The translations under genes and the position numbers were made by a program. A DNA stretch of 64,000 nt from Mycobacteriales bacterium (GTDB lineage Bacteria > Actinomycetota > Actinomycetes > Mycobacteriales > SCTD01). The stretch spans positions 1 through 64,000 of the forward strand of contig JBBDWV010000044.1 in assembly GCA_040902655.1 (NCBI GenBank). The letters run 5' to 3'. This document shows positions 1 through 64,000 of the stretch, piece by piece (positions within the stretch are counted from its first letter, which is position 1; every line of letters starts with the position of its first letter). Below the pieces are notes generated by a model. That model made no database searches. It was not told the origin of the DNA and saw nothing but the letters and a program-made list of their open reading frames with translations.

Positions 1-1
1 A

Positions 2-55
2 CAGGTGCAACAGATCACCGGACCCGACCCCAGCGAGGAGCCCGCACCCTTCTGA
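2..55 (+). CDS. Possible 3' end of a rightward gene
   Basis: One open frame enters from the left edge and stops at TGA 53-55, ending in the residues ITGPDPSEEPAPF. A rightward gene converging on the DUF58 gene is plausible because a palindrome spans both stop codons. Only 17 codons are visible, so the product cannot be named and the frame itself is uncertain. Confidence 0.3.
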   Translation, partial: QVQQITGPDPSEEPAPF

Positions 56-75
56 TCTGACGCACCCGGATCAGA
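51..75. terminator. Palindrome spanning two convergent stop codons
   Basis: TCTGATC at 51-57 pairs perfectly with GATCAGA at 69-75 across an 11-nt loop. The arms contain the TGA of the possible rightward gene and the TGA of the leftward DUF58 gene. There is no T-tract, as usual in high-GC actinobacteria. A bidirectional terminator is an inference from position. Confidence 0.4.
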
Positions 76-1363
76 GCCGGCCGGCGGCCTTCAGTGCGAG
101 GTAGCCGTCCGCTACCGCCGGCGCGAAGGTCTCCGGCGGGGCGTCCACGACCTCGACACCCCGGCGCCGCAGGAGCAGCGTCAGGCGGCGCCGCTCGGTG
201 CGCGCCCGCTCGGCGGCCGCGGCGGCGTAGACGTCCTCGACCGAGCCGCCGGCACGTGCCATCTGCTCCACCCTCGGATCGGCGACCGCAGCCAGCAGGA
301 CGGTGTGCCGGGAGGTCAGCGAGCTCAGGTGCGGCAGCAGCCCCTGCTCCAGGGGGGCGGTGTCCAGAGAGGTGAACAGCACCACCAGCGAGCGCTGGCG
401 GGTGCGGCGCAGCACCTCGCCGACCAGTCGGCGGCCGTCGCTCTCCACGAGCGCGGGCTCCAGCCCGGCCATCGCGTCGACGACCCGCGGGAGCAGTGCG
501 TCACGGCCGACGCCTTCGACGGCCGCCCGCGGCTCCCGATCGAAGGCGAGCAGGTCGACCCGGTCACCGGCGCGCGTGGCCAGCGCACAGAGCAACAGGG
601 CGGCATCGAGCGCGGCGTCGAGCCGGGGGGCGTCGCCGACCCGGCCCGCGGAGGTGCGCGAGGTGTCCAGGACGAGCATCAGCGTGCGGTCCCGCTCCGG
701 CCGCCAGGTGCGTACGACGACGTCCTGCCGGCGGGCCGTCGCGCGCCAGTCGATGGACCGCACGTCGTCGCCCTCGACATAGTCGCGCAGCGCGTCGAAC
801 TCGGTGCCCTGTCCGCGGCCCCGCACGGCAACCGCCCCGTCGAGCTGGCGCAGCCGGGCGAGCCGCTCCGGCAGGAAGCGGCGGGAGGCGAACGGCGGCT
901 GGACGCGTACCCGCCACGGCAACTCGTGCCGGCCCTGCCGAGCCGCGATGCCGAGCGGGCCGAACGAACGCACCGTCACCCGGTCCGGCAGGCGGTCGCC
1001 GCGGCGGGTCGGTCGCAGGACCGACGTCAGGACGCGCCGCTCACCCGGCGGCACCTCGAGCGCATGGGAGCGGGGGGACGCGCCGGCCGACGGCACCCAG
1101 GCATCACGCACCAGCCCGCGTAGCCGGCGTGGGCCCGGATTGGTGACCGCAAGGCTGACCTCGACCTGCTCGCCCAGCCGGCAGGCGGTGGCTCCGCCGC
1201 GCACCAGCCGCAGCGACGAGACCGGTTGTGCAGCCAGGGCATCTGCGACGCACACCGCCGTGAGCAGCAGGACGACGACGAGCACCGTCCACAGCGACGG
1301 CAGCAGCAGCACCGGCAGCAGGCCGAGCAGGGCGAGCAGCACGGCCCGGCCGGTCAGCGCCAC
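71..1363 (-). CDS. DUF58 domain protein
   Basis: This is a membrane-anchored DUF58 protein, the usual partner of a MoxR ATPase; the pair is thought to act in assembly or maturation of envelope proteins. Two hydrophobic segments fall in about residues 5-45. The family signature DYVEGDDVRSIDWRATAR lies near the middle, followed by a von Willebrand-like core with a degenerate MIDAS motif (LVLDTSRTS). I chose the GTG at 1361-1363 because it starts just before the first membrane segment. The frame stays open to 1498, which would overlap moxR and add a Cys/Thr-rich, non-family leader. It is the last gene of a five-gene leftward operon. The family is clear; the start is uncertain. Confidence 0.88.
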   Translation of the reverse strand: MALTGRAVLLALLGLLPVLLLPSLWTVLVVVLLLTAVCVADALAAQPVSSLRLVRGGATACRLGEQVEVSLAVTNPGPRRLRGLVRDAWVPSAGASPRSHALEVPPGERRVLTSVLRPTRRGDRLPDRVTVRSFGPLGIAARQGRHELPWRVRVQPPFASRRFLPERLARLRQLDGAVAVRGRGQGTEFDALRDYVEGDDVRSIDWRATARRQDVVVRTWRPERDRTLMLVLDTSRTSAGRVGDAPRLDAALDAALLLCALATRAGDRVDLLAFDREPRAAVEGVGRDALLPRVVDAMAGLEPALVESDGRRLVGEVLRRTRQRSLVVLFTSLDTAPLEQGLLPHLSSLTSRHTVLLAAVADPRVEQMARAGGSVEDVYAAAAAERARTERRRLTLLLRRRGVEVVDAPPETFAPAVADGYLALKAAGRL

Positions 1364-1439
1364 GGTGCCGACCTGCCCGGTGCCGACCTGCCCGGTCGTG
1401 GTGTGGCCGGTCTGCTCCGTCGCGGTGTGACAGCCACGG

Positions 1440-2519
1440 TCAGCGGGGGACGGGCACCGAGGACAGGACGCCGTCGAGGACCCCGTCGCCAGTGACACCC
1501 TCCAGCTCGGCCTCGGGGCGGACGCTGACCCGGTGCCGCAGGGTGGGTCGCGCGAGCGCCTTCACGTCGTCGGGGGTGAGGTAGTCGCGGCCGGACAGCC
1601 ACGCCCAGGCCTTCGCGCCGGCCAGCAGCGCTGTGGCGCCGCGGGGCGAGACGCCCAGCGACAGCGACGGCGAGCTGCGCGTCGCGCGGCACAGGTCGAC
1701 GACATAGCCCAGCACCTCGGGCGAGACGGTCACGCCGCGCACCGCCTCGCGTCCGGCGGCCAGGTCGGCCGCGTCGGCGACCGGCCGTAGCCCGGCGGCA
1801 CGCAGGTCGCGCGGGTCGAAGCCTCTGTCGTGGGGGCCCACGACCTTGATCTCGTCCTCGCGCGACGGCAGCCCGACGGTGAGCTTGAGCAGAAAGCGGT
1901 CGAGCTGCGCTTCCGGCAGCGGGTAGGTGCCTTCGTACTCGACCGGGTTCTGGGTGGCGCACACGATGAACGGGTCGGGGAGCAGTCGCGGCGTCCCGTC
2001 CACGGTGACCTGCCGCTCCTCCATCGCCTCCAGCAGCGACGCCTGCGTCTTCGGCGGTGTGCGGTTGATCTCGTCCGCCAGCAGCAGGTTGGTGAACACC
2101 GGCCCCTCCCGGAAGGAGAAGGCCGAGGACCGGTTGTCGTAGACCAGCGAGCCGGTGATGTCGCCGGGCATCAGGTCGGGCGTGAACTGCACCCGCTTGG
2201 TGTCGAGCGACAGCGACGCGGCGACGGCGCGGACCAGCAGTGTCTTCGCGACGCCCGGCACACCCTCGAGCAGGACGTGTCCGCGACAGAGCAACGCGAG
2301 AACCAGACCGGTGACCGCAGCGTCCTGCCCGACGACCGCCTTGGCCACCTCGGAGCGCAGCGCGACCAGCGCCTCGCGGGCACCTTCGCTGCCGGACGCC
2401 CGGCGGGGGGCCCTGGCGCGCCCGGAGGTGGTCCGGGTGGTCGGCGGAGACGAGCTCGCCGCCCGGCGGCGGGCGGGTCGCTCGGGGCGGTCGGGGGACG
2501 GTCCACTCGGTGCCGTCAC
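1440..2519 (-). CDS. MoxR-family AAA+ ATPase
   Basis: This is a MoxR-type AAA+ ATPase, a chaperone-like motor normally paired with DUF58/VWA proteins. In the 359-residue product the Walker A motif GVPGVAKT is at about 86-93, Walker B is LLLADEINR, and the sensor region reads ATQNPVEYEGTYPLPEAQLD. The first 45 residues are Pro/Arg/Ser-rich and look disordered. The GTG start overlaps the stop of the upstream DUF4350 gene (GTGA), which implies translational coupling. The frame is open much further upstream, but that part is the shadow of the DUF4350 gene. The partner DUF58 gene follows directly. Confidence 0.93.
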   Translation of the reverse strand: MTAPSGPSPDRPERPARRRAASSSPPTTRTTSGRARAPRRASGSEGAREALVALRSEVAKAVVGQDAAVTGLVLALLCRGHVLLEGVPGVAKTLLVRAVAASLSLDTKRVQFTPDLMPGDITGSLVYDNRSSAFSFREGPVFTNLLLADEINRTPPKTQASLLEAMEERQVTVDGTPRLLPDPFIVCATQNPVEYEGTYPLPEAQLDRFLLKLTVGLPSREDEIKVVGPHDRGFDPRDLRAAGLRPVADAADLAAGREAVRGVTVSPEVLGYVVDLCRATRSSPSLSLGVSPRGATALLAGAKAWAWLSGRDYLTPDDVKALARPTLRHRVSVRPEAELEGVTGDGVLDGVLSSVPVPR

Positions 2520-3697
2520 GGTCCGGCCACCTCCCGGGTCAGGGCCTGCTCGAGGATGCGAAGGTCGCCGGCCAGCCGCACCAGAGCGGCGTCGTCGACC
2601 GGAGGGCCACCGTACAGAAGCCCGCCGACGACGGCCCGGTCGCTGCCGGTGCGCTCGGCGACCAGCGCGACGACGAAGGCCTGCTCCGCGCCTGCGGGCA
2701 GCCCGACGCGGGTGGCCAGCCGCTCGCGGGTGGCGGCGCGCAGTGCCTCGGCGGCCGTCCCGCGGGCCCCGGCCGCGTGGTAGAGCCGGGCGCGCCCCTC
2801 GACCGCCTCGGCGGCGCGCACGACCACCGGCAGCGGTTCCCCGACGACCCGGCCGAGCCGGCGGGCGCGCCACAGCGCGAGCACCGCACCGACGACCAGC
2901 AGCCACAGCGCGCCGAGCTTCAGCTCGTCCGCGACCAGCTCCGACAGCGGCGGCTGCTCACCCTCCGGCACCGTCCGGCCGGGGCGCGGGACGAGCCACA
3001 CGACGCGGTCGGCGTCGCCGAGCAGGCCGAGGGCGAGGGCGGCGTTGCCGCGGTGGCCGAGCCGCTCGTTGGTCAGCGGTGTCCCGTCGCCGAGCAGCGT
3101 GACGCCGACCGAGGGAAGGCGCAGCAGCGTCGCGCTGCCCGAGGCGGCGTAGCAACCGGCGGCGGGCACCCCTTCGGCGTCGTAGGTCGGGCCACCCAGA
3201 TCGACCTCTCCGGCCGTGCCCGCCAGCGGCAGCGTGCAGCCGGGCCGGCGCCGCTCCACCGGGACCGCCGGGCCGGCCCGGACCGGCAGCCCGAGCAGCT
3301 CGAGCTGGGCCTGCTCGGCGCCGACGACGAGCAACGGCGCGACCAGGCCGCCCAGCCCCGCCAGCTCGCTGCCGGTCAGGGTTTGAGGAGCGGGCACGAC
3401 CACCGTCGCCGCGGGATCGTCCGCCGCGACCACCTGCTCGACCGTCTCGACTCGCTCGACCGGGATGCCACGGTCCCGCAGCAGCGTGGCCAGCGCCCGT
3501 GCGCCGGCGGGGCTGTAGGCGTCGGGGTCGAGCCGGCCACCGGAGCCGGTCGCGCCGAGGACGCCGACGACCACCCCCACCAGCACCACCCCGGCCACCA
3601 CGAGCGCCGGTCCGCGCGCTGCCCGAGTGGCGGAGCGGACGGTCGGGCCGCTGGCGGTGAGCGGCTCGGCACCGGTCCGACCCGCGGTGCCGGTCAC
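2516..3697 (-). CDS. DUF4350 domain membrane protein
   Basis: This is a 393-residue DUF4350 protein of unknown biochemical role, found in MoxR/DUF58 operons. It has a transmembrane helix at about residues 30-50, then an extracytoplasmic region that includes the DUF4350 stretch (DPDAYSPAGARALATLLRDRG), and a second helix near residues 265-283. An Ala/Arg-rich cytoplasmic tail follows. Start and stop overlap both neighbours (ATGA with DUF4129, GTGA with moxR), so all members are probably translated as a coupled series. The family assignment rests on the conserved N-terminal region and gene context. Confidence 0.88.
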   Translation of the reverse strand: MTGTAGRTGAEPLTASGPTVRSATRAARGPALVVAGVVLVGVVVGVLGATGSGGRLDPDAYSPAGARALATLLRDRGIPVERVETVEQVVAADDPAATVVVPAPQTLTGSELAGLGGLVAPLLVVGAEQAQLELLGLPVRAGPAVPVERRRPGCTLPLAGTAGEVDLGGPTYDAEGVPAAGCYAASGSATLLRLPSVGVTLLGDGTPLTNERLGHRGNAALALGLLGDADRVVWLVPRPGRTVPEGEQPPLSELVADELKLGALWLLVVGAVLALWRARRLGRVVGEPLPVVVRAAEAVEGRARLYHAAGARGTAAEALRAATRERLATRVGLPAGAEQAFVVALVAERTGSDRAVVGGLLYGGPPVDDAALVRLAGDLRILEQALTREVAGP

Positions 3698-4308
3698 GCC
3701 ACCCCGATCCGGCTGCGCCCGACCCGCTCGTCCACCTCGACCAGCACGGCGTACGAGGCCGCGTCGGCGGCGCGACCGCCGTACCAGACCTCGTCGAACA
3801 GGACGGCGGCACGGAGCAGGTCCTCGGCGGCCGGGGGCCCCGCGGCGCCGCCGTCCCGGGCGACCTCACCGGCGGTGCGGCCGGCCCGGCGGTCCAGCGC
3901 GCCGCGGGTCTCCAGGTCGCGGACGACCGCACGCAGCCGCTCGCGCACCGCGTCGGCCCAGCGCGACTCGGCGGCCGCGACCTGCGCCAGCGCCCGGTGC
4001 TCCGGGGCCGTCAGCAGGGCGCTGCCGGCGAACAGCGGCGCCTGCCGGCTCCCGCCCTGCGCGGACGGCCGGACCCTGGCGAGCACGATGGCGACCGCGC
4101 CGCCCAGCAGCAGGAACAGCAAGAGCAGCCCGGCGGGGCCGCCCGGGACCGCGTCCGCGGCATTGTCGAACAGATCACCCAGGACGCGCAGGAGCCGACC
4201 GGCCAGGCGGATCAGCAGCGGCGGCTGCGCGGCGTCGTACTCCGGGCGGGACAGTTCCTCCCGGGCCGCCTGGCGGGCCGCCTCGCGGTCCAGGTCCAGC
4301 AGCCTCAC
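3694..4308 (-). CDS. DUF4129 domain membrane protein
   Basis: The 204-residue product has one strong transmembrane helix at about residues 59-78. The C-terminal cytoplasmic domain is typical of DUF4129 (WADAVRERLRAVVRDLETRGALD followed by RTAGEVAR). In other bacteria such proteins occur as separate genes or fused to transglutaminases, beside MoxR/DUF58. The GTG start overlaps the preceding gene's stop as GTGA. The frame remains open far upstream, but that part is antisense to the preceding membrane-protein gene. The molecular function is unknown. Confidence 0.86.
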   Translation of the reverse strand: MRLLDLDREAARQAAREELSRPEYDAAQPPLLIRLAGRLLRVLGDLFDNAADAVPGGPAGLLLLFLLLGGAVAIVLARVRPSAQGGSRQAPLFAGSALLTAPEHRALAQVAAAESRWADAVRERLRAVVRDLETRGALDRRAGRTAGEVARDGGAAGPPAAEDLLRAAVLFDEVWYGGRAADAASYAVLVEVDERVGRSRIGVA

Positions 4309-5384
4309 GACCGGTCGCTGGCCGCCGCTGTCAGCGCCACGTCCAGGCCCTCGGCGCGCATCCGCCGGTCGACGTAGAGCAGTGCCCGGACACCGGCCTG
4401 GAACGGGTCGACCAGCGTCGCCGCGACGATGCTGCCGATCGAGGAGGCGATGAGGGCGCGGGTGGCCAGCACGTCCCCACCACCGGTGAGGCCCGCCGTC
4501 GAGCCGTCGCCGAGCAGTGCGAACGGCACCTGCACCACCAGGCTGATGAATCCGGCGATCAGGAAGGTCAGCCCGGTGATGCCGAAGACCCGCCACCAGT
4601 CGCCCTTCACCAGGACCGCCGACCGGTGCAGGCTGGTGCGGACGTCGAGCCGCTCGAGCACGAGCGCGCAGGGCGCCAGGGAGTACCGGATGTAGAGGTA
4701 GATCGCTGCGGCCACGCCGCCCAGGATCAGCGGCACGCCCAGGAGGGCGAGCAGCGGCCCGCCGATCGCGATCATCAGCGTGCCGACCAGGGCGGCGGCG
4801 AAGACCAGGCCGCCGGCGAGCAGCCCGAGCAGGGCGGCGACGGCGAGCAGCCCGAGCAGCCGCGGCCGGACCTGCTCCCAGACGCCGGCCAGGCCGAGCG
4901 GCTGGCCCAGCACCGCCTTGCCGACCACCGCGGTGACGACGCCGGTCAGGATGGCGCCGGACAGCACCGCCAGCAGGCCCGTCAGCAGCCCACCGACCGC
5001 GACCCCGCCCAGCGCCGCCTCCAGCGCCTCGAGGTCCCCGCCCTGCAGGTCCGCGGCGGAGTCCGGGTCGACGAACGGGCGGAAGGCGCTCAGCAACAGG
5101 CCCACGTTGACGACGGTCGCGACGACGGCGATGACGGCCGACATGGTCAGGGTCGGCCGCGGATAGCGGCGGACGACGCCGACGGCCCCGTCGAGCAGCT
5201 CGCCCAGCCCCAGCGGTCGCAGCGGCACGACCCCCGGCTTCACGTCCGGCCGCGGTGGATCCGGTGGCTGCCCGTACTGCGGCTGCCCGTACTGCGGCTC
5301 GCCGGACGGCGGCGGAGCCGGCGGCGGGGCGGACGGCGTCGGCGGACCCCAGCCCTCGGGTGCGGTCCAACCGGGTTCGTTCAT
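4305..5384 (-). CDS. Polytopic membrane protein, glycerophosphodiesterase-membrane-domain type
   Basis: The 359-residue protein begins with a Pro/Gly/Gln-rich cytoplasmic tail containing a QYGQPQYGQP repeat. About six hydrophobic segments follow, with the motif LRPLGLGELLDGAVGVVRRYPRP before the first. This resembles the membrane domain seen in glycerophosphoryl diester phosphodiesterase-related proteins of actinobacteria; no catalytic phosphodiesterase domain is present. The ATG is preceded by a GAGGGAG ribosome-binding site. It is the first gene of the leftward operon and diverges from mtrA across about 125 bp. The exact function is unknown. Confidence 0.8.
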   Translation of the reverse strand: MNEPGWTAPEGWGPPTPSAPPPAPPPSGEPQYGQPQYGQPPDPPRPDVKPGVVPLRPLGLGELLDGAVGVVRRYPRPTLTMSAVIAVVATVVNVGLLLSAFRPFVDPDSAADLQGGDLEALEAALGGVAVGGLLTGLLAVLSGAILTGVVTAVVGKAVLGQPLGLAGVWEQVRPRLLGLLAVAALLGLLAGGLVFAAALVGTLMIAIGGPLLALLGVPLILGGVAAAIYLYIRYSLAPCALVLERLDVRTSLHRSAVLVKGDWWRVFGITGLTFLIAGFISLVVQVPFALLGDGSTAGLTGGGDVLATRALIASSIGSIVAATLVDPFQAGVRALLYVDRRMRAEGLDVALTAAASDRS

Positions 5385-5509
5385 GCTCCCTCTTCCGTGG
5401 CGGTGCCGGTGGTCCCGGTGCTGCCCATGCTGGCACGGCCAGAGTGGCTTTCCCCTCCCGCGGCCGGTCTGTGGTGCGACGATGGAGCGATGCGGACATC
5501 GGGTGCGGC

Positions 5510-6199
5510 ATGAAGGGCCGCGTGCTCGTCGTCGACGACGACCCGGCACTGGCCGAGATGCTCGGCATCGTGCTGCGCGGCGAGGGCCTGGACCCGGCCT
5601 TCGTCGCGAACGGCGACGCCGCCCTCGGGGCCTTCCGGCGGGAGAAGCCCGACCTGGTCCTGCTCGACCTGATGCTGCCCGGCACCGACGGCATCGAGGT
5701 CTGCCGCCAGATCCGCGCGGAGAGCGGCGTCCCGATCGTCATGCTCACCGCGCGCAGCGACACCCTCGACGTGGTGCTCGGCCTGGAGAGCGGTGCGGAC
5801 GACTACGTCGTCAAGCCGTTCAAGCCCAAGGAGCTGGTGGCCCGGCTGCGGGCGCGGCTGCGCCAGCGTGAGGACGCCGAGCCGGAGACGCTGACCATCG
5901 GCCCGCCGGAGGACCCGCTGACCATCGACGTACCCGGCCACAAGGTGGTGCGGGGCAGCGAGCAGGTGCAGCTGACACCGCTCGAGTTCGACCTGCTGGT
6001 CGCGCTGGCCCGTAAGCCGCACACCGTCTTCACCCGCGAGGTGCTGCTCGAGCAGGTGTGGCACTACCGGCACGCCGCCGACACCCGGCTGGTCAACGTG
6101 CACGTGCAGCGGCTGCGCGCGAAGGTCGAGCGCGACCCCGAGCACCCCCAGGTCGTGGTCACGGTCCGGGGGGTCGGCTACAAGGCAGGTCCGGCCTGA
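5510..6199 (+). CDS. mtrA: MtrA response regulator
   Basis: MtrA is the OmpR/PhoB-type response regulator of the MtrAB system, which in actinobacteria controls cell-wall, division and osmotic-stress genes. The 229-residue protein has a receiver domain with the acidic pocket VVDDD at about 7-11, phosphoacceptor Asp53 in LLDLMLPG, and the conserved Lys in VKPF. A winged-helix DNA-binding domain ends in VRGVGYKAG. I chose the ATG giving MKGRVLVVDDD; the upstream open frame lacks conserved sequence. Downstream mtrB and lpqB complete the classical operon. The length matches mycobacterial MtrA. Confidence 0.97.
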   Translation: MKGRVLVVDDDPALAEMLGIVLRGEGLDPAFVANGDAALGAFRREKPDLVLLDLMLPGTDGIEVCRQIRAESGVPIVMLTARSDTLDVVLGLESGADDYVVKPFKPKELVARLRARLRQREDAEPETLTIGPPEDPLTIDVPGHKVVRGSEQVQLTPLEFDLLVALARKPHTVFTREVLLEQVWHYRHAADTRLVNVHVQRLRAKVERDPEHPQVVVTVRGVGYKAGPA

Positions 6200-7851
6200 C
6201 CCCCGGCCTGCCCGGCGCACCGGCACCGGTAGGCACCGGGCCGGTCGACCCACCCAGCCGCCCGCGACCGGCCCCCGTCTCGCTGGACCCGCCGTGGCGG
6301 CGTGCTCTCGAGGGCGCGGCCGCGGCGGCGCACGCGGCCGGCTCGGCCGCGGCGCGCAGGTGGCGACGGTCGCTGCAGACCCGGGTCGTGGTCAGCACGC
6401 TGGTCGTGTCCGGCGTCATCATGGCGCTGTTCGCCTCGCTGCTGCTCGAGTCGGTCGGCCGCGGCCTCGTGCAGGCCAAGACCCGCACGTCCCTGGCCGA
6501 GGCACGCTCGGCCCTGCTACTGCTCGAGGCGCGCATCGGCATCGAGGATCGCAGCGCCGAGGCGCAGGAGCTGCTGCTGGAGGAGCTCGCCGCGGAGGTG
6601 CGCAGCCGCTCCTCGTCCTCGGTCGTCGTCGCCGGCCCCTCGCGCGGTAGCAGTTACGAGGCGGGCGACGCCGAGCTGGCCGACATCCCGGTGGACCTGG
6701 ACGCGCGACTGCAGATTGCGCCGGGCATGGCCTACGTCCATGCCGACGTCCCGGCCGGCGGTGCGCGTGAGCCCGGTGTGGTCGTCGGCTCCTCGTTCCG
6801 CGTGCCGGTGCTCGGGGACTACCGGGTCTTCCAGTTCTTCCCGCTGACCACCGAGAAGCAGACCCTCGATCTGGTCCGGCGCACCATCGCCGCCGCCGGG
6901 CTGCTGCTCGTGGCGCTGCTCGCCCTCATCACGGGCCTGGTCGCGCGACAGGTCGTCGCCCCAGTACGGGCTGCGGCGTCGACGGCCGAGCGGCTCGCCG
7001 AGGGCCGGCTCGACGAGCGGCTCCGGGTGCGCGGCGAGGACGAGATCGCCCGGCTGGGTTCCACCTTCAACTCGATGGCCGGCGCGTTGCAGAGCCAGAT
7101 CCAGCAGCTCGAGGACCTCTCCCGCGTCCAGCGCCGGTTCGTCTCCGACGTCTCGCACGAGCTGCGGACGCCGCTGACCACCGTGCGGATGGCCGCCGAC
7201 GTCCTCTACGACGCGCGCGAGGACTTCCCGCCCTCACCGGCCCGAGCCGCCGAGCTGCTGCAGGCCGAGCTGGACCGCTTCGAGGCGCTGCTCGTCGACC
7301 TGCTCGAGATCAGCCGGTACGACGCCAAGGCCGCTTCGCTGGACGCGTCGCCGGTGGATCTGTGTCCGCTGGTCCGCCGGGTGGCCGCCGCCGCCGCACC
7401 GCTCGCCGAGCGCAAGGGCAGCCGGCTCGACGTCGTCCTGCCGGTCTGGCCGGTCGTGGCCGACATCGAGCCGCTGCGCATCGAGCGGGCACTGCGCAAC
7501 CTGGTGGTCAACGCCGTCGAGCACGGCGAGGGCCGGCCGGTCGAGGTGCGGCTGGCCTCGACCCGCGAGATCGTCACCGTCAGCGTCCGCGACTCGGGTG
7601 TCGGCCTGCAGCCCGGCCAGGCCGGGATGGTGTTCACCCGCTTCTGGCGCGGCGACCCCTCCCGGGCACGGACCACCGGCGGCACCGGGCTGGGCCTGGC
7701 CATCGCGCTCGAGGACGTGCGTCTGCACGGCGGCTGGCTGCAGGCGGCCGGGATCCCGGGGGAGGGCTCGGTCTTCCGGATGACGCTGCCGCGCAAGGCC
7801 GGCCGGACCGCACCCAATACCCCTCTCGAACTCCCCGGCAGACCGTCGTGA
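6196..7851 (+). CDS. mtrB: MtrB sensor histidine kinase
   Basis: MtrB is the membrane sensor kinase partner of MtrA. Visible parts are a first membrane helix (TLVVSGVIMALFASLLLESV), an extracytoplasmic sensor domain, a second helix before the HAMP domain (VARQVVAPVRAAA), the phospho-acceptor motif FVSDVSHELRTPLTTVR, and the N, G1 and G2 ATP-binding boxes. The start is unusual. No ATG, GTG or TTG lies in frame near the mtrA stop. The nearest GTG (6058) would overlap mtrA by 142 bp, while a CTG at 6196-6198 overlaps the mtrA TGA as CTGA and follows an AGG. I used the CTG, which gives 551 residues, close to the usual size. Confidence 0.9.
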   Translation: MTPGLPGAPAPVGTGPVDPPSRPRPAPVSLDPPWRRALEGAAAAAHAAGSAAARRWRRSLQTRVVVSTLVVSGVIMALFASLLLESVGRGLVQAKTRTSLAEARSALLLLEARIGIEDRSAEAQELLLEELAAEVRSRSSSSVVVAGPSRGSSYEAGDAELADIPVDLDARLQIAPGMAYVHADVPAGGAREPGVVVGSSFRVPVLGDYRVFQFFPLTTEKQTLDLVRRTIAAAGLLLVALLALITGLVARQVVAPVRAAASTAERLAEGRLDERLRVRGEDEIARLGSTFNSMAGALQSQIQQLEDLSRVQRRFVSDVSHELRTPLTTVRMAADVLYDAREDFPPSPARAAELLQAELDRFEALLVDLLEISRYDAKAASLDASPVDLCPLVRRVAAAAAPLAERKGSRLDVVLPVWPVVADIEPLRIERALRNLVVNAVEHGEGRPVEVRLASTREIVTVSVRDSGVGLQPGQAGMVFTRFWRGDPSRARTTGGTGLGLAIALEDVRLHGGWLQAAGIPGEGSVFRMTLPRKAGRTAPNTPLELPGRPS

Positions 7852-9593
7852 GGCGACCGTTCGCGCTCCTCGCGCTGCTGCTGCTGCCGGCCTGCGGGCT
7901 GCCGCTGACCGAGGGGGTGCAGCCCGCCGGCCAGGTGGAGGCGGCGCGGGAGGAGCCGGCGCCGGTCCGCGTGATTCCGCCCGGTCCACAGCCGGGGGCC
8001 AGCCCGCAGGACATCGTCCGCGGCTTTCTCAACGCGCAGAGCAGCCCCGACGACGGCCACGCCGTGGCCCGGACGTTCCTGGCTCCCGGCACGACGTGGG
8101 ACGACGAGCAGGGGGCGGTCGTCTACCGCGCCCGCGGCTTCGTCGAGGGCACCGGCCAGGACCCGCTCACCTTCACGGTCCGCTTCGACACGACGGCCCG
8201 CATCCACCCGACTGGCGCCTTCGTCCTCGACGACGCCCCGGTTCCCGCGACCTACGTCGTGGGCCGGATGCCGTCCGGGGAGTACCGCCTGACATCGGTG
8301 CCTGCCGGCCTGCACCTGACCGGCAAGGCCCGCGAGCGCTCCTTCCGGCCGTACGACGTGCACTTCCTGGCCCGCGCGCTGGACGGGGAGGCGACCGGAC
8401 GGCTGGTGCCGGACCGGGTGTTCCTCCCGGAGACGGCGGCCCGTGCGTCGGCCCTGGTCGGAGCTCTGGTCGGCGGGGCGACCCCGCCCCTTCGCCCGGC
8501 GGTGACCAGCGCGCTCCCGGCGGGGACCGGGCTCGCCTCGCCGGTGGTGGAGCGGGACGGCGTGGTCACCGTCGACCTGACGGGCGAGGTCGAGGCGCTC
8601 GGGGCCCGGGGACGACAGCGGCTGTCCGCGCAGTTCGCGTGGACGCTGGTGCCCGCCTTCCAGGGGGTCCGGCTGCTGGTCGAGGGGCGGCCCTTCCAGG
8701 TCGAGGGCGCCGGGGAGGTGCAGAGCCGGAAGGACTGGCCGGAGTACCACCCCGCGGGGGTCGACCCGCAGGCCCCGCTCTACTACGTGCAGGGCCGCAA
8801 GCTGCGCAGCCTGGACGGCCCGCTGCCGGAGTCGGAGGCCACCGGCCCCGGCCCGCTGCCCGTCGACGCCGTCGCGGTCAGTCCGGCCGGCGGGGCGCTG
8901 GGCCTGCTCAGCCGTGTCGCGGACGACCTGGACGAGGTGCGCACGGGGCCGCCCGAGGGGCCGTTCGGCTCGCCAGTCCTGCGCCGACCCGGCCTCGGCT
9001 CGCTCTCGTGGGGACCCGGCGACCAGGGCCTGTGGCTGGTCGCGGACGGCGCTCGGCCCGCTGTCTGCCTGCTGGCGCCGGTCGGCCGGCCGCCCCGAGC
9101 AGACCCCTGTGCGGTGCCGTACGAGCAACCGACCGGCGCCGGACCGCTCAGCGGACTGCGGGTCTCCCGCGACGGCGCCCGGATCGCACTCGTCTTCGGC
9201 ACCGGCACGGCGCGCCGCCTCTACGTCGGCCGGATCGAGCCCGGACCCGCCGGGCCGCGGATCGACGTGGCCGCCGGTCCCGTGGCACGCCTGCTCACCG
9301 ACGTCACCGACGTGGCGTGGCAGTCCGGGACGACGCTGGCGGTGCTCGCCTCCTCCGGTGGCTCGCAGGTCGTGCTGTGGAACGTCACCGTGGACGGTTC
9401 CGCCGGACCGACGGTGGTCCAGCGGCCGGGGTTGTCCGGGGACGCGGTGAAGGTCGCGGCCGCAGCCGGCCGGCCGCTGGTCGTCGGTGCGCTGGTGGAC
9501 GGTCAGCCCCGGCTGTTCCGCGATACCGGTACCCTGTTCCGCGAGGTACCGGGGGGCGGAGAGGCCGGGAGCGCACCGGCCTATCCGGGCTGA
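7848..9593 (+). CDS. lpqB: LpqB lipoprotein
   Basis: LpqB is the lipoprotein that interacts with the MtrB sensor domain and modulates MtrAB signalling. The 581-residue product has a short signal peptide with a lipobox ending in Cys16 (LLPAC), a GerMN domain in the first half, and a beta-propeller-like C-terminal domain. The GTG start overlaps the mtrB stop as GTGA, which fixes the start and completes the mtrA-mtrB-lpqB order. Length and context match the family. Confidence 0.95.
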   Translation: MRRPFALLALLLLPACGLPLTEGVQPAGQVEAAREEPAPVRVIPPGPQPGASPQDIVRGFLNAQSSPDDGHAVARTFLAPGTTWDDEQGAVVYRARGFVEGTGQDPLTFTVRFDTTARIHPTGAFVLDDAPVPATYVVGRMPSGEYRLTSVPAGLHLTGKARERSFRPYDVHFLARALDGEATGRLVPDRVFLPETAARASALVGALVGGATPPLRPAVTSALPAGTGLASPVVERDGVVTVDLTGEVEALGARGRQRLSAQFAWTLVPAFQGVRLLVEGRPFQVEGAGEVQSRKDWPEYHPAGVDPQAPLYYVQGRKLRSLDGPLPESEATGPGPLPVDAVAVSPAGGALGLLSRVADDLDEVRTGPPEGPFGSPVLRRPGLGSLSWGPGDQGLWLVADGARPAVCLLAPVGRPPRADPCAVPYEQPTGAGPLSGLRVSRDGARIALVFGTGTARRLYVGRIEPGPAGPRIDVAAGPVARLLTDVTDVAWQSGTTLAVLASSGGSQVVLWNVTVDGSAGPTVVQRPGLSGDAVKVAAAAGRPLVVGALVDGQPRLFRDTGTLFREVPGGGEAGSAPAYPG

Positions 9594-9640
9594 TTCACAC
9601 TGCCCGGCTGATCCACAGCTCTCCCAGCTGATCCACAGCT
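9589..9640 (+). repeat. Three short direct repeats between lpqB and comF
   Basis: GCTGATTCACAC at 9589-9600 is followed by two copies of GCTGATCCACAGCT, at 9607-9620 and 9627-9640. The first copy contains the lpqB stop codon. Each full copy is part of the quasi-palindrome AGCTG-N5-CAGCT. The role is unknown. Confidence 0.6.
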
Positions 9641-9689
9641 GCCCTGGCGGCTCTTCCCCCGGCGTGGCGCGGGGCGCAGGGTCGTCGCC

Positions 9690-10424
9690 GTGCTGGCCGA
9701 CCTGCTCGACCTGGTCCTGCCACAGGAGTGCCCGGGTTGCGGCGGCTCCGGGCGGGGCCTGTGCGCGGCCTGCCTGGCCGGCTTCGGAGCGCCGCGCCGG
9801 CACCGACCCGACCCGTGCCCGCCGGGACTGCCCGACCTGGCGGTCGCGACGGCCTACGACGGGGTCGCCCGCGCTGTCCTGCTGGCGCACAAGGAGCACG
9901 GCCGGCTCGGGCTGGCCCGGCCGCTGGGTGCCGCCCTCGCTGGAGCGGTCACCCTGCTGGAGCTCCCGGCTCGCATCGTGCTGGTGCCGGTGCCCTCGTC
10001 GCCGGCGAGCGTGCGCGCGCGGGGGCACGACCACGCCCGCCGGCTCGCGACCGCGGCGGCGCGGCGGTTGCCGGCCGGTTGCGCCCGGCCGGTGCTGACC
10101 GGCGCCCGCCAGGTCGCCGACCAGGCCGGGCTGGACGCCGCGGCCCGCGCCGCCAACCTCGCCGGCGCGCTGCGGGCACGCCGGCGGCTCGACGGGCTGG
10201 TGGTCGTGGTCGTCGACGACGTGGTCACCACCGGTTCCACGCTCGTGGAGGCCGCCCGGGCGCTGCGGGCGGCCGGTGCCGACGTGCGCGGGGCGGCGGC
10301 GGTCGCAGCGACCGCGCGCCGGACAGGTGCGAAGCGGGTCGAACGGGGAAGGGCTGCGGCACCCGACGTGGTGGGCAGAGTTCGAGGGACGGCACCTCTG
10401 TCCAGCGGGCCCGGACCGGTCTAG
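9690..10424 (+). CDS. ComF family phosphoribosyltransferase-like protein
   Basis: This is a ComF/GntX-family protein. Members combine an N-terminal double zinc finger with a phosphoribosyltransferase fold and are linked to DNA uptake in competent bacteria. In this 244-residue protein the zinc motif is CPGCGGSGRGLCAAC at about 14-28. The PRPP-binding signature is VVVVVDDVVTTGSTL. The GTG start gives MLADLLDLVLPQECPGC, typical of actinobacterial ComF. The last 40 residues are not conserved. Its location between lpqB and hpf is common in actinobacteria. The role in this organism is unknown. Confidence 0.88.
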   Translation: MLADLLDLVLPQECPGCGGSGRGLCAACLAGFGAPRRHRPDPCPPGLPDLAVATAYDGVARAVLLAHKEHGRLGLARPLGAALAGAVTLLELPARIVLVPVPSSPASVRARGHDHARRLATAAARRLPAGCARPVLTGARQVADQAGLDAAARAANLAGALRARRRLDGLVVVVVDDVVTTGSTLVEAARALRAAGADVRGAAAVAATARRTGAKRVERGRAAAPDVVGRVRGTAPLSSGPGPV

Positions 10425-10576
10425 CGTCGGGGCAATGGCCCCGGACTCCGGGGTCCGCCGACTCGGAGAGGAGGCCAGTTCCGAGCACCAGCCGCTCCCT
10501 ACGCGAACACCCGAGCTGTGCGGGCGCAGCCCGCTGCGGCTCTGCCGTCGCCATCCCGATCTGCAGGAGGACCCGC

Positions 10577-11221
10577 GTGGACATCGTCGTCAAAGGCCGG
10601 AACGTCGAGGTGCCGGACCACTATCGCGAGCACGTGGCCGTCAAGTTGGCTCCCTCGGAACGCTTGGACTCGCGGGCCATCCGGATAGACGTCGAGCTCA
10701 TGCACGAAAAGAACCCTCGCCAGTCCGACCGCTGCCAGCGCATCGAGATCACCTGCTACAGCAAGGGTCCGGTGATCCGCGCCGAGGCCTGCGCCGCCGA
10801 CTTCTACGCCGCTCTCGACGCCGCGGTGCTCAAGCTCGAAGCGCGACTGCGCAAGGCGCACGACCGCCGCCGGGTGCACCACGGCCGGCACACCCCGCCC
10901 TCGGTGGCGGAGGCGACGGCCGGGCTGCCGGCCGACTTGCCGCCGCTGACGGCGCCGAGCAACGGCTCGTCCGCGGAGACGGCCTACGAAGCGGTGGCCC
11001 TGCTCGACCCGCCCGAGCCGGGCGCCGACGACACCGAGTCGCTCATCGTGCGCGACAAGACGCACAGCGCGGTGCCGATGACGACGGCCGACGCGCTGCA
11101 CGAGATGGAGCTGGTCGGCCACGACTTCTACCTGTTCGCCGACGCGGCGAGCGGGCTGCCCAGCGTCGTCTACCGGCGGCACGGCTACGACTACGGCGTC
11201 ATCCGGCTGGCGGCCGGCTGA
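10577..11221 (+). CDS. hpf: Long-form ribosome hibernation promoting factor
   Basis: This is a long-form HPF/RaiA-like protein that dimerises 70S ribosomes in stationary phase or stress. The 214-residue product starts with an S30AE domain (MDIVVKGRNVEVPDHYREHV) ending near residue 100. A Pro-rich linker follows, then the C-terminal dimerisation domain (TADALHEMELVGHDFYLFADA). A GCAGGAGG ribosome-binding site lies 6 nt before the GTG. The 150-bp leader contains a TAGCGT -10-like element at the end of comF, so independent transcription is likely. Confidence 0.95.
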   Translation: MDIVVKGRNVEVPDHYREHVAVKLAPSERLDSRAIRIDVELMHEKNPRQSDRCQRIEITCYSKGPVIRAEACAADFYAALDAAVLKLEARLRKAHDRRRVHHGRHTPPSVAEATAGLPADLPPLTAPSNGSSAETAYEAVALLDPPEPGADDTESLIVRDKTHSAVPMTTADALHEMELVGHDFYLFADAASGLPSVVYRRHGYDYGVIRLAAG

Positions 11222-11239
11222 GGCCGCCGCGCCCGTCCG

Positions 11240-11257
11240 GGGCAAGCGGCCTTGCCC
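11240..11257 (+). terminator. Hairpin downstream of hpf
   Basis: GGGCAAG at 11240-11246 pairs perfectly with CTTGCCC at 11251-11257 around a 4-nt loop, 18 bp after the hpf stop. It has no U-tract. It is a plausible hpf terminator. Confidence 0.5.
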
Positions 11258-11352
11258 GCGGCGGGTGCGTGACAGGATGGCCAAGTTCCCGGGTTCCCGG
11301 GACATCGGCGCGGCCGCACCGCCGTTGTGCGTCCGACGAGCTGGGAGGCTCC

Positions 11353-12066
11353 TTGACCGACATGCCGGCCCCGGGTCCTGTGCCTGCCCCCGGGGGTCTT
11401 GTCGTCGAGCCGATCCGCGTGCTCGTCGTCGACGATCACGCCCTGTTCCGCCGCGGCCTGCAGATGGTGCTCGAGCAGGAGCCCGACATCGAGGTGGTCG
11501 GTGAGGCCAGCGACGGCGCCGAGGCGATCACGGCCGCGACCGAGACGCTGCCCGACATCGTCCTGATGGACGTCCGGATGCCCAAGCGGGGCGGCATCGA
11601 CGCCTGCACCGCGATCCACGAGACGGTCCCGTCCTCGAAGATCATCATGCTGACGATCTCGGACGAGGAGGCCGACCTCTACGACGCCATCAAGGCCGGT
11701 GCGATGGGCTACCTGCTGAAGGAGATCTCCATCGAGGAGGTCGCCTCGGCGATCCGCGCCGTCCACGGCGGACAATCGCTGATCAGCCCGTCGATGGCGA
11801 GCAAGCTGCTCACCGAGTTCGCCACGATGATCAAGAAGACGGACGACCGGCAGCAGGTCCCGACCCCACGGCTCACCGACCGCGAGATGGAGGTCCTCAA
11901 GCTGGTCGCCAAGGGGATGAACAACCGCGACATCGCCAAGCAGTTGTTCATCAGCGAGAACACCGTGAAGAACCACATCCGCAACATCCTCGAGAAGCTC
12001 CAGTTGCACTCGCGGATGGAGGCCGTGGTCTACGCGGTCCGAGAGAAGCTGCTCGAGATCACCTGA
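11353..12066 (+). CDS. NarL/LuxR-family response regulator
   Basis: This is a two-domain response regulator. The receiver begins IRVLVVDDHALFRRGLQMVL, the phosphoacceptor Asp is in DIVLMDVRMPKRGG, and the conserved Lys is in YLLKEIS. The C-terminal LuxR-type HTH reads LTDREMEVLKLVAKGMNNRDIAKQ, then NTVKNHIRNILEKL. A GGGAGG motif lies 4 nt before a TTG (11353) and 13 nt before an ATG (11362). I used the TTG; the ATG is nearly as likely and would shorten the protein by three residues. No kinase gene is adjacent, so it is an orphan here. Its targets are unknown. Confidence 0.9.
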   Translation: MTDMPAPGPVPAPGGLVVEPIRVLVVDDHALFRRGLQMVLEQEPDIEVVGEASDGAEAITAATETLPDIVLMDVRMPKRGGIDACTAIHETVPSSKIIMLTISDEEADLYDAIKAGAMGYLLKEISIEEVASAIRAVHGGQSLISPSMASKLLTEFATMIKKTDDRQQVPTPRLTDREMEVLKLVAKGMNNRDIAKQLFISENTVKNHIRNILEKLQLHSRMEAVVYAVREKLLEIT

Positions 12067-12166
12067 CAGCCATCTTTGGTGGCGGTGCAGCCGCGGGTCG
12101 GCGCGGTGCGGGGGCGGTGGCCGGGTCGGTGGGTAGGGGGAGGCCGTCGGCCATGAGCCGGGAACA

Positions 12167-12185
12167 TACCCCCTCGGGGTAGCGT
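12167..12185 (+). promoter_or_regulatory. CsoR-like copper operator over a -10 box
   Basis: TACCCC-CTC-GGGGTA (12167-12181) is a perfect 6-3-6 palindrome of the type bound by CsoR copper-sensing repressors. Its right arm overlaps a TAGCGT -10 element (12180-12185). The copZ start lies 35 nt further on, so repression of copZ-copA in low copper is likely. No csoR gene is in the window. Confidence 0.75.
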
Positions 12186-12219
12186 TGACCCGGATTCGGT
12201 CCCACCCCAGGAGGACACC

Positions 12220-12429
12220 ATGGAGCAGCGCACCTACACCTACACCGTCACCGGCATGACCTGCGGCCATTGCGTCTCGTCGGTCAGCGAGGAGGTCGGC
12301 GCAGTGGCCGGCGTCTCGTCCGTGGACGTGGTGCTCGAGACCGGCGCCGTCACGGTGACCGGCAAGGGGATCTCCGACGAGGCGGTGCAGGCGGCCGTCG
12401 AGGAAGCCGGCTACTCGGTGGCCTCGTGA
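12220..12429 (+). CDS. copZ: CopZ-type copper chaperone
   Basis: This 69-residue cytosolic heavy-metal-associated domain protein carries the metal-binding motif GMTCGHC at about residues 9-15. It likely delivers Cu(I) to the CopA ATPase encoded two genes downstream. An AGGAGG ribosome-binding site lies 6 nt before the ATG, behind a CsoR-like operator. The stop overlaps the next gene's start, so the operon is translationally coupled. Confidence 0.93.
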   Translation: MEQRTYTYTVTGMTCGHCVSSVSEEVGAVAGVSSVDVVLETGAVTVTGKGISDEAVQAAVEEAGYSVAS

Positions 12430-13274
12430 GAGAGCTGACCCCTGCCGTCCGGCTCGGCGTCTTCGGTGTCGGCCTGGTGGCCGTGCTGGTGGGGGCGCTC
12501 GCGCTGGGACGGGCGACCGGTGACGTCGCGGATGCCGCTCCGCTGGAGGCCGGTGCGCACGCCGCGCACGGCGGCGACCGCCCCGGTCCGGACGTGGGCG
12601 CCGGGCCGCTGGGCACCACCCTGTCCGCCGGCGGGCTGCGCCTGGACGTCCCGACCACCACCCTGCCGGCCAGGCAGACGCGACCCTTCACCTTCCGGGT
12701 GCTCGGCGACGGCGGCCGGCCGGTCACCGCGTACGACGTCGAGCAGGGCAAGCAGATGCATCTCGTGCTGGTCAGTCGCGACCTGGCGCGGCACGCCCAC
12801 GTCCATCCGGAGCTCGCGGCCGACGGCACCTGGAGCGTCCCGCTGATCCTGGCCGCCGGCTCCTACCGCGCCGTCGCCGACTTCTCCACCGGCGGCGAGC
12901 GCCGCAGCCTCGCGGTCGACCTGGCCGTGCCCGGGCCGCTCGAGGCGCGGCCGCTGCCCGCGCCCGAGCCGACCGCGACCGTGGGCGACCTGCGCGTCGC
13001 ACTGTCCCGCGACGGCAGCGAGCTGTCCTTCACCGCCTCCCGCACCGACGGAACGCCCGTCGTCCCGCAGCCCTATCTCGGCGCGCGCGGCCATCTGGTC
13101 GCGTTCCGCGCCGGTGACCTGGCCTACACCCACGTCCACCCGGCCCGCGAGGAGGGCGCCACCACGACGTACGCCGCGCAGCTGCCCGGTCCGGGCAGCT
13201 ACCGGCTGTTCCTCGAACTGCGCGTCGACGACGTCGTACGGACCGTGCCCTTCACCCTGGAGTCGAGCGCATGA
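12426..13274 (+). CDS. Membrane-anchored, His-rich copper-operon protein
   Basis: The 282-residue protein has one N-terminal membrane segment (about residues 9-28), a His-containing stretch ([10 protein letters not shown]), and a long extracytoplasmic beta-rich region. Two similar motifs, HAHVHPE and YTHVHPA, occur about 110 residues apart, suggesting a duplicated metal-binding unit. Such proteins are common between copZ and copA in actinobacteria and may bind copper outside the membrane. That role is inferred from context and His spacing. GTGA and ATGA overlaps tie it to both neighbours. Confidence 0.75.
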
Positions 13275-15622
13275 GCGCACTGGACCTGCCCGTGCAGGGG
13301 ATGACCTGCGCCTCCTGCGCGAACCGCATCGAGCGCAAGCTCAACAAGCTCGACGGCGTCACCGCGACGGTCAACTACGCCACCGAGCAGGCGTCCGTGG
13401 AGTACGACGAGACCGCCGTGACCCCGCAGGACCTCGTCCGGGCCGTGGAGGCTGCCGGCTACAAGGCGGTGCTCCCGACACCGCAGGCGATGGACCAGCC
13501 GCGGGCCGAGCCGCTCGACCCGACGACGTCGCTGCGGCGCCGGCTGGCCGTCTCCTGGGCGCTGACCCTGCCCGTACTGGCGCTGTCGATGGTGCCGGCG
13601 CTGCAGTTCGACAACTGGCAGTGGGTCGCGCTCCAGCTGACCACGCCGGTCGTGCTGTGGGGGGCCTGGCCGTTCCACCGCGTCGCGTGGGCCAACCTCA
13701 GGCTCGGCACGGCGTCGATGGACACGTTGGTGTCCATGGGCGCGCTGGTCAGCTGGGTCTACTCCATCGTCGTGCTGCTGACGACGGCCGCGGGCGACAC
13801 CGGCTTCCGGATGCCGTTCGAGCTGCGGATCGGCTCGCACGGCAGCACCCCGGAGCTCTACCTGGAGGTCGGGGCTGCGCTGACCGCCTTCCTGCTCGCC
13901 GGCCGCTACCTCGAGGCCCGCGCCAAGCGGAGCAGCGGTGCCGCACTCCAGGCACTGCTGCAGCTGGGCGCCAAGGAGGCCGCGCGGCTGACGGCGGACG
14001 GGCGCGAGGAGCGGGTGCCGGTCGACGCGCTGGCGGTCGGCGACCGCTTCGTCGTCCGACCGGGCGAGAAGATCGCTACCGACGGGGTGGTGGTGGAGGG
14101 TCGCAGCGCCGTGGACCTGTCCCTGCTGACCGGCGAGTCCGTGCCGGTCGAGGTGGGGGAGGGCGACGGCGTCACCGGTGCGACCGTCAACGTCGGCGGT
14201 CGCCTGGTCGTGGAGGCCACCCGCGTCGGCAGCGATACGGCGCTGGCGCAGATCGGCCGGCTGGTCACCGCCGCGCAGACCGGCAAGGCGCCGGTCCAGC
14301 GGCTGGCCGACCGGGTCGCCGCGGTCTTCGTGCCGATCGTGATCGCGTTGTCGGTCGCGGGTCTGGGCTGGTGGCTCGGCGCCGGTGCCTCCACCGCCAA
14401 GGCGATCACGGTCGCCGTCGCGGTGCTGGTGATCGCCTGCCCCTGCGCCCTCGGGCTCGCCACGCCCACCGCGCTGCTGGTCGGGACCGGCCGCGGTGCG
14501 CAGCTGGGCATCCTCATCAAGGGACCGGAGGTGCTCGAGAGCACCCGGCGGATCGACACGGTCGTGCTCGACAAGACCGGCACGGTCACCACCGGGCAGA
14601 TGTCGCTGGTCTCGGTGCACACGGCCGGCGCCGACGAGCGCGAGGTGCTGCGCCTGGTGGGTGCGCTGGAGGACGCCAGCGAGCACCCGATCGCGCGGGC
14701 GATCGCCGAGGCGGCCCGCGAACGGGTCGGCCCGTTGCCCCCCGTGGAGTCCTTCGACAACCGCGAGGGGCTGGGGGTGCAGGGTGTCGTGGACGGCTAC
14801 GCGCTCGTCGTCGGCCGCCCGCAGCTGCTGGCTGACCGGTCGCTGCGCATGCCCGAGCAGCTGCAGGCGGAGGTGGACGCCGCGCGAGCCGCCGGTCGTA
14901 CCGTCGTCGTCGCCGGCTGGGACGGACAGGTGCGGGCGGCGCTGGTGGTCGCCGACACCGTCAAGTCGAGCAGTGCGTCGGCGGTCCGGCGGCTGCGCGC
15001 GCTCGGGCTGCACCCGGTGCTGCTGACCGGCGACAACGAGGCGACCGCGCGCGCGGGCGCGCAGGAGGTGGGCATCGACGAGGTCGTCGCCGACGTGCTG
15101 CCGGCCGACAAGGTGTCGGTCGTGAAGCGGCTGCAGGAGCAGGGCCGGGTCGTGGCGATGGTGGGTGACGGCGTCAACGACGCCCCCGCGCTCGCGCAGG
15201 CCGACCTCGGCCTGGCCATCGGCACCGGCACCGACGTGGCGATCGAAGCGAGCGACCTGACGCTCGTGCGCGGCGACCTCACCGCCGCTGCCGACGCGAT
15301 CCGGCTGAGCCGTCGCACGCTGCGCGTCATCAAGGGCAACCTGTTCTGGGCCTTCGCCTACAACGTGCTCGGCATCCCGCTCGCGCTCGCGGGGCTGCTC
15401 AACCCGGTCATCGCCGCGGCGGCCATGGCCTTCTCGAGCGTGTTCGTCGTAACCAACTCGCTGCGGCTGCGGGGGTTCAGCTCCGAGCCGGCGCGGGCGG
15501 CGTCGGCGCGGACAGCCGATGCGCCGACAGGCGAAGCGCGGGCGGACGAGGCGCGGCCGCAGCCGGCGCGTCCCCAGGAGCCGGTGCGGTCCAGCTGGGA
15601 GCGCCGCCACTACACCAGTTGA
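13271..15622 (+). CDS. copA: CopA copper-exporting P1B-type ATPase
   Basis: This 783-residue pump exports Cu(I) at the expense of ATP. An N-terminal heavy-metal domain has GMTCASC at about residues 11-17. Membrane helices follow, then the actuator motif TGES, the ion-binding CPC in helix 6 (about residue 390), the phosphorylation motif DKTGT (about 434), the HP motif (SEHPIARAI), and [10 protein letters not shown] (about 632). It is the last gene of the copper operon, overlapping the preceding gene by ATGA. The C-terminal tail is Ala/Arg-rich and not conserved. Specificity for Cu(I) follows from the CPC motif and from copZ. Confidence 0.96.
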
Positions 15623-15632
15623 CCCCGCGGCT

Positions 15633-15685
15633 CCTTGCGTCCTACGGAGGGGTCACCCCCACGCGGAGCTTGGTAGGACGCAAGG
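15633..15685. repeat. 13-bp perfect inverted repeat after copA
   Basis: CCTTGCGTCCTAC at 15633-15645 is exactly inverted as GTAGGACGCAAGG at 15673-15685. The 27-nt spacer holds a nested GGGGT-C-ACCCC palindrome. It lies 11 bp beyond the copA stop and could terminate copA, or serve both strands. The left arm also contains the stop codon of a decayed leftward GNAT fragment. Confidence 0.7.
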
Positions 15686-15848
15686 GCTCGACCCGCGGCA
15701 GGCCGAGCAGCGTGCCGTCGCGCGCCTCCACCACGGCGACATTGGCGTTCGTCCCCGCCGCCCACTCCTCGGCACGACGTCGTCGACGTGGCCCAGCCCC
15801 CAGCAGCCGCTCGGTCCGCAGCTCGGTGGGCGCCGGCGGCCGCTCCGT
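15642..15848 (-). pseudogene. GNAT acetyltransferase remnant, N-terminal and middle parts
   Basis: A leftward frame reads PTELRTERLL, the usual first strand of RimJ/RimL-type GNAT proteins. It then jumps to EEWAAGTNANVAVVEARDGTLLG, which resembles the central acetyl-CoA-side strands, and stops after about 20 more residues. The expected ~50 residues between these parts and the C-terminal half are missing. An ATG (15857-15859) lies just upstream but in another frame. I read this as a deleted, frameshifted gene. The match is by eye to family patterns only. Confidence 0.55.
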
Positions 15849-15855
15849 GACGTCC

Positions 15856-15960
15856 TCATCGGTCGCCTGGGAGCAGCCCGCCGGGCCAGCAGTCCACGTG
15901 CTTGCCGCGGTGCAGCATCCCGCCGCGCAGGACGCCCTCGTTCACGGCAGCATTGGGCCC
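15856..15960 (-). pseudogene. GNAT acetyltransferase remnant, C-terminal part
   Basis: A second leftward frame encodes NEGVLRGGMLHRGKHVDCW followed by GGLLPGDR and a stop. This matches the C-terminal strand-helix pattern of RimJ/RimL-type GNAT enzymes (EGVLR...RG...D). No start or N-terminal part is present. Its TGA overlaps an ATG as ATGA at the head of the second remnant, so two tandem GNAT genes probably once lay here and were largely lost beside secA. Confidence 0.5.
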
Positions 15961-16041
15961 AACGCCGGACCGGCCGAGGGGACGATCTCGCACGCGCGGC
16001 GCCTACGATGACCCAGACGTCCTACCGAAGAGGTGCAACGC

Positions 16042-18990
<2,949 letters not shown>

Positions 18991-19183
18991 CTTCGGGATC
19001 CGCCCGGCGCTCCGCGGTCCAGCAGGCGACGTGAGGCTCTTCCGCACTGTCTCCGCCCGCCCGCCGCCGTGGGGTCGGGGGTGCGCCCGACAGGGTGATG
19101 CAGGAGAGCGCAAGATTTCCCAGAACGTGACCTCTCCTGCACAAGCCGCTGCACAACAGGTCCGCCAGCTGTCGGTGCCTGGC

Positions 19184-19762
19184 TCAGAGGCCGACCAGCT
19201 CCGTGCAGCACCAGCGGCCATCGACGTCCTCCAGCCGCAGGGCGAAGGCCGCCATCCGCGGACCGCGCCGCACGGTTGCGCAGACCTCGGCCACCCCCTC
19301 GGCGCGCTCCTGCACGTGCAGGCTGCGTACCGCTCCGGTGCCGGGGCGCAGGCCGGTGGGGGCCGCCGCGGCGTGCACCGCCTGCTCGAGCTGCAGGAAG
19401 AGCTCCGGTGTCGTCAGCCGCTGCAGCTGACGGACTGCTCGTACGCCGGCCAGGACCTCGAGCAGCCCCTGCACCAGAGCCCGCGCCACCGTGCGCGCCG
19501 GCGGCAGCTCGTCCACGGGAGTACGGATCCGGTCGGGGGTCACGTCGTCGGCAGGCCTGGACGGCAGATCCGGAACGAGCCGCAGCGGGACGGAGACCAG
19601 GGCGCGCAGCGGCCCCCACGGCGTGGCCGGGGCAGCGACGTGGGCCAGTGGCAGCTCGTCGTCGTAGGGCGGCTCGCTGGCGGGGACCGGCAGCAGGCGC
19701 AGCACCGGCAGGGTGGCCGGCGGGACGAGGCGCAGCGGCGCCTCGGGTGAGGGAACGGACAT
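19184..19762 (-). CDS. Rv3235-family protein
   Basis: This 192-residue protein resembles the actinobacterial Rv3235 family, whose function is unknown and whose genes usually lie near secA. The N-terminal half is Pro-rich. The conserved part is the C-terminal 100 residues (ARALVQGLLEVLAGVRAVRQL, then RMAAFALRLEDVDGRWCCTEL). It lies 21 bp after the LysM gene in the same direction, so the two are probably cotranscribed. The 190 bp between it and the convergent secA holds no recognisable gene. Confidence 0.8.
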   Translation of the reverse strand: MSVPSPEAPLRLVPPATLPVLRLLPVPASEPPYDDELPLAHVAAPATPWGPLRALVSVPLRLVPDLPSRPADDVTPDRIRTPVDELPPARTVARALVQGLLEVLAGVRAVRQLQRLTTPELFLQLEQAVHAAAAPTGLRPGTGAVRSLHVQERAEGVAEVCATVRRGPRMAAFALRLEDVDGRWCCTELVGL

Positions 19763-19783
19763 GGAGTCCTCCGGAGAGTGGGC

Positions 19784-20497
19784 TCAGGGCGAGGCGGGTG
19801 GCGGGGTCAGGCGGGTGCCGGGCTGGATCACGTCGGGGTCGTCGCCGACGGCTTCGCGGTTGGCCGCCCACCAGGAGGGCCAGGCCTGGGCAATCTCGGC
19901 ATTGCTGGGCGCTGCGCCACCGCGCCTCCTCAGGTCCTGCGCGGCCAGCCTCCAGAGCGAGTCGCCCGGGCGTACGACGACCGGGCCGGCAGCAGTGGCC
20001 GCGCCCCAGTCGAGGCTGACGCCCGGGACAGCGGCCGGGACGACGCCCGGCCCGCCGAGGGCGTCCGGGGCGGCGTCCGGGACGGCCGGCGCGCGGGGGG
20101 CAACTGGAGCGCCGGGTGCGGCGACCGCCGGAGGGGCGCCGCACATCCCGAGCGCCACGGTGAGACCGAGCGTGACCTCGACCGCCCGGCACACCGCGGT
20201 GGGGGCGATCCGGCGGGCGGCGGCGGCGAAGGCGCGGCCGGTCAGGCCCGGCAGGTGCCCGCCGGCCGTCAGCGCCACGGTGAGGGCGAGCCAGGTCGTC
20301 AGCCCCCAGGCGAGCAGTGCCAGCAGGGCGACGAGTGGCGCCGTCTGGTCGGTCGCGCTGCCGACCTCACGCAGCTGCTGCACGGCGGCAGTGGGGCCGG
20401 GTGCGGCCACGACGAGCAGCAGTCCGGCGGTAAGGGTGCCGAGCGCGACCGCGCGGCGGGTCGGGCGGCGGGTCGGACGGCGTGTCCTGGTGTTCAT
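19784..20497 (-). CDS. LysM domain membrane protein
   Basis: The 237-residue protein starts MNTRTRRPTRRPTRR and has a hydrophobic segment at about 16-35, two more around 65-85 and 115-130, and an Ala/Pro-rich linker. A C-terminal LysM domain follows (VVVRPGDSLWRLAAQDL ... IQPGTRL). LysM domains bind peptidoglycan, so this domain is probably outside the membrane. The ATG at 20497 follows GGGGGACAC. An upstream in-frame ATG at 20554 would add residues from an AT-rich promoter region and is unlikely. It is likely in an operon with the Rv3235-family gene. Confidence 0.85.
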   Translation of the reverse strand: MNTRTRRPTRRPTRRAVALGTLTAGLLLVVAAPGPTAAVQQLREVGSATDQTAPLVALLALLAWGLTTWLALTVALTAGGHLPGLTGRAFAAAARRIAPTAVCRAVEVTLGLTVALGMCGAPPAVAAPGAPVAPRAPAVPDAAPDALGGPGVVPAAVPGVSLDWGAATAAGPVVVRPGDSLWRLAAQDLRRRGGAAPSNAEIAQAWPSWWAANREAVGDDPDVIQPGTRLTPPPASP

Positions 20498-20609
20498 GTG
20501 TCCCCCGCCCGTGTATACGTTCGTTTGTGTGCGTTTGATGTTATAAACCTTCATCTACAATGGGTCAACACAGGTTGCGCCGCATCGGTTCAGCAGTCAG
20601 GGTGTGTCC
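20498..20609. promoter_or_regulatory. AT-rich divergent promoter region
   Basis: This spacer between the LysM gene and a rightward gene is markedly AT-rich for this genome. Rightward, TTGATG (20535-20540) and TACAAT (20556-20561) are spaced by 15 bp, a possible short-spacer promoter. Leftward, TATAAC- and TATACA-like sequences occur. The composition could suit a nucleoid-associated or BldC-type regulator; that is speculation. Confidence 0.4.
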
Positions 20610-21161
20610 ATGCGCTGGCAGCGGTTGTTCGAGGACTTGGAGGCGCAGTTCGACGCCGCACGGACGGCGGAGTTGGCCGGGGAGGTGGCCGAGCGCACCC
20701 GGCGGGAGGCGGCGCTGCTGCGCCTGGCCGACCGGCTGCGGCCTGCCGTCGGCGCCTCTGTCGTGGTGACCCTGCCGGGAGTCGGGCTGCTGCGTGGGCA
20801 GCTGCTCGATGCCGGCACCGACTGGCTGCTGCTGGAGGAGCCGGGTGTTCGGGAGGTGCTGGTGCCGCTGGCGGCGGTGCTCGGCGTGACGGGAGTGGGG
20901 GCGCGCTCCGCCGCCCCGGACCACAGTCCGGTGACCAGGCGCCTGGACCTGCGGTGGGCGCTGCGTGGCCTGGCGAGAAGTCGTACCGGCGTCAGCCTCG
21001 GCCTGGTCGACGGTTCGGTGGTGACCGGCACGCTGGACCGCGTCGGCGTGGATCACCTGGACCTGGCCGAGCACGCCGCGGGGGAGGCGCGCCGGGCGGG
21101 CGCGGTCCGTCAGGTCAGGCTGGTGCCGCTGACGGCGATCGCTGTGGTGCGCAGCGACTGA
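20610..21161 (+). CDS. Conserved actinobacterial protein of unknown function
   Basis: The 183-residue product begins [17 protein letters not shown], with a helical N-terminal 50 residues. Two similar beta-rich stretches follow ([22 protein letters not shown] and [22 protein letters not shown]), which look like a repeated small barrel. I do not recognise a named function. The ATG follows AGGG by 7 nt; a GTG six bases earlier is possible. It converges on the BldC-like gene across 12 bp. Confidence 0.75.
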
Positions 21162-21179
21162 TCGCCCCGGTGGTCAGTC
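21156..21179. terminator. Palindrome spanning convergent stop codons
   Basis: GACTGA at 21156-21161 pairs with TCAGTC at 21174-21179 across 12 nt. Each arm contains one of the two convergent TGA stops. It is a short candidate bidirectional terminator. Confidence 0.4.
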
Positions 21180-21410
21180 CTCGACGAGCTCACCGTCTCG
21201 TGCCTGCTGGGTGCTGAGGAAGGCCCGCGTCTCGGCGTAGCAGCGCTGGATGTACTCCTCGAGTGCGGACCGTTCCACTCGCCACTGCCCGCGCCCGCCG
21301 ATCTTGATGGCCGGCAGCTCGCCGGACCGGACCAGCGCGTAGGTCTGGGAGGAGGAGATGTTCAGGACCTCCGCCACGTCGGTGAGCTGCAGGAAGCGCC
21401 CGGCAGCCAT
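21174..21410 (-). CDS. bldC: BldC-like MerR-type DNA-binding protein
   Basis: This 78-residue protein is a single MerR-like winged-helix domain (FLQLTDVAEVLNISSSQTYALV, then GELPAIKIGGRGQWRVERSALEEYI). It closely resembles Streptomyces BldC, which binds direct repeats cooperatively and controls development. The ATG is preceded by GAGGAGGG. The frame is open further upstream but without conserved sequence. It diverges from the SAF/CpaE-like pair by about 230 bp. Excisionase-family proteins share the fold, but no phage genes are near. Confidence 0.85.
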   Translation of the reverse strand: MAAGRFLQLTDVAEVLNISSSQTYALVRSGELPAIKIGGRGQWRVERSALEEYIQRCYAETRAFLSTQQARDGELVED

Positions 21411-21638
21411 GGAGCCCTCCTCGATCGTCGGTGAAGCGGGCCTGCCCGCTCCCCCGAGTCTGGCACCGTCCGTTCCGTGCCGGGCAGATTGTCCACAGCA
21501 GCTGTACGACTCGGCGACCGGGACCGGGACAGCTCGCCTCCCGGTGGCGGCCTGTGGACACGGCTGCGGGGATGCTGCCGGTAGGACACCATGTGCGGCG
21601 CCCCCGGCCGCGCCGGGCGCGCAGACCCAGGAGGAGCG

Positions 21639-22388
21639 TTGTCCGACACCCCCTCCTCGCCCCCGGCGAGCCGGCTGTCCAGCCCCGGGTGGCTCGACAG
21701 CCGGCTGGTGCTCGGCGTGCTGCTCGTGCTGGTCAGCGTGGTGGTGGGCGCGCGCGTGCTGTCCTCCGCGGACCGCAGCACCCTGGTCTACGCCGCCGCC
21801 AGGGACCTCACCGCCGGCAGTGTGCTCGGTGAGAAGGACCTGACCCCGGTGCGGGTTCGGCTGTTCGAGAACGCCGCTGCCTACGTCGGCGTCGCGGACG
21901 ACCGGAGCCCCAGCGGGCTGGTCCTGCGCCGTGCCGTCGGGAGCGGCGAGCTGTTGCCGCTCGAAGCGCTCGTCGTCCCGGGGGAGGATGTGGACTACCG
22001 CCTGGTCACCGTGCCCGTCGACGTCGGCCACGCCCCGCCAGGGCTGGCCGCGAACGCCCAGGTGGACGTCTGGGTCACGCCGGACCGCCGCAGCCGGGAC
22101 GATGCCGCGGCAGCAGGGGGCGGGCCGGCGGGTCCGGCGACCGTGCGTCCGCTGGAGCTGCGCGGCGCCCAGCTGGTCCTGCAGGGTGTGACGGTGCTCG
22201 AGGTGCGGTCCGACGGCGCCGGCTTCAGCGGGTCCACGGCCGTCCCGTTCGTCCTGCAGGTCCGCCCGAGCGAGGTCTCCGCGCTGGTCTCCGCGATGTC
22301 GCTCGGGCGCATCGACCTCGTCCGGCTACCGCGCGCGGCCGAGTCGTCGGGCCGGCTCGAGCCGGTAGCCGGGTCCGGAGCGGGCTGA
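21639..22388 (+). CDS. SAF domain protein (RcpC/CpaB-like)
   Basis: The 249-residue protein has one N-terminal membrane helix (LVLGVLLVLVSVVVGARVL) followed by a SAF domain (VYAAARDLTAGSVLGEKDLTPVRVRL ... GLVLRRAVGSGELL). This arrangement is that of CpaB/RcpC proteins of Tad pili. I chose the TTG at 21639, preceded by AGGAGG with a 4-nt spacer; the frame is open upstream without conserved sequence. The stop overlaps the next gene's ATG. The usual Tad secretion ATPase and pilin genes do not follow. Confidence 0.8.
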   Translation: MSDTPSSPPASRLSSPGWLDSRLVLGVLLVLVSVVVGARVLSSADRSTLVYAAARDLTAGSVLGEKDLTPVRVRLFENAAAYVGVADDRSPSGLVLRRAVGSGELLPLEALVVPGEDVDYRLVTVPVDVGHAPPGLAANAQVDVWVTPDRRSRDDAAAAGGGPAGPATVRPLELRGAQLVLQGVTVLEVRSDGAGFSGSTAVPFVLQVRPSEVSALVSAMSLGRIDLVRLPRAAESSGRLEPVAGSGAG

Positions 22389-23695
22389 TGGCGGTCCCCG
22401 TACTCACCGCCGTCAGTGATGCCCGTTGGGAGGCTTCGCTCGTCGCCGCGCTGGAGCGTGGCGACCTCGGCGTCTCGGTCGTCCGGCGCTGCGTCGACCT
22501 GGCCGACCTGCTGGCGACCGCCGCGACGGGCCAGGCGCGGGCGGCGCTGCTCTCGGCTGACCTGCGCCGGCTCGATCGTGACGGGCTCGGCCGGCTGGCG
22601 GTTGCCGGTGTCGCCGTCGTCGGACTCGTCCCGCCCGCCGACGAGGGGGCCGAGCGTCGCCTGCGCCAGCTCGGGGTCCTGCACGTCCTGTCCTCGGACA
22701 GCTCGCCGGAGGAGTTGTCTGCCGCCGTCCTGCTCGCCGTGACCTGCGCCGCGGCACCCACCGCGGGTGAGCGGACGGCGCTGGCCGATCCGCGGGCGGC
22801 GTTGCCCGACCTGCCGCCGCCGCCGGAGCCGGTGGACGTCCCGGAGGTCGGTCTCGGCACCGGTCGGATCCTGGCGGTGTGGGGCCCGACCGGCGCACCC
22901 GGCCGGACCACCGTCGCCGTGACCCTCGCCGGCGAGCTGGCCGCGCTGGGCCGTCCGACGATGCTCATCGACGCCGACGTCTACGGCGGAGCCGTCGCGC
23001 AGGTGCTCGGCCTGCTCGACGAGGCGCCCGGGTTGGCTGCGTCCTGCCGCCTGGCCAACAACGGGATGCTCGACCTCGCCGCGCTGGCCGGGCTCGCCCG
23101 CACCGTCAGCCCCACGCTGCGGGTGCTGTCCGGCATCGCGCGGGCCGACCGCTGGACCGAGCTGCGACCGGCCGCCCTGGAGGTCGTGCTCGAGGTGTGC
23201 CGCTCGTTGACGCCGGTCACCGTCGTGGACTGCGGCTTCGCCCTCGAGCAGGACGAGGAGCTCGCGTACGACACGGCAGCCCCGCGCCGCAACGGTGCGA
23301 CGCTCACCGTGCTGGAGGCCGCCGACACCGTCTACGCAGTCGGCGCGGCCGACCCGGTCGGCCTGCAGCGGCTCGTCCGCGGGCTGGCCGAGCTCGCCGA
23401 CGCCGTTCCCGGCATTGCGCCTGTGGTCGTCGTGAACAAGCTGCGCGGCGGCGTGATCCCCGGCAACGCCGAGCAGGAGATCCGTGGCGCACTGGCCCGC
23501 TACGCCGGCGTCACCGACCTCGTCTTCGTGCCGGCGGACGTGGCGGGGCTGGACACCGCGCTGGCCGGCGGCCGGATCCTGGCGGAGGCGGTGCCCGCCT
23601 CACCGGCCCGGCTGGCGCTCGCGGGTGTCGCGGCCTCGCTGCTGGGCGTTCCGCGGCCGGCCAAGCCCCGGCGCCGGATCCTCGGTCGTCGTTGA
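22388..23695 (+). CDS. CpaE/MinD-like ATPase with atypical P-loop
   Basis: The 435-residue protein has a receiver-like N-terminal region and a C-terminal MinD/ParA-like ATPase domain. The P-loop reads WGPTGAPGRTTVAVTLA. It lacks the signature first Lys of MinD proteins and has Arg where the catalytic Lys of GK(T/S) is expected, so ATP turnover may be altered. The switch region MLIDADVYGG is conserved. It is coupled to the SAF gene through a TGATG overlap. A role in positioning an envelope or pilus-like complex is possible but unproven. Confidence 0.8.
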   Translation: MAVPVLTAVSDARWEASLVAALERGDLGVSVVRRCVDLADLLATAATGQARAALLSADLRRLDRDGLGRLAVAGVAVVGLVPPADEGAERRLRQLGVLHVLSSDSSPEELSAAVLLAVTCAAAPTAGERTALADPRAALPDLPPPPEPVDVPEVGLGTGRILAVWGPTGAPGRTTVAVTLAGELAALGRPTMLIDADVYGGAVAQVLGLLDEAPGLAASCRLANNGMLDLAALAGLARTVSPTLRVLSGIARADRWTELRPAALEVVLEVCRSLTPVTVVDCGFALEQDEELAYDTAAPRRNGATLTVLEAADTVYAVGAADPVGLQRLVRGLAELADAVPGIAPVVVVNKLRGGVIPGNAEQEIRGALARYAGVTDLVFVPADVAGLDTALAGGRILAEAVPASPARLALAGVAASLLGVPRPAKPRRRILGRR

Positions 23696-23719
23696 GTTCG
23701 GCGCGGTCGCGTCGCACGG

Positions 23720-24619
23720 TCACGGGAAGGTGTTGGCGCGGGGGAGCAGGGCCGGGACGTCATGACCGAGTTGGTCGGTGAGGAAGCTGGCGGTGGGCAG
23801 CAGGGCGGGCAGGTCGATGCCGGTGCGCATCCCCATGCGGTGGAGTAGGTAGAGGAGGTCGTCGGTGGCGATGTTGCCGGTGGCGGCGGGGGCGAACGGG
23901 CAGCCGCCGATGCCGCCGGCGCTGGCGTCGAGCACGGTCACGCCGGTGTCGACGGCGGCGACGGCGTTGGCGAAGCCGGTGTTACGGGTGTTGTGGAAGT
24001 GGAAGCGCAGCTGCTGGTCGCCGCCGATGCCGTCGCGGGTGGCGTGGGTCAGGTCGCGGACCTGGGTGGGGACGCCGACACCGATGGTGTCGGCCAGGCA
24101 CAGCTCGTGCACGCCCCAGTGCGCTGACTGCTCGGCCAGCTCGACCACCCGGTCGCGGGAGACCTCGCCCTCGAACGGGCAGCCGAAGGCGGTGGCCAGG
24201 GTCACGGTGGTGAACAGGCCATTGGCGCGGGCCGCGTCCACGACGTCCTCGGCAGCGCGCATCGCCTCCTCGGTGGACATGTTCTGGTTGCGCCGGCTGA
24301 AGGTGTCGCTGACGCAGACCACCACGTTCACCTCGTCGACGCCGGTGGCCAGTGCCCGGTCCAGGCCGCGTCGGTTGAGCACCAGCCCGGCGTAGGAGAC
24401 GCCGTCGACGCGCGGGACCTGCTCTATCACCGCCTCGGCATCGGCCATCGCCGGCACCAGCTTGGGGTGGGCGAACGAGACCGCCTCGATCCGGGTGGTG
24501 CCCGCCGCGACGAGCCGGTGAATCAGCTCCACCTTCGCGCCGGTCGACAGGATCACGCTCTCGTTCTGCAGCCCGTCGCGCGGGCTGACCTCCACGATCG
24601 TGACGTCGGTGACGTTCAC
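23720..24619 (-). CDS. Hydroxymethylglutaryl-CoA lyase
   Basis: This 299-residue TIM-barrel enzyme belongs to the HMG-CoA lyase family, which cleaves HMG-CoA to acetyl-CoA and acetoacetate in leucine breakdown. It has the DGLQNE active-site motif near the N-terminus, the metal ligands in FHFHNTRNTG, and the family signature GGCPFAPAATGN with the catalytic Cys. I chose GTG 24619, preceded by GGAGGGGCA. Related lyases act on similar 3-hydroxy-3-methyl acyl-CoAs, so the substrate is not certain. No other leucine genes are adjacent. Confidence 0.9.
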   Translation of the reverse strand: MNVTDVTIVEVSPRDGLQNESVILSTGAKVELIHRLVAAGTTRIEAVSFAHPKLVPAMADAEAVIEQVPRVDGVSYAGLVLNRRGLDRALATGVDEVNVVVCVSDTFSRRNQNMSTEEAMRAAEDVVDAARANGLFTTVTLATAFGCPFEGEVSRDRVVELAEQSAHWGVHELCLADTIGVGVPTQVRDLTHATRDGIGGDQQLRFHFHNTRNTGFANAVAAVDTGVTVLDASAGGIGGCPFAPAATGNIATDDLLYLLHRMGMRTGIDLPALLPTASFLTDQLGHDVPALLPRANTFP

Positions 24620-25054
24620 TGCCCCTCCACTGGTCGCGCCGACGGACTGATTGCCCCCCGACTGGCGCCTTCCGACCGGCCCCGGCGCACGACCGGCACG
24701 CGCCCTCCGGCGGGCCTTTTCTGACGCTCGATGTCCAGGCGGAGGCGAGGCGGCCACGCTACGGGCCGGCGCTCAGCCGCAACAGCCGCGAAGCGCTCCC
24801 GTACGACCGGCGAGCGCAGGCCGGCCGGTCGCACTCGTCGCTGTCCGTCCAGGGCGGACGGTGGTCGCGGCCAGGTCTTCGGTATTGCGCAGGTCACACC
24901 ACGTGTGTAGCCTGCTCCACGCTGCGGATGTCGAGTCCACTGAGTGGATGCGACTCGTAGCTGAGGAAGACGGGGTGTAGCCCGCTCGCGACTGTGCAGC
25001 GGCCTACGCCCCGCGACACGTCTCACGACATCGATCCCTTGGAGAGGGGACAAC
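24620..25054. other. 435-bp intergenic region before the first TRAP operon
   Basis: No convincing gene is seen here. Open frames on both strands lack family motifs and continue into neighbours. The right third carries the promoter and tandem operator of the TRAP operon, listed separately. The last part has a GGAGAGGGG ribosome-binding site for dctP. Confidence 0.6.
24885..24948 (+). promoter_or_regulatory. TRAP operon promoter with tandem IclR-type operators
   Basis: TTGCGC (24885-24890) and TAGCCT (24908-24913) are spaced by 17 bp. Two nucleotides after the -10 box begin two copies of TCCAC-N3-GYGGA, 20 bp apart (24916-24928 and 24936-24948). The same layout, with the same -10-to-operator spacing, occurs upstream of the iclR gene near 39.6 kb. 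The position over the transcription start suggests repression. Confidence 0.7.
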
Positions 25055-26191
25055 ATGCCGGGTAGCAAGAGCTCTAAGGGCCGGCTCCCACGGGTGCGGT
25101 GGACGGCGGCTCTGGCGGTCCTGCCGCTGCTGGCTGCCGCCTGTGGCGGGGGCACGGGTGGGCAGTCCGGTGACGGACGGTCTGTCAAGCTGGCGTATGC
25201 CAGCCCGCTCCCGAAAGGTGGGCTCAACTACGGTTTCGACTGGTGGGCCGACGAGGTCGAGAAGCGCACCGACGGGCAGGTGACGTTCGAGCGGCACTAC
25301 GCCGGGTCCATGTTCGGCGTGCAGGAGACCTTCGCCGCGCTCGGTGACGGGCGGGTCGACGTCGGCTGGCTCGGTTCGGCCTTCTTCCCCGCCGAGCTGC
25401 CGTTGTTCAGCATCGCCGGTGTCCCGTTCCAGACCGACCACCCGCTGGGTCAGGCAGGCGCCTTCTACGAGCTGTGGAAGAGCAACGAGGCGTTTCAGTC
25501 GGAGTGGGAGGAGCACGGCGTCCGGCCGATCATCTTCCAGCCGTGGTCGGGCGGCGTGATGGGAACCAAGAAGCCCATGGACAGCATCGACAAGCTGAAG
25601 GGTCTCCGTCTCCGGACGGTCGGTTTCGTCGCTCCGGCCATGAGCGAGCTGGGGGTGGAAACGGTCGCCATCCCGACCGAGGAGCTCTACGAGGCGATAC
25701 AGCGTGGGGTCGTCGACGGATACGCCCCCTTCTCGTTCGACCGCTCCATCGTCGACGCCGGCGTGACGGATGTCGCGCCGTACACGCTCGACCTGCGTAT
25801 CGGCCACTACGCGCAGGCGCCGATCGCCATGAGTCAGCAGACCTGGTCCAAGCTGCCCGAGGATGTCCAGAAGGTCCTGACCGAGGTCGCGGAGGAGTTC
25901 ATGTTCGAGCAGGCCCTCGACCTGTACACCCAGCAGCAGACCGAGACGTGCGACCACATCCTGCAGAACGGCGGCACGGTGACCCGGTTCAGTGATGCGC
26001 AGCGGGACGAGCTCGAGAAGCGCGTCAAGAACGTCTCGCTCGAGACGTGGCTCGGGAACACCAAGAAGCAGGGTGTCGACCAGCAGGTGGTGGAGGAGTT
26101 CCGCGAGCAGTTCCTGGCCGAGCACGACAGGATCGCGTCCGAGGTGGACTACGAGCCGGGCGCCGAGGCGTGCGCCAGCCGTAAGCAGTAG
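25055..26191 (+). CDS. dctP: TRAP transporter solute-binding lipoprotein (DctP family)
   Basis: This is an extracytoplasmic solute receptor of a TRAP transporter. The 378-residue protein has a lipobox ending LLAAAC, so it is probably a lipoprotein. A DctP fold follows, with recognisable segments FERHYAGSMFGVQETFAALGDGRVDVGW and KGLRLRTVGFVAPAMSELG. The Arg in RLRTVG corresponds to the residue that usually binds the substrate carboxylate, so an organic acid is expected. It heads a dctP-dctQ-dctM operon under the tandem operator. The substrate cannot be read from sequence. Confidence 0.92.
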   Translation: MPGSKSSKGRLPRVRWTAALAVLPLLAAACGGGTGGQSGDGRSVKLAYASPLPKGGLNYGFDWWADEVEKRTDGQVTFERHYAGSMFGVQETFAALGDGRVDVGWLGSAFFPAELPLFSIAGVPFQTDHPLGQAGAFYELWKSNEAFQSEWEEHGVRPIIFQPWSGGVMGTKKPMDSIDKLKGLRLRTVGFVAPAMSELGVETVAIPTEELYEAIQRGVVDGYAPFSFDRSIVDAGVTDVAPYTLDLRIGHYAQAPIAMSQQTWSKLPEDVQKVLTEVAEEFMFEQALDLYTQQQTETCDHILQNGGTVTRFSDAQRDELEKRVKNVSLETWLGNTKKQGVDQQVVEEFREQFLAEHDRIASEVDYEPGAEACASRKQ

Positions 26192-26214
26192 CCATCATCG
26201 ATCTGCGGGCACGG

Positions 26215-26250
26215 CGAGGACGGGAGCGCGGCGAGGCGCTCCCGTCCTCG
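26215..26250 (+). terminator. 14-bp hairpin between dctP and dctQ
   Basis: CGAGGACGGGAGCG pairs perfectly with CGCTCCCGTCCTCG around an 8-nt loop, 24 bp after dctP. Its place inside the operon suggests partial termination or mRNA protection, which would raise receptor levels above those of the membrane subunits. Confidence 0.65.
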
Positions 26251-26300
26251 TCTCCGCGCAGTCGCCGCCTCACCACATCGGCCGAGAGGACCGACCCACG

Positions 26301-26852
26301 ATGACCAGAGTTGTCCAGCGGGCCTTGAGCGGCATCGCCATCACGATGAACGTGCTCGCCGGTGCGATGCTGCTGTACCTGATCCTCAGCGCGGCTGTCG
26401 ACGTCGTCGTCCGTGCCCTCACCGGACGTGGAATTCCCGGCTCCATCGAGTACGGGGAGGTCGCCCTGGTGATGCTGGCCTTCCTCAGTCTGGCCCGCAC
26501 GCAGCAGAAGGACGGGCACGTGACGGTCGACCTCCTCACCAGCCGGCTGCCCCGGCGGACGGCCGCCGGTCTGGAACTGGTGGGCATGTCCGTGGCCCTG
26601 GTGTTCCTGATCTGGATGACCTGGGCGAGCTACGAGCAGGCGGTCGTGTCGGTCGCGCGCGGCGAGTACCGGTTCGGGACGGTGAGCGCTCCGGTATGGC
26701 CGGCGCGTGTCGCGATCGCGGCCAGCCTGGCGGCCCTGGTCGGCGTCATCGCCGTCCACCTGGTGCGGCTGTTCCTCGAGCTTCGCGGGCGGTCGGGCAG
26801 GGCTGCCGACCTGGAGCCGCCGCCACTGCATGCGGACGAGAAGGCGCTGTGA
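26301..26852 (+). CDS. dctQ: TRAP transporter small membrane subunit (DctQ family)
   Basis: This 183-residue protein has four hydrophobic helices. It carries the DctQ pattern around GSIEYGEVALVMLAFLSLARTQQKDGHVTVDLL. It should pair with the large subunit encoded downstream. I chose the ATG at 26301 (MTRVVQRALSGIAITMNVLAG), where the first helix begins. The gene lies 109 bp after dctP, beyond an intercistronic hairpin. Confidence 0.9.
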   Translation: MTRVVQRALSGIAITMNVLAGAMLLYLILSAAVDVVVRALTGRGIPGSIEYGEVALVMLAFLSLARTQQKDGHVTVDLLTSRLPRRTAAGLELVGMSVALVFLIWMTWASYEQAVVSVARGEYRFGTVSAPVWPARVAIAASLAALVGVIAVHLVRLFLELRGRSGRAADLEPPPLHADEKAL

Positions 26853-26905
26853 CCGTGGCCGCCCGCCGCCAGAACCACCACTGAGAAAGCGACAGAGAAA
26901 ACAAC

Positions 26906-28312
26906 ATGGACCCGATCGCAGCCACCGTCATCGCCTTCGTGGTGCTGTTGGCCTTTCTTGCGTGCCGCGTGCCCGTCGCTATCGGTCTGCTCGCCAGCGG
27001 CGCCCTGGGCTTGTTCCTGCTCCGCGGGTTCAGCTTCGCCGAGGGGACCCTCGGGCGACTGCCTTACCAGACACCTTCCCGGTACGTGCTGGTCGTGATC
27101 CCGCTGTTCATCGCGATGGGCGTGTTCGCCAAGCACGGAAGCCTCGCCGAGGACGCCTTCGCGGCGGCGAAGCCGCTGCTGCGCAAGGTGCCCGGCGGGC
27201 TGGGCATCGCCACCATCGCCAGTTGTGCCGGCTTCGGGGCGATCAGCGGTTCCAGCGTCGCGACCGTGGCGTCGGTGGGACCGATCGCCGTCCGCGAGAT
27301 GAAGTCGGAGGGCTACCAGACGTCCTTCGCGGCCGGGATCGTCGGCGCGGCGGGCACGCTGGGCGTGATGATCCCGCCCAGCATCGCGCTGGTGCTGTAC
27401 GGCATCATCACCGGGGAGTCGATCGGCCTGTTGCTGATAGCCGGGATCGTGCCCGGCCTGGTCACCGCAGCGTTCTACTCGGTGGCGATCGTCGGTCGCG
27501 TGCTCGTGAACCCGAGTGTCGGCGGCCGGACGCACCGGCGTGGCCGGAGCGGCGCGGTGACCGAGCATGATTCGTCGCCGGCCGACGTCCGAGCCAGCTC
27601 CGGTAGCGGCTCGACGGCCGTTGCGGTCGTGCCCCGTCTGGGCCTCGCCCAGTTGCTCAGCCTGTCCCGCATCGTCGTGCTCTTCCTCGTCGTCATGGGC
27701 GGCATCTACCTGGGGGTGATGACCACCAGTGAGGCCGCCGCCGTGGGCGCCTCGCTCGCTCTGCTGTTCCTGCTCTATGACGCCTGGCGGGAGCGGCCGG
27801 GCATCTGGCGCACGGTGTCCAGCGCCTTCGGTGAGGCCATCAGCCTGACCAGCATGGTGTTCGCGCTCCTCATCGGTTCGGCCATCTTCACGCTCTTCAT
27901 CGTCACGGCCGGCATTCCGGCGACCTTCACCACGTGGGCGACTGGGCTGACGCTGCCGGCGTGGCTGGTGGTGGCGGTGCTGCTGCTCGCCTTCGTGCCG
28001 CTCGGCATGTTCCTGGATCCGATCTCGATGCTGCTCATCGGCGTCCCGCTCACCTACCCCGTAGTGATGGCGCTGGGGTACGACGGGATCTGGTACGGCA
28101 TCCTCATCGTCAAGATGGTGGAGCTGGCGCTGATCACCCCGCCGGTCGGGCTCAACCCCTACGTCGTCGCCGGTTCGTGCGAAGGGGTGACCGTGTCGCA
28201 GGCATTCCGTGGCGCGTCGTGGTTCTTCGCGCTCGAGCTCGCCACGATCGCGATGTTCTTCGCCTTTCCCGGTCTGGTCACCTGGCTGCCGGAGCTGGTC
28301 GGAAGCCGCTGA
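26906..28312 (+). CDS. dctM: TRAP transporter large permease (DctM family)
   Basis: This 468-residue polytopic permease carries the TRAP DctM signatures PLFIAMGVFAKHG, CAGFGAISGSSVATVASVG, and GTLGVMIPPSIALVLYGIITGESIG, and near the end the second discontinuous helix LALITPPVGLNPYVV. It couples import of the DctP-bound acid to a sodium gradient. A hydrophilic insert of about 40 residues (VNPSVGGRTHRRGRSG onward) sits between the halves and is longer than usual. It is the last gene of the operon and converges on the FMN reductase gene. Confidence 0.92.
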   Translation: MDPIAATVIAFVVLLAFLACRVPVAIGLLASGALGLFLLRGFSFAEGTLGRLPYQTPSRYVLVVIPLFIAMGVFAKHGSLAEDAFAAAKPLLRKVPGGLGIATIASCAGFGAISGSSVATVASVGPIAVREMKSEGYQTSFAAGIVGAAGTLGVMIPPSIALVLYGIITGESIGLLLIAGIVPGLVTAAFYSVAIVGRVLVNPSVGGRTHRRGRSGAVTEHDSSPADVRASSGSGSTAVAVVPRLGLAQLLSLSRIVVLFLVVMGGIYLGVMTTSEAAAVGASLALLFLLYDAWRERPGIWRTVSSAFGEAISLTSMVFALLIGSAIFTLFIVTAGIPATFTTWATGLTLPAWLVVAVLLLAFVPLGMFLDPISMLLIGVPLTYPVVMALGYDGIWYGILIVKMVELALITPPVGLNPYVVAGSCEGVTVSQAFRGASWFFALELATIAMFFAFPGLVTWLPELVGSR

Positions 28313-28331
28313 CGCCAGGTCACACCAGCGG
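28306..28331. terminator. Hairpin between convergent dctM and FMN reductase genes
   Basis: CCGCTG at 28306-28311 pairs with CAGCGG at 28326-28331 over a 14-nt loop that contains both convergent stop codons or their ends. It is a weak candidate terminator. Confidence 0.35.
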
Positions 28332-28868
28332 TTCCAGCCCTCGCAGCGAGACCGACGTACGTACTGCGGCGGTCAGGTCGACCAGTGCCGTGCCGTGCGT
28401 CCGGGCGAGCTCCTCGGCCCCAGGGGCGAGGCCCTTGTCCTCGGTGAAGTCCTTGTGGTCGAGGTAGAGGGCGGGCGACAGGGTCTGCGCCGCGAAGAAG
28501 GTGGCGAGCACGGCCCGGAGCCCGTCCGTCGCGAGGAAGTGGTGCCCGCTCGCGCCGGTCATGACGAGCGCGGTCGCCTTGCCGCGCAGCGGTGCGGTGC
28601 CCTCCCCGTGCCTGCCGCGCTCGGTACGCTCGAGCAGCTGCTTGAGGTGTGCGCTGTAGCTGGCCCGGTACACCGGGCTGCCGAACACCACGGCGTCCGC
28701 GCCGTCCATGAGGGCGGTCACCTCCTCGAGCGAGGCGTCAGCCAGCTCGACGAGGCGTGTCGTGGCGCCTGCCGCTTCCGCCCCGGCGAGCATGGCAGAC
28801 AGGGCGGTGGCGGTCCGGCCTCCCGGCTGGGGACTCGCCACGACACCCACGATCGTCAGGTCCTGCAA
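28320..28868 (-). CDS. NADPH-dependent FMN reductase
   Basis: This 182-residue flavodoxin-fold protein is of the SsuE/MsuE type. The N-terminal phosphate-binding loop reads VASPQPGGRTATAL and the flavin-binding segment is GADAVVFGSPVYRASYSAHLKQLLE. Such enzymes supply reduced FMN to two-component monooxygenases. It lies 61 bp downstream of the AraC-family gene on the same strand and may be cotranscribed with it. With the RutA-like monooxygenase 6 kb away it is a plausible second reductase for the same pathway. Confidence 0.88.
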   Translation of the reverse strand: MQDLTIVGVVASPQPGGRTATALSAMLAGAEAAGATTRLVELADASLEEVTALMDGADAVVFGSPVYRASYSAHLKQLLERTERGRHGEGTAPLRGKATALVMTGASGHHFLATDGLRAVLATFFAAQTLSPALYLDHKDFTEDKGLAPGAEELARTHGTALVDLTAAVRTSVSLRGLEPLV

Positions 28869-28929
28869 GATGGTGGCCTCCTGATGTGATCCTGCTGCCC
28901 GTACCCGGGAGGCGGCGCGGGGCGTCGAC

Positions 28930-29982
28930 TCAGCTGCGCAGGGTCGCGCTCGGCAGCTCGCCGAAGCGGTCCCGGTACTGCTGCGCGAACCTGCTCGGGT
29001 GGAAGAACCCCCACTTCATCGCGACATCGGTGACCCGCACCTCGCCGGCGTCGCTGCGGAGCAACTCGGCGCGCACGTGGTCCAGGCGCAGCCGCCGAAG
29101 GTAGCTCATCGGGCTCTCGCCCAACGCCTGCTGGAAGGAGGCATGCAGGCTCCGGACGCTCATGCAGCCGACCCGGGCCAGCTCCTGCGGCGTCAGCGGC
29201 TCGTCGGCGTTCGCCTTCATGTACTCCACCACCGGAGCGAGTCGACCCAGACGTACCGTGTCCGGTGGCGACAGCAGGGTGTCGGAGTGCTGGTGCCGGC
29301 CGGCGTGGAGAAGCTGGGTCATGACGAAGGCCTCGAGCTGTTCACGCGCGAGCGGCATCTCGGCCAGGCCACCGGGGCGGTTGAGCTCCTCGGCCAGGAA
29401 CCGGACCGAGCTGAGCAGGCTGCGACCGGTCGGGGTGGTGAGGTCGAGACCGAAAGCGAAGTCGAGCACGTCGGTGACCGGCTGTCCCAGCAGTTCGCCG
29501 AGGTGGCCCTCCAGGCTCGCCCGAGGAATCTTCAGGATGAGCTGTTCCGCGTCGGGACGCCACCGCACCGTGTTGCGCTGGATCGGGCTCAGGACGACGC
29601 CGCTCTGGTCGCCGACGGTGCGCTCCCGTCCGCCGTCGGTCCGGTCGGCGTACGTCTGTCCGGCAGTGGTGAGGTTGATGTGGTAGCAGTTCTCCGTCGC
29701 CGGCATGACCAGCTCGGTCCAGGCGTGGTAGGTCAGGTAGCCCAGCGTGAAGTGGTGGTCGGAGACGGCGTTCAGCGTCATGTCGACCCGGTCCTGCGCG
29801 GCGGTCAGGTCGTGCGGTAGGTACACGCGGGTGACCGCATCACGCGCCTCCTCGAGGCTGTTCGTGCCCAGGACGGGGAAGCGGGAGAGCGGGCGGTCGC
29901 CGGGCAACCGCGTCGCGACGGTCCTCGCGGCCTCGCCCGGCCTGCCGAGCATCTCCGTGGCGCTCGCTGTGACATCCGGCAC
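28930..29982 (-). CDS. AraC-family transcriptional regulator
   Basis: The 350-residue protein has an AraC-binding-like sensor domain (about residues 40-210) and a C-terminal double HTH (LTPQELARVGCMSVRSLHASFQQALGESPMSYLRRLRLDHVRAEL, then VTDVAMKWGFFHPSRFAQQYR). Its size and domain order resemble XylS/NahR-neighbour regulators of aromatic and amine catabolism. Five promoters within 9 kb carry a 21-bp-spaced direct repeat typical of this family, so it is the best candidate activator. I chose GTG 29982; an ATG at 29952 is possible. It diverges from ribBA. Confidence 0.88.
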   Translation of the reverse strand: MPDVTASATEMLGRPGEAARTVATRLPGDRPLSRFPVLGTNSLEEARDAVTRVYLPHDLTAAQDRVDMTLNAVSDHHFTLGYLTYHAWTELVMPATENCYHINLTTAGQTYADRTDGGRERTVGDQSGVVLSPIQRNTVRWRPDAEQLILKIPRASLEGHLGELLGQPVTDVLDFAFGLDLTTPTGRSLLSSVRFLAEELNRPGGLAEMPLAREQLEAFVMTQLLHAGRHQHSDTLLSPPDTVRLGRLAPVVEYMKANADEPLTPQELARVGCMSVRSLHASFQQALGESPMSYLRRLRLDHVRAELLRSDAGEVRVTDVAMKWGFFHPSRFAQQYRDRFGELPSATLRS

Positions 29983-30068
29983 AGCATGACCGTAGCGGCG
30001 CCGCTGCGGCACCTCCAGCCGAGGAGTGCAGCCGACTATCCAGTGAGCGCGGCAACCGGCCCGAGATC

Positions 30069-30131
30069 GGCGCTGCGCGGCCACTGTTGTTCGCTGCGCG
30101 GCTAGTGGGCGCCGCGTCCGCTCTCTAGCGT
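30069..30131 (+). promoter_or_regulatory. AraC-type direct repeat and -10 box upstream of ribBA
   Basis: The half-sites are GGCG-CTGCGC-GGCCA (30069-30083) and TTCG-CTGCGC-GGCTA (30090-30104), 21 bp apart. A TAGCGT -10 box starts 26 bp after the proximal GGCTA (30126-30131). The pattern TGCN-N6-GGNNA at 21-bp spacing is the arrangement known for XylS. Four other promoters in the island share it. Confidence 0.75.
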
Positions 30132-30136
30132 CGCGG

Positions 30137-30152
30137 TGTGGCTTGCGCCACA
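30137..30152. promoter_or_regulatory. Palindromic operator downstream of the ribBA -10 box
   Basis: TGTGGC-TTGC-GCCACA is a perfect 6-4-6 palindrome covering the expected transcription start. A near copy (one arm mismatch, 17 of 19 bases shared including flanks) lies upstream of the flavin reductase fusion gene at 31817-31832. It suggests a common repressor, possibly the GntR-like domain of that fusion. Confidence 0.6.
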
Positions 30153-30171
30153 GCTGCGCTGAGGAGGTTTC

Positions 30172-30273
30172 ATGACGGCGGCTGAGTTCGACGCCCGGAT
30201 CCGGGCGGTCACCGGCGAGGCGAGTCAGGGGTTTCGGCCTGCGGCCGGGACGCCCGGCCGGGGCCGGACATGA
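30172..30273 (+). CDS. Small 33-residue ORF coupled to ribBA
   Basis: An ATG behind a strong GAGGAGG opens a 33-codon frame beginning MTAAEFDARIRAVTGEASQG. Its TGA overlaps the ribBA ATG as ATGA, so ribosomes finishing it can start ribBA. The second half is Gly/Pro/Arg-rich. I recognise no family. It may be a leader peptide, a small regulatory protein or a remnant. No FMN riboswitch is seen upstream, so this coupling may be how ribBA is translated. Confidence 0.6.
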   Translation: MTAAEFDARIRAVTGEASQGFRPAAGTPGRGRT

Positions 30274-31583
30274 CGGGGCGACGGTCGCCCGCGGAGGCCG
30301 TCCAGCACGCGATCGCCGCGCTGGCGGCAGGCGGCATGGTGGTGGTCGTCGACGACGCCGACCGCGAGGACGAGGGCGACCTGGTCGTCGCTGCCGAGCT
30401 GGTCACCGACCAGCAGGTGGCCTTCATGGTGCGGTACGGGACGGGGATCGTCTGTACTCCGATGTCCGCTCAGCGTGCTGACGAGCTGCGCCTCCCGCCG
30501 ATGGTCACCGAGAACACCGATGCCCACGGCACGGCGTTCACCGTGACGGTCGACCACGTCGGCACCGGGACCGGTGTCTCCGCCGTGGACCGCGCGGCGA
30601 CCATCCGCGCCCTGGCGAATCCGGCTACCTCACCCGGGGAGCTCCGGCGGCCGGGACACGTCTTCCCGCTCCGGGGGCGGAACGGCGGGGTCCTGGCCCG
30701 GGCCGGCCACACGGAGGCTGCTGTCGACCTGACCACCATGGCCGGCCTGTCCGGCGTCGGTGTCATCACGGAGATCACTGCAGACGACGGCACCATGCCC
30801 AGCGGCGCGAGCGTGGCTGCCTTCGCCCGGAAGCACAGGCTTCCGCTCCTGGCGATCGCCGATCTCGTCCGGTACCGGCGCGCCACCGAGCGCTTGGTGG
30901 AGCAGGTGGCGACCTCGGCGATGCCGACCGCCTTCGGAGCCTTCCGCGCCGTCGCCTACCGCTCCAGGCTCGACGGCAGCGAGCACCTGGCCCTGGTGAT
31001 GGGAGATGTCGCCGAGGCCGGCCGTTCCGTTGCCGGGGCGCTCGTGCGTGTCCACAGCGAGTGCCTGACCGGCGACATCCTCGGCTCGCTGCGCTGCGAC
31101 TGCGGCGGGCAGTTGGAACAGGCACTGCGAGCCGTCGCTGCCGAGGGCTGCGGCGCAGTCGTTTACCTGAGGGGGCATGAAGGCCGGGGTATCGGCCTGG
31201 GACACAAGATCCGCGCGTATGCCCTGCAGGAGCAGGGGCTGGACACTGTCGACGCCAACACCGCGCAGGGCCTCCCGGCAGATTCGCGCAGCTATGGCGT
31301 CGGCGCGCAGATACTCGGAGACCTGGGCATCAACCGCCTGCGCCTCATCACGAACAATCCCGCCAAGTTCGGCGGTCTGGAAGGCTACGGGCTCACCGTT
31401 GTCGGACGGGTGGCGCTGCCGGTGGTCGAGACGCCGCACAACGTGCGGTACCTGCGGACCAAACGCGAGCGCATGGGGCACGAGCTGGACGTCACCGGCT
31501 CCGGGTCCCTGCCGAGTGCCTCGCCGGGATCGGTTCGACGGTGCACGTCGGACGCCGCTGTCGCCCTGACGCCATCGCCCTGA
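30270..31583 (+). CDS. ribBA: Bifunctional riboflavin enzyme RibBA
   Basis: This 437-residue protein joins two first-step riboflavin enzymes. The N-terminal DHBP synthase domain has DDADREDEGDLV and the substrate loop RRPGHVFPLRGR. The C-terminal GTP cyclohydrolase II domain has the zinc cysteines in SECLTGDILGSLRCDCGG and the motif YLRGHEGRGIGL. It ends in a non-conserved tail of about 30 residues. A ribBA gene alone, without the other rib genes, beside flavin-dependent oxygenase genes suggests extra flavin supply for that pathway. Both domains look intact. Confidence 0.95.
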   Translation: MTGRRSPAEAVQHAIAALAAGGMVVVVDDADREDEGDLVVAAELVTDQQVAFMVRYGTGIVCTPMSAQRADELRLPPMVTENTDAHGTAFTVTVDHVGTGTGVSAVDRAATIRALANPATSPGELRRPGHVFPLRGRNGGVLARAGHTEAAVDLTTMAGLSGVGVITEITADDGTMPSGASVAAFARKHRLPLLAIADLVRYRRATERLVEQVATSAMPTAFGAFRAVAYRSRLDGSEHLALVMGDVAEAGRSVAGALVRVHSECLTGDILGSLRCDCGGQLEQALRAVAAEGCGAVVYLRGHEGRGIGLGHKIRAYALQEQGLDTVDANTAQGLPADSRSYGVGAQILGDLGINRLRLITNNPAKFGGLEGYGLTVVGRVALPVVETPHNVRYLRTKRERMGHELDVTGSGSLPSASPGSVRRCTSDAAVALTPSP

Positions 31584-31593
31584 CGAGGTCGCT

Positions 31594-31657
31594 GACGTGG
31601 TGCGGACAGCGGGTGTCGCTGACGGGATAGGCCCGGTGATGTGACCTTCCCTACGTT
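31594..31657 (+). promoter_or_regulatory. AraC-type direct repeat and -10 box for the flavin reductase fusion
   Basis: GACG-TGGTGC-GGACA (31594-31608) and GTCG-CTGACG-GGATA (31615-31629) are 21 bp apart. A TACGTT -10 box starts 27 bp after the proximal GGATA (31652-31657). The layout equals that at the other four island promoters. Transcription from here would give a leader of about 200 nt containing an 18-codon ORF. Confidence 0.65.
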
Positions 31658-31741
31658 CCCAGGACCGCGGGAAGTTCCCACCGAGAACGCGACCGACCGC
31701 TCTGGCCGTTCACGTTCCGGCCCTGACGACCGGAGGACGCA

Positions 31742-31798
31742 GTGACCTACCCCATGCACGAGGCCGACCAGCTGCAAGGGGGCTGCGACAACTCCTAG
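31742..31798 (+). CDS. Possible 18-residue leader ORF
   Basis: A GTG preceded by GGAGGA opens an 18-codon frame encoding VTYPMHEADQLQGGCDNS and stopping at TAG. It lies in the long leader of the flavin reductase fusion gene. The ribosome-binding site is good, but the frame is very short and may be chance or a remnant. Confidence 0.35.
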   Translation: MTYPMHEADQLQGGCDNS

Positions 31799-31834
31799 CG
31801 TCAAGGGGCAAGCAGGTGTTGCGTGCGCCACAGC
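31796..31834 (+). promoter_or_regulatory. Second -10-like box and palindrome before the reductase fusion
   Basis: A TAGCGT element (31796-31801) is followed by TGTTGC-GTGC-GCCACA (31817-31832), a one-mismatch version of the perfect palindrome at the ribBA promoter. Flanks are also shared (GTGTKGCKTGCGCCACAGC). The site lies 33 bp before the fusion gene start. It may be an autoregulatory operator. Confidence 0.5.
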
Positions 31835-31864
31835 GCACCGATCAGCAGAGTGGAAGGAGAGGAG

Positions 31865-33007
31865 ATGACCGGAGTCGCCCACCCGCAGGCGAGCCTCGCA
31901 CAGGAGGTCTTTCGGGACGTGATCGGCTGCTTCGCCAGCGGCGTCACCGTCATCACGACGACCTCGAACGGTGTCGACCACGGCACCACCGCCAGCGCCG
32001 TGTCCTCACTGTCCATGGACCCGCCGATGCTGTTGATCTGCCTCAACAAGACCAGCGAAACGCAGGCCGCCGTCCTGGAGTCGGGTGTCTTCGGAGTCAA
32101 CATCCTCGCCGAGGGCCAGGGCGAGCTGGCCTACCGGTTCGCGAAGAAGGGGCAGGACAAGTTCGACGGCGTACCGGTCGTGCGCGGGGGACAGACCGGT
32201 GTCCCGCTGCTCGAGGGCGCTCTGGCCCACCTCGAGTGCGAGGTGCAGGAGAGCGTGGCTGGCGGTACCCACACCGTCTTTCTGGCGCGGGTGGGACAGG
32301 CTGTCGGCTTCGACGCAGCGCCCCTCACGTATTTCCGCGGACGCTTCGGGCGGCTGGAGAGCGCGCTGGACGAGGCCGCCTACCGTGAGCTGCGGACCCG
32401 CGTCATCGAACGAAGGCTGCCCGTCGGGCAGACGTTGGATCCGGGCAGGCTCGCCACCGACCTCGGGGTGGACGCCCAGCGGGTCTTCTACGCGCTGACC
32501 AAGCTGTGTGCGGACGACCTCGTTGCACGGCAGGTCGACGGCTACACAGTCGAGCCCCTCACCGGGCCGGCCGCCGAGCAGCTGTTCGATGCCAGGTGCA
32601 CGGTGCAGGTGGGGGTCGTCGAACAGACGGTCGGGACGGTAGTCGGCGATGCGCTCGACCTGCTGGACGCGCTCGCCACCGAGCTGGCGCAGATCGTCAC
32701 CAGCAACTCCCCGGATCTTGCGACGTTCCTCCACACCTCCCACTCCTTCCACCGGCACCTGGTCGCGCTCGCCGGCTGCGCCCCGCTGAACGAGCTGTAC
32801 GAACGCCTGGGCATCCCGGCGTTCTGGAACCGGATGATGGCCGACCGGCAGTGGTGGCGCGAGTTCGATGTTGTCCACCACACGGATCTGGTCCGCGCGT
32901 ATCGGGCCGGGGACGTGACCGAGGCCAAGCGGCTGGTCTGTCAGCATCGAGACCAGGTCAAGGGCCTGGTGCGGGCGTTGATCAACCAAGCCGGCGGGGA
33001 GGTCTGA
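31865..33007 (+). CDS. Flavin reductase fused to a GntR/FadR-type regulatory domain
   Basis: The 380-residue protein has two parts. Residues about 12-165 form a flavin reductase-like domain of the HpaC/RutF/NtaB group (FASGVTVITT, SSLSMDPPMLLICL, FGVNILAEGQ). Residues about 172-231 form a winged-helix of the GntR kind (YRELRTRVIERRLPVGQTL), and about 236-378 an FCD effector domain with His residues at expected places (SFHRHLVALAG, CQHRDQV). It should supply reduced flavin to the RutA-like oxygenase, and could bind DNA or sense the substrate. A GAAGGAGAGGAG site precedes the ATG. Some HPA hydroxylase reductases carry a C-terminal MarR-like domain, a partial parallel. Confidence 0.88.
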   Translation: MTGVAHPQASLAQEVFRDVIGCFASGVTVITTTSNGVDHGTTASAVSSLSMDPPMLLICLNKTSETQAAVLESGVFGVNILAEGQGELAYRFAKKGQDKFDGVPVVRGGQTGVPLLEGALAHLECEVQESVAGGTHTVFLARVGQAVGFDAAPLTYFRGRFGRLESALDEAAYRELRTRVIERRLPVGQTLDPGRLATDLGVDAQRVFYALTKLCADDLVARQVDGYTVEPLTGPAAEQLFDARCTVQVGVVEQTVGTVVGDALDLLDALATELAQIVTSNSPDLATFLHTSHSFHRHLVALAGCAPLNELYERLGIPAFWNRMMADRQWWREFDVVHHTDLVRAYRAGDVTEAKRLVCQHRDQVKGLVRALINQAGGEV

Positions 33008-33036
33008 CCGGGCCCGGAGGACGCCGGTGCCCAGGC

Positions 33037-34260
33037 CTAGATGACGCCGATGGCGGCGAGCTCGTCCAGGGCCCGCTCATCCAGCCCGAGCAGCTCGCCG
33101 TAGACCTCGGCGTTGTCCGCGCCCGCTCGGGGACGACCGGCCCAGCGGACCGAGCCCGGCGTGGCCGACAGCTTCGGCACCACACCCGGGCCCAGGACGT
33201 CGCCACCTACTCGCTCGTCGAAGTGCGGCACGAGCATGTCCCGTGACTGGAACTGGCCATCCTGCACCACGTCGGCGATGGTGTTCACCGGACCGACGAC
33301 CACGCCGGCGTCCTCGAGGATCCGGGTGAGGGTGTCGGAGTCGTGCTGTCGCGCCCAGTCAGCGACGATGTCGTCGATCTCGTCCTGGTGGCGGCCGCGC
33401 GCCGTGTGCGAGTGGAAACGGGGGTCATCGACCAGCTCAGGACGGCCCATCGCGGTGCACAGCCGGCTGAAGACGCTGTTCTGGTTGGCGGCGATGACCA
33501 CCCAGCGCCCGTCCGCAGACTGGTACAGGTTGGACGGTGCGATCCCCGTGAGCCGGGTGCCCGAGGGCTCGCGCACGATCCCGCCGCGGTCGTAGTCCGG
33601 GATGCTCGACTCCATGAGGGCCAGGCAGGACTCGGTGAGCGCCACGTCGACCACCTGGCCCCTGCCGTCGCCTCGGCGGTCGCGGGCGAGCAGCGCCATC
33701 AGCACCCCTTGGGCGGCGAACATGCCGGCCAGCGAGTCCCCGATCGACAACGCCGGTCGCGGCGGAGGGCCTCCCGGGTAGCCGTTGAGGTAGCGCATGC
33801 CGCTCACCGCCTCGGCCACCGACGCGTACCCGGGACGCCGGGAATCCGGGCCGGTCTGCCCGTAGCCCGACACTCGAGCCACGACCAGCTGCGGATTGCG
33901 CTCACCGAGCAGCTTCGGGTCCAGGCCCCACTTCTCCAGAGTGCCGGGGCGGAAACTCTCCAGGAGAACGTCGGCCGTGTCGACGAGGCGCAGGAACAGG
34001 TCTCGGCCCTCGGCGCAGCGCAGGTCCAGCGTGACACAGCGTTTGTTGCGCGCATGCACCGTCCAGAAGAAGTGGTGACCGTCCTGCTCGGCCTGACCCC
34101 ATTCGCGCAGGGGGTCCGGCGAACCCGGCGCCTCCACCTTGATGACGTCTGCCCCGTGGTCGGCGAGCAGTCGCCCGCAGAAGGGGCCGGCGATGATCGA
34201 GCCGAGCTCGAGCACGCGCACACCGGTCAGGGCCGCAGGGGCGAGGTCGTCTGTGGACAC
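33037..34260 (-). CDS. CaiB/BaiF-type CoA-transferase
   Basis: This 407-residue family III CoA-transferase should move CoA between an acyl-CoA and a free carboxylic acid. It has the N-terminal VLELGSIIAGPFCGRLLADHGADVIKVE, the SFRPGTLEKWGLD segment, and the likely catalytic Asp in SIGDSLAGMFAA. Within the AraC-type regulon it probably activates the acid made by the monooxygenase and aldehyde dehydrogenase. The -10 box ends only 7 bp before the GTG, so the mRNA may be leaderless. It converges on the reductase fusion gene. Confidence 0.9.
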   Translation of the reverse strand: MSTDDLAPAALTGVRVLELGSIIAGPFCGRLLADHGADVIKVEAPGSPDPLREWGQAEQDGHHFFWTVHARNKRCVTLDLRCAEGRDLFLRLVDTADVLLESFRPGTLEKWGLDPKLLGERNPQLVVARVSGYGQTGPDSRRPGYASVAEAVSGMRYLNGYPGGPPPRPALSIGDSLAGMFAAQGVLMALLARDRRGDGRGQVVDVALTESCLALMESSIPDYDRGGIVREPSGTRLTGIAPSNLYQSADGRWVVIAANQNSVFSRLCTAMGRPELVDDPRFHSHTARGRHQDEIDDIVADWARQHDSDTLTRILEDAGVVVGPVNTIADVVQDGQFQSRDMLVPHFDERVGGDVLGPGVVPKLSATPGSVRWAGRPRAGADNAEVYGELLGLDERALDELAAIGVI

Positions 34261-34267
34261 GACGACG

Positions 34268-34330
34268 AAACTAGGAACCCTTCGCCCACCGGTCTATCCG
34301 CGCGCTGCCCGGGACTGTCCGTCCTGCGCA
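34268..34330 (-). promoter_or_regulatory. AraC-type direct repeat and -10 box for the CaiB gene
   Basis: On the minus strand TGCG-CAGGAC-GGACA (34330-34316) and GGCA-GCGCGC-GGATA (34309-34295) are 21 bp apart. A TAGTTT -10 box (34273-34268) starts 26 bp after the proximal GGATA. Transcription would begin at about the GTG start codon. Confidence 0.7.
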
Positions 34331-34395
34331 GCTACCAGGGGCGGCTCGGCGGCGTCCGGTGGCACCCGGCGTCCCGGGTGCCTGTGCCGTCGGTG

Positions 34396-35583
34396 TCAGT
34401 CGTGCCGGACGCCTGCCTGCACCATGCGCGGCATGACCTCGGAGCCGAAATACTTCAGCTCCTCGTTGAAGTCCACCAGCCCCATGATCATGCCGTCCAT
34501 CCCGGCTTCCTGCAGCTTGACGAACTCCTCCGTCACCTGGTCCGGCGTGCCGACGATCGGATAGCCGCCCCAGCCGGCGATGAACCGGGTCTGCATCTCC
34601 TTGACCGCGTGGTCGAAGGACTGGCTCGCCCCGGAACTGGCGATCTTGATGACGTTGCCGGCGGCTCCCCAGTCACCGTCGTCGATGACCCGCTGGTGGA
34701 ACTCCTTGGCCTCCTTCTCGGTGTCCCGTGCGATCACGAGCCCGTAGGTCATCACCTGGATCTCCCGGTCGTGCTCACGGCGGGCCTTCTCCTTGATGGT
34801 GGAGGTGTACGCGGCGATGTCGTCCAGCGTGGCCAACGACGCGAAGTTGATGTCCACGTTTCGGGCGGAGAACTCGACGCCTGCCGCCGAATTCCCGGCG
34901 TTGAGCAGGACCGGCCGCGGAGCCTGGTGCGGCTTGGGATAGGCCTCGACGTCGAGCCCGTGGAAGTACGTGCCGTTGACATCGAAGGGGCCCTCCTCCC
35001 GCCACAGCTGCATGGCGAAGTCCAGCCACTCCTGGCCGAAGGCGTAGCGCTCGTCGTGCTCGCGCTGCTCGCGGCCGAACATCTCCATCTCGGGCGTCAC
35101 CCAGCCCATCACCAGGTTGAGCGCGAACCGACCGCGCGAGATGTGGTCGATCGTCGTGGCCGCCTTGGCAGCCACGATCGGGTGCACGGTCGGCAGGTGG
35201 CTGGTCGAGGCGATCGCGATCCGCTCGGTGGCCTGTGCGACGCCCGCCGCCCAGGTGTAGGTCTCGAAGCAGTTGCCGTTGAAGTTCGTGCTGCCACCGA
35301 AGCCTTTCCAGCGGGCGATCGGCACCAGGGCCTCCAAACCGAGGTCATCTGCGCGACGAGCGATCTCGAGCGTGTGGTCCCAGGTGACCTCATAACTACT
35401 CGGTGCGTGGCTCATCACCAGTCCGTAGGAGCAGTTGGTACCGAACAGCCCAAGCTTCATCTTCTGGTCGTTGAGCAGCGGGTTGGTCTGCCGGCGGTCC
35501 ACCAGGGGCTGGGACTCCGACGGCGGACGCGGCTCCGTCGGGGCGAGACCGAGACGCTCATTCGCGGACTGGGTGATGGTCAC
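34396..35583 (-). CDS. RutA-like flavin-dependent monooxygenase
   Basis: This 395-residue luciferase-like TIM-barrel oxygenase resembles pyrimidine oxygenase RutA. Shared features are RWKGFGGSTNFNGNCFETYTWAAG, ATTIDHISRGRFALNLVMGW and the late segment IVGTPDQVTEEFVKLQEAG. Such two-component enzymes use reduced FMN from a separate reductase, and RutA-type members use a flavin-N5-oxide or peroxide to cleave C-N, C-S or C-Cl bonds. The first 40 residues form an extra, probably flexible, N-terminus. The GTG follows GAGGAGAACC. It is in the AraC-type regulon with ribBA and the reductase fusion. The substrate is unknown. Confidence 0.88.
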   Translation of the reverse strand: MTITQSANERLGLAPTEPRPPSESQPLVDRRQTNPLLNDQKMKLGLFGTNCSYGLVMSHAPSSYEVTWDHTLEIARRADDLGLEALVPIARWKGFGGSTNFNGNCFETYTWAAGVAQATERIAIASTSHLPTVHPIVAAKAATTIDHISRGRFALNLVMGWVTPEMEMFGREQREHDERYAFGQEWLDFAMQLWREEGPFDVNGTYFHGLDVEAYPKPHQAPRPVLLNAGNSAAGVEFSARNVDINFASLATLDDIAAYTSTIKEKARREHDREIQVMTYGLVIARDTEKEAKEFHQRVIDDGDWGAAGNVIKIASSGASQSFDHAVKEMQTRFIAGWGGYPIVGTPDQVTEEFVKLQEAGMDGMIMGLVDFNEELKYFGSEVMPRMVQAGVRHD

Positions 35584-35681
35584 AGCGGTTCTCCTCGGAA
35601 GTGGTGGGGGCTGGCCGGTGCCGCGCGCGAACTCCCCCGGTACAGGGACCAGGCGCTGCGTCGCGCGTCACGTCCAGCCAG

Positions 35682-35745
35682 ACGCTACGGTCGTGGCGGT
35701 CGCAGACGACAGCCGCGCAACGCGAGCCGATGACCGCCCACTGCA
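35682..35745 (-). promoter_or_regulatory. AraC-type direct repeat and -10 box for the monooxygenase
   Basis: On the minus strand TGCA-GTGGGC-GGTCA (35745-35731) and CGCG-TTGCGC-GGCTG (35724-35710) are 21 bp apart. A TAGCGT -10 box (35687-35682) starts 27 bp after the proximal GGCTG. The distal half-site is the best match to the XylS-type TGCA-N6-GGN pattern. Confidence 0.7.
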
Positions 35746-35836
35746 GACTTCTGTCGGAGATCGCCCGGCGTACGGATTGGCAGGTGGCCGGCTCCAGGGG
35801 GAACGGGACCGTCCTCCGGCTCTCCTCCAGCCGGGA

Positions 35837-37318
35837 TCACCCGAGCTGGAACGGGTCCCGGGTGCCACCGGTCAACTCCACGAAGACGGACTTGGCCTCG
35901 GTGTATTCGTTGAGTGAGTCGATGCCGTTCTCGCGACCGAGCCCGCTGTGCCCGAATCCCCCGAAAGGCATGTTGGGTGCCACCACCCGGTACGCGTTTA
36001 TCCAGACGGTTCCGGCGCGGAGCTTGGCGGCGACCCGGTGCGCCCGGTGCACGTCCTTGGTCCAGACGGCGCCGGCCAGTCCGTAGGGCGTGTCGTTGGC
36101 CAGCTTCAACGCCTCGTCCTCGGACGTGAAAGTGATGGCGGCCAGGACCGGGCCGAAGATCTCCTCTCGGACAACGGTGCTGTCCAGCGTCACGTTGGTG
36201 ACCACAGTGGGCTTGACGAAAAGGTCACCGCTCTCGGGGGCGGCCTCCCCGCCGCAGGCGAAGCTCCCTCCTTCGTCCTTGGCGCTCTGCAGGTAGCCCA
36301 GCACCTTCTCGTACTGCGGCTGGTTGGCGACCGGCCCCATCTCGGTCTCCGGATCGGTCGGGTCACCGAGCTTGATGGTGTTGGCCCGCGCCACGATCTT
36401 CTCCACCAGTGCGTCATGGATGTCGGCGTGCACGATGAGGCGGGAACCCGCCATGCAGGTCTGCCCCGTCGCGGCGAAGACACCGGCGACCAGGCCGTTC
36501 GCGGCGGCGTCCAGGTCCGCGTCCGGAAAGACGATCTGCGGGCTCTTTCCGCCCAGCTCCAGCGTGACCCTGTTGACATTGGCGGCCGCCGCCTGCGCCA
36601 CCTTGATCCCGGTGGCCGTGGAGCCGGTGAAGGCCACCTTGTCCACCCCGGGGTGAGCAGCCAGCCGTTCGCCGGTGGACCGGTCCCAGCCGGTCACGAC
36701 GTTGAGCACCCCGGCGGGCAGCCCGGCCTCGAAGAGCACCTGGGCGAAGGCGACCGTCGAGGCAGGCGAGTGTTCCGAGGGCTTGGCGACGCAGGTGTTG
36801 CCGGCGGCGAGCAGCGGCGCGAGCTTGAACGTGAGCAGCAGCAGCGGCGAGTTCCAGGGCGTGATGGCCCCGACGACGCCGACCGGCTCTCTGCGGGTGT
36901 AGGCGAAGTAGTTCGGGTTGACCGGCGGCACGGTCCGGCCCTCGATCTTGTCTGCCAGACCGGCGAAGTAGTAGTACCACTGCGGCAGGGCCTTCAGCTG
37001 TCCGAGCATCTCCCGTAGGAGCTTCCCGGAGTCCTGCACCTCGAGACGGGCCAGCCGCTCGGCGTTGGCCGCGATGCCGTCGCCGCAGGCCCGCATGATG
37101 GCGGCGCGCTCGAAACCGGTCTTCTGGCCCCACTCGCCGTCGAAGGCGGCGCGGGCGGCGGCGACGGCATGGTCGATGTCTTCGGGGGAGCCGTCGGCGA
37201 TCCGGGCCCAGGGCTTCCCCAGGTAGGGATTCTGGGATTCGAACGCCTTACCGGACAGCGCATCGACGGCTCGACCGTTGATGAAGAGCTTGAATTCCTC
37301 GAGCTGGCTGGAGTTCAT
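35837..37318 (-). CDS. Aldehyde dehydrogenase
   Basis: This 493-residue NAD(P)-dependent aldehyde dehydrogenase is intact. It has the ITPWNSPLLLLTFKLAPLL region, the cofactor motif FTGSTATGIKVAQ, the general-base Glu in LELGGKSPQ, the catalytic Cys in GQTCMAGSR, and the late motif EEIFGPVL. Homologues oxidise hydroxymuconic, betaine and other aldehydes. In this regulon it probably oxidises an aldehyde released by the monooxygenase to an acid for CoA activation. GAGGAAAGAG precedes the ATG. The specificity is unknown. Confidence 0.93.
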   Translation of the reverse strand: MNSSQLEEFKLFINGRAVDALSGKAFESQNPYLGKPWARIADGSPEDIDHAVAAARAAFDGEWGQKTGFERAAIMRACGDGIAANAERLARLEVQDSGKLLREMLGQLKALPQWYYYFAGLADKIEGRTVPPVNPNYFAYTRREPVGVVGAITPWNSPLLLLTFKLAPLLAAGNTCVAKPSEHSPASTVAFAQVLFEAGLPAGVLNVVTGWDRSTGERLAAHPGVDKVAFTGSTATGIKVAQAAAANVNRVTLELGGKSPQIVFPDADLDAAANGLVAGVFAATGQTCMAGSRLIVHADIHDALVEKIVARANTIKLGDPTDPETEMGPVANQPQYEKVLGYLQSAKDEGGSFACGGEAAPESGDLFVKPTVVTNVTLDSTVVREEIFGPVLAAITFTSEDEALKLANDTPYGLAGAVWTKDVHRAHRVAAKLRAGTVWINAYRVVAPNMPFGGFGHSGLGRENGIDSLNEYTEAKSVFVELTGGTRDPFQLG

Positions 37319-37379
37319 CGACTCTTTCCTCTACTGCAGTGAGGTGCAGAGCACCTTCGTTGGGCCTCGTCGAGGGGCC

Positions 37380-37443
37380 ACGGTAGCCACAGCGGCCGCC
37401 CCCCGGCTATCCGCCGGGCGAAGCAGCATGACCGCAGAGCGCA
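37380..37443 (-). promoter_or_regulatory. AraC-type direct repeat and -10 box for the aldehyde dehydrogenase
   Basis: On the minus strand TGCG-CTCTGC-GGTCA (37443-37429) and TTCG-CCCGGC-GGATA (37422-37408) are 21 bp apart. A TACCGT -10 box (37385-37380) starts 27 bp after the proximal GGATA. The expected transcript leader is about 55 nt. Confidence 0.7.
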
Positions 37444-37461
37444 ACAGCGCCGTCCGGCGCA

Positions 37462-39449
37462 TCACCGGAGGTCGCCGGCCACGCCAGCCGGGACGGCCGG
37501 AACGCCGATCGGCAGCCTCCCGCCTTGCCGCACGGTCGCCAGCAGTCCGCCGGCGCGCAGCACGTCGCGCTCGCCCGGTGACAGCTGGAGCTCGAGCTCG
37601 ACCTCGCCCACCCCCTCGACCTGCGCCCGCACCGACTCCTGGCCGGCCAGTGCAGCCGTCAGACCGGAGATCTGCCAGCGTTGGCCCACCCGGGCCTGGG
37701 CCCGGCCCATCTCGTCGGCCAGTACGAGTGGGACGACGCCGACCGAGATGAGGTTGCGCCGGTGGATCCGGGCGTAGCTGCCGGCGACGATCGCCCGGAC
37801 ACCCAGGTGCAACGGCGCCAGCGCGGCGTGCTCCCGGGACGAACCCTGCCCGTAGTTGTGGCCACCGACGATGATGCCGCCGCCCCACTGCAGCGCCCGG
37901 TCGTGGAAGCCAGGGTCCAGTCGCCGGAACATGAATCGGGCGCATTCCTCGATGTTGGACCACACCGACATGGCGATCGCCCCGTCCGGGGCCATGTCGC
38001 CGGTGGAGATGTCGTCGCCGACCACGACCAGGACCCGTGCGTCAAGGTTCTCGGGCAGTGGACCGGAGCGCGGTGGGGGAACCAGGTTCGGGCCCCGCTC
38101 GACGACGACCGCCCGCCGCTCCTGCAGCGGCTTGGGTGTGGTGATGTGCCGGTCGTGCACGGTCACATCCGGCTCGGCCGCCGGTCGCAGCGGGGGGCGG
38201 TCGGCACGGCGCGGGTCGGTCAGCACACCGGTCAGCGCGCTGGCCGCCGCTGTCGACGGCGAACACAGGTACACGCAGTCCTCAGCGGTCCCGCTGCGGC
38301 CCGGGAAGTTGCGGTTGAAGGTGCGCAGCGACGCCGCACCCTTGAGCGGTGCCTGCCCGATGCCCACGCACGGGCCGCAGACCGGTTCGAGCATCCGCGC
38401 GCCAGCCTCCATCAGGTCCTCGTACACCCCCGATCGCACGATCGTGTCCAGGATCTGCCGTGATCCAGGCGTGACGGTCAGCTGGATGCCGGGCGCCACC
38501 GTGTGGCCGCGCAGCACGGCTGCGACGGTGGCCAGGTCCTCGTAGGAGCTGTTGACCGAGACCCGACGCACACCTGCACGAGCTCGATGCCGGCGGCCTC
38601 GGCGACCGGGACGACGTTGCCCGGAGACGGCGGTAGGGCTACCAGCGGCTCCAGCGAGGACAGGTCAATACGCTCGACCGCGTCGTAGCTGGCGCCGGGA
38701 TCGGCTGCCAGCGGGTGCCACGCGTCCTCCCGCCCCTGCGCGGCCAGCCACCGCCGGGTCTCGTCGTCCGAGGGGAACACTCCCGTCGTCGCGCCGGTCT
38801 CCATGACCATGTTGCAGATCGTGGCCCGTCCCGCGGTCGAGATGCCCGGCACACCGTCGCCGAAGAACTCGAACACCGCCCCGCGGCCACCTCGCACCCC
38901 GTAGCGGCGCAGCAGCTCGAGGACCACGTCCTTGGCCTCGACTCCCTCGCTCAGCCGCCCGATCAGCTCCACCCCGATGACTCGTGGGCAGGGCAGCTCG
39001 AACCCGTAGCCGGCCATCGCCACGGCGACCTCCAGGCCACCCGCTCCGGTCGCGAACATGCCGACCGCACCCGCCGTCGTGGTGTGCGAGTCGGCCCCGA
39101 CCAGCAGCTGCCCTGGTCGGGCGAACCGCTCCAGGTGGATGTAGTGCGAAATGCCGTGTCCCGGCGGCGAGAAGCGCATGCCGTAGCGTTCGGAGAACGT
39201 CCACAGGTAGCGGTGGTCCTGCATGTTCTTGTCATCGATCTGCAGCACGTTGTGATCCACGTACATCACCGCGAGCGGGACGGCCACGTCCATGACGTCA
39301 CCCAGCAGTTCGAACTGCATCGCCGTCATCGTCCCGGTCGCGTCCTCGACGAGTACCTGGTCCACCGACACCGTGATGTCCTGGCCCGCGACCAGCTCAC
39401 CGGCCACCAGATGACTGCCGAGCAGCTTCACCGTCAACGTCTCGCCCAC
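37462..39449 (-). pseudogene. Aconitase-family hydratase, frameshifted at a cluster Cys codon
   Basis: Two overlapping leftward frames together encode one protein of about 660 residues. The first (GTG 39449, to about 38558) has the LeuC/aconitase segments VDHNVLQIDDKN, GADSHTTTAGAVGMFATG and LEVAVAMAGYGF. It ends ELVQVCVGS and then leaves frame. The second resumes with VNSSYEDL and holds CGPC and the swivel domain (GGHNYGQGSSREHAALAP). The lost codon is exactly the first [4Fe-4S] Cys in the usual GSC(T/V)NSS motif. A net loss of one base near 38557-38558 explains it. It could be a true null mutation or a sequencing error. An aconitase, homoaconitase or 2-methyl-aconitase role cannot be separated. 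Confidence 0.85.
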
Positions 39450-39594
39450 TCGCCACGCCTCACGATCGTGGCCAGCACCCCCCTACGGCGCCGACCGGGC
39501 GGCCATCCTGTCACGCGTCTCACGCAACACCTGGGGCGCAGATCGTGCCCGGGCCGGGTCGGGACACCGGCCCATGACCAGATCTCCCGACCTG

Positions 39595-39658
39595 TTGCCG
39601 CGGTCACGGATCTGTGTCACAGTGATCCACCACGTGGATATCGCGTCCACGATGCGGA
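39595..39658 (+). promoter_or_regulatory. iclR promoter with tandem operators
   Basis: TTGCCG (39595-39600) and CACAGT (39618-39623) are 17 bp apart. Two nucleotides later begin two TCCAC-N3-GYGGA palindromes, 20 bp apart (39626-39638 and 39646-39658); the first is the perfect ATCCAC-CAC-GTGGAT. Layout and spacing equal those of the TRAP operon promoter near 24.9 kb. The site also lies between iclR and the divergent aconitase-family gene. Confidence 0.72.
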
Positions 39659-39665
39659 TTCATGA

Positions 39666-40598
39666 ATGATGTCCGACGAGCTCATGGGGGAGAGCGAAAC
39701 CACGATGCCAGGTCCGGCTGCACCCTCTCGGCCGAGCGCGGTCGGCCCGGGGCGAGCCGCGTCCGCCGAGCCGCACGGCCGCAAGCCCGTGCTCGTGCTG
39801 CGCAAGGCCCGCGCCGTGCTCGACGCCTTCACACCCGCCGTGCCCGAGCTGACTGCGCGCGAGGTCCAGCGTCGTACCGGCCTGCCCCCGACAACCTGTC
39901 TGAGGCTGCTCCAGGCGTTGGTGGACGAGGGGTTCCTGGACCGTCAGGACGACAAGTACCGCCCGGGACTGGCCCTGCTCGCGTGGGCGGGCACGGCCAC
40001 CGAGGCCCTGGACCTGGTCGCCACCGCCGCGCCGGTGCTCGCCGCGTTGCGTGACGCCACAGGGGAGAGTGTGTGCCTGTTCGTCCGGCAGGGCGGGCAC
40101 CACATCTGCGTCGCGGTCGAGCAGACCTCGCACGCTGTCGTGCACATCCTGCGGGTCGGCCAGGTGCTCCCGCTGCACGCCGGCTCGGCAGGCAGGGTGT
40201 TCCTCGCCTTTGACCCGACGGCGGCCGAGGCGCTGCCCGCGGCCCGGCTTCCTGCGTTCACCGAGCACACACTGACCGGGCGTGGGCAGCTGCAGCAGGC
40301 GGTGGACGCGGTGCGACGAGACGGACATGCCGTGTCGTACGAGGAGCGTTCGGTCGGTGCAGCGTCGCTGAGTGCTCCCGTCTTCGATCACACCGGTTCA
40401 CTGGTTGCGGTCCTCGGCATCGCTGCTCCGGTCCAGCGGTTCGGCCCGGACCTGGTCCCGGCGCACGCCCAGGAGGTGACCGGCGCAGCCGCCAAGCTCT
40501 CGCGTCGTCTCGGCCATCGCGGTGAAGGAGCAGGCGTGATCGCCCGGAACGCCGGCGGCGGGGCCGGGACCGCTGCCGGCGAGCGGGTCGAGCAGTGA
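39666..40598 (+). CDS. IclR-family transcriptional regulator
   Basis: The 310-residue protein has an N-terminal winged helix (LTAREVQRRTGLPPTTCLRLLQALVDEGFLDRQ) and an IclR effector domain (LPLHAGSAGRVFLAF ... GHAVSYEERSVGAASLSAPVFDHTG). Most members are repressors or activators of acid and aromatic catabolism. Tandem operators lie just upstream of its own start and at the TRAP operon, so it probably regulates both. Several ATGs are in frame in the first 15 codons; the precise start is uncertain. The last 30 residues are Gly/Ala-rich. It is coupled to the next CaiB gene by GTGA. Confidence 0.9.
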   Translation: MMSDELMGESETTMPGPAAPSRPSAVGPGRAASAEPHGRKPVLVLRKARAVLDAFTPAVPELTAREVQRRTGLPPTTCLRLLQALVDEGFLDRQDDKYRPGLALLAWAGTATEALDLVATAAPVLAALRDATGESVCLFVRQGGHHICVAVEQTSHAVVHILRVGQVLPLHAGSAGRVFLAFDPTAAEALPAARLPAFTEHTLTGRGQLQQAVDAVRRDGHAVSYEERSVGAASLSAPVFDHTGSLVAVLGIAAPVQRFGPDLVPAHAQEVTGAAAKLSRRLGHRGEGAGVIARNAGGGAGTAAGERVEQ

Positions 40599-41842
40599 GC
40601 GAATCAGCGCCCGGAGCGGCCAACGGACCGGCGGCGGGTCCGCTCACCGGGATCCGCGTGCTGGAGCTCGGCAGCTTCATCGCCGCACCGATGGCCGGGC
40701 GACTGTTCGCGGAGTTCGGTGCCGACGTCGTCAAGGTCGAGCGGCCCCGGACCGGCGACGAGTTGCGCAGCTGGCGGCGGACAACCGGCGACACCTCGCT
40801 GCTGTTCCGGACCATGGGCCGCGGCAAACGTTCGGTGACGCTCGACCTGCGCCAGGCCAAGGGGCGGGAGCTGGCGCTGGCGCTCGTCGCGCGCAGCGAC
40901 GTCGTGCTGGAGAACTTCCGCCCGGGCACGCTCGAGAGGTGGGGCCTGGGCCCGGAGGCGCTGTACGCCGTACGGCCCGACCTCGTGCTGGCCAGGATCA
41001 GCGGCTATGGCCAGAGCGGTCCGTATCGCGAGCGGCCCGGCTTCGCCAGCGTCGCGGAGTCGATCGGTGGGCTGCGCAACCTCACCGGAGACCCGGACCG
41101 CCCGCCGGTCCGCGTCGGCGTCAGCCTCGGTGACTCGCTCGCCGGGCTCTACGCCGCCGTGGGGGTGCTCATGGCGCTGCTGAAGCGGGAGAGGACAGCC
41201 GGCGTGGCGCCGCCGGAGACGGTCGACGTCGCGCTCCACGAGGCGGTGTTCGGCGTCCTGGAGGACCTGGTGCCCGAGTACGACGGGTACGGCGTCGTGC
41301 GACGGCGTACCGGCGCGGCACTGCCCGGCATCGTCCCGTCGAACACCTACCCGGTCGCGGGTGACGGCTGGGTCGTGATCGGCGGTAACGGCGACGCGAT
41401 CTACGGTCGCCTGATGACCGCCGTCGGGCGGCCCGATCTCGCCGACGATCCTCGGCTGGCCGACAACGTCGGCCGGGTCGGGCATCGCGACACGATCGAC
41501 GAGGCCATTTCGTCGTGGACGCGACGGCACGACCTCGACACCGTCGTGCGGGTGCTGGAGGACGCCAGGGTGCCGGTCGGCCCGATCTACGACGCGGCGG
41601 ACATCCTCCAGGACCCGCACTACGCCGCGCGGGACATGCTCGTGCGCCATCAGGTCGAGATCGAGCCCGGCGACGTCCGTGAGGTGGCCTTCCCCGGCGT
41701 GGTGCCGAAGCTCAGCAGCTCACCCGGGAGCACGCGCGGAGTCGGACCGGACCTGGGAGCGCACACCGACGAGGTGCTCGTCGAGCTCGCCGGTGTGGCG
41801 CCGGAGCAGCTCAGGACCCTGCGCGAGACCGGCGTCATCTAG
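40595..41842 (+). CDS. CaiB/BaiF-type CoA-transferase
   Basis: This is a second family III CoA-transferase of 415 residues. The N-terminal region is VLELGSFIAAPMAGRLFAEFGADVVKVE, and the likely catalytic Asp lies in SLGDSLAGLYAAVG. The long central segment is similar to the CaiB gene at 33 kb, so the two may be paralogues. Its GTG overlaps the iclR stop, so regulator and enzyme are cotranscribed. Together with the TRAP system and the divergent aconitase-family gene it suggests uptake and CoA activation of a di- or tricarboxylic acid. The acid is not known. Confidence 0.9.
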   Translation: MSESAPGAANGPAAGPLTGIRVLELGSFIAAPMAGRLFAEFGADVVKVERPRTGDELRSWRRTTGDTSLLFRTMGRGKRSVTLDLRQAKGRELALALVARSDVVLENFRPGTLERWGLGPEALYAVRPDLVLARISGYGQSGPYRERPGFASVAESIGGLRNLTGDPDRPPVRVGVSLGDSLAGLYAAVGVLMALLKRERTAGVAPPETVDVALHEAVFGVLEDLVPEYDGYGVVRRRTGAALPGIVPSNTYPVAGDGWVVIGGNGDAIYGRLMTAVGRPDLADDPRLADNVGRVGHRDTIDEAISSWTRRHDLDTVVRVLEDARVPVGPIYDAADILQDPHYAARDMLVRHQVEIEPGDVREVAFPGVVPKLSSSPGSTRGVGPDLGAHTDEVLVELAGVAPEQLRTLRETGVI

Positions 41843-41858
41843 TCACCCCCGAGCTCTG

Positions 41859-43064
41859 TCAGCGCGACGCGTACTTCCCGAGCTCCTGCCGGGCCACCGT
41901 GCGCAGGTGCACCGCGTCCGGGCCGTCGGCGATCCGCAGGGTCCGCATGCCGGCCCACATCCGGGCCAGCGGGAAGTCGTCGCTGACCCCGCCGGCGCCG
42001 TGGATCTGGATGGCGCGGTCGAGGACGTCCAGCGCCACCCGCGGGGCGATCACCTTGATGGCGGCGATCTCCGAGCGGGCGCCCTTCGCGCCGTACCTGT
42101 CGATCATCCAGGCGGTCTTCAAGGTCATCAGGCGGGCCTGGTCGATCTGCATCCGCGACTCGGCGATCGCCTCGCGCACCACCCCCTGGCGGGCGATCTC
42201 CTGCCCGAAGGCGACCCGTGACGCCGCCCGCTCGCACATCAGCTTCAAGGCCCGCTCGGCCGCACCGATGGAGCGCATGCAGTGGTGGATGCGCCCCGGG
42301 CCGAGGCGAGCCTGAGCGATCATGAATCCGTCGCCCTCACCGGCGATCAGGTTGCTCGCGGGGACGCGGACGTCGGTGAAGCGCAGCTCGCTGTGACCGT
42401 GCTGGTCCTGGTAGCCGAAGACGGGCAGCGGCCGGACGTTCTCCAGGCCGGGCGTGTCGATCGGGACGAGAACCATCGACTGCTGGCGGTGCGGCGACTC
42501 GTTCGGGTCGGTCTTGCCCATGACGATGAGGATCCGGCAGCGCGGGTCGGCGGCGCCGGTGATCCACCACTTGCGGCCGTTGATGACGTAGTCGTCACCG
42601 TCCCGCTCGATCCTGGTCGAGATGTTGGTGGCGTCGGAGGAGGCGACGTCGGGTTCGGTCATGGCGAAGGCGGAGCGGATCTGCCCCTCCATCAGGGGCT
42701 GGAGCCACTGCGACTTCTGCGCCGGGGTGCCGAACATGTGCAGCACCTCCATGTTGCCGGTGTTCGGCGCGTCGCAGTTGATCGCCTCCGGGGCGATGTG
42801 CACCGACCAGCCGGTCAGCTCGGCGAGTGCGGCGTACTCGACGTTGGTCAGGCCCGACACGTCCGGCAGGAAAAGGTTCCACAGGCCCCGCGAGCGGGCC
42901 TGCGCCTTCAGCTCCTCGACGACCGGCGGGAGGGTGTGGTCCGCCGGCCCCTTCTCGTGGCGGTACTGCTCGTAGGCCTGCTCGGCCGGGAAGACCGAGG
43001 CATCCATGAAGTCCTGCAGGCGACCCAGGTAGTCCTGGGCCTTGGCCGAGTGCTCGAAGTCCAC
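41859..43064 (-). CDS. Acyl-CoA dehydrogenase, FadE2/ACAD10-like
   Basis: The 401-residue flavoprotein has the acyl-CoA dehydrogenase segments FAMTEPDVASSDATNISTRIERDGDDYVINGRKWWITGA and the C-terminal FAD-binding LARMWAGMRTLRIADGPDAVH. In place of the usual EGTNEIQ motif it reads ADGPDAVH, as in the ACAD10/11-like subgroup, so the catalytic base differs from the common type. I chose GTG 43064, preceded by GAGAAGGG; the frame is open for 22 more codons. It diverges from the wax-ester synthase gene across 113 bp. The substrate is unknown. Confidence 0.88.
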   Translation of the reverse strand: MDFEHSAKAQDYLGRLQDFMDASVFPAEQAYEQYRHEKGPADHTLPPVVEELKAQARSRGLWNLFLPDVSGLTNVEYAALAELTGWSVHIAPEAINCDAPNTGNMEVLHMFGTPAQKSQWLQPLMEGQIRSAFAMTEPDVASSDATNISTRIERDGDDYVINGRKWWITGAADPRCRILIVMGKTDPNESPHRQQSMVLVPIDTPGLENVRPLPVFGYQDQHGHSELRFTDVRVPASNLIAGEGDGFMIAQARLGPGRIHHCMRSIGAAERALKLMCERAASRVAFGQEIARQGVVREAIAESRMQIDQARLMTLKTAWMIDRYGAKGARSEIAAIKVIAPRVALDVLDRAIQIHGAGGVSDDFPLARMWAGMRTLRIADGPDAVHLRTVARQELGKYASR

Positions 43065-43177
43065 GTGGCGCCCTTCTCGTTCAGGTGCGGAGAGGCCCAG
43101 TGTCCCCGCGTGCAGGGAGGGCTGCAGCACCGGGCCAGGGCTGTGTGACCATGACGCGCACCAGGATCGGAGTTTCG

Positions 43178-44572
43178 ATGGCCGAACGGCTCAGTCCGCT
43201 CGACGTCTCCTTCCTCTACATGGAGACGCCGACCACCGCCATGCATGTCGGCGGTGTCGCGGTCTTCGAGCCGCCGGAGGCGGGCTTCGACTACGACCGC
43301 CTGGTAGAGCTGATCAGCCAGCGGATCGCGCTCGTGCCCCGCTACCGCCAGAAGGTGCGGCTGATCCCTGGTCGGCTCGCCAACCCCGTCTGGGTGGACG
43401 ACGAGGATTTCGACGTCACCTACCACGTCCGCCGCAGCGCGCTGCCCAAGCCGGGTACGAACGCGCAACTGCGCGAGCTGGTCGGCCGGCTGCAGAGCCG
43501 CCAGCTCGATCGCCACCGGCCGCTGTGGGAGATCTACCTCGTCGAGGGGCTGCAGGGCGGCCGGGTCGGCGTCGTCACCAAGACCCATCACGCGATGGTG
43601 GACGGTGTCTCGGCGGTCGACATCGGCACAGTGATCCTGGACCTCACGCCGGAGCCGCGTGAGGTTCCCGAGGACGACTGGTCGCCCCGTCGTGAGCCCG
43701 GCGCCGCAGCGCTCATGGTCGGGGCGGTGACCGATCTGGTGAAGCGCCCCACCCAGGTGATGGACACCGCACGGGTCGCCGCCGTGGACGTCCGTGCGAC
43801 GGCCGGCAAGGTCGCCGGCCTCGCGGGCGGCATGCTCTCCTCGGTCGGGACGATCATGCGGCCGGCACCGGACTCGCCGCTCAACGTGCGCATCGGCGAG
43901 CAGCGCCGCTTCGGGATGGCGCGCACCGACCTGGACGACTACAAGCGGGTCCGTAAGGTGCACGGCGGCACCGTCAACGACGTCGTGCTCGCCACGGTCG
44001 CCGGCGCGCTGAGGGCGTGGCTGATGACCCGCGGCGAGGCGGTCACGCCGGCCACGACCATTCGCGCGATGGTTCCGGTGTCGGTGCGGCCGGAGGGCCA
44101 GGGGGGGCCGGTCGGCAACCAGGTGTCCTCGTACTTCGTGGAATTGCCGGTCGGCGAGGGCAACGCGGTCATGCGGCTGCACCAGGTGTCGTTCGCGATG
44201 CGGGGCCACAAGGCGTCCGGCCAGTCAGTCGGGGCCGCGGCGATCGTGCAGCTGTCGGGTTTCGCGCCGCCGACGCTGCATGCGCTCGGCGCCCGCGTCG
44301 CCTCCAGCTTCACCCGGCGGCTGTTCAACCTGGTGGTCACCAACGTGCCGGGCCCGCAGTTTCCGTTGTACGCCGCGGGAGCGCGGATGCTCGAGATGTA
44401 CCCGGTCGTGCCGCTGGCCAAGGGGCAGGCCGTTTCGATAGGGCTGAACTCCTACGACGGAAGGGTCTACTACGGGCTGAACGCCGACCGCGACGCGATA
44501 CCCGACATCGACGTGCTGGCCGGGCTGATCGAGGAATCGCTCGCCGTGCTGGTCGGTGCGTCGGCGCCGTGA
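43178..44572 (+). CDS. Wax ester synthase/diacylglycerol acyltransferase
   Basis: This 464-residue WS/DGAT enzyme makes triacylglycerol or wax esters from acyl-CoA. The N-terminal MAERLSPLDVSFLYMETPTTAMHVG and the catalytic HHxxxDG motif (KTHHAMVDGVSA) are present. The C-terminal DUF1298 region includes NLVVTNVPGPQFPLYAAGARM. I chose ATG 43178 because GGAG lies 5 nt before it; an ATG at 43151 is also in frame. Storage lipid synthesis is common in actinobacteria. It is coupled to the next gene by GTGA. Confidence 0.92.
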   Translation: MAERLSPLDVSFLYMETPTTAMHVGGVAVFEPPEAGFDYDRLVELISQRIALVPRYRQKVRLIPGRLANPVWVDDEDFDVTYHVRRSALPKPGTNAQLRELVGRLQSRQLDRHRPLWEIYLVEGLQGGRVGVVTKTHHAMVDGVSAVDIGTVILDLTPEPREVPEDDWSPRREPGAAALMVGAVTDLVKRPTQVMDTARVAAVDVRATAGKVAGLAGGMLSSVGTIMRPAPDSPLNVRIGEQRRFGMARTDLDDYKRVRKVHGGTVNDVVLATVAGALRAWLMTRGEAVTPATTIRAMVPVSVRPEGQGGPVGNQVSSYFVELPVGEGNAVMRLHQVSFAMRGHKASGQSVGAAAIVQLSGFAPPTLHALGARVASSFTRRLFNLVVTNVPGPQFPLYAAGARMLEMYPVVPLAKGQAVSIGLNSYDGRVYYGLNADRDAIPDIDVLAGLIEESLAVLVGASAP

Positions 44573-45075
44573 CGCGGGTCTACCTGCCGTCCACGCTGCA
44601 CGGGCTGCGCACGCTGCTCGAGGCGGGATCGCTCGGGGAGCCGCCGCTGCCGGGCTATGCCGTCACGGGCGCGCTGCGCGAGTGGTACGCCGAGGGTGAC
44701 GAGGAGGAGCTCGAGTACGCCGTGCTGATGCTCGCGGCGCGGGCGTCGGTCCGGCTGCTGGACCGCGCCCTGCTGCTGTCGCCGGAGCTGCCCCCGCGGC
44801 GGGTGGTCCTCGTTGCCGAGGTCGGTGCGACCGAGCCGGTGCCGGACGTCGACCGGGCCGCCGTGCGGGTGCTCGAACCGGTGCCGCTGCGGCTGGTGCA
44901 GGCGGTCCATGTGGACGGCTCGGACGCCGAGCCCGACGTGCGGGCGGCCGCCGAGGCGCTGGTCGAGGCCGACCTCGGCAGCGAGGACGCGGCGTTCGTC
45001 GTCGAGCAGGCCGACGGCCACGAGCTGCAGTGGTACGCCACCCAGGAGATCGGCCCGCTGCTCGAGCTGGGCTGA
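44569..45075 (+). CDS. DUF6912-type conserved protein
   Basis: This 168-residue protein begins VTRVYLPSTLHGLRTLLEAGSLG, the typical start of the actinobacterial DUF6912 family. The middle has EEELEYAVLMLAARASVRLLD, and the end HELQWYATQEIGPLLEL. The function is unknown. It overlaps the WS/DGAT stop as GTGA, so both are cotranslated, though a link to lipid metabolism is only contextual. Confidence 0.8.
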   Translation: MTRVYLPSTLHGLRTLLEAGSLGEPPLPGYAVTGALREWYAEGDEEELEYAVLMLAARASVRLLDRALLLSPELPPRRVVLVAEVGATEPVPDVDRAAVRVLEPVPLRLVQAVHVDGSDAEPDVRAAAEALVEADLGSEDAAFVVEQADGHELQWYATQEIGPLLELG

Positions 45076-45093
45076 GGGCTGTGCGCTCAGCCC
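45069..45093. terminator. Hairpin spanning two convergent stop codons
   Basis: GGGCTGAG at 45069-45076 pairs perfectly with CTCAGCCC at 45086-45093 over 9 nt. Each arm contains a TGA of the convergent DUF6912 and lipase genes. It is a good candidate for a bidirectional terminator. Confidence 0.55.
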
Positions 45094-45863
45094 ATGGGGC
45101 AGCTCTGCGGCGCCGCGACGTCGTCGACCGAGAGCGCTTGCAGGACCAGTGCCTGCACGACCGGCCCGGTCGGCAGCGTGCCGTGCGTGACCTCCGAACC
45201 GGGACACAGGTCCTGCAGAGCGACGTTGACCGCACCGTCGAGGCGGGCGGACTCGGGGGGCGTCACGACCTCGTCCTGGATGGTCCAGACCGACAGCCAC
45301 TGCGGCCCCGGAGGCGTCTCGTCCCCGGTGCTCAGGTCGTCGAGCAGGTCACTGCCTGGCACCAGCTGCCGGCAGGCCGGCGGGCAGGAGCCGGGTGCGA
45401 AGGCGGCGCCGACCGCGGCGAGCTCGGTGCCGTGGTGGGGAGAGCCCAGCGTGATCACCCGGCGGGCGCTGTGGGCGGCCTCGCGGACCCACAGCCGCGC
45501 GACGATTCCGCCTGCACTGTAGCCGATCACGTCCACAGACGGGGCGCCGGCGGCGAGCGCCGCGTCGGCCGCCACCTGCAGCACCTGCGCCGACGCCCGC
45601 AGGTCGCCGGTGCCGTCGCCGGGCAGCCGCACGACGGTGGCCTCCCGCCCGGTTTCGCGCAGCGAGGTGGCCAGCACCTCGAGCGCGCTGGTCGCACCGC
45701 CGTAGCCCGGTACCAGCAGCACCGGGCCGGGCCGGTCCTGCGGCGCATGTCCCAGCGGCGGCAGTGGGACGCTGCCCGCCGGCAGCCGGGCGAGCAGCGC
45801 CGTCCCGCCGAGGATCACGAGCACCAGCGCGACCGCCTGCAGCAGCCGTCGGGAGGGGCTCAC
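45087..45863 (-). CDS. Membrane-anchored lipase/alpha-beta hydrolase
   Basis: The 258-residue protein has an N-terminal hydrophobic segment (LLQAVALVLVILGGTALLA) and an extracytoplasmic alpha/beta-hydrolase domain. Features are PVLLVPGYGGATSALEVLA, the nucleophile elbow GYSAGG, and a PHHGTELA segment as in triacylglycerol lipases of the LipA/EstA type. Cysteines in SCPPACRQLVPGS and the late CPGSE may form disulfides. I chose GTG 45863, preceded by a Pro-rich non-conserved region. It diverges from pruA. Confidence 0.85.
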   Translation of the reverse strand: MSPSRRLLQAVALVLVILGGTALLARLPAGSVPLPPLGHAPQDRPGPVLLVPGYGGATSALEVLATSLRETGREATVVRLPGDGTGDLRASAQVLQVAADAALAAGAPSVDVIGYSAGGIVARLWVREAAHSARRVITLGSPHHGTELAAVGAAFAPGSCPPACRQLVPGSDLLDDLSTGDETPPGPQWLSVWTIQDEVVTPPESARLDGAVNVALQDLCPGSEVTHGTLPTGPVVQALVLQALSVDDVAAPQSCPMG

Positions 45864-45918
45864 GAGGCCCGGAGCAGGGCGTGGCGCACACTGTGACGCT
45901 AGCCCGGGCCGTGACAGC

Positions 45919-47556
45919 ATGGCCGTCGTGGACGTCGTCAGCTTCGTACCGCCGCCGCTCAACGAGCCGGTCCGGACGTACGCCCCCGGCAGCTCGGAGC
46001 GGGCGTCGCTCCAGGCGCGGCTGAAGGAGCTGGGCAGCACCCCGGTCGACCTGACGATGACCGTCGACGGCGAGCAGCGCGTCGGCGGCGGGACGCCGAT
46101 CGACGTCGTGCAGCCGCACCGGCACGCCGCCGTCCTCGGCACCACCCGCGAGGCGACACCGGCCGATGTCCGGTCCGCCGTCGACGCCGCGCTGGCTGCC
46201 GCACCGGCCTGGCGCGCGACGTCCTACGACGACCGGGCCGCCGTCCTGCTGCGCGCCGCCGAGCTGCTGGCCGGGCCGTGGCGCGACACCCTGAACGCCG
46301 CCACGATGCTCGGCCAGAGCAAAACGGTCGTGCAGGCCGAGGTCGACAGTGCCTGCGAACTGATCGACTTCCTGCGCTTCAACGTGTCCTTCGGCCGCCG
46401 GGTGCTCGAGGAGCAGCCGAGGTCCTCTCCCGGGGTGTGGAACCGGATGGACCACCGGCCGCTCGAGGGGTTCGTCCTCGCGATCACGCCGTTCAACTTC
46501 ACCGCCATCGCCGGCAACCTGCCGCTGGCACCCGCCCTGATGGGCAACACCGTCGTCTGGAAGCCCTCGCCCACCCAGCAACTCGCCGCGCACTTCACGA
46601 TGCGGCTGCTCGAGGCGGCTGGGCTCCCGCCCGGCGTCGTCAACCTGGTCACCGGCAACGGGGCGGCGGTCTCCGAGGTCGCCGTGCCGCACCCGGAGCT
46701 GGCCGGCATCCACTTCACCGGGTCGACCGCGACGTTCCGGCAGTTGTGGCAGGCCGTGGCCGCGAACCTGCCGGCGTACCGGAGCTATCCGCGCCTGGTC
46801 GGCGAGACCGGTGGCAAGGACTTCGTGCTCGCGCACCCCTCCGCCGACGTCGGTACGCTCGAAGTCGCTCTGGTACGAGGCGCTTTCGAGTACCAAGGCC
46901 AGAAGTGCTCGGCGGCCTCGAGGGCGTATGTCCCACGCTCGCTGTGGGAGGCAGGGCTGCGCGACTCGCTCGCCGACCAGGTGCGTTCGCTGTCCTACGG
47001 TGATGTCAGCGACCTGCGGCACTTCGGCGGCGCGGTCATCGACCGGCGCGCCTGGGACCGGCTGTCGGCGGTCCTGCGCGGTGCGGCGCAGGACCCCGCG
47101 CTGGAGGTGCTGGCGGGAGGGAAGGCCGACGACGCCGAGGGTTTCTTCGTCGAGCCGACCCTCCTGGCGGGTCAGGACCCGACGCACGAGGCCTTCTCCC
47201 GCGAGTACTTCGGGCCCGTGCTCGCCCTGCACGTCTACGACGACGGGGACTGGGACCGCACACTGGACCTGGTCGACGAGACGGCTCCCTACGCGCTGAC
47301 CGGCGCACTGATCGCCGACGACCCGTACGCCGTGGCGCAGGCCACCGAGCGGTTGCGCTTCACGGCCGGAAACTTCTACGTCAACGACAAGCCGACCGGC
47401 TCCGTCGTCGGCCAGCAGCCCTTCGGCGGTGCCCGGCAGAGCGGTACCAACGACAAGGCGGGTTCGGTGCTGAACCTGCTGCGCTGGACCTCGCCGCGCA
47501 CGCTGAAGACCACCTTCGTGCCGCCGCGTGAGCACACCTACCCGCACATGGGATGA
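45919..47556 (+). CDS. pruA: 1-pyrroline-5-carboxylate dehydrogenase
   Basis: This 545-residue enzyme oxidises pyrroline-5-carboxylate to glutamate in proline catabolism. Family features are LNEPVRTYAPGSSERASLQARL at the N-terminus, AITPFNFTAIAGNLPLAPALMGN, the Glu of RLVGETGGKDF, the catalytic Cys in YQGQKCSAASR, and the ending HMG. Size and motifs fit PruA rather than general aldehyde dehydrogenases. ATG 45919 was used; GTG 45928 is possible. No proline dehydrogenase gene is in the window. Confidence 0.95.
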   Translation: MAVVDVVSFVPPPLNEPVRTYAPGSSERASLQARLKELGSTPVDLTMTVDGEQRVGGGTPIDVVQPHRHAAVLGTTREATPADVRSAVDAALAAAPAWRATSYDDRAAVLLRAAELLAGPWRDTLNAATMLGQSKTVVQAEVDSACELIDFLRFNVSFGRRVLEEQPRSSPGVWNRMDHRPLEGFVLAITPFNFTAIAGNLPLAPALMGNTVVWKPSPTQQLAAHFTMRLLEAAGLPPGVVNLVTGNGAAVSEVAVPHPELAGIHFTGSTATFRQLWQAVAANLPAYRSYPRLVGETGGKDFVLAHPSADVGTLEVALVRGAFEYQGQKCSAASRAYVPRSLWEAGLRDSLADQVRSLSYGDVSDLRHFGGAVIDRRAWDRLSAVLRGAAQDPALEVLAGGKADDAEGFFVEPTLLAGQDPTHEAFSREYFGPVLALHVYDDGDWDRTLDLVDETAPYALTGALIADDPYAVAQATERLRFTAGNFYVNDKPTGSVVGQQPFGGARQSGTNDKAGSVLNLLRWTSPRTLKTTFVPPREHTYPHMG

Positions 47557-47598
47557 CCTCCGTCGTCGGCGTGACGGACCGCGGGCTCGCGTCGAGGA

Positions 47599-48900
47599 TC
47601 ACGAGCGCCGCTCGTCGCCCTCGAGGCCGTCGAGCAGCCCGGCCACGTCGTCCAGGGCCAGCCCGGCTGTGCCCATGTCGGAGGACTGCTGCCGGAACGG
47701 CGCGACCGGCGGCTGCTGGGCCAGGCCCTGGCGCAGCACCCGCCGGGCCACCGTCATGAGCAGCGCCGACCCGAGCAGGGCGAGCGCCGCCACCGACCAG
47801 GCGACCCGGTAGGAGAAGGCCTCGACCAGCAGCCCGAACAGCAGCGGCCCCGTCGCACCGCCGGCGAAGATGCCGGTCTGCGTGATGCTGGTGGCGATGG
47901 CGGGCGCAGCCGGGTTGAGGCGCACGACGGCGAAGGTGAGCAGGCCCGGCCAGCTCCAGCCGAGGCCGAAGGCCAGCGCCGTCCCCGGTACCAGCATCGG
48001 CACCGACGTGGTCGCCAGCAGGGCCATCCCGACCGCCCCGGTACCGATCATGGCGATGACGACCGCCAGGTGGCCGCCCTCGCGCGCGTCCGCCCGCCAG
48101 CCGGCGAGCAGCCGGACGATGACCCCGAGCGCGCTCCCGCCGGCGAGCAGCAGCCCGGCGGAGCCGGTGGACAGCCCGACCGAGACGGCCGACTCGACCA
48201 GGAAGGCGCCGAGGGCGTTCGCGGCGCCCGAGGCGAGGGCGCCGGCCAGACTCAGCAGCGCCAGGACGCGGACGGCAGTGTCCCCCGTACGGTCGGCCCG
48301 CGGGCTCGGTGCCGCATCCGGCCGCGCGGCTCGGGGAACCAGCGGGAGGTAGACCAGCGCCAGCAGCGCGGTCCCGAGGAAGGCCGCCCGCCAGCCCAGC
48401 GTCAGTCCGACGGCGGGCACGGCCAGCCCCGCGATCAGCGTGGCGGCGGGTACCGCGGACTGCTTCACGCCGAAGGCCAAGCCCTGGCGGGCGACCGGGA
48501 CGGCCCGGGCCAGCGCCTGGTTACTGCCGATCTGGGCGAGCGAGTTGGCCACGCCCGCGACGGACAGCGCCACCAGCAGCACGGCGTACGACCCGGCCAG
48601 CGCCATGGCGACCAACGCGGCGGCCGACAGGAAGGCGCCCAGGATCGTCGTCGACCGTGCACCGAGCCGGTGCGCGACCCGGCCGGCCGGTACGGCGGTC
48701 ACCGCTGCCACCGCGAAGAAGGTGCTGACCGCGAGGCCGAGCTGCAGCTCACCGAAGCCCAGCTCACCGCGTACAAGCACCGCGAGGCCGCCCAGCAGGA
48801 ACACCGGCAGGGACGCCAGCACCGTCGACAGCGCGGCGGCGGCAACGGTGCGACCGACGGCCGCCGGCGGAGCCTGGGCGGCGCGGCCGGCGCCGGTCAC
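47599..48900 (-). CDS. MFS transporter
   Basis: This 433-residue protein has about twelve hydrophobic helices and the MFS loop motif [17 protein letters not shown] after helix 2. The substrate is not evident. The GTG start overlaps the fumarase stop as GTGA, so export or import of a dicarboxylate or a related acid is possible by context only. It converges on pruA. Confidence 0.88.
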
Positions 48901-50570
48901 GGGGCTGCCGGCGGGGCGCCCTCGGGTGGGCGGCTGCCGATGGTGACCGGCGTCCCGGTGTCCTGCGGCGCGTAGAAGTCGTTGCCCTTGTCGTCGACGA
49001 CCACGAAGGCGGGGAAGTCCTCGACCTCGATCCGCCAGACCGCTTCCATGCCCAGCTCGGGGTATTCCAGCAGCTCCACCTTGCGGATGCAGTCCTGGGC
49101 CAGCCGGGCCGCCGGTCCGCCCACCGAGGCCAGGTAGAAGCCGCCGTGCTCCCGGCAGGACTCGGTCACCTGCCGGCTGCGATTGCCCTTGGCCAGCATC
49201 ACCAGCGAACCGCCGGCGGCCTGCAGCCGCGGCACGTAACCGTCCATCCGGCCGGCCGTCGTCGGCCCGAAGGACCCGGACACCATGCCCTCCGGAGTCT
49301 TGGCCGGGCCGGCGTAGTAGACGGCGTGCTCGCGCAGGTAGGCCGGCAGTGGCTGCCCGGCGTCCAGCAGCTCACCGAACTTCGCGTGCGCGATGTCGCG
49401 GGCGACCACCAGCGGGCCGGTCAGCGACACCCGCGTCGTGACGGGGAGACGGGACAGCTGCGCGCGGACGGCGTCCAGCGGCTGGTCGAGGTCGATCCGC
49501 AGGACGTCGCCGCCGAGCTGCTCGTCGGTCACCTCGGGCAGGTAGTGCGCCGGGTCGGCCTCCAGCTCCTCGAGCCAGACGCCGTCGGCATCGATCCGGG
49601 CCCGGGCCTGCCGGTCCGCGGAGCAGGACACGGCGATCGCGACCGGGCAGGACCCGCCGTGGCGGGGCAGCCGCACGACCCGGACGTCGTGGCAGAACCA
49701 CTTCCCGCCGAACTGCGCGCCGAGGCCGATCTGCCGGGTGATCTCGTGCACCTGCGCCTCGAGCTCGAGGTCGCGGAAGCCGTGGCCGCCGGGCGAGCCG
49801 GTGACGGGCAGGGTGTCGAGGTAGCGCGCGCTGGCCAGCTTCGCGGTCTTGAGCGCGTACTCCGCGCTGGTCCCGCCGATCACGACGGCGAGGTGGTACG
49901 GGGGGCAGGCAGCCGTACCGAGCGAGGCGATCTTCTCCTGCAGGAAGCGCAGCATCGAGGCGGGATTCAGCAGCGCCTTGGTCTCCTGGTAGAGGAAGGA
50001 CTTGTTGGCCGAGCCGCCGCCCTTGGCCATGAACAGGAAGTCGTACGCCGCGCCGTCACCGGCCTGCAGCTCGATCTGCGCGGGCAGGTTGCTGCCGGTG
50101 TTGACCTCGTCCCACATGGTCAGCGGGGCGAGCTGTGAGTAGCGCAGGTTGAGCGAGGTGTAGGCGTCGAAGATCCCGCGCGACAGGTGCTCGGCGTCCC
50201 GCCCCTCGGTCAGGACCTGCTGCCCGCGGGTCCCGAGCACGATCGCGGTCCCGGTGTCCTGGCACATCGGGAGCACCCCGCCGGAGGCGATGGCGGCGTT
50301 GCGGAGCAGGTCCAGCGCCACGAACCGGTCGTTGGGCGAGCTCTCCGGATCGTCGTGGATGTGCCGCAGCGAGGCCAGGTGCGACGGCCGCAGCAGGTGG
50401 GAGATGTCGCGCAGCGCTGCGCGGGCCAGCAACCGCAGCGCCTCGGGGTCGACCTGCAGGAAGTCACGGCCGAGCACGGAGACGGTCGACACGCCGTCGG
50501 CGGTGAGCAGCCGGTACGGGGTGGCGCCCGGCGTGACCGGGAGCAGCGGCGTGTAGCTGAAGTCGGGCAC
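48897..50570 (-). CDS. Class I fumarate hydratase
   Basis: This 557-residue iron-sulfur fumarase interconverts fumarate and malate. The three cluster cysteines are in [21 protein letters not shown] and [10 protein letters not shown]. The C-terminal beta domain is fused, with [18 protein letters not shown], as in FumA/FumB. Class I enzymes can also hydrate mesaconate, which would fit the C5-acid genes 5 kb to the right. It is coupled to the MFS gene. Whether it is the sole fumarase is unknown. Confidence 0.95.
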
Positions 50571-50637
50571 GTCGGGTCCTTCGGGGAGAGAACGGGTGGC
50601 CGGCCCGCCGGCTGCGGCCGAGGGCTGCGGCCGTGGA

Positions 50638-51789
50638 CTACAGTCCGCCGCGCTTGACCAGCTGCGCGGCGATCACGTTGCGCTGGATCTCGTTGGTGCC
50701 CTCGCCGACGATCATCAGCGGGGCGTCGCGGAAGTACCGCTCCACGTCGAACTCGGTGGAGTAGCCGTAGCCGCCGTGCACCCGAATAGCGCTGAGCGTG
50801 ATCTCGGCCGCGGCCTCGGACGCGAACAGCTTGGCCATGCCGGCCTCGAGGTCCGAGCGGGCGCCGGAGTCGTAGGTGCGGGCGGCGTGCTGGACGAGCT
50901 GCTGGGCCGCCGCCAGTTTGGTGGCCATGTCGGCCAGCAGGTTGCCGACCGACTGGTGCTGCCAGATCGGCTTGCCGAAGCTCTCCCGCTCCTGGGCGTA
51001 CTTCAGCGAGTCCTCCAGGGCTGCCCGGGCGACGCCGGTCGCCCGGGCAGCCACCTGGATCCGGCCCACCTCGAGCCCCTTCATGAACTGGGTGAAGCCC
51101 TTGCCCTCCACGCCGCCGAGCACCGAGCTCTGCGGCGTGCGGTAGTCGCTGAAGGACAGCTCGCAGCTCTCCACGCCCTTGTAGCCCAGCTTGGGCAGGT
51201 CGCGCGAGACCTCGAGACCCGGGCCGTGCTCGCACAGCAGGATGCTCATGCCGCGGTGCGGGGGGTCGGCCTGCGGGTCGGTGCGCACCAGCACCGCGAG
51301 CAGTGCCGAGCGCCGGGCGTTGGTGATCCAGGTCTTGGTGCCGTTGACGAGGTAGTCCTCGCCGTCCTTGCGCGCCGTCGTGCGCAGCGCCTGCAGGTCC
51401 GAGCCGCCGCCGGGCTCGGTGAGGGCCATCGTCGCGCGCACCTCGCCGGTCGCCATCAGCGGGAGGTAGTGCGCCTTCTGCTCCTCCGTGCCGTGCGCGA
51501 GCAGCAGCTTGGACACCACGGTGTGGCCGCCCATCGCGCCCGCGAGGGTCATCCAGCCACGGGCCAGCTCCTCGGTGACCATCGCGTAGCACGGGGTCGA
51601 CACCGCGACGTGGCCGTACGGCTCGGGGATGGCGAGCCCGAAGATGCCCATCTCCTTCATCTGCTCGATGAGGGCCTCGGGGTAGGCATTGGCGTGCTCG
51701 AGGTCGCTGGCGACCGGCTTGACCCCCTTGTCCACGAAGTCGCGGACGAGCTCGACGATCTGCTGCTCTTCACTGCTCAGTTCGGTCAT
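50638..51789 (-). CDS. Acyl-CoA dehydrogenase
   Basis: This 383-residue acyl-CoA dehydrogenase is of the common type. It has [38 protein letters not shown], the FAD-binding [36 protein letters not shown], and the catalytic-base motif [12 protein letters not shown]. It starts 16 bp downstream of the CaiB gene on the same strand and is probably in its operon. A methylsuccinyl-CoA, glutaryl-CoA or branched-chain substrate would fit, but the sequence does not decide. Confidence 0.92.
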
Positions 51790-51805
51790 GTGGTCCTCCG
51801 GGAGC

Positions 51806-52987
51806 TCATACGGCGCCGTTCTGGCGCAGGCGGGTGATCCGCTCCTCGTCGTAGCCGAGGGAGGTGAGGATCGCGTGGGTGTGCTCGCCGAGAGCGGGCA
51901 CCGGGTCCATGCGGGGGTCGACCCCGTGGATGGAGGTGGGCGGCAGCAGAGCGCGGATCGGTCCGCCCGGGGTGTCCACCTGCCGCCAGCGCTCGCGGCC
52001 GGCGAGGACCGGGTGGTCCAGCAGTCCCTGGACGGAGTTGACGCTGGCGTGCGCGACGTCCGCGGCGGACAGCAGCTCGCCGGCCTGGGCCTCCGTCAGC
52101 TGACCGAACCGGCCATTGATCAGCGCGTTCAGCGCCGCGCGGTTCGCGACCCGGTCGGAGTTGCGGGCGAAGCGCGGGTCGTCGGCCACGCCGGCGTCGC
52201 CGAGCACCACCCGGCACAGGGCGCGCCACTCGCGGTCGTTCTGCACCGCGACGAGCACGACGCCGCCGTCACCGGCGGTGTAGGGGCCGTAGGGGGCGAT
52301 GGTGGCGTGCTCGATGCCGACCCGGTCGGGCTGCCGGCCGGAGCCCTCGGTGTAGTAGAGCGGCGAGCCCATCCACTCGGCGAGCGCCTCGAACAGCGAG
52401 ACCTCCAGCGCCGGCGCCACGCCGGTGTTCGCGCGCTGCAGCAGGGCGGTGAGAATGCCGCTGTAGGCGTACATCCCGGCGGCGATGTCGGCCACCGAGA
52501 TGCCGGCCTTGGCGGGGGACTCCGGCGGTCCGGTGAGCGAGACCAGCCCGGCCTCGCACTGCACGAGCAGGTCGTAGGCCTTGTGGTCCCACCACGGGCC
52601 GGTGCTGCCGAAGCCGGTCACGTCGCAGACGATCAGCCTCGGGTGGCGGGTCTGCAGCGTCGCCGCGTCCAGCCCCAGCCGCTTGGCCGCGCCGGGCGCG
52701 AGGTTCTGCACGAAGACATCGGCGTCCTCGAGCAGGCGGTCGACGACGGCGAGGCCTTCGGGTGACTTGAGGTCGCAGGTCAGCGACTCCTTCGACCGGT
52801 TGATCCAGACGAAGTAGCTGGACTGCCCCTGGATCGACTCGTCGTAGCCGCGGGCGAAGTCGCCCGCCTCCGGCCGCTCGACCTTGATGACCCGCGCGCC
52901 GAGGTCGGCGAGCTGGCGGGTCGCGAAGGGGGCCGCGACCGCCTGCTCGATCGTCACGACGGTGATGCCGTCCAGCGGAAGTGCCAT
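51806..52987 (-). CDS. CaiB/BaiF-type CoA-transferase, mesaconyl/itaconyl-type candidate
   Basis: This third CaiB-family enzyme has 393 residues. Its N-terminal region is VTIEQAVAAPFATRQLADLGARVIKVERPEAGDFARGYDES, a variant seen in transferases acting on C4/C5 dicarboxylates. The catalytic Asp is probably in GISVADIAAGMYAYSG. ATGA overlap couples it to MmgE/PrpD upstream. With CitE and MaoC genes diverging from the same regulatory region, an itaconate, mesaconate or citramalate CoA-transferase is the leading inference. Confidence 0.9.
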   Translation of the reverse strand: MALPLDGITVVTIEQAVAAPFATRQLADLGARVIKVERPEAGDFARGYDESIQGQSSYFVWINRSKESLTCDLKSPEGLAVVDRLLEDADVFVQNLAPGAAKRLGLDAATLQTRHPRLIVCDVTGFGSTGPWWDHKAYDLLVQCEAGLVSLTGPPESPAKAGISVADIAAGMYAYSGILTALLQRANTGVAPALEVSLFEALAEWMGSPLYYTEGSGRQPDRVGIEHATIAPYGPYTAGDGGVVLVAVQNDREWRALCRVVLGDAGVADDPRFARNSDRVANRAALNALINGRFGQLTEAQAGELLSAADVAHASVNSVQGLLDHPVLAGRERWRQVDTPGGPIRALLPPTSIHGVDPRMDPVPALGEHTHAILTSLGYDEERITRLRQNGAV

Positions 52988-54195
52988 CAGCCGACCCGTG
53001 CCGGTGTGCGGGGGGCCAGCCGTGCGCGCAGCAGGCCGGCGGCGTCGGCCCACGTGGCGGCGAGCACCTCCTCGGCGAGAGGGCCGGCGCAGTCCCGCAC
53101 CTTGGCGGCCATCTCCGGCCCGCTCGGCGGGCGGCCCGGCGCCCCGGGCGGCACCTCCAGCACGGTGCGGACGGTCGAGCCGTCGCGCAGGTCCAGCTCC
53201 ACCTCGCAGGTCCCGGCCAGCAGCCAGTCCCCGCCGTCGGTCAGCTCGACCTCGACCGCCTCGGCGAGACGGACCGCCTCGGGACGCCGGACGGCCTCGT
53301 CCTCGAAGCTGGCGAAGCCGGGGAAGCTGTCCAGCAGCGCGGCGGCCACGGCGTACTCCAGGCTGAACTTGCCCTCGAGGCCGGTGGTCGGGTGGGAGTG
53401 GATCAGCGGCTGGACCGTGCCGGCGGGCGTGCGCAGCCGGACGCGCACGACGTCGCGGGCGGCCAGCCCGGTCTCGCGTACCGCGGCGATCGGCCGCTGC
53501 ATCGCGTAGCAGCACGGGTGCACCTTCACGGCCAGCCCGCCGGGGACGGCCGGGCCGGACAGGTCGAGGCGGGCCGGGTCGCCGCCCACCAGGGCGAGCC
53601 ACTGGTCCAGTGCGGTCGGGTCGGCCGACGCTCCGGCCGCCGCCAGCCGCGCCGCCCGGACCCCCGCGTCAGCCGCGAAGCCCACCTGCAGCGACTTGGC
53701 GTGCGTCCCGAAGGCACGCTGGACGCCGCCGGCCGCCGGCAACGCCAGCGCCATCGCCCGGGCGGTCGCCTCGGCGTCGAGCCCGAGCGCCACCGACGCC
53801 GCGACCGCGGCGGCCGGCGCCCCGGCGGTGCAGGTGGCGTGCCAGCCGGCCGAGTAGTGCGGCCAGCCCAGCGCGGTGCCCAGGCGCGCCATCACCCCGG
53901 CGCCCGCCAGGTAGGCGCGGGCGTCCCCGCCGACCGCGAGGGCCGCCGGGACGCAGACCACGCTGATGTGGGTGGTGGACTCCATGTGCAGGTCGTCGAA
54001 GTCCAGCACGTGCCCGAGCGTGGCCCAGCGGGCCGGCTCGGACAGCTCCTCGACGACCGGGACGATCGGGTGCTCCCGGGCGGCGACCGCCACGGCGAGC
54101 ACGTCCAGCAGCGACCGGTCGGCCAGGGCGAGGTCCTGCGGTGTGGGTGCGAGCGTGGTGGCCCAGCGGGCCAGCTCGACGGCCGGGTGCGGCAC
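52987..54195 (-). CDS. MmgE/PrpD-family protein
   Basis: The MmgE/PrpD family includes 2-methylcitrate dehydratase and cis-aconitate decarboxylase. The 402-residue protein has GHVLDFDDLHMESTTHISV, a good family motif, then GWHATCTAGAPAAAVAASVALGLD and VKVHPCCYAMQRPIAAV. It is about 40-50 residues shorter than usual, with a compact N-terminal region before the DFDD motif. GTG 54195 follows GGAGGAACC. In this operon it could make or consume an unsaturated C5-C6 acid; decarboxylation of cis-aconitate to itaconate is one possibility. Confidence 0.87.
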   Translation of the reverse strand: MPHPAVELARWATTLAPTPQDLALADRSLLDVLAVAVAAREHPIVPVVEELSEPARWATLGHVLDFDDLHMESTTHISVVCVPAALAVGGDARAYLAGAGVMARLGTALGWPHYSAGWHATCTAGAPAAAVAASVALGLDAEATARAMALALPAAGGVQRAFGTHAKSLQVGFAADAGVRAARLAAAGASADPTALDQWLALVGGDPARLDLSGPAVPGGLAVKVHPCCYAMQRPIAAVRETGLAARDVVRVRLRTPAGTVQPLIHSHPTTGLEGKFSLEYAVAAALLDSFPGFASFEDEAVRRPEAVRLAEAVEVELTDGGDWLLAGTCEVELDLRDGSTVRTVLEVPPGAPGRPPSGPEMAAKVRDCAGPLAEEVLAATWADAAGLLRARLAPRTPARVG

Positions 54196-54236
54196 GGTTC
54201 CTCCAGGGGTGGACGGGAGTCGGGGCGGGTGATGTG

Positions 54237-54986
54237 TCAGCTGCCGGAACGGCGCAGCCGGACCCGGTAGGAGTAGCGGTCGGGGTGGAACCAGTTCGTG
54301 GCGAGCTCGACCGGCCGCGACGTGCTGTCGGTGTAGATCCGGTCGATCCGCAGGACGCACCCGCCCTCGGGGGTACCGAGCACGTCGGCCGCCTCGGCGG
54401 GGACGGCATGGACGCTGATGCTCTGATCGGCCTCGAGCACCGGGTCGGCGAGCCGGTCGTCGAGCAGGCCGAGGACGGTGTGCTCGCTGGTGGCCCCTAC
54501 CTCCTGCAGCTCGGGGACGTCGGTCAGCAGCCGCCCCACGTCCAGCGGCAGGTGCACCTGGGTGAAGCACAGCGGCACGCCGTCGTGCAGCCGCCGGAAG
54601 CTGACGCTGCAGACGACGTCGCTGTCGAGCCGCAGCCGCCCGGCGGCGGCCAGATCCACCCGGCGCTGCAGCGGGAGCACGAGCTCCAGCCGAGTGTCCA
54701 GGGACAGCGCCATGAGGTCCTCGACGGAGCCGAACTGACGCACGTAGCGGGAGTCCCGCGGCGCCGGGAACGTGCCGCGACCGGCGATCCGGTAGATCAG
54801 CCCCTCGCTCACCAGGTCCAGCATCGCGCGCCGGACCGTCTGCCGGCTCAGGCCGTGGCTGAGGGCGAGCTCGGCCTCGGTGGGCAGCCGGCCACTGTCG
54901 CCGTAGCGACCTTCGAGCAGCGCGGCGCGTAGCTCGCGGGCCAGCGCCCGGTAGGCGCTCTCCTCGTGGCCGGTGCGGACGGGAAC
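54237..54986 (-). CDS. GntR-family regulator, HutC type
   Basis: The protein has a GntR winged helix (SAYRALARELRAALLEGRYGDSGRLPTEAELA, then SRQTVRRAMLDLVSEGLIYRI) and a UTRA/HutC effector domain ending FHPDRYSYRVRLRR. It lies between the leftward and rightward C5-acid genes and probably controls both through a palindrome upstream. No ATG, GTG or TTG is in frame near the expected start. The best site is a GTT at 54986, 4 nt after GAGGAGA; a CTG at 54944 would cut helix 1. The start is therefore unresolved. Confidence 0.82.
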   Translation of the reverse strand, partial: VPVRTGHEESAYRALARELRAALLEGRYGDSGRLPTEAELALSHGLSRQTVRRAMLDLVSEGLIYRIAGRGTFPAPRDSRYVRQFGSVEDLMALSLDTRLELVLPLQRRVDLAAAGRLRLDSDVVCSVSFRRLHDGVPLCFTQVHLPLDVGRLLTDVPELQEVGATSEHTVLGLLDDRLADPVLEADQSISVHAVPAEAADVLGTPEGGCVLRIDRIYTDSTSRPVELATNWFHPDRYSYRVRLRRSGS

Positions 54987-55013
54987 GGCTTCTCCTCGGG
55001 GGTACCGTGTGGC

Positions 55014-55034
55014 TACATTGGTACGGCCAATGTA
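55014..55034. promoter_or_regulatory. Perfect 8-5-8 palindrome, GntR operator candidate
   Basis: TACATTGG-TACGG-CCAATGTA lies 27 bp upstream of the GntR gene and 47 bp before the CitE-type gene start. Perfect 8-bp arms in a GC-rich background are unlikely by chance. It is the obvious autoregulatory and divergent control site. Confidence 0.78.
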
Positions 55035-55080
55035 ACCAGCCTGGCCGGCAGCGGCAAGGCCCGGAAGGAGAGCAGGCCCT

Positions 55081-55986
55081 GTGACAGAGGTCGCTTCCGC
55101 CTCGACGCCGTCCCGGCGCTCGGTGCTGTCCGTCCCCGCGAGCGACGCGCGCAAGATGGCCAAGGCGCTCGAGAGCCCGGCCGACCAGGTCGTCCTGGAC
55201 CTCGAGGACGCCGTCGAACCCGGCAGCAAGGACCGCGCGCGGGAGTTGCTGGTCGGCGTGCTGCGCGAGCTGCCCGACGCCGACGTCGCGCGCGTCACGG
55301 TCCGGGTCAACCCGGCTCGTTCGCCGTGGTGCCACCTGGACGTCGCGGCCCTGGCCGAGCTGCCGGTCCTGCCCGGCTCGCTGGTCCTGCCCAAGGTGGA
55401 GGGGCCGGGGGACCTCGCTTTTCTGGACCGGCTCCTGGACGGCGTCGAGGCCAGGAGCGGGCGCCGCTCCCGGATCGGCGTCCAGGCGCTCATCGAGAGC
55501 GCGGCCGGCGTCACCGCCGTCTCCGAGACAGCCCGGGCGGGGGAGCGGCTGGAGGCCCTCGTGCTCGGCTACGCCGACCTGGCCGCCTCCCTCGGGGTCG
55601 TGGCCGCTCCGGAGCGGCGGCTCCAGCTGTGGCTGCCGGTGCAGTCGGCGGTGCTGGTCGCGGCCCGCGCGGCGGGTGTCCAGGCGGTGGACGGCCCGCA
55701 CCTCGGGGTGCACGTCGACGAGGCCTTCACGGCCGCTGCCGAGCGGGCCCGCGACCTCGGCTTCGACGGCAAGTGGGCGATCCACCCCCGGCAGGTGGAC
55801 GCCCTCAATGAGATCTTCACCCCCGCGCCGGCGCAGGTGGAGCACGCCCGCGCGGTGCTCGAGACGCTGGACCGGGCCGCCCGCGAGGGTGCGGCCGGTG
55901 CCGCGCTGCTGGACGGGCAGATGCTCGACGAGGCGGTTGCCGTGGCTGCCCGGCGGGTGCTGGCCCGCGCGGGGGGGTCCGCGTGA
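55081..55986 (+). CDS. CitE-family (HpcH/HpaI) acyl-CoA lyase
   Basis: This 301-residue TIM-barrel protein belongs to the CitE-like group with malyl-CoA, methylmalyl-CoA and citramalyl-CoA lyases. It has RSVLSVPASDARKMAKAL, VVLDLEDAVEPGSKDRAR, the Arg of VRVNPARSPW, metal ligands in ALIESAAGV, GYADLAASLG and the C-terminal GKWAIHPRQVDALNEIF. GTG follows AAGGAGAG. With CaiB and MaoC partners, cleavage of citramalyl-CoA to acetyl-CoA and pyruvate is a likely role. Confidence 0.9.
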   Translation: MTEVASASTPSRRSVLSVPASDARKMAKALESPADQVVLDLEDAVEPGSKDRARELLVGVLRELPDADVARVTVRVNPARSPWCHLDVAALAELPVLPGSLVLPKVEGPGDLAFLDRLLDGVEARSGRRSRIGVQALIESAAGVTAVSETARAGERLEALVLGYADLAASLGVVAAPERRLQLWLPVQSAVLVAARAAGVQAVDGPHLGVHVDEAFTAAAERARDLGFDGKWAIHPRQVDALNEIFTPAPAQVEHARAVLETLDRAAREGAAGAALLDGQMLDEAVAVAARRVLARAGGSA

Positions 55987-57008
55987 CCGACCGGGCGGCC
56001 GAGGGCCCGGGGGCGCAGAGCCCGGTGGCCGAGGGCCCCTACTTCGACGACCTCACGCACGGCGACGTCTTCGAGACCGCACCGCCGGCGACGCTCACCG
56101 ACGGCGCCGCTGCGGTGCACGCGGCCATCGTCGGGGAGCGGCTGCGGCTCGCGCTCGACGCCGACCTGAGCCGGCACGTCACCGGCGAGCAGCGCCCGAT
56201 GGCCCCGCCGTCGCTGGTGTGGGATCTGGCCATCGGGCAGTCGACGCCGGTCACCCATCACGTCAAGGCCAACCTGTTCTACCGCGGGCTGGCCTTTCGG
56301 CGGGCGCCGACCATCGGCGACACCCTGCACACGCGCACCAAGGTCGTCGGGCTCCGGCAGAACACTCCGCGCCCCGACCGGGCCCCCACGGGCCTGGTGG
56401 CGCTGCGGATCACGACCGCGGACCAGCAGGACCGGACGGTGCTGGACTTCTGGCGCTGCGCCATGCTGCCGCTGCGCGACGCGGCGGCGCGGACCGGGCA
56501 CACGGACGACCTCGCGGCCGTCGGGCGGGCGGTGCAGGAGCCCGGTGCGGTGGCCGCCGCCTGGGACCTCGAGCCCTTCCGCGACACGTTGCCGCCCGCC
56601 CTGCGCCGCGAGGTCCTGCCGGGCACCCAGTGGCAGGTCGGCGGTGGCGACGTGGTCTCCAGCGCCCCGGAGCTGGCCCGGCTGACCCTGAACGTCGCCC
56701 GCACCCACCACGACGACGAGGCCGGCACCCGCCTCGTCTACGGCGGCCACACCATCGGGCTGGCCCTCACCCAGGCGGTGCGTGCCCTGCCCGAGCTCGT
56801 GACCGTGCTGGCGTGGCACGGCTGCGACCACACCGGGCCGGTCCGCGAGGGCGACACGCTGCAGAGCACCGTGCTCGTGGAGGACGTGCAGCCGGGGCCG
56901 GCGGGTGGCCGGCTGGTGCACCTGCGCTCCCGCGTCACCGCCCGCACCGGCCCCGCGGACCCTCCGCGGGACGTGCTCGACTGGCGCTACGTCGGGTTGC
57001 TCGCGTGA
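55983..57008 (+). CDS. MaoC-family hydratase, mesaconyl-CoA hydratase-like
   Basis: This 341-residue double hot-dog protein resembles mesaconyl-CoA (2-methylfumaryl-CoA) hydratase. Segments include FDDLTHGDVFETAPPATLTDG, VKANLFYRGLAFRRAPTIGDTL, the second hot-dog LNVARTHHDDEAGTRLVYGGHTIGLALT, and CDHTGPVREGDTLQSTV. GTGA overlap couples it to the CitE-type gene. Hydration of mesaconyl- or itaconyl-CoA to citramalyl- or methylmalyl-CoA, then cleavage by the lyase, is the expected chemistry. Confidence 0.88.
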   Translation: MTDRAAEGPGAQSPVAEGPYFDDLTHGDVFETAPPATLTDGAAAVHAAIVGERLRLALDADLSRHVTGEQRPMAPPSLVWDLAIGQSTPVTHHVKANLFYRGLAFRRAPTIGDTLHTRTKVVGLRQNTPRPDRAPTGLVALRITTADQQDRTVLDFWRCAMLPLRDAAARTGHTDDLAAVGRAVQEPGAVAAAWDLEPFRDTLPPALRREVLPGTQWQVGGGDVVSSAPELARLTLNVARTHHDDEAGTRLVYGGHTIGLALTQAVRALPELVTVLAWHGCDHTGPVREGDTLQSTVLVEDVQPGPAGGRLVHLRSRVTARTGPADPPRDVLDWRYVGLLA

Positions 57009-57069
57009 GCGGCGTCGAGCGCCCGGACCGATCCGACCGCCGTACGACGGCAGACAGCGAGGGTGCACG

Positions 57070-57963
57070 ATGACGGTCGCCGCAGAGGGGCCGGTCCTGT
57101 TCGTGGGGCTGGGCGCGATGGGCACGCCGATGGCGACGGCGCTGGCCCGCTCGGGCCGGGAGCTACTGCTGCGCGACGTCGACGAGGCCCGCGCCCGGGC
57201 ACTGGCCGACCAGCTGGGGGCGACGGCGGTCGGGGCCGACGCCACCGCCCCGGTGGTCGTCCTGATGCTGCCGGACAGTGCCGCCGTCGAGGGCGTGCTG
57301 CTCGGCGAGCAGGGTCTGCTCACCCGGCTCGCCGCCGGCGCCGTCGTGGTGGACATGAGCTCCTCGCGGCCCTCGAGCACCGTGGCGCTGGCGGCCCGCG
57401 CGGGCGAGGCGGGGATCGACTACGTCGACGCGCCGGTGTCCGGCGGCGTCGCCCGGGCCCGCGACGCCTCGCTCGCGGTGATGGTGGGTGCGACCGACGC
57501 GGCGTACGCGCGGGTGCAGCCGCTGCTCGCCGCGATGGGCGGCGACGTCACGCATGTCGGCGGCCCCGGCGCCGGCCACGCGATGAAGGCACTGAACAAC
57601 CTGCTGTCCGCGATCGGGCTGGCGGCGGCCTCGGAGGTGCTGGCGGTCGGCGCCAACTTCGGTCTCGAGCCGCAGGTCATGCTCGACGTGCTCAACCGGT
57701 CCACCGGCCGCAACCACGCGACCGAGGTGAAGATGGCGCGGTTCGTGCTGTCCCGCGCATTCGACTCCGGATTCTCGCTGCGCCTGATGGTCAAGGACCT
57801 GCGCACCGCCCTCGAGCTCGCGCACGAGACGGGCACCCCCGTACCGCTGTCCGCCGGCGCCCTGGAGGAGTGGACGGCCGCGGGCCGGACGCTGCCCGCC
57901 GACGCCGACCACACGCACGTCGCGGCGTACGTCGAGAGCCGCGCCGGCACCGAGCTGCACTGA
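57070..57963 (+). CDS. 3-hydroxyisobutyrate dehydrogenase-family oxidoreductase
   Basis: This 297-residue beta-hydroxyacid dehydrogenase has a Rossmann motif FVGLGAMGTPMATAL at the N-terminus, the substrate loop APVSGGVARARD, the catalytic Lys in GAGHAMKALNNLLSA, and the C-terminal SLRLMVKDLRTALELA. The family also includes tartronate semialdehyde reductase and 2-(hydroxymethyl)glutarate dehydrogenase. It lies 61 bp after MaoC, in the same operon. The precise hydroxyacid is unknown. Confidence 0.9.
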   Translation: MTVAAEGPVLFVGLGAMGTPMATALARSGRELLLRDVDEARARALADQLGATAVGADATAPVVVLMLPDSAAVEGVLLGEQGLLTRLAAGAVVVDMSSSRPSSTVALAARAGEAGIDYVDAPVSGGVARARDASLAVMVGATDAAYARVQPLLAAMGGDVTHVGGPGAGHAMKALNNLLSAIGLAAASEVLAVGANFGLEPQVMLDVLNRSTGRNHATEVKMARFVLSRAFDSGFSLRLMVKDLRTALELAHETGTPVPLSAGALEEWTAAGRTLPADADHTHVAAYVESRAGTELH

Positions 57964-57990
57964 CCGTCCCCCACCAGGAGAAGGAGCCGC

Positions 57991-58410
57991 ATGGCGACCG
58001 AGCAGGACAAGCAGGCCTACATCGACGACATGGCCCGAAAGCGCGGCTACGTGCTGGACTACCACAAGGTGATGGCCAAGCAGGACTACGACGTCCTGCA
58101 GGCCGCCAACGGGCTGGTCGACGCCGCCTACCTGAACCAGCGCACCCTCGACCGGCGCACCAAAGAGCTGCTGTTCATCCTGAGCCTGACCGTGATGCGG
58201 GCATCCAAGGGCCACATCACCAGTCACATCCGGGTCGCCCTGGACCTCGGTGTGACGCCGCAGGAGATCCTCGAGGCGATCGAGATCGCCTTGCCGGAAG
58301 CAGGCATCGTGGCCTTCCAGGTCGGTTTCGAGGCCTGGCGCGAGGTCGTCGGAGCCGACGGGATCGAGCCGAGCGTCGCCGTGCACGAGGGTGGCTCCGG
58401 CGGCGCCTGA
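57991..58410 (+). CDS. Carboxymuconolactone decarboxylase-like protein
   Basis: This 139-residue all-helical protein belongs to the CMD/AhpD superfamily. The core reads LDRRTKELLFILSLTVMRASKGHITSHIRVALDLGVTPQEILEAIEIALPEAG. The redox CxxC of AhpD is absent, so a peroxidase role is unlikely. The His of the core is present, as in decarboxylase-type members. AGGAGAAGGAG precedes the ATG. It is the last gene of the CitE operon. Its reaction there is unknown. Confidence 0.85.
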   Translation: MATEQDKQAYIDDMARKRGYVLDYHKVMAKQDYDVLQAANGLVDAAYLNQRTLDRRTKELLFILSLTVMRASKGHITSHIRVALDLGVTPQEILEAIEIALPEAGIVAFQVGFEAWREVVGADGIEPSVAVHEGGSGGA

Positions 58411-58412
58411 GA

Positions 58413-58451
58413 GCGTCTCTCCCGGGCGTCTCTCCCGGGCGTCTCTCCCGG
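58413..58451 (+). repeat. Three tandem 13-bp repeats
   Basis: GCGTCTCTCCCGG occurs three times in direct tandem immediately after the CMD-like gene, leading into a terminator hairpin. It is a simple repeat likely to vary in copy number. Confidence 0.85.
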
Positions 58452-58453
58452 GC

Positions 58454-58475
58454 GGCTGAGCCGGTCGGCTCAGCC
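58454..58475. terminator. 9-bp hairpin between convergent CMD and MFS genes
   Basis: GGCTGAGCC pairs perfectly with GGCTCAGCC around GGTC. The right arm contains the TGA of the leftward MFS gene. It is a strong candidate for a bidirectional terminator. Confidence 0.65.
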
Positions 58476-59711
58476 CGCCGGGGCCAACGCCGGCGTGCGC
58501 CCCAGCAGCAGCGCCAGCCCGAGCCCCACCAGGGTGAGCCCGGCGACGTAGAGCACCGTGCCCGGCCAGTCGCCGCGCTCGTAGGCCAAGCCGCCCACCC
58601 AGCCGCCGATGCTGCTGCCGGCGTAGTAGGCGAGCAGGTACAGCGCGGAGGCCTCCGAGCGCCCGACCCGGGCCCGGTTGCCGACCATCCCGCTGGCCGA
58701 GGTGTGCACGCCGAAGAAGCCGACGGTGAACAGGACCAGCCCGAGCAGGACGAGCGCCAGCAGGTTGCTCAGGGTCAGCAATGCCGCCGCCAGCGTCAGC
58801 ACGGCGCTGCCGAGCAGCACCGCCCGGCGCCCGACCCGGTCGCCCAGCCGCCCGGCGAGCGGGGCGGTCGCGGTGCCGGCGAGGTAGGTCAGGAAGACGA
58901 GCCCGACCAGCGTCTGCGACAGGCCGAACGGCTCCTGCAGCAGCCGGTAGCCGAGGAAGTTGTAGACGGTCACGAAGGCCGACATCCCGAAGAAGCTGGT
59001 CAGGCACAGCCGGCGTACCCCCGGGTCACGCAGGTGCCGTGCGAGATGGCCCAGCAGCACGCCGTGGCCGGAGGTGGCCGCTGCCGCCGTCGGCGGTGGC
59101 AGCAGGACGCGGAAGGCGACGACGCACAGCAGGGCCAGCAGCCCCACCGCCGCCATGCCGGCCCGCCAGCCGGCGGCATCGGCCACCGTGCTCGACAGCA
59201 GCCGTCCGGACAGCCCGCCCACGGTGTTGCCGGCGACATAGAGACCCATGGCGCCCCCGACGGCGCCCGGCTGGACCTCCTCGGACAGGTGCGCCATGGC
59301 CAGCGCCGGCAGCCCCGCGATCGCCACGCCCTGCAGGGCCCGCAGCACCAGCAGGACCTCGAGGGAGGGCGCCAGCGGCGCGAGCAGCCCGAGCACCGCA
59401 GCCGTCGTCAGCGCGACGGTCATCAGCCGGGTGCGGCCGAACCGCCTCGCCAGGGCGCTCATCGGGACCAGCGCCAGCGCGAGTGTCCCGGTCGCCACCG
59501 ACACCACCAGTGCCGCTGTGGAGGGCGGTACCTGCAGGTCCTGCGACAACAGCGGCAGCAGCGCCTGCGGGGAGTAGAGCAGCGTGAACGAGCCGACGCC
59601 CGCCGCCCAGATCGCGCCGACGAGCCGGCGGTAGCCGGCCGTTCCGCGGGCATGACCGGTCCAGGTGGGGGCAGGGGGCGCCGGCGTCATCAGGTCCATG
59701 GTGGACCCCAT
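58470..59711 (-). CDS. MFS transporter
   Basis: This roughly 413-residue protein has about twelve membrane helices and the MFS signature LARRFGRTRLMTVAL after helix 2, with a weaker repeat GRLGDRVGRRAVLLG in the second half. The substrate is not evident. It diverges from a LysR gene with only about 40 bp between starts, so LysR control is likely. Start choice among ATGs at 59711, 59699 and 59690 is uncertain. It resembles the drug/arabinose efflux type more than acid importers. Confidence 0.87.
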   Translation of the reverse strand: MGSTMDLMTPAPPAPTWTGHARGTAGYRRLVGAIWAAGVGSFTLLYSPQALLPLLSQDLQVPPSTAALVVSVATGTLALALVPMSALARRFGRTRLMTVALTTAAVLGLLAPLAPSLEVLLVLRALQGVAIAGLPALAMAHLSEEVQPGAVGGAMGLYVAGNTVGGLSGRLLSSTVADAAGWRAGMAAVGLLALLCVVAFRVLLPPPTAAAATSGHGVLLGHLARHLRDPGVRRLCLTSFFGMSAFVTVYNFLGYRLLQEPFGLSQTLVGLVFLTYLAGTATAPLAGRLGDRVGRRAVLLGSAVLTLAAALLTLSNLLALVLLGLVLFTVGFFGVHTSASGMVGNRARVGRSEASALYLLAYYAGSSIGGWVGGLAYERGDWPGTVLYVAGLTLVGLGLALLLGRTPALAPAG

Positions 59712-59718
59712 CGCCGCT

Positions 59719-59733
59719 ATGCGTCCAATACAT
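59719..59733. promoter_or_regulatory. Possible LysR box between MFS and lysR genes
   Basis: ATG-N9-CAT forms a T-N11-A motif typical of LysR-type regulators in the 38-bp divergent spacer. It is short, so this is a weak call supported by position. Confidence 0.35.
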
Positions 59734-59749
59734 GAAAGAGTCTCCACCC

Positions 59750-60718
59750 ATGTCCGCCGAGCATGAGGACCGCCACCTGGACGGACTGCTGTCCGCGCTC
59801 GCCCCCAGGCTGCGGCAGTTCGTGGCGGTGGCGCGCGCCGAGCACGTCACGAGGGCGGCCGAGGCGATCGGCGTCCCGCAGCCGACGCTGAGCCGCAGCA
59901 TCGCCCGGCTGGAGCGGGACCTCGGCAGTGCACTGTTCCTGCGCACGGGCCGGACGCTGCGGCTGAGCCGCGCCGGTGCGCTGCTGCTCGAGCACGTCGA
60001 ACGCGCGATGGCCGACCTCGAGGCGGGCCTGCGCGCGGTGGTCGAGCATGCCGGACCGGACGGTGGCCGGGTCGCCTTCGGGTTCCTGCACACCCTGGGC
60101 GGTGCGGCCGTGCCCCAACTGCTGAGGGAGTTCCGGCAGGAGCGTCCTGCCGTGCGCTTCGAGTTGGTGCAGCGCGGGCACGACGGCCTGCTGGAGCTGC
60201 TCCGGGCCGGGATGCTCGACCTCTGCCTCACCTCGCCGCTCCCGCAGGAGCCGGACCTGGTGTCGGCCGCTCTCCACGAGCAGCGGCTGCACCTGGTCGT
60301 CCCCCAGGGCCACCCGCTGGCGGACCGTCGCCGGCTGCAGCTGTCCGAGGCGGCACCCGAGCAGTTCGTGGGACTGGGACGCGGCTACGGGCTGCGCGCC
60401 ACCACCGACGCCTGGTGCCTGGCCGCCGGGTTCGTGCCGAAGCTCGCGTTCGAGGGTGAGGAGATCGACACCGTACGCGGCCTGGTGGCAGCCGGACTGG
60501 GCGTGGCGCTGCTGCCGCCCGACCCGGCCGGCGCTGCCCCTTCCGTGGTGGAGCTCGAGGTCACCCAGCCCCACACCACCCGCGTCCTCGGCCTGGTGTG
60601 GCGGCGGGCGGGGGCCGGCCCACCTGCCGCGGCGGCCTTCCGCGACACTGTCCTGCAGATCGGCCCGGGGCTGCTCGCGCAGCGTCCGGGGGACCCGGCC
60701 GAGGGCCGTACAATCTGA
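59750..60718 (+). CDS. LysR-family transcriptional regulator
   Basis: The 322-residue protein has an N-terminal LysR HTH (LRQFVAVARAEHVTRAAEAIGVPQPTLSRSIARLERDLG, then LFLRTGRTLRLSRAGALLLEHV) and a periplasmic-binding-fold effector domain with RGLVAAGLGVALLPP. I chose ATG 59750, 8 nt after GAAAGAG; ATG 59732 is possible. It diverges from the MFS gene and precedes the second TRAP operon by about 110 bp. Either may be its target. Confidence 0.92.
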   Translation: MSAEHEDRHLDGLLSALAPRLRQFVAVARAEHVTRAAEAIGVPQPTLSRSIARLERDLGSALFLRTGRTLRLSRAGALLLEHVERAMADLEAGLRAVVEHAGPDGGRVAFGFLHTLGGAAVPQLLREFRQERPAVRFELVQRGHDGLLELLRAGMLDLCLTSPLPQEPDLVSAALHEQRLHLVVPQGHPLADRRRLQLSEAAPEQFVGLGRGYGLRATTDAWCLAAGFVPKLAFEGEEIDTVRGLVAAGLGVALLPPDPAGAAPSVVELEVTQPHTTRVLGLVWRRAGAGPPAAAAFRDTVLQIGPGLLAQRPGDPAEGRTI

Positions 60719-60829
60719 CCTGCTCCTGTGACGTCGCCCGCGCGCTGGCGCGAGTCACGCCTTTTCCGGAGCGGACCAGGACTCACCCACCCGCTGCCTG
60801 TGGCGGCGGGAACGACGAGGAGTGTGCAC

Positions 60830-61876
60830 GTGAAGCAACTGACGCGTAGGCAAGGTCTCGCGGCTGTCGTCGCGCTGGCGGCCGTGACCCTGACTGCCTG
60901 CGGGGGCGCTCGCGGCGGGGGTGGAGGCGGCGCCGAGGGTGAGCAGAGCTACACCATCAAGTTCGCGCACGTCGTCACGCCGCAGACGCCCAAGGGCCAG
61001 GCGGCCGAGAAGTTCAAGGAGGTCCTCGAGCAGGAGAGCGACGGCCGCATCACCGTCGAGATCTACCCCAACTCCGAGCTGTACGGCGACAAGGACGAGC
61101 TGCAGGCGCTCCAGTCGGGGGCGGTCCAGATGCTCGCCCCCGCAAGCGCGAAGTTCACCACCATCGCCCCGCAGCTCCAGGTGCTGGACCTGCCGTTCCT
61201 GTTCGGCAGCGTCGAGGACATCCCGGAGGTGGCCTCGCCCGGCACCGCCGCCGGCAAGGCGATCTTCGAGAACGAAGCGCTCGGGACGAAGAACATCAAG
61301 GTGCTCAACCTGTGGGACAACGGGTTGAAGCAGCTGTCGTCGAACAAGCAGATGACCGCGCCGGCCGACCTGAAGGGATTGCGGTTCCGGATCCAGCCGT
61401 CGGACGTGCTGCGCAGCCAGTTCTCCGCCTGGGGTGCCGGTTCCACCCCCCTGGCCTTCGCCGAGGTCTACAACGCCCTCCAGCAGGGCGTCGTCAACGG
61501 CCAGGAGAACCCGTACTCCAACATCGAGTCGCAGAACATGCACACCGTGCAGAAGTTCATCACCGAGTCCAACCACGGCTACATCGGCTACGTGCTCGTG
61601 GTGAACCAGGAGTTCTACGACAGCCTGCCGGATGACCTGCAGGAGGCCGTGGACGCCGCGGCGCAGGAGTCCTCGGAGTACAACCGCGAGGTGGCTGCCG
61701 AGATCAACCAGGATGCCAAGCAGACGATCGTGGACGCCAAGACCACGACGATCACCGAGCTGGACGAGGCGCAGCGCAAGGCCTTCAAGGATGCGGTCGT
61801 ACCGAAGGTGTGGCAGGAGCACGCGGACGTGATCGGCAAGGACCTGATCGACGAGCTGCTCGCAGAGCAGCAGTAG
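60830..61876 (+). CDS. dctP: TRAP transporter solute-binding lipoprotein (DctP family)
   Basis: This second DctP-type receptor has 348 residues. The lipobox ends LTAC near residue 22. Family segments are IKFAHVVTPQTPKGQAAEKFKEVLEQESDGRITVEIYPNSELYGD, KGLRFRIQPSDVLRSQF with the carboxylate-binding Arg, and GVVNGQENPYSNI. Homologues bind C4-dicarboxylates or related acids. GTG 60830 follows GAGGAG by 7 nt. It is only distantly similar to the first DctP, so the two systems probably import different acids. Confidence 0.93.
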   Translation: MKQLTRRQGLAAVVALAAVTLTACGGARGGGGGGAEGEQSYTIKFAHVVTPQTPKGQAAEKFKEVLEQESDGRITVEIYPNSELYGDKDELQALQSGAVQMLAPASAKFTTIAPQLQVLDLPFLFGSVEDIPEVASPGTAAGKAIFENEALGTKNIKVLNLWDNGLKQLSSNKQMTAPADLKGLRFRIQPSDVLRSQFSAWGAGSTPLAFAEVYNALQQGVVNGQENPYSNIESQNMHTVQKFITESNHGYIGYVLVVNQEFYDSLPDDLQEAVDAAAQESSEYNREVAAEINQDAKQTIVDAKTTTITELDEAQRKAFKDAVVPKVWQEHADVIGKDLIDELLAEQQ

Positions 61877-61896
61877 AACCCCACGTCGCAGCAGGC

Positions 61897-61921
61897 GGGG
61901 ACGGCCCGGGTGGTCGTCCCC
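61897..61921 (+). terminator. Hairpin between dctP and dctQ of the second TRAP operon
   Basis: GGGGACG at 61897-61903 pairs with CGTCCCC at 61915-61921 over an 11-nt loop, between receptor and membrane genes. The first TRAP operon has a longer hairpin in the same place. Confidence 0.5.
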
Positions 61922-61944
61922 GTCTCGCGTGAGAGGAGCACCGG

Positions 61945-62520
61945 GTGCACCGGTTGGGCCGGACCCTGACGGTGGTGGAGAACGTGGTCGCAAGTGCGGC
62001 GCTGGCGGCAGCGGCCGCCCTCGCGATCATCGCCGTGGTCATGCGCTACGTCTTCAACATCCTGATCTTCTGGTCGGAGGAGGCGGTGATCTATCTCGTC
62101 CTGCTGTCGGTGTTCGTCGGCGCGGTGATCACGCTCCGGCACGACGAGCACGTCCGGGTCGATCTGCTGCCGCTCCTGCTCAAAGGCCGGGCGCGGCTCG
62201 CCGTCCAGGTGGCCGCCAGCCTGCTCACGCTGGTCTACCTCGGCGTCATCGGCGGCTACGGGTGGGTGCTGCTGTTCGAGCCGGCCGCGAGCAACACCGT
62301 CACGCCGGCGCTGAAGCTGCCGCTCTGGGTCGTGTACTTCGCGCTTCCGCTCGGCTTGACGCTGATGTTCCTGCGCATGCTCGAGGTGCTGTTTCGCCAA
62401 CTCACCGGCAGGGATCCGCACCCCGAGGCGGCCAAGACCGTGCTCGAGGCCGAGGCCGAGGGCCTCGGCATCCACGTCGACCCCGAGAAGGTCATCGACC
62501 CGAAGGAGACGCGGCCGTGA
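61945..62520 (+). CDS. dctQ: TRAP transporter small membrane subunit (DctQ family)
   Basis: This 191-residue protein has four membrane helices. The DctQ pattern FNILIFWSEEAVIYLVLLSVFVGAVITLRHDEHVRVDLLP lies in the first half. A longer hydrophilic tail follows the last helix. GAGAGGAG precedes the GTG. It overlaps the permease gene by GTGA. Confidence 0.92.
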   Translation: MHRLGRTLTVVENVVASAALAAAAALAIIAVVMRYVFNILIFWSEEAVIYLVLLSVFVGAVITLRHDEHVRVDLLPLLLKGRARLAVQVAASLLTLVYLGVIGGYGWVLLFEPAASNTVTPALKLPLWVVYFALPLGLTLMFLRMLEVLFRQLTGRDPHPEAAKTVLEAEAEGLGIHVDPEKVIDPKETRP

Positions 62521-63797
62521 GCGAAACCGTCTTCATCGGCCTCGCGCTGTTCGTCCTGCTGCTGTCCAGCGTGCCGATCGCCGTCGCGCTGGGGCTCACC
62601 GCGTTCGCGTACTTCTTCTACTTCACGACGACGCCGCTGACCCAGCCGTCCGAGACGCTGGTCAACGCGCTCAACAACTTCCCGCTGATGGCGATCCCGT
62701 TCTTCGTCCTCGCGGCCAACGTCATGAGCCGCGGCGGCATCAGCCGGCGGCTCATCGAGGCCAGCAACGCCCTCGTCGGGCACCTGCGCGGCGGACTGGC
62801 GATGACGGCGGTGCTCTCCTGCGTCTTCTTCGCCGCGATCTCCGGGTCGAGCCCGGCCACGGTGGTCGCCGTCGGGACGCTGCTCATCCCGGGCATGATC
62901 AAGAGCGGCTACGACAAGCGCTTCTCCACCGGGCTGATCGCCACCTCTGGCTCGCTCGGGATCCTCATCCCGCCGTCGATCCCGCTCATCGTCTACGGCA
63001 TCGCCACCGAGGAGTCGATCGGGGACCTGTTCGTCGCCGGCATCCTGCCGGGCCTGTTCGCCGGGCTGCTCCTGCTGATCATGGTGATCGTCGTGTCACG
63101 CAGGCGCGGCTACGGGACGGGGGAGAACGCCATCGTCCTGTCGCGCAAGGAGCGCACCCGCTCAATACGCGACGCGGCGCTGAGCCTGCTGCTGCCGGTG
63201 TTCGTGCTCGGCGGAATCTACGGGGGCATCTTCACCCCGACCGAGGCGGCCGCGATGGCCGTGCTGTACGCCCTGCTGCTGGCGCTGTTCGTCTACCGCG
63301 AGATCAGTGTCAAAGACCTCGGCAGCGTCCTGCTGGGCTCGGCCCGCACGTCGGCGATGATCATGTTCATCATCGCGAACGGGATCCTGTTCACCTTCGT
63401 GCTCACCAGCGAGCGGATCCCCGGGCAGGTCGCCGCCGGGCTGCTCGGGCTCGAGCTCAACAAGTGGGCCTTCCTGCTCGTGGTCAACCTGCTGCTGCTC
63501 GTGGTCGGGGCGTTCATGGAGACCTCGAGCGCCATCCTGATCATCGCCCCGATCCTGCTGCCGATCGCGCTCGAGCTCGGCGTCGACCCGATCCACCTGG
63601 GCATCATCATGATCATGAATCTCGAGATCGGCATGATCACCCCACCGCTCGGGCTGAATCTTTTCGTCGCCAGCGGCCTGACCGGCATGAGCGTCCTGCA
63701 GGTCGCCCGCGCGGCGATTCCCACCGCCCTCGTCCTGCTGGCGGCGCTGTTCGTCGTCACCTACGTGCCGGCCCTCGCCCTCACGCTCGTCAACTGA
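62517..63797 (+). CDS. dctM: TRAP transporter large permease (DctM family)
   Basis: This 426-residue permease has the signatures PLMAIPFFVLAANVMSRGGISRRLIEASNALVGHLRGGLAM, FFAAISGSSPATVVAVGT, GSLGILIPPSIPLIVYGIATEESIG and the second-half MITPPLGLNLFVASGLT. It is of normal length and without the insert of the first DctM. It is followed 19 bp later by the dehydrogenase gene at the window edge, which is probably in the same operon. Confidence 0.94.
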   Translation: MSETVFIGLALFVLLLSSVPIAVALGLTAFAYFFYFTTTPLTQPSETLVNALNNFPLMAIPFFVLAANVMSRGGISRRLIEASNALVGHLRGGLAMTAVLSCVFFAAISGSSPATVVAVGTLLIPGMIKSGYDKRFSTGLIATSGSLGILIPPSIPLIVYGIATEESIGDLFVAGILPGLFAGLLLLIMVIVVSRRRGYGTGENAIVLSRKERTRSIRDAALSLLLPVFVLGGIYGGIFTPTEAAAMAVLYALLLALFVYREISVKDLGSVLLGSARTSAMIMFIIANGILFTFVLTSERIPGQVAAGLLGLELNKWAFLLVVNLLLLVVGAFMETSSAILIIAPILLPIALELGVDPIHLGIIMIMNLEIGMITPPLGLNLFVASGLTGMSVLQVARAAIPTALVLLAALFVVTYVPALALTLVN

Positions 63798-63816
63798 CTC
63801 CGGACCAGGAGCGCCC

Positions 63817-64000
63817 GTGACCACCCACCGCATCGCGGTCATCCCCGGCGACGGCATCGGCAAGGAGGTGCTGCCGCCCGCTCAGCGGGTACTCGAGGAG
63901 GTCGGCCGCGCGTACGGCTTCGGCTTCGACTGGACCGAGTACGACTGGAGCTGCGAGCGCTACGACCGCACCGGGGCGATGATGCCGGCGGACGGCATCG
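63817..64000 (+). CDS. Tartrate/D-malate dehydrogenase-type gene, 5' part
   Basis: Sixty-one codons are visible before the window ends. The product starts VTTHRIAVIPGDGIGKEVLPPA, the beginning of the isocitrate/isopropylmalate dehydrogenase family. The stretch WSCERYDRTGAMMPADG is typical of tartrate dehydrogenase/D-malate decarboxylase members. GTG follows an AGGAG. The position behind the second TRAP operon suggests that a hydroxylated dicarboxylate such as malate or tartrate is imported and oxidised. Confidence 0.82.
   Translation, partial: MTTHRIAVIPGDGIGKEVLPPAQRVLEEVGRAYGFGFDWTEYDWSCERYDRTGAMMPADGI

Follow-up and report, generated by a model that had tools for sequence, protein, structure and literature searches.

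A XylS-type operator at six promoters, and probably a seventh, of a flavin monooxygenase gene cluster with a second ribBA copy in a Mycobacteriales bacterium

Within the analysed stretch of DNA (positions 1 to 64,000 of contig JBBDWV010000044.1, 64,000 nucleotides, hereafter the window), tandem half-sites precede the -10 boxes of six promoters and, in weaker form, of a seventh, and this arrangement is kept in related gene clusters of other species. Judged from the sequence, these promoters very probably belong to a local regulon in which one AraC/XylS-type regulator controls a two-component flavin monooxygenase pathway together with a second copy of ribBA (Table 1).

Table 1. Genes and operators of the cluster (scores are those of the matrix built from relatives' sites)
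Feature	Position	Strand	Half-sites and -10 box, or family assignment	Score
HMG-CoA-lyase-like enzyme (HMGL), probable regulon member	23720..24619	-	Pfam HMGL-like 9.2e-44; NCBIfam PRK05692 above cut-off	
Probable seventh operator and -10	24756..24818	-	TGCG-N6-GGTCG-N6-AGCG-N6-GGCTG, TAGCGT at 26 bp; distal A replaced by G	21.4
NADPH-dependent FMN reductase, 3' of regulator	28320..28868	-	Pfam FMN_red 1.2e-22	
AraC/XylS-family regulator, presumed activator	28930..29982	-	Pfam AraC_binding_2 3e-33, HTH_18 1.3e-21	
Regulator operator and -10	29989..30051	-	CGCG-N6-GGATA-N6-TGCA-N6-GGCTG, TACGGT at 26 bp	32.7
ribBA operator and -10	30069..30131	+	GGCG-N6-GGCCA-N6-TTCG-N6-GGCTA, TAGCGT at 26 bp	34.9
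ribBA	30270..31583	+	NCBIfam PRK09311.1 above cut-off	
FR operator and -10	31594..31657	+	GACG-N6-GGACA-N6-GTCG-N6-GGATA, TACGTT at 27 bp	26.1
Flavin reductase-GntR/FCD fusion (FR)	31823..33007	+	Pfam Flavin_Reduct 1.7e-41, FCD 6.8e-11; alternative start ATG 31866	
CaiB, class III CoA-transferase	33037..34260	-	Pfam CoA_transf_3 2.4e-123; GTG start, leaderless	
CaiB operator and -10	34268..34330	-	TGCG-N6-GGACA-N6-GGCA-N6-GGATA, TAGTTT at 26 bp	35.2
Luciferase-like (LLM class) flavin monooxygenase	34396..35583	-	Bac_luciferase family (Pfam); nearest SfnG, RutA	
LLM operator and -10	35682..35745	-	TGCA-N6-GGTCA-N6-CGCG-N6-GGCTG, TAGCGT at 27 bp	37.6
Aldehyde dehydrogenase (ALDH)	35837..37318	-	Pfam Aldedh 3.5e-174	
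ALDH operator and -10	37380..37443	-	TGCG-N6-GGTCA-N6-TTCG-N6-GGATA, TACCGT at 27 bp	30.6

For the promoters of ribBA, FR, CaiB, LLM and ALDH, an earlier note on this DNA had described paired half-sites at a constant spacing of 21 bp, with a TANNNT -10 box starting 26 or 27 bp past the proximal GG. Both features were recovered at all five promoters, with the -10 box at 26 bp for ribBA and CaiB and at 27 bp for FR, LLM and ALDH. The sequence form given for the sites (TGCN-N6-GGNCA followed by NNCN-N6-GGMTR) held in three of the five (34330, 35745 and 37443, all on the minus strand) and failed for ribBA and FR, the distal halves of which begin with GGC and GAC, respectively; the letter that all have in common is the C at -8 before GG. 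The distal half of these sites reads GGNCA, not GGNTA, and TGC is absent from two of them. Among the five, the FR site has the lowest score by the relatives' matrix (26.1), and it lies about 200 nt from its gene.

Beyond these five, a sixth site was found in the promoter of the AraC-family gene by a pattern scan of the own genome, and a probable seventh, weaker than the other six, precedes the HMGL gene; both also have the 21-bp spacing. Three sequence traits of XylS/Pm-type operators are present: relaxed tandem TGCA-N6-GGNTA half-sites, the 21-bp spacing, and a proximal half at the -35 position with a fixed distance to the -10 box. None of the seven promoters has a TTGACA-like hexamer with a 17-bp spacer to the -10 box (that spacing alone being scored). 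In both the CaiB and the AraC genes the start codon is situated 7 nt 3' of the -10 box, and several CaiB and FR genes of relatives start 6-8 nt after it (printed sequences read by eye). Start codons at these distances agree with the assigned -10 boxes. The regulator most likely starts, leaderless, at GTG 29982, the codon 7 nt past the -10 box of its own promoter; the start of the longer open reading frame, at 30084, falls upstream of the regulator's promoter. For HMGL the likely start is GTG 24619, behind GGAGGGG.

The seven sites ranked first in the window when scored with the relatives' matrix (21.4-37.6, the next place reaching 11.8), and the seventh, at 21.4, compares with 11.3 for the best place in 20 shuffled windows. 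By the same matrix, no operator was found in the window for the neighbouring TRAP transporter, aconitase-like pair and IclR genes. In the 3.56 Mb genome, GGNYA-N16-GGNTR-N21/22-TANNNT gave six matches, none of them outside the cluster, and its mirror image gave two. This rule was picked after the first five sites and the relatives' sites were known, and the test independent of that choice is the matrix of the five window sites run on relatives. The strict TGCN-form pattern matched one further place in the genome outside the three (mirrored control, 2), and the GGNCA/GGMTA pattern with one mismatch matched five places, which are the first five sites.

Across 54 relative loci (1.03 Mb), the five-site matrix gave 115 matches above a score of 16, and 1.8 in shuffles. 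Upstream windows of cluster genes, which make up 6.8% of this sequence, contained 108 of the 115, and 47 of the 54 loci had such a match while seven had none. After merging of loci at an LLM identity of at least 92%, 58 of 63 matches were at cluster genes, in 27 of 32 loci. Unrelated promoters matching equally well, the outcome that the earlier note had set against its own proposal, were absent from the own genome, and in relatives the matches lay overwhelmingly at genes of the same cluster. The half-site spacing in relatives was 21 bp for 59 matches, with 0-4 at each other spacing from 8 to 44, and the -10 distance was 26 bp (32 matches) or 27 bp (26 matches), with 0-1 at each other distance from 8 to 59. 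A matrix built from 54 distinct relatives' sites shows GC at -9/-8, GG and then A/C, T/C and A/G in both halves; the search pattern had prescribed GG, T/C and A/G but not the GC. With this matrix, eight of the 54 loci (L042, L044, L050, L052, L054, L055, L057 and L063) had no site at a cluster gene. Own sites were found for 16 of 56 LLM, 9 of 25 ribBA and 10 of 28 FR genes of relatives, and for none of the FMN reductase (0/5), CaiB2 (0/5), aconitase-like (0/3 each) and HMGL (0/7) genes. Cluster genes without an own site may be operon members.

That five look-alikes were picked by chance from a GC-rich window full of GG-rich pairs 21 bp apart has next to no probability. The strict pattern does match only three of the five sites, and numbers alone make the bare patterns unspecific: the mirrored form of the one-mismatch pattern gave 15 places in the own genome, and across the whole genomes of 18 relatives the bare pattern gave 55 matches (30 inside cluster loci, another 2 no more than 6 kb away and 23 elsewhere) against 91 for its mirror image. 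However, the matches of the real pattern in the own genome are all within the cluster, relatives have sites at the same genes, shuffled sequence gave 0-2 matches in place of 59, and both the spacing and the -10 distance peak sharply. The chance reading is refuted because 108 of the relatives' 115 matches fall in 6.8% of the sequence. Recent copying of one promoter segment, for which no regulatory selection would be needed, is also very improbable; the earlier note had argued against it from the position of the target genes on both strands, which was confirmed. All sites do lie within about 13 kb, and the identity of operator pairs outside the consensus, compared from -40 to +46 relative to the distal GG, averages 0.35 (0.21-0.45), slightly above the 0.30 (sd 0.06) of random window pairs; however, no pair exceeds 0.45, and the sites persist in the rearranged clusters of other genera.

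The AraC-family gene, placed in the middle by the earlier note, is actually located at the left edge, on the minus strand and divergent from ribBA. Its product has both HTH_18 and AraC_binding_2 above their cut-offs, which assigns it to the AraC/XylS family with its double HTH at the C-terminus and effector-binding domain at the N-terminus, and is the only protein above the PF12833 cut-off in the genome (97.87% complete). Compared with XylS it is 26% identical over 279 aa (pairwise E 1e-28), and 40 of 105 positions (38%) are identical in the HTH region. These values indicate the same family but another regulator, and orthology to XylS was rejected. The best NCBIfam model is AndR, the regulator of anthranilate 1,2-dioxygenase (NF041686, E 6.3e-39); this assignment was also rejected, at 134 bits versus a cut-off of 350. 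Of the AraC orthologs in relatives, 23 of 36 have an upstream site. Where the AraC relative is at least 50% identical, every locus (36 of 36) has one site or more by the relatives' matrix; at 40-50% identity five of eight loci do, and below 40% one of four. At the level of sequence, the earlier note's proposal that the AraC-family protein encoded here controls a XylS-type regulon is supported by the Pm-like geometry, by the relatedness of the protein to XylS, by its standing as the sole PF12833 protein above cut-off and by the site in its own promoter.

Real sites with another reader are improbable. The GntR/FCD part of the FR fusion and an IclR protein (39666-40598) are regulators in or beside the cluster and could be considered, but the tandem TGCA-N6-GGNTA is the pattern of XylS, a XylS-family regulator is encoded in the cluster, and only this AraC-family protein combines a PF12833 domain above cut-off with a site in its own promoter. 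Moreover, flavin reductase ORFs of relatives (17 ORFs, median length 171 aa) are too short to contain the fusion, and a relative of the IclR protein is found in one of 54 loci at E 1e-20, with the sites still present in both cases. A role of the AraC-family protein as repressor, or in both directions, is unlikely, though less so. It would agree with the site in its own promoter and with a proximal half-site covering the -35 region; against it, all seven promoters are without the TTGACA-like hexamer at 17-bp spacing, as in activator-dependent promoters, and XylS and, according to the excerpted text of PMC6205950, CphR are activators with the same operator type. By analogy with these two, control by the AraC-family protein would be activation: an effector-bound dimer would occupy both half-sites, contact RNA polymerase and activate transcription, including that of its own gene.

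As the earlier note had proposed, the geometry is of XylS type: the window operators have the same layout as Pm, the promoter controlled by XylS on TOL plasmid pWW0 of Pseudomonas putida. In the sequence record, Pm reads TGCA-N6-GGATA-N6-TGCA-N6-GGCTA followed by TAGGCT at 26 bp, and it is the sole pattern match within 22 kb of pWW0. The two systems share the tandem TGCA-N6-GGNTA, the 21-bp spacing, a TANNNT box 26 bp past the proximal GG and a related regulator. They differ in their genes, benzoate dioxygenase and meta-cleavage genes there and LLM monooxygenase, CoA-transferase and ribBA here, and in the several separate promoters of the window cluster. A well-studied promoter from a pseudomonad and many from actinobacteria thus agree in the XylS/Pm layout, down to the 26-bp distance to the -10 box.

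The regulon had also been called probably undescribed. This stands for the gene set (open literature searched) and not for the operator type, which is already published for an actinobacterium: in Rhodococcus sp. YH-5B the AraC-type activator CphR acts at cphA2A1 through a pair of TGCA-N6-GGNTA repeats, each 15 bp long, which span -35 to -69, as the excerpted text of PMC6205950 describes. The present regulon adds a member to that known type. According to the same excerpt (PMC6205950), the CphR system also has a two-component flavin monooxygenase, and its reductase carries a C-terminal HTH, like the FR fusion with its regulator domain. The CphR oxygenase is of HpaB type and acts on 4-chlorophenol, whereas the window oxygenase belongs to the Bac_luciferase family; the excerpt reports one target promoter and no ribBA, CoA-transferase or lyase, and its stated positions place the repeats 20 bp apart versus 21 bp here (PMC6205950).

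We lean slightly towards a new actinobacterial catabolic regulon, spread with reshuffled genes over at least nine genera, in which a XylS-type activator with operators on many transcription units couples the breakdown of a possibly nitrogen-containing substrate to flavin supply via a dedicated ribBA paralog. If true, a catabolic activator over a vitamin-synthesis gene would be a simple case of cofactor supply matching demand. For uncharacterised actinobacterial catabolic clusters of this kind, a sharp operator rule and a likely regulator are now named, and they therefore offer a route to the substrate, through the compounds that switch these promoters on.

From the enzyme families, the LLM protein and the flavin reductases would form a two-component flavin monooxygenase that converts the substrate to an aldehyde, which the aldehyde dehydrogenase would oxidise to an acid; its cleavage by the CoA-transferase and the HMG-CoA-lyase-like enzyme could then yield acetyl-CoA together with a keto acid. 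By sequence, SfnG dimethylsulfone monooxygenase and RutA pyrimidine monooxygenase are the closest families of the LLM protein. Both identities were rejected (SfnG, 191 bits versus a cut-off of 383; RutA, 158 versus 498). The flavin reductase reached 89 of 255 bits against RutF, and no other rut or sfn genes were recognised among the window proteins scanned with Pfam/NCBIfam. The GntR domain of the FR fusion scored 24.8 bits, under its Pfam cut-off of 27.

The genome has two ribBA genes, and the one in the cluster is the extra copy. It is 57% identical to its counterpart on contig C3, which lies in a rib-his region (frames read by eye). Most likely the extra copy feeds the flavin-using enzyme of the same regulon, and its co-regulation would make more flavin available at the time when the flavin-dependent oxygenase is produced. 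For the FMN reductase gene 3' of the regulator no own operator was found in the window, and it could be co-transcribed with the regulator. FMN reductases recur in the clusters of relatives.

A script scan found two GG half-sites 21 bp apart in all five promoters for which the earlier note had claimed them, i.e. those of ribBA, the flavin reductase (FR), CaiB, the luciferase-like flavin monooxygenase (LLM) and the aldehyde dehydrogenase (ALDH). A TANNNT box follows the proximal GG, that of the half-site nearer to the -10 box, at 26 bp (ribBA, CaiB) or 27 bp (FR, LLM, ALDH). The proposed consensus with a distal TGC fits CaiB, LLM and ALDH alone, has one further match elsewhere in the genome, and was dropped as the defining rule. 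Constant in the five promoters are the GG and a C at position -8 before each GG; after GG and one free base, C-A follows in the distal and T-A/G in the proximal half-site. The rule now used, GGNYA-N16-GGNTR-N21/22-TANNNT, emerged from the sites of relatives. A sixth operator is carried by the promoter of the AraC/XylS-family regulator gene itself.

The own genome was scanned whole (3,558,883 bases, 62 contigs, 97.87% complete). Without mismatch, the rule matched six places, all within the window, while its mirrored control matched two. The narrower form GGNCA-N16-GGMTA-N21 or N22-TANNNT with at most one mismatch returned exactly the five promoters, with 15 places for the mirrored control. A matrix trained on 54 distinct sites of relatives gave scores of 21.4 to 37.6 to the five promoters, the regulator promoter and a place before the HMG-CoA-lyase-like gene (HMGL), with 11.8 for the next-best place in the window and 11.3 for the best among 20 shuffled windows. 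HMGL seems quite likely to have its own, weak predicted operator. The genes adjoining the regulon (aconitase-like pair to acyl-CoA dehydrogenase) showed no XylS-type sites in the same matrix scan; an IclR gene also lies beside LeuC/LeuD-like frames in the Arthrobacter locus L097.

Coordinates of features in the window, in a second contig of the own genome and in relatives' cluster loci (L numbers)
Feature	Position	Strand	Remarks
HMGL start	24619		GTG behind GGAGGGG, probable
Predicted HMGL operator	24756-24818		
Regulator gene	28930-29982	-	probable GTG start at 29982
Regulator operator	29989-30051	-	
ribBA leader element	30137-30152		TTGCG-CCACAG-like; inverted repeat TGTGGC/GCCACA
ribBA leader small ORF	30172-30273		33 aa; ribosome-binding-like sequence; overlaps ribBA start
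ribBA	30270-31583		
FR leader small ORF	31742-31798		18 aa; contains GGCDN; ribosome-binding-like sequence
FR leader element	31819-31833		TTGCG-CCACAG-like
FR	31823-33007		fused to GntR/FCD regulator domain
CaiB start	34260		GTG
Adjoining genes	37462-43130		aconitase-like pair, IclR regulator, second CaiB, acyl-CoA dehydrogenase
Second ribBA	contig C3:24578-25780		
Strong site	L056 ~1046	-	score 38.9
Strong site	L098 ~6954	-	score 36.7
Site before ammonium transporter gene	L056:16592-16644	+	Arthrobacter sp. B6; score 39.5
Ammonium transporter gene	L056:17036-18466		119.9 bits, below family cut-off
Nitrilase-like gene	L097:593-1720		Arthrobacter
Nitrilase-like gene	L101:2868-3950		Klenkia

Relatives were gathered by an LLM protein search among the genomes of 84,980 species, which gave 54 loci, two genomes supplying two loci each. 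They include Modestobacter, Klenkia, Pseudonocardia, Actinomycetospora, Streptomyces, Mycolicibacterium, Arthrobacter, Saccharopolyspora, Nakamurella, some Bacillales and one deltaproteobacterium, and many of them carry the same genes, rearranged in order and orientation. By crude gene calling, with some loci truncated, family ORFs were called for LLM in 45 loci, ALDH in 42, AraC in 36, CaiB in 21, ribBA in 20, and HMGL and FR in 17 each.

Two other origins of the repeats were weighed, chance and the copying of one promoter. Copying was already considered improbable in the earlier note, and this holds: identity between pairs of the seven window operators at non-consensus positions ranges from 0.21 to 0.45 (mean 0.35), against a mean of 0.30 (sd 0.06) for random window pairs, and promoter duplication was rejected. 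Chance was rejected on the peaks of spacing and -10 distance, on shuffles and on the five-site matrix. In the relatives' 1.03 Mb, the pattern has 59 matches and its mirror one, and third-order Markov shuffles yield 0-2; going by record titles, the matches come from no fewer than nine genera, and one of them sits at the extreme edge of its locus (L049). All 59 have half-sites 21 bp apart, each other spacing from 8 to 44 occurring 0-4 times, and the -10 distance is 26 in 32 cases and 27 in 26 cases, otherwise 0-1. A matrix trained on the five promoters alone and run on the relatives at a threshold above 16 gave 115 matches, 108 of them upstream of a cluster gene, although these upstream windows make up 6.8% of the sequence. 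The matches were found in 47 of the 54 loci; shuffles give 1.8. After merging of kin (LLM genes at least 92% identical) into 32 representative loci, 58 of 63 matches still lie upstream of cluster genes, in 27 of the representatives.

Genes differ in how often a site precedes them. Over all 54 loci, counting only genes of at least 50% identity (a limit not applied to FR) that do not lie at a locus edge, a site was found upstream of ALDH in 35/44 cases, CaiB in 15/20, AraC in 23/36, LLM in 16/56, FR in 10/28 and ribBA in 9/25, and of none of the relatives' HMGL (0/7), FMN reductase (0/5), second CaiB (0/5) and aconitase-like genes (0/3 each). Siteless cluster genes may follow another cluster gene. 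Two strong sites that are alike in sequence, in two Arthrobacter genomes (L056 and L098 in the table), have no clear gene downstream.

The bare pattern was also scanned in the whole genomes of 18 of the relatives that supplied the 54 loci. There it has 55 matches (1-6 per genome) and the mirrored control 91 (0-18 per genome); the number of matches therefore proves nothing in these genomes, but their location does. Thirty lie inside cluster loci of about 21 kb each (31 by locus ranges, minus one in G422:C36 that is on another contig), two within 6 kb and 23 elsewhere. In one of the 18 genomes (G421) the cluster locus itself contains no match.

The regulator carries AraC_binding_2 and HTH_18 domains and is the only protein of the genome with PF12833 above the cut-off, one other place reaching 26.3 bits, below it. 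By the relatives' matrix, at least one site is present in 36 of 36 loci with an AraC at least 50% identical, in 5/8 at 40-50%, in 1/4 below 40% and in 4/6 with no AraC seen in the stretch; this matrix was trained on relatives, so that neither these bins nor its 112 of 120 matches near cluster genes of the same relatives are independent, and the main counts rest on the five-site matrix. If the regulator promoter is correctly placed, the long ORF start at 30084 must be wrong. The GTG codons of the regulator and of CaiB both stand 7 nt after the -10 box, and by eye CaiB and FR starts lie 6-8 nt after it in several Pseudonocardia loci; such leaderless starts agree with the -10 assignment. Activation, an effector, dimer binding and the substrate are what we infer from sequence. 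Relatives of the regulator were sought at strict thresholds, which would miss weaker ones: E up to 1e-90 in the family and up to 1e-80 in the class, with no more than five candidates per genome scored in the latter. Of the 24 family genomes and the 394 class genomes, the own genome alone had one. Taken with the scatter over distant genera, this rarity suggests possible horizontal transfer.

In a 22-kb stretch of the TOL plasmid pWW0, the sole pattern match precedes a dioxygenase gene annotated as benA, with TAGGCT at 26 bp. We take this promoter to be Pm, as it also appears in XylS papers, and the window operators have its layout. Over 279 residues the regulator shares 26% identity with XylS of pWW0, rising to 38% within the HTH region. 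PMC4514859 gives the XylS target as TGCA-N6-GGNTA-N6-TGCA-N6-GGNTA, and PMC5481539 describes two 15-bp repeats, the proximal one occupied first, and contact of XylS with RNA polymerase. In Rhodococcus sp. YH-5B the same operator type is published for the AraC-type activator CphR, which controls a two-component flavin monooxygenase (PMC6205950); the reductase of that enzyme likewise carries an HTH tail, a feature known from chlorophenol systems. Because the Pm layout is identical and the CphR operator type is published, the operator kind is already known, also in an actinobacterium, and the window regulon adds another member. The relatives' reductase ORFs have a median length of 171 aa (17 ORFs).

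LLM, FR and the FMN reductase could form a two-component flavin oxygenase, the product of which would be oxidised by ALDH, while CaiB, a class III CoA-transferase, and the HMGL protein would activate and then cleave the acid. CaiB and HMGL are adjacent in many relatives and 8 kb apart in the window. The genome has two ribBA copies, 57% identical; the one on contig C3 lies among frames in which ribD, riboflavin synthase and HisG could be recognised by eye. Since ribBA and a flavin-dependent oxygenase stand under the same operator type, the arrangement suggests that flavin supply may be matched to demand via a dedicated ribBA. The FR leader small ORF was not found in relatives by peptide-pattern search. 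On inspection by eye, the LLM leaders of Klenkia and Modestobacter show stretches of the form GTGGC...GCACA that resemble the leader elements of ribBA and FR.

PDB searches returned SfnG/RutA-like, HMG-CoA lyase, CoA-transferase and AraC-type relatives, and plasmid and phage protein searches with LLM or the regulator gave only matches below 60% identity. None of the NCBIfam models listed for LLM, CaiB and ALDH (for ALDH 25 of 42) was above its cut-off. The gene set was not described in titles and abstract openings of open literature on pyridine, trigonelline, citramalyl-CoA lyase and ribBA/GTP cyclohydrolase II clusters. Pyridine-like ring cleavage (PyrA, TgnB) and a citramalate-type lower pathway, which we presumed possible, are too slightly supported to be claimed, because no amide hydrolase family recurs among the ORF families named for the loci. 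Thin hints of a nitrogen-containing substrate come from the site before the ammonium transporter gene and from the nitrilase-like genes near the cluster in one Arthrobacter and one Klenkia genome, which share 33% identity and score below their family cut-off.
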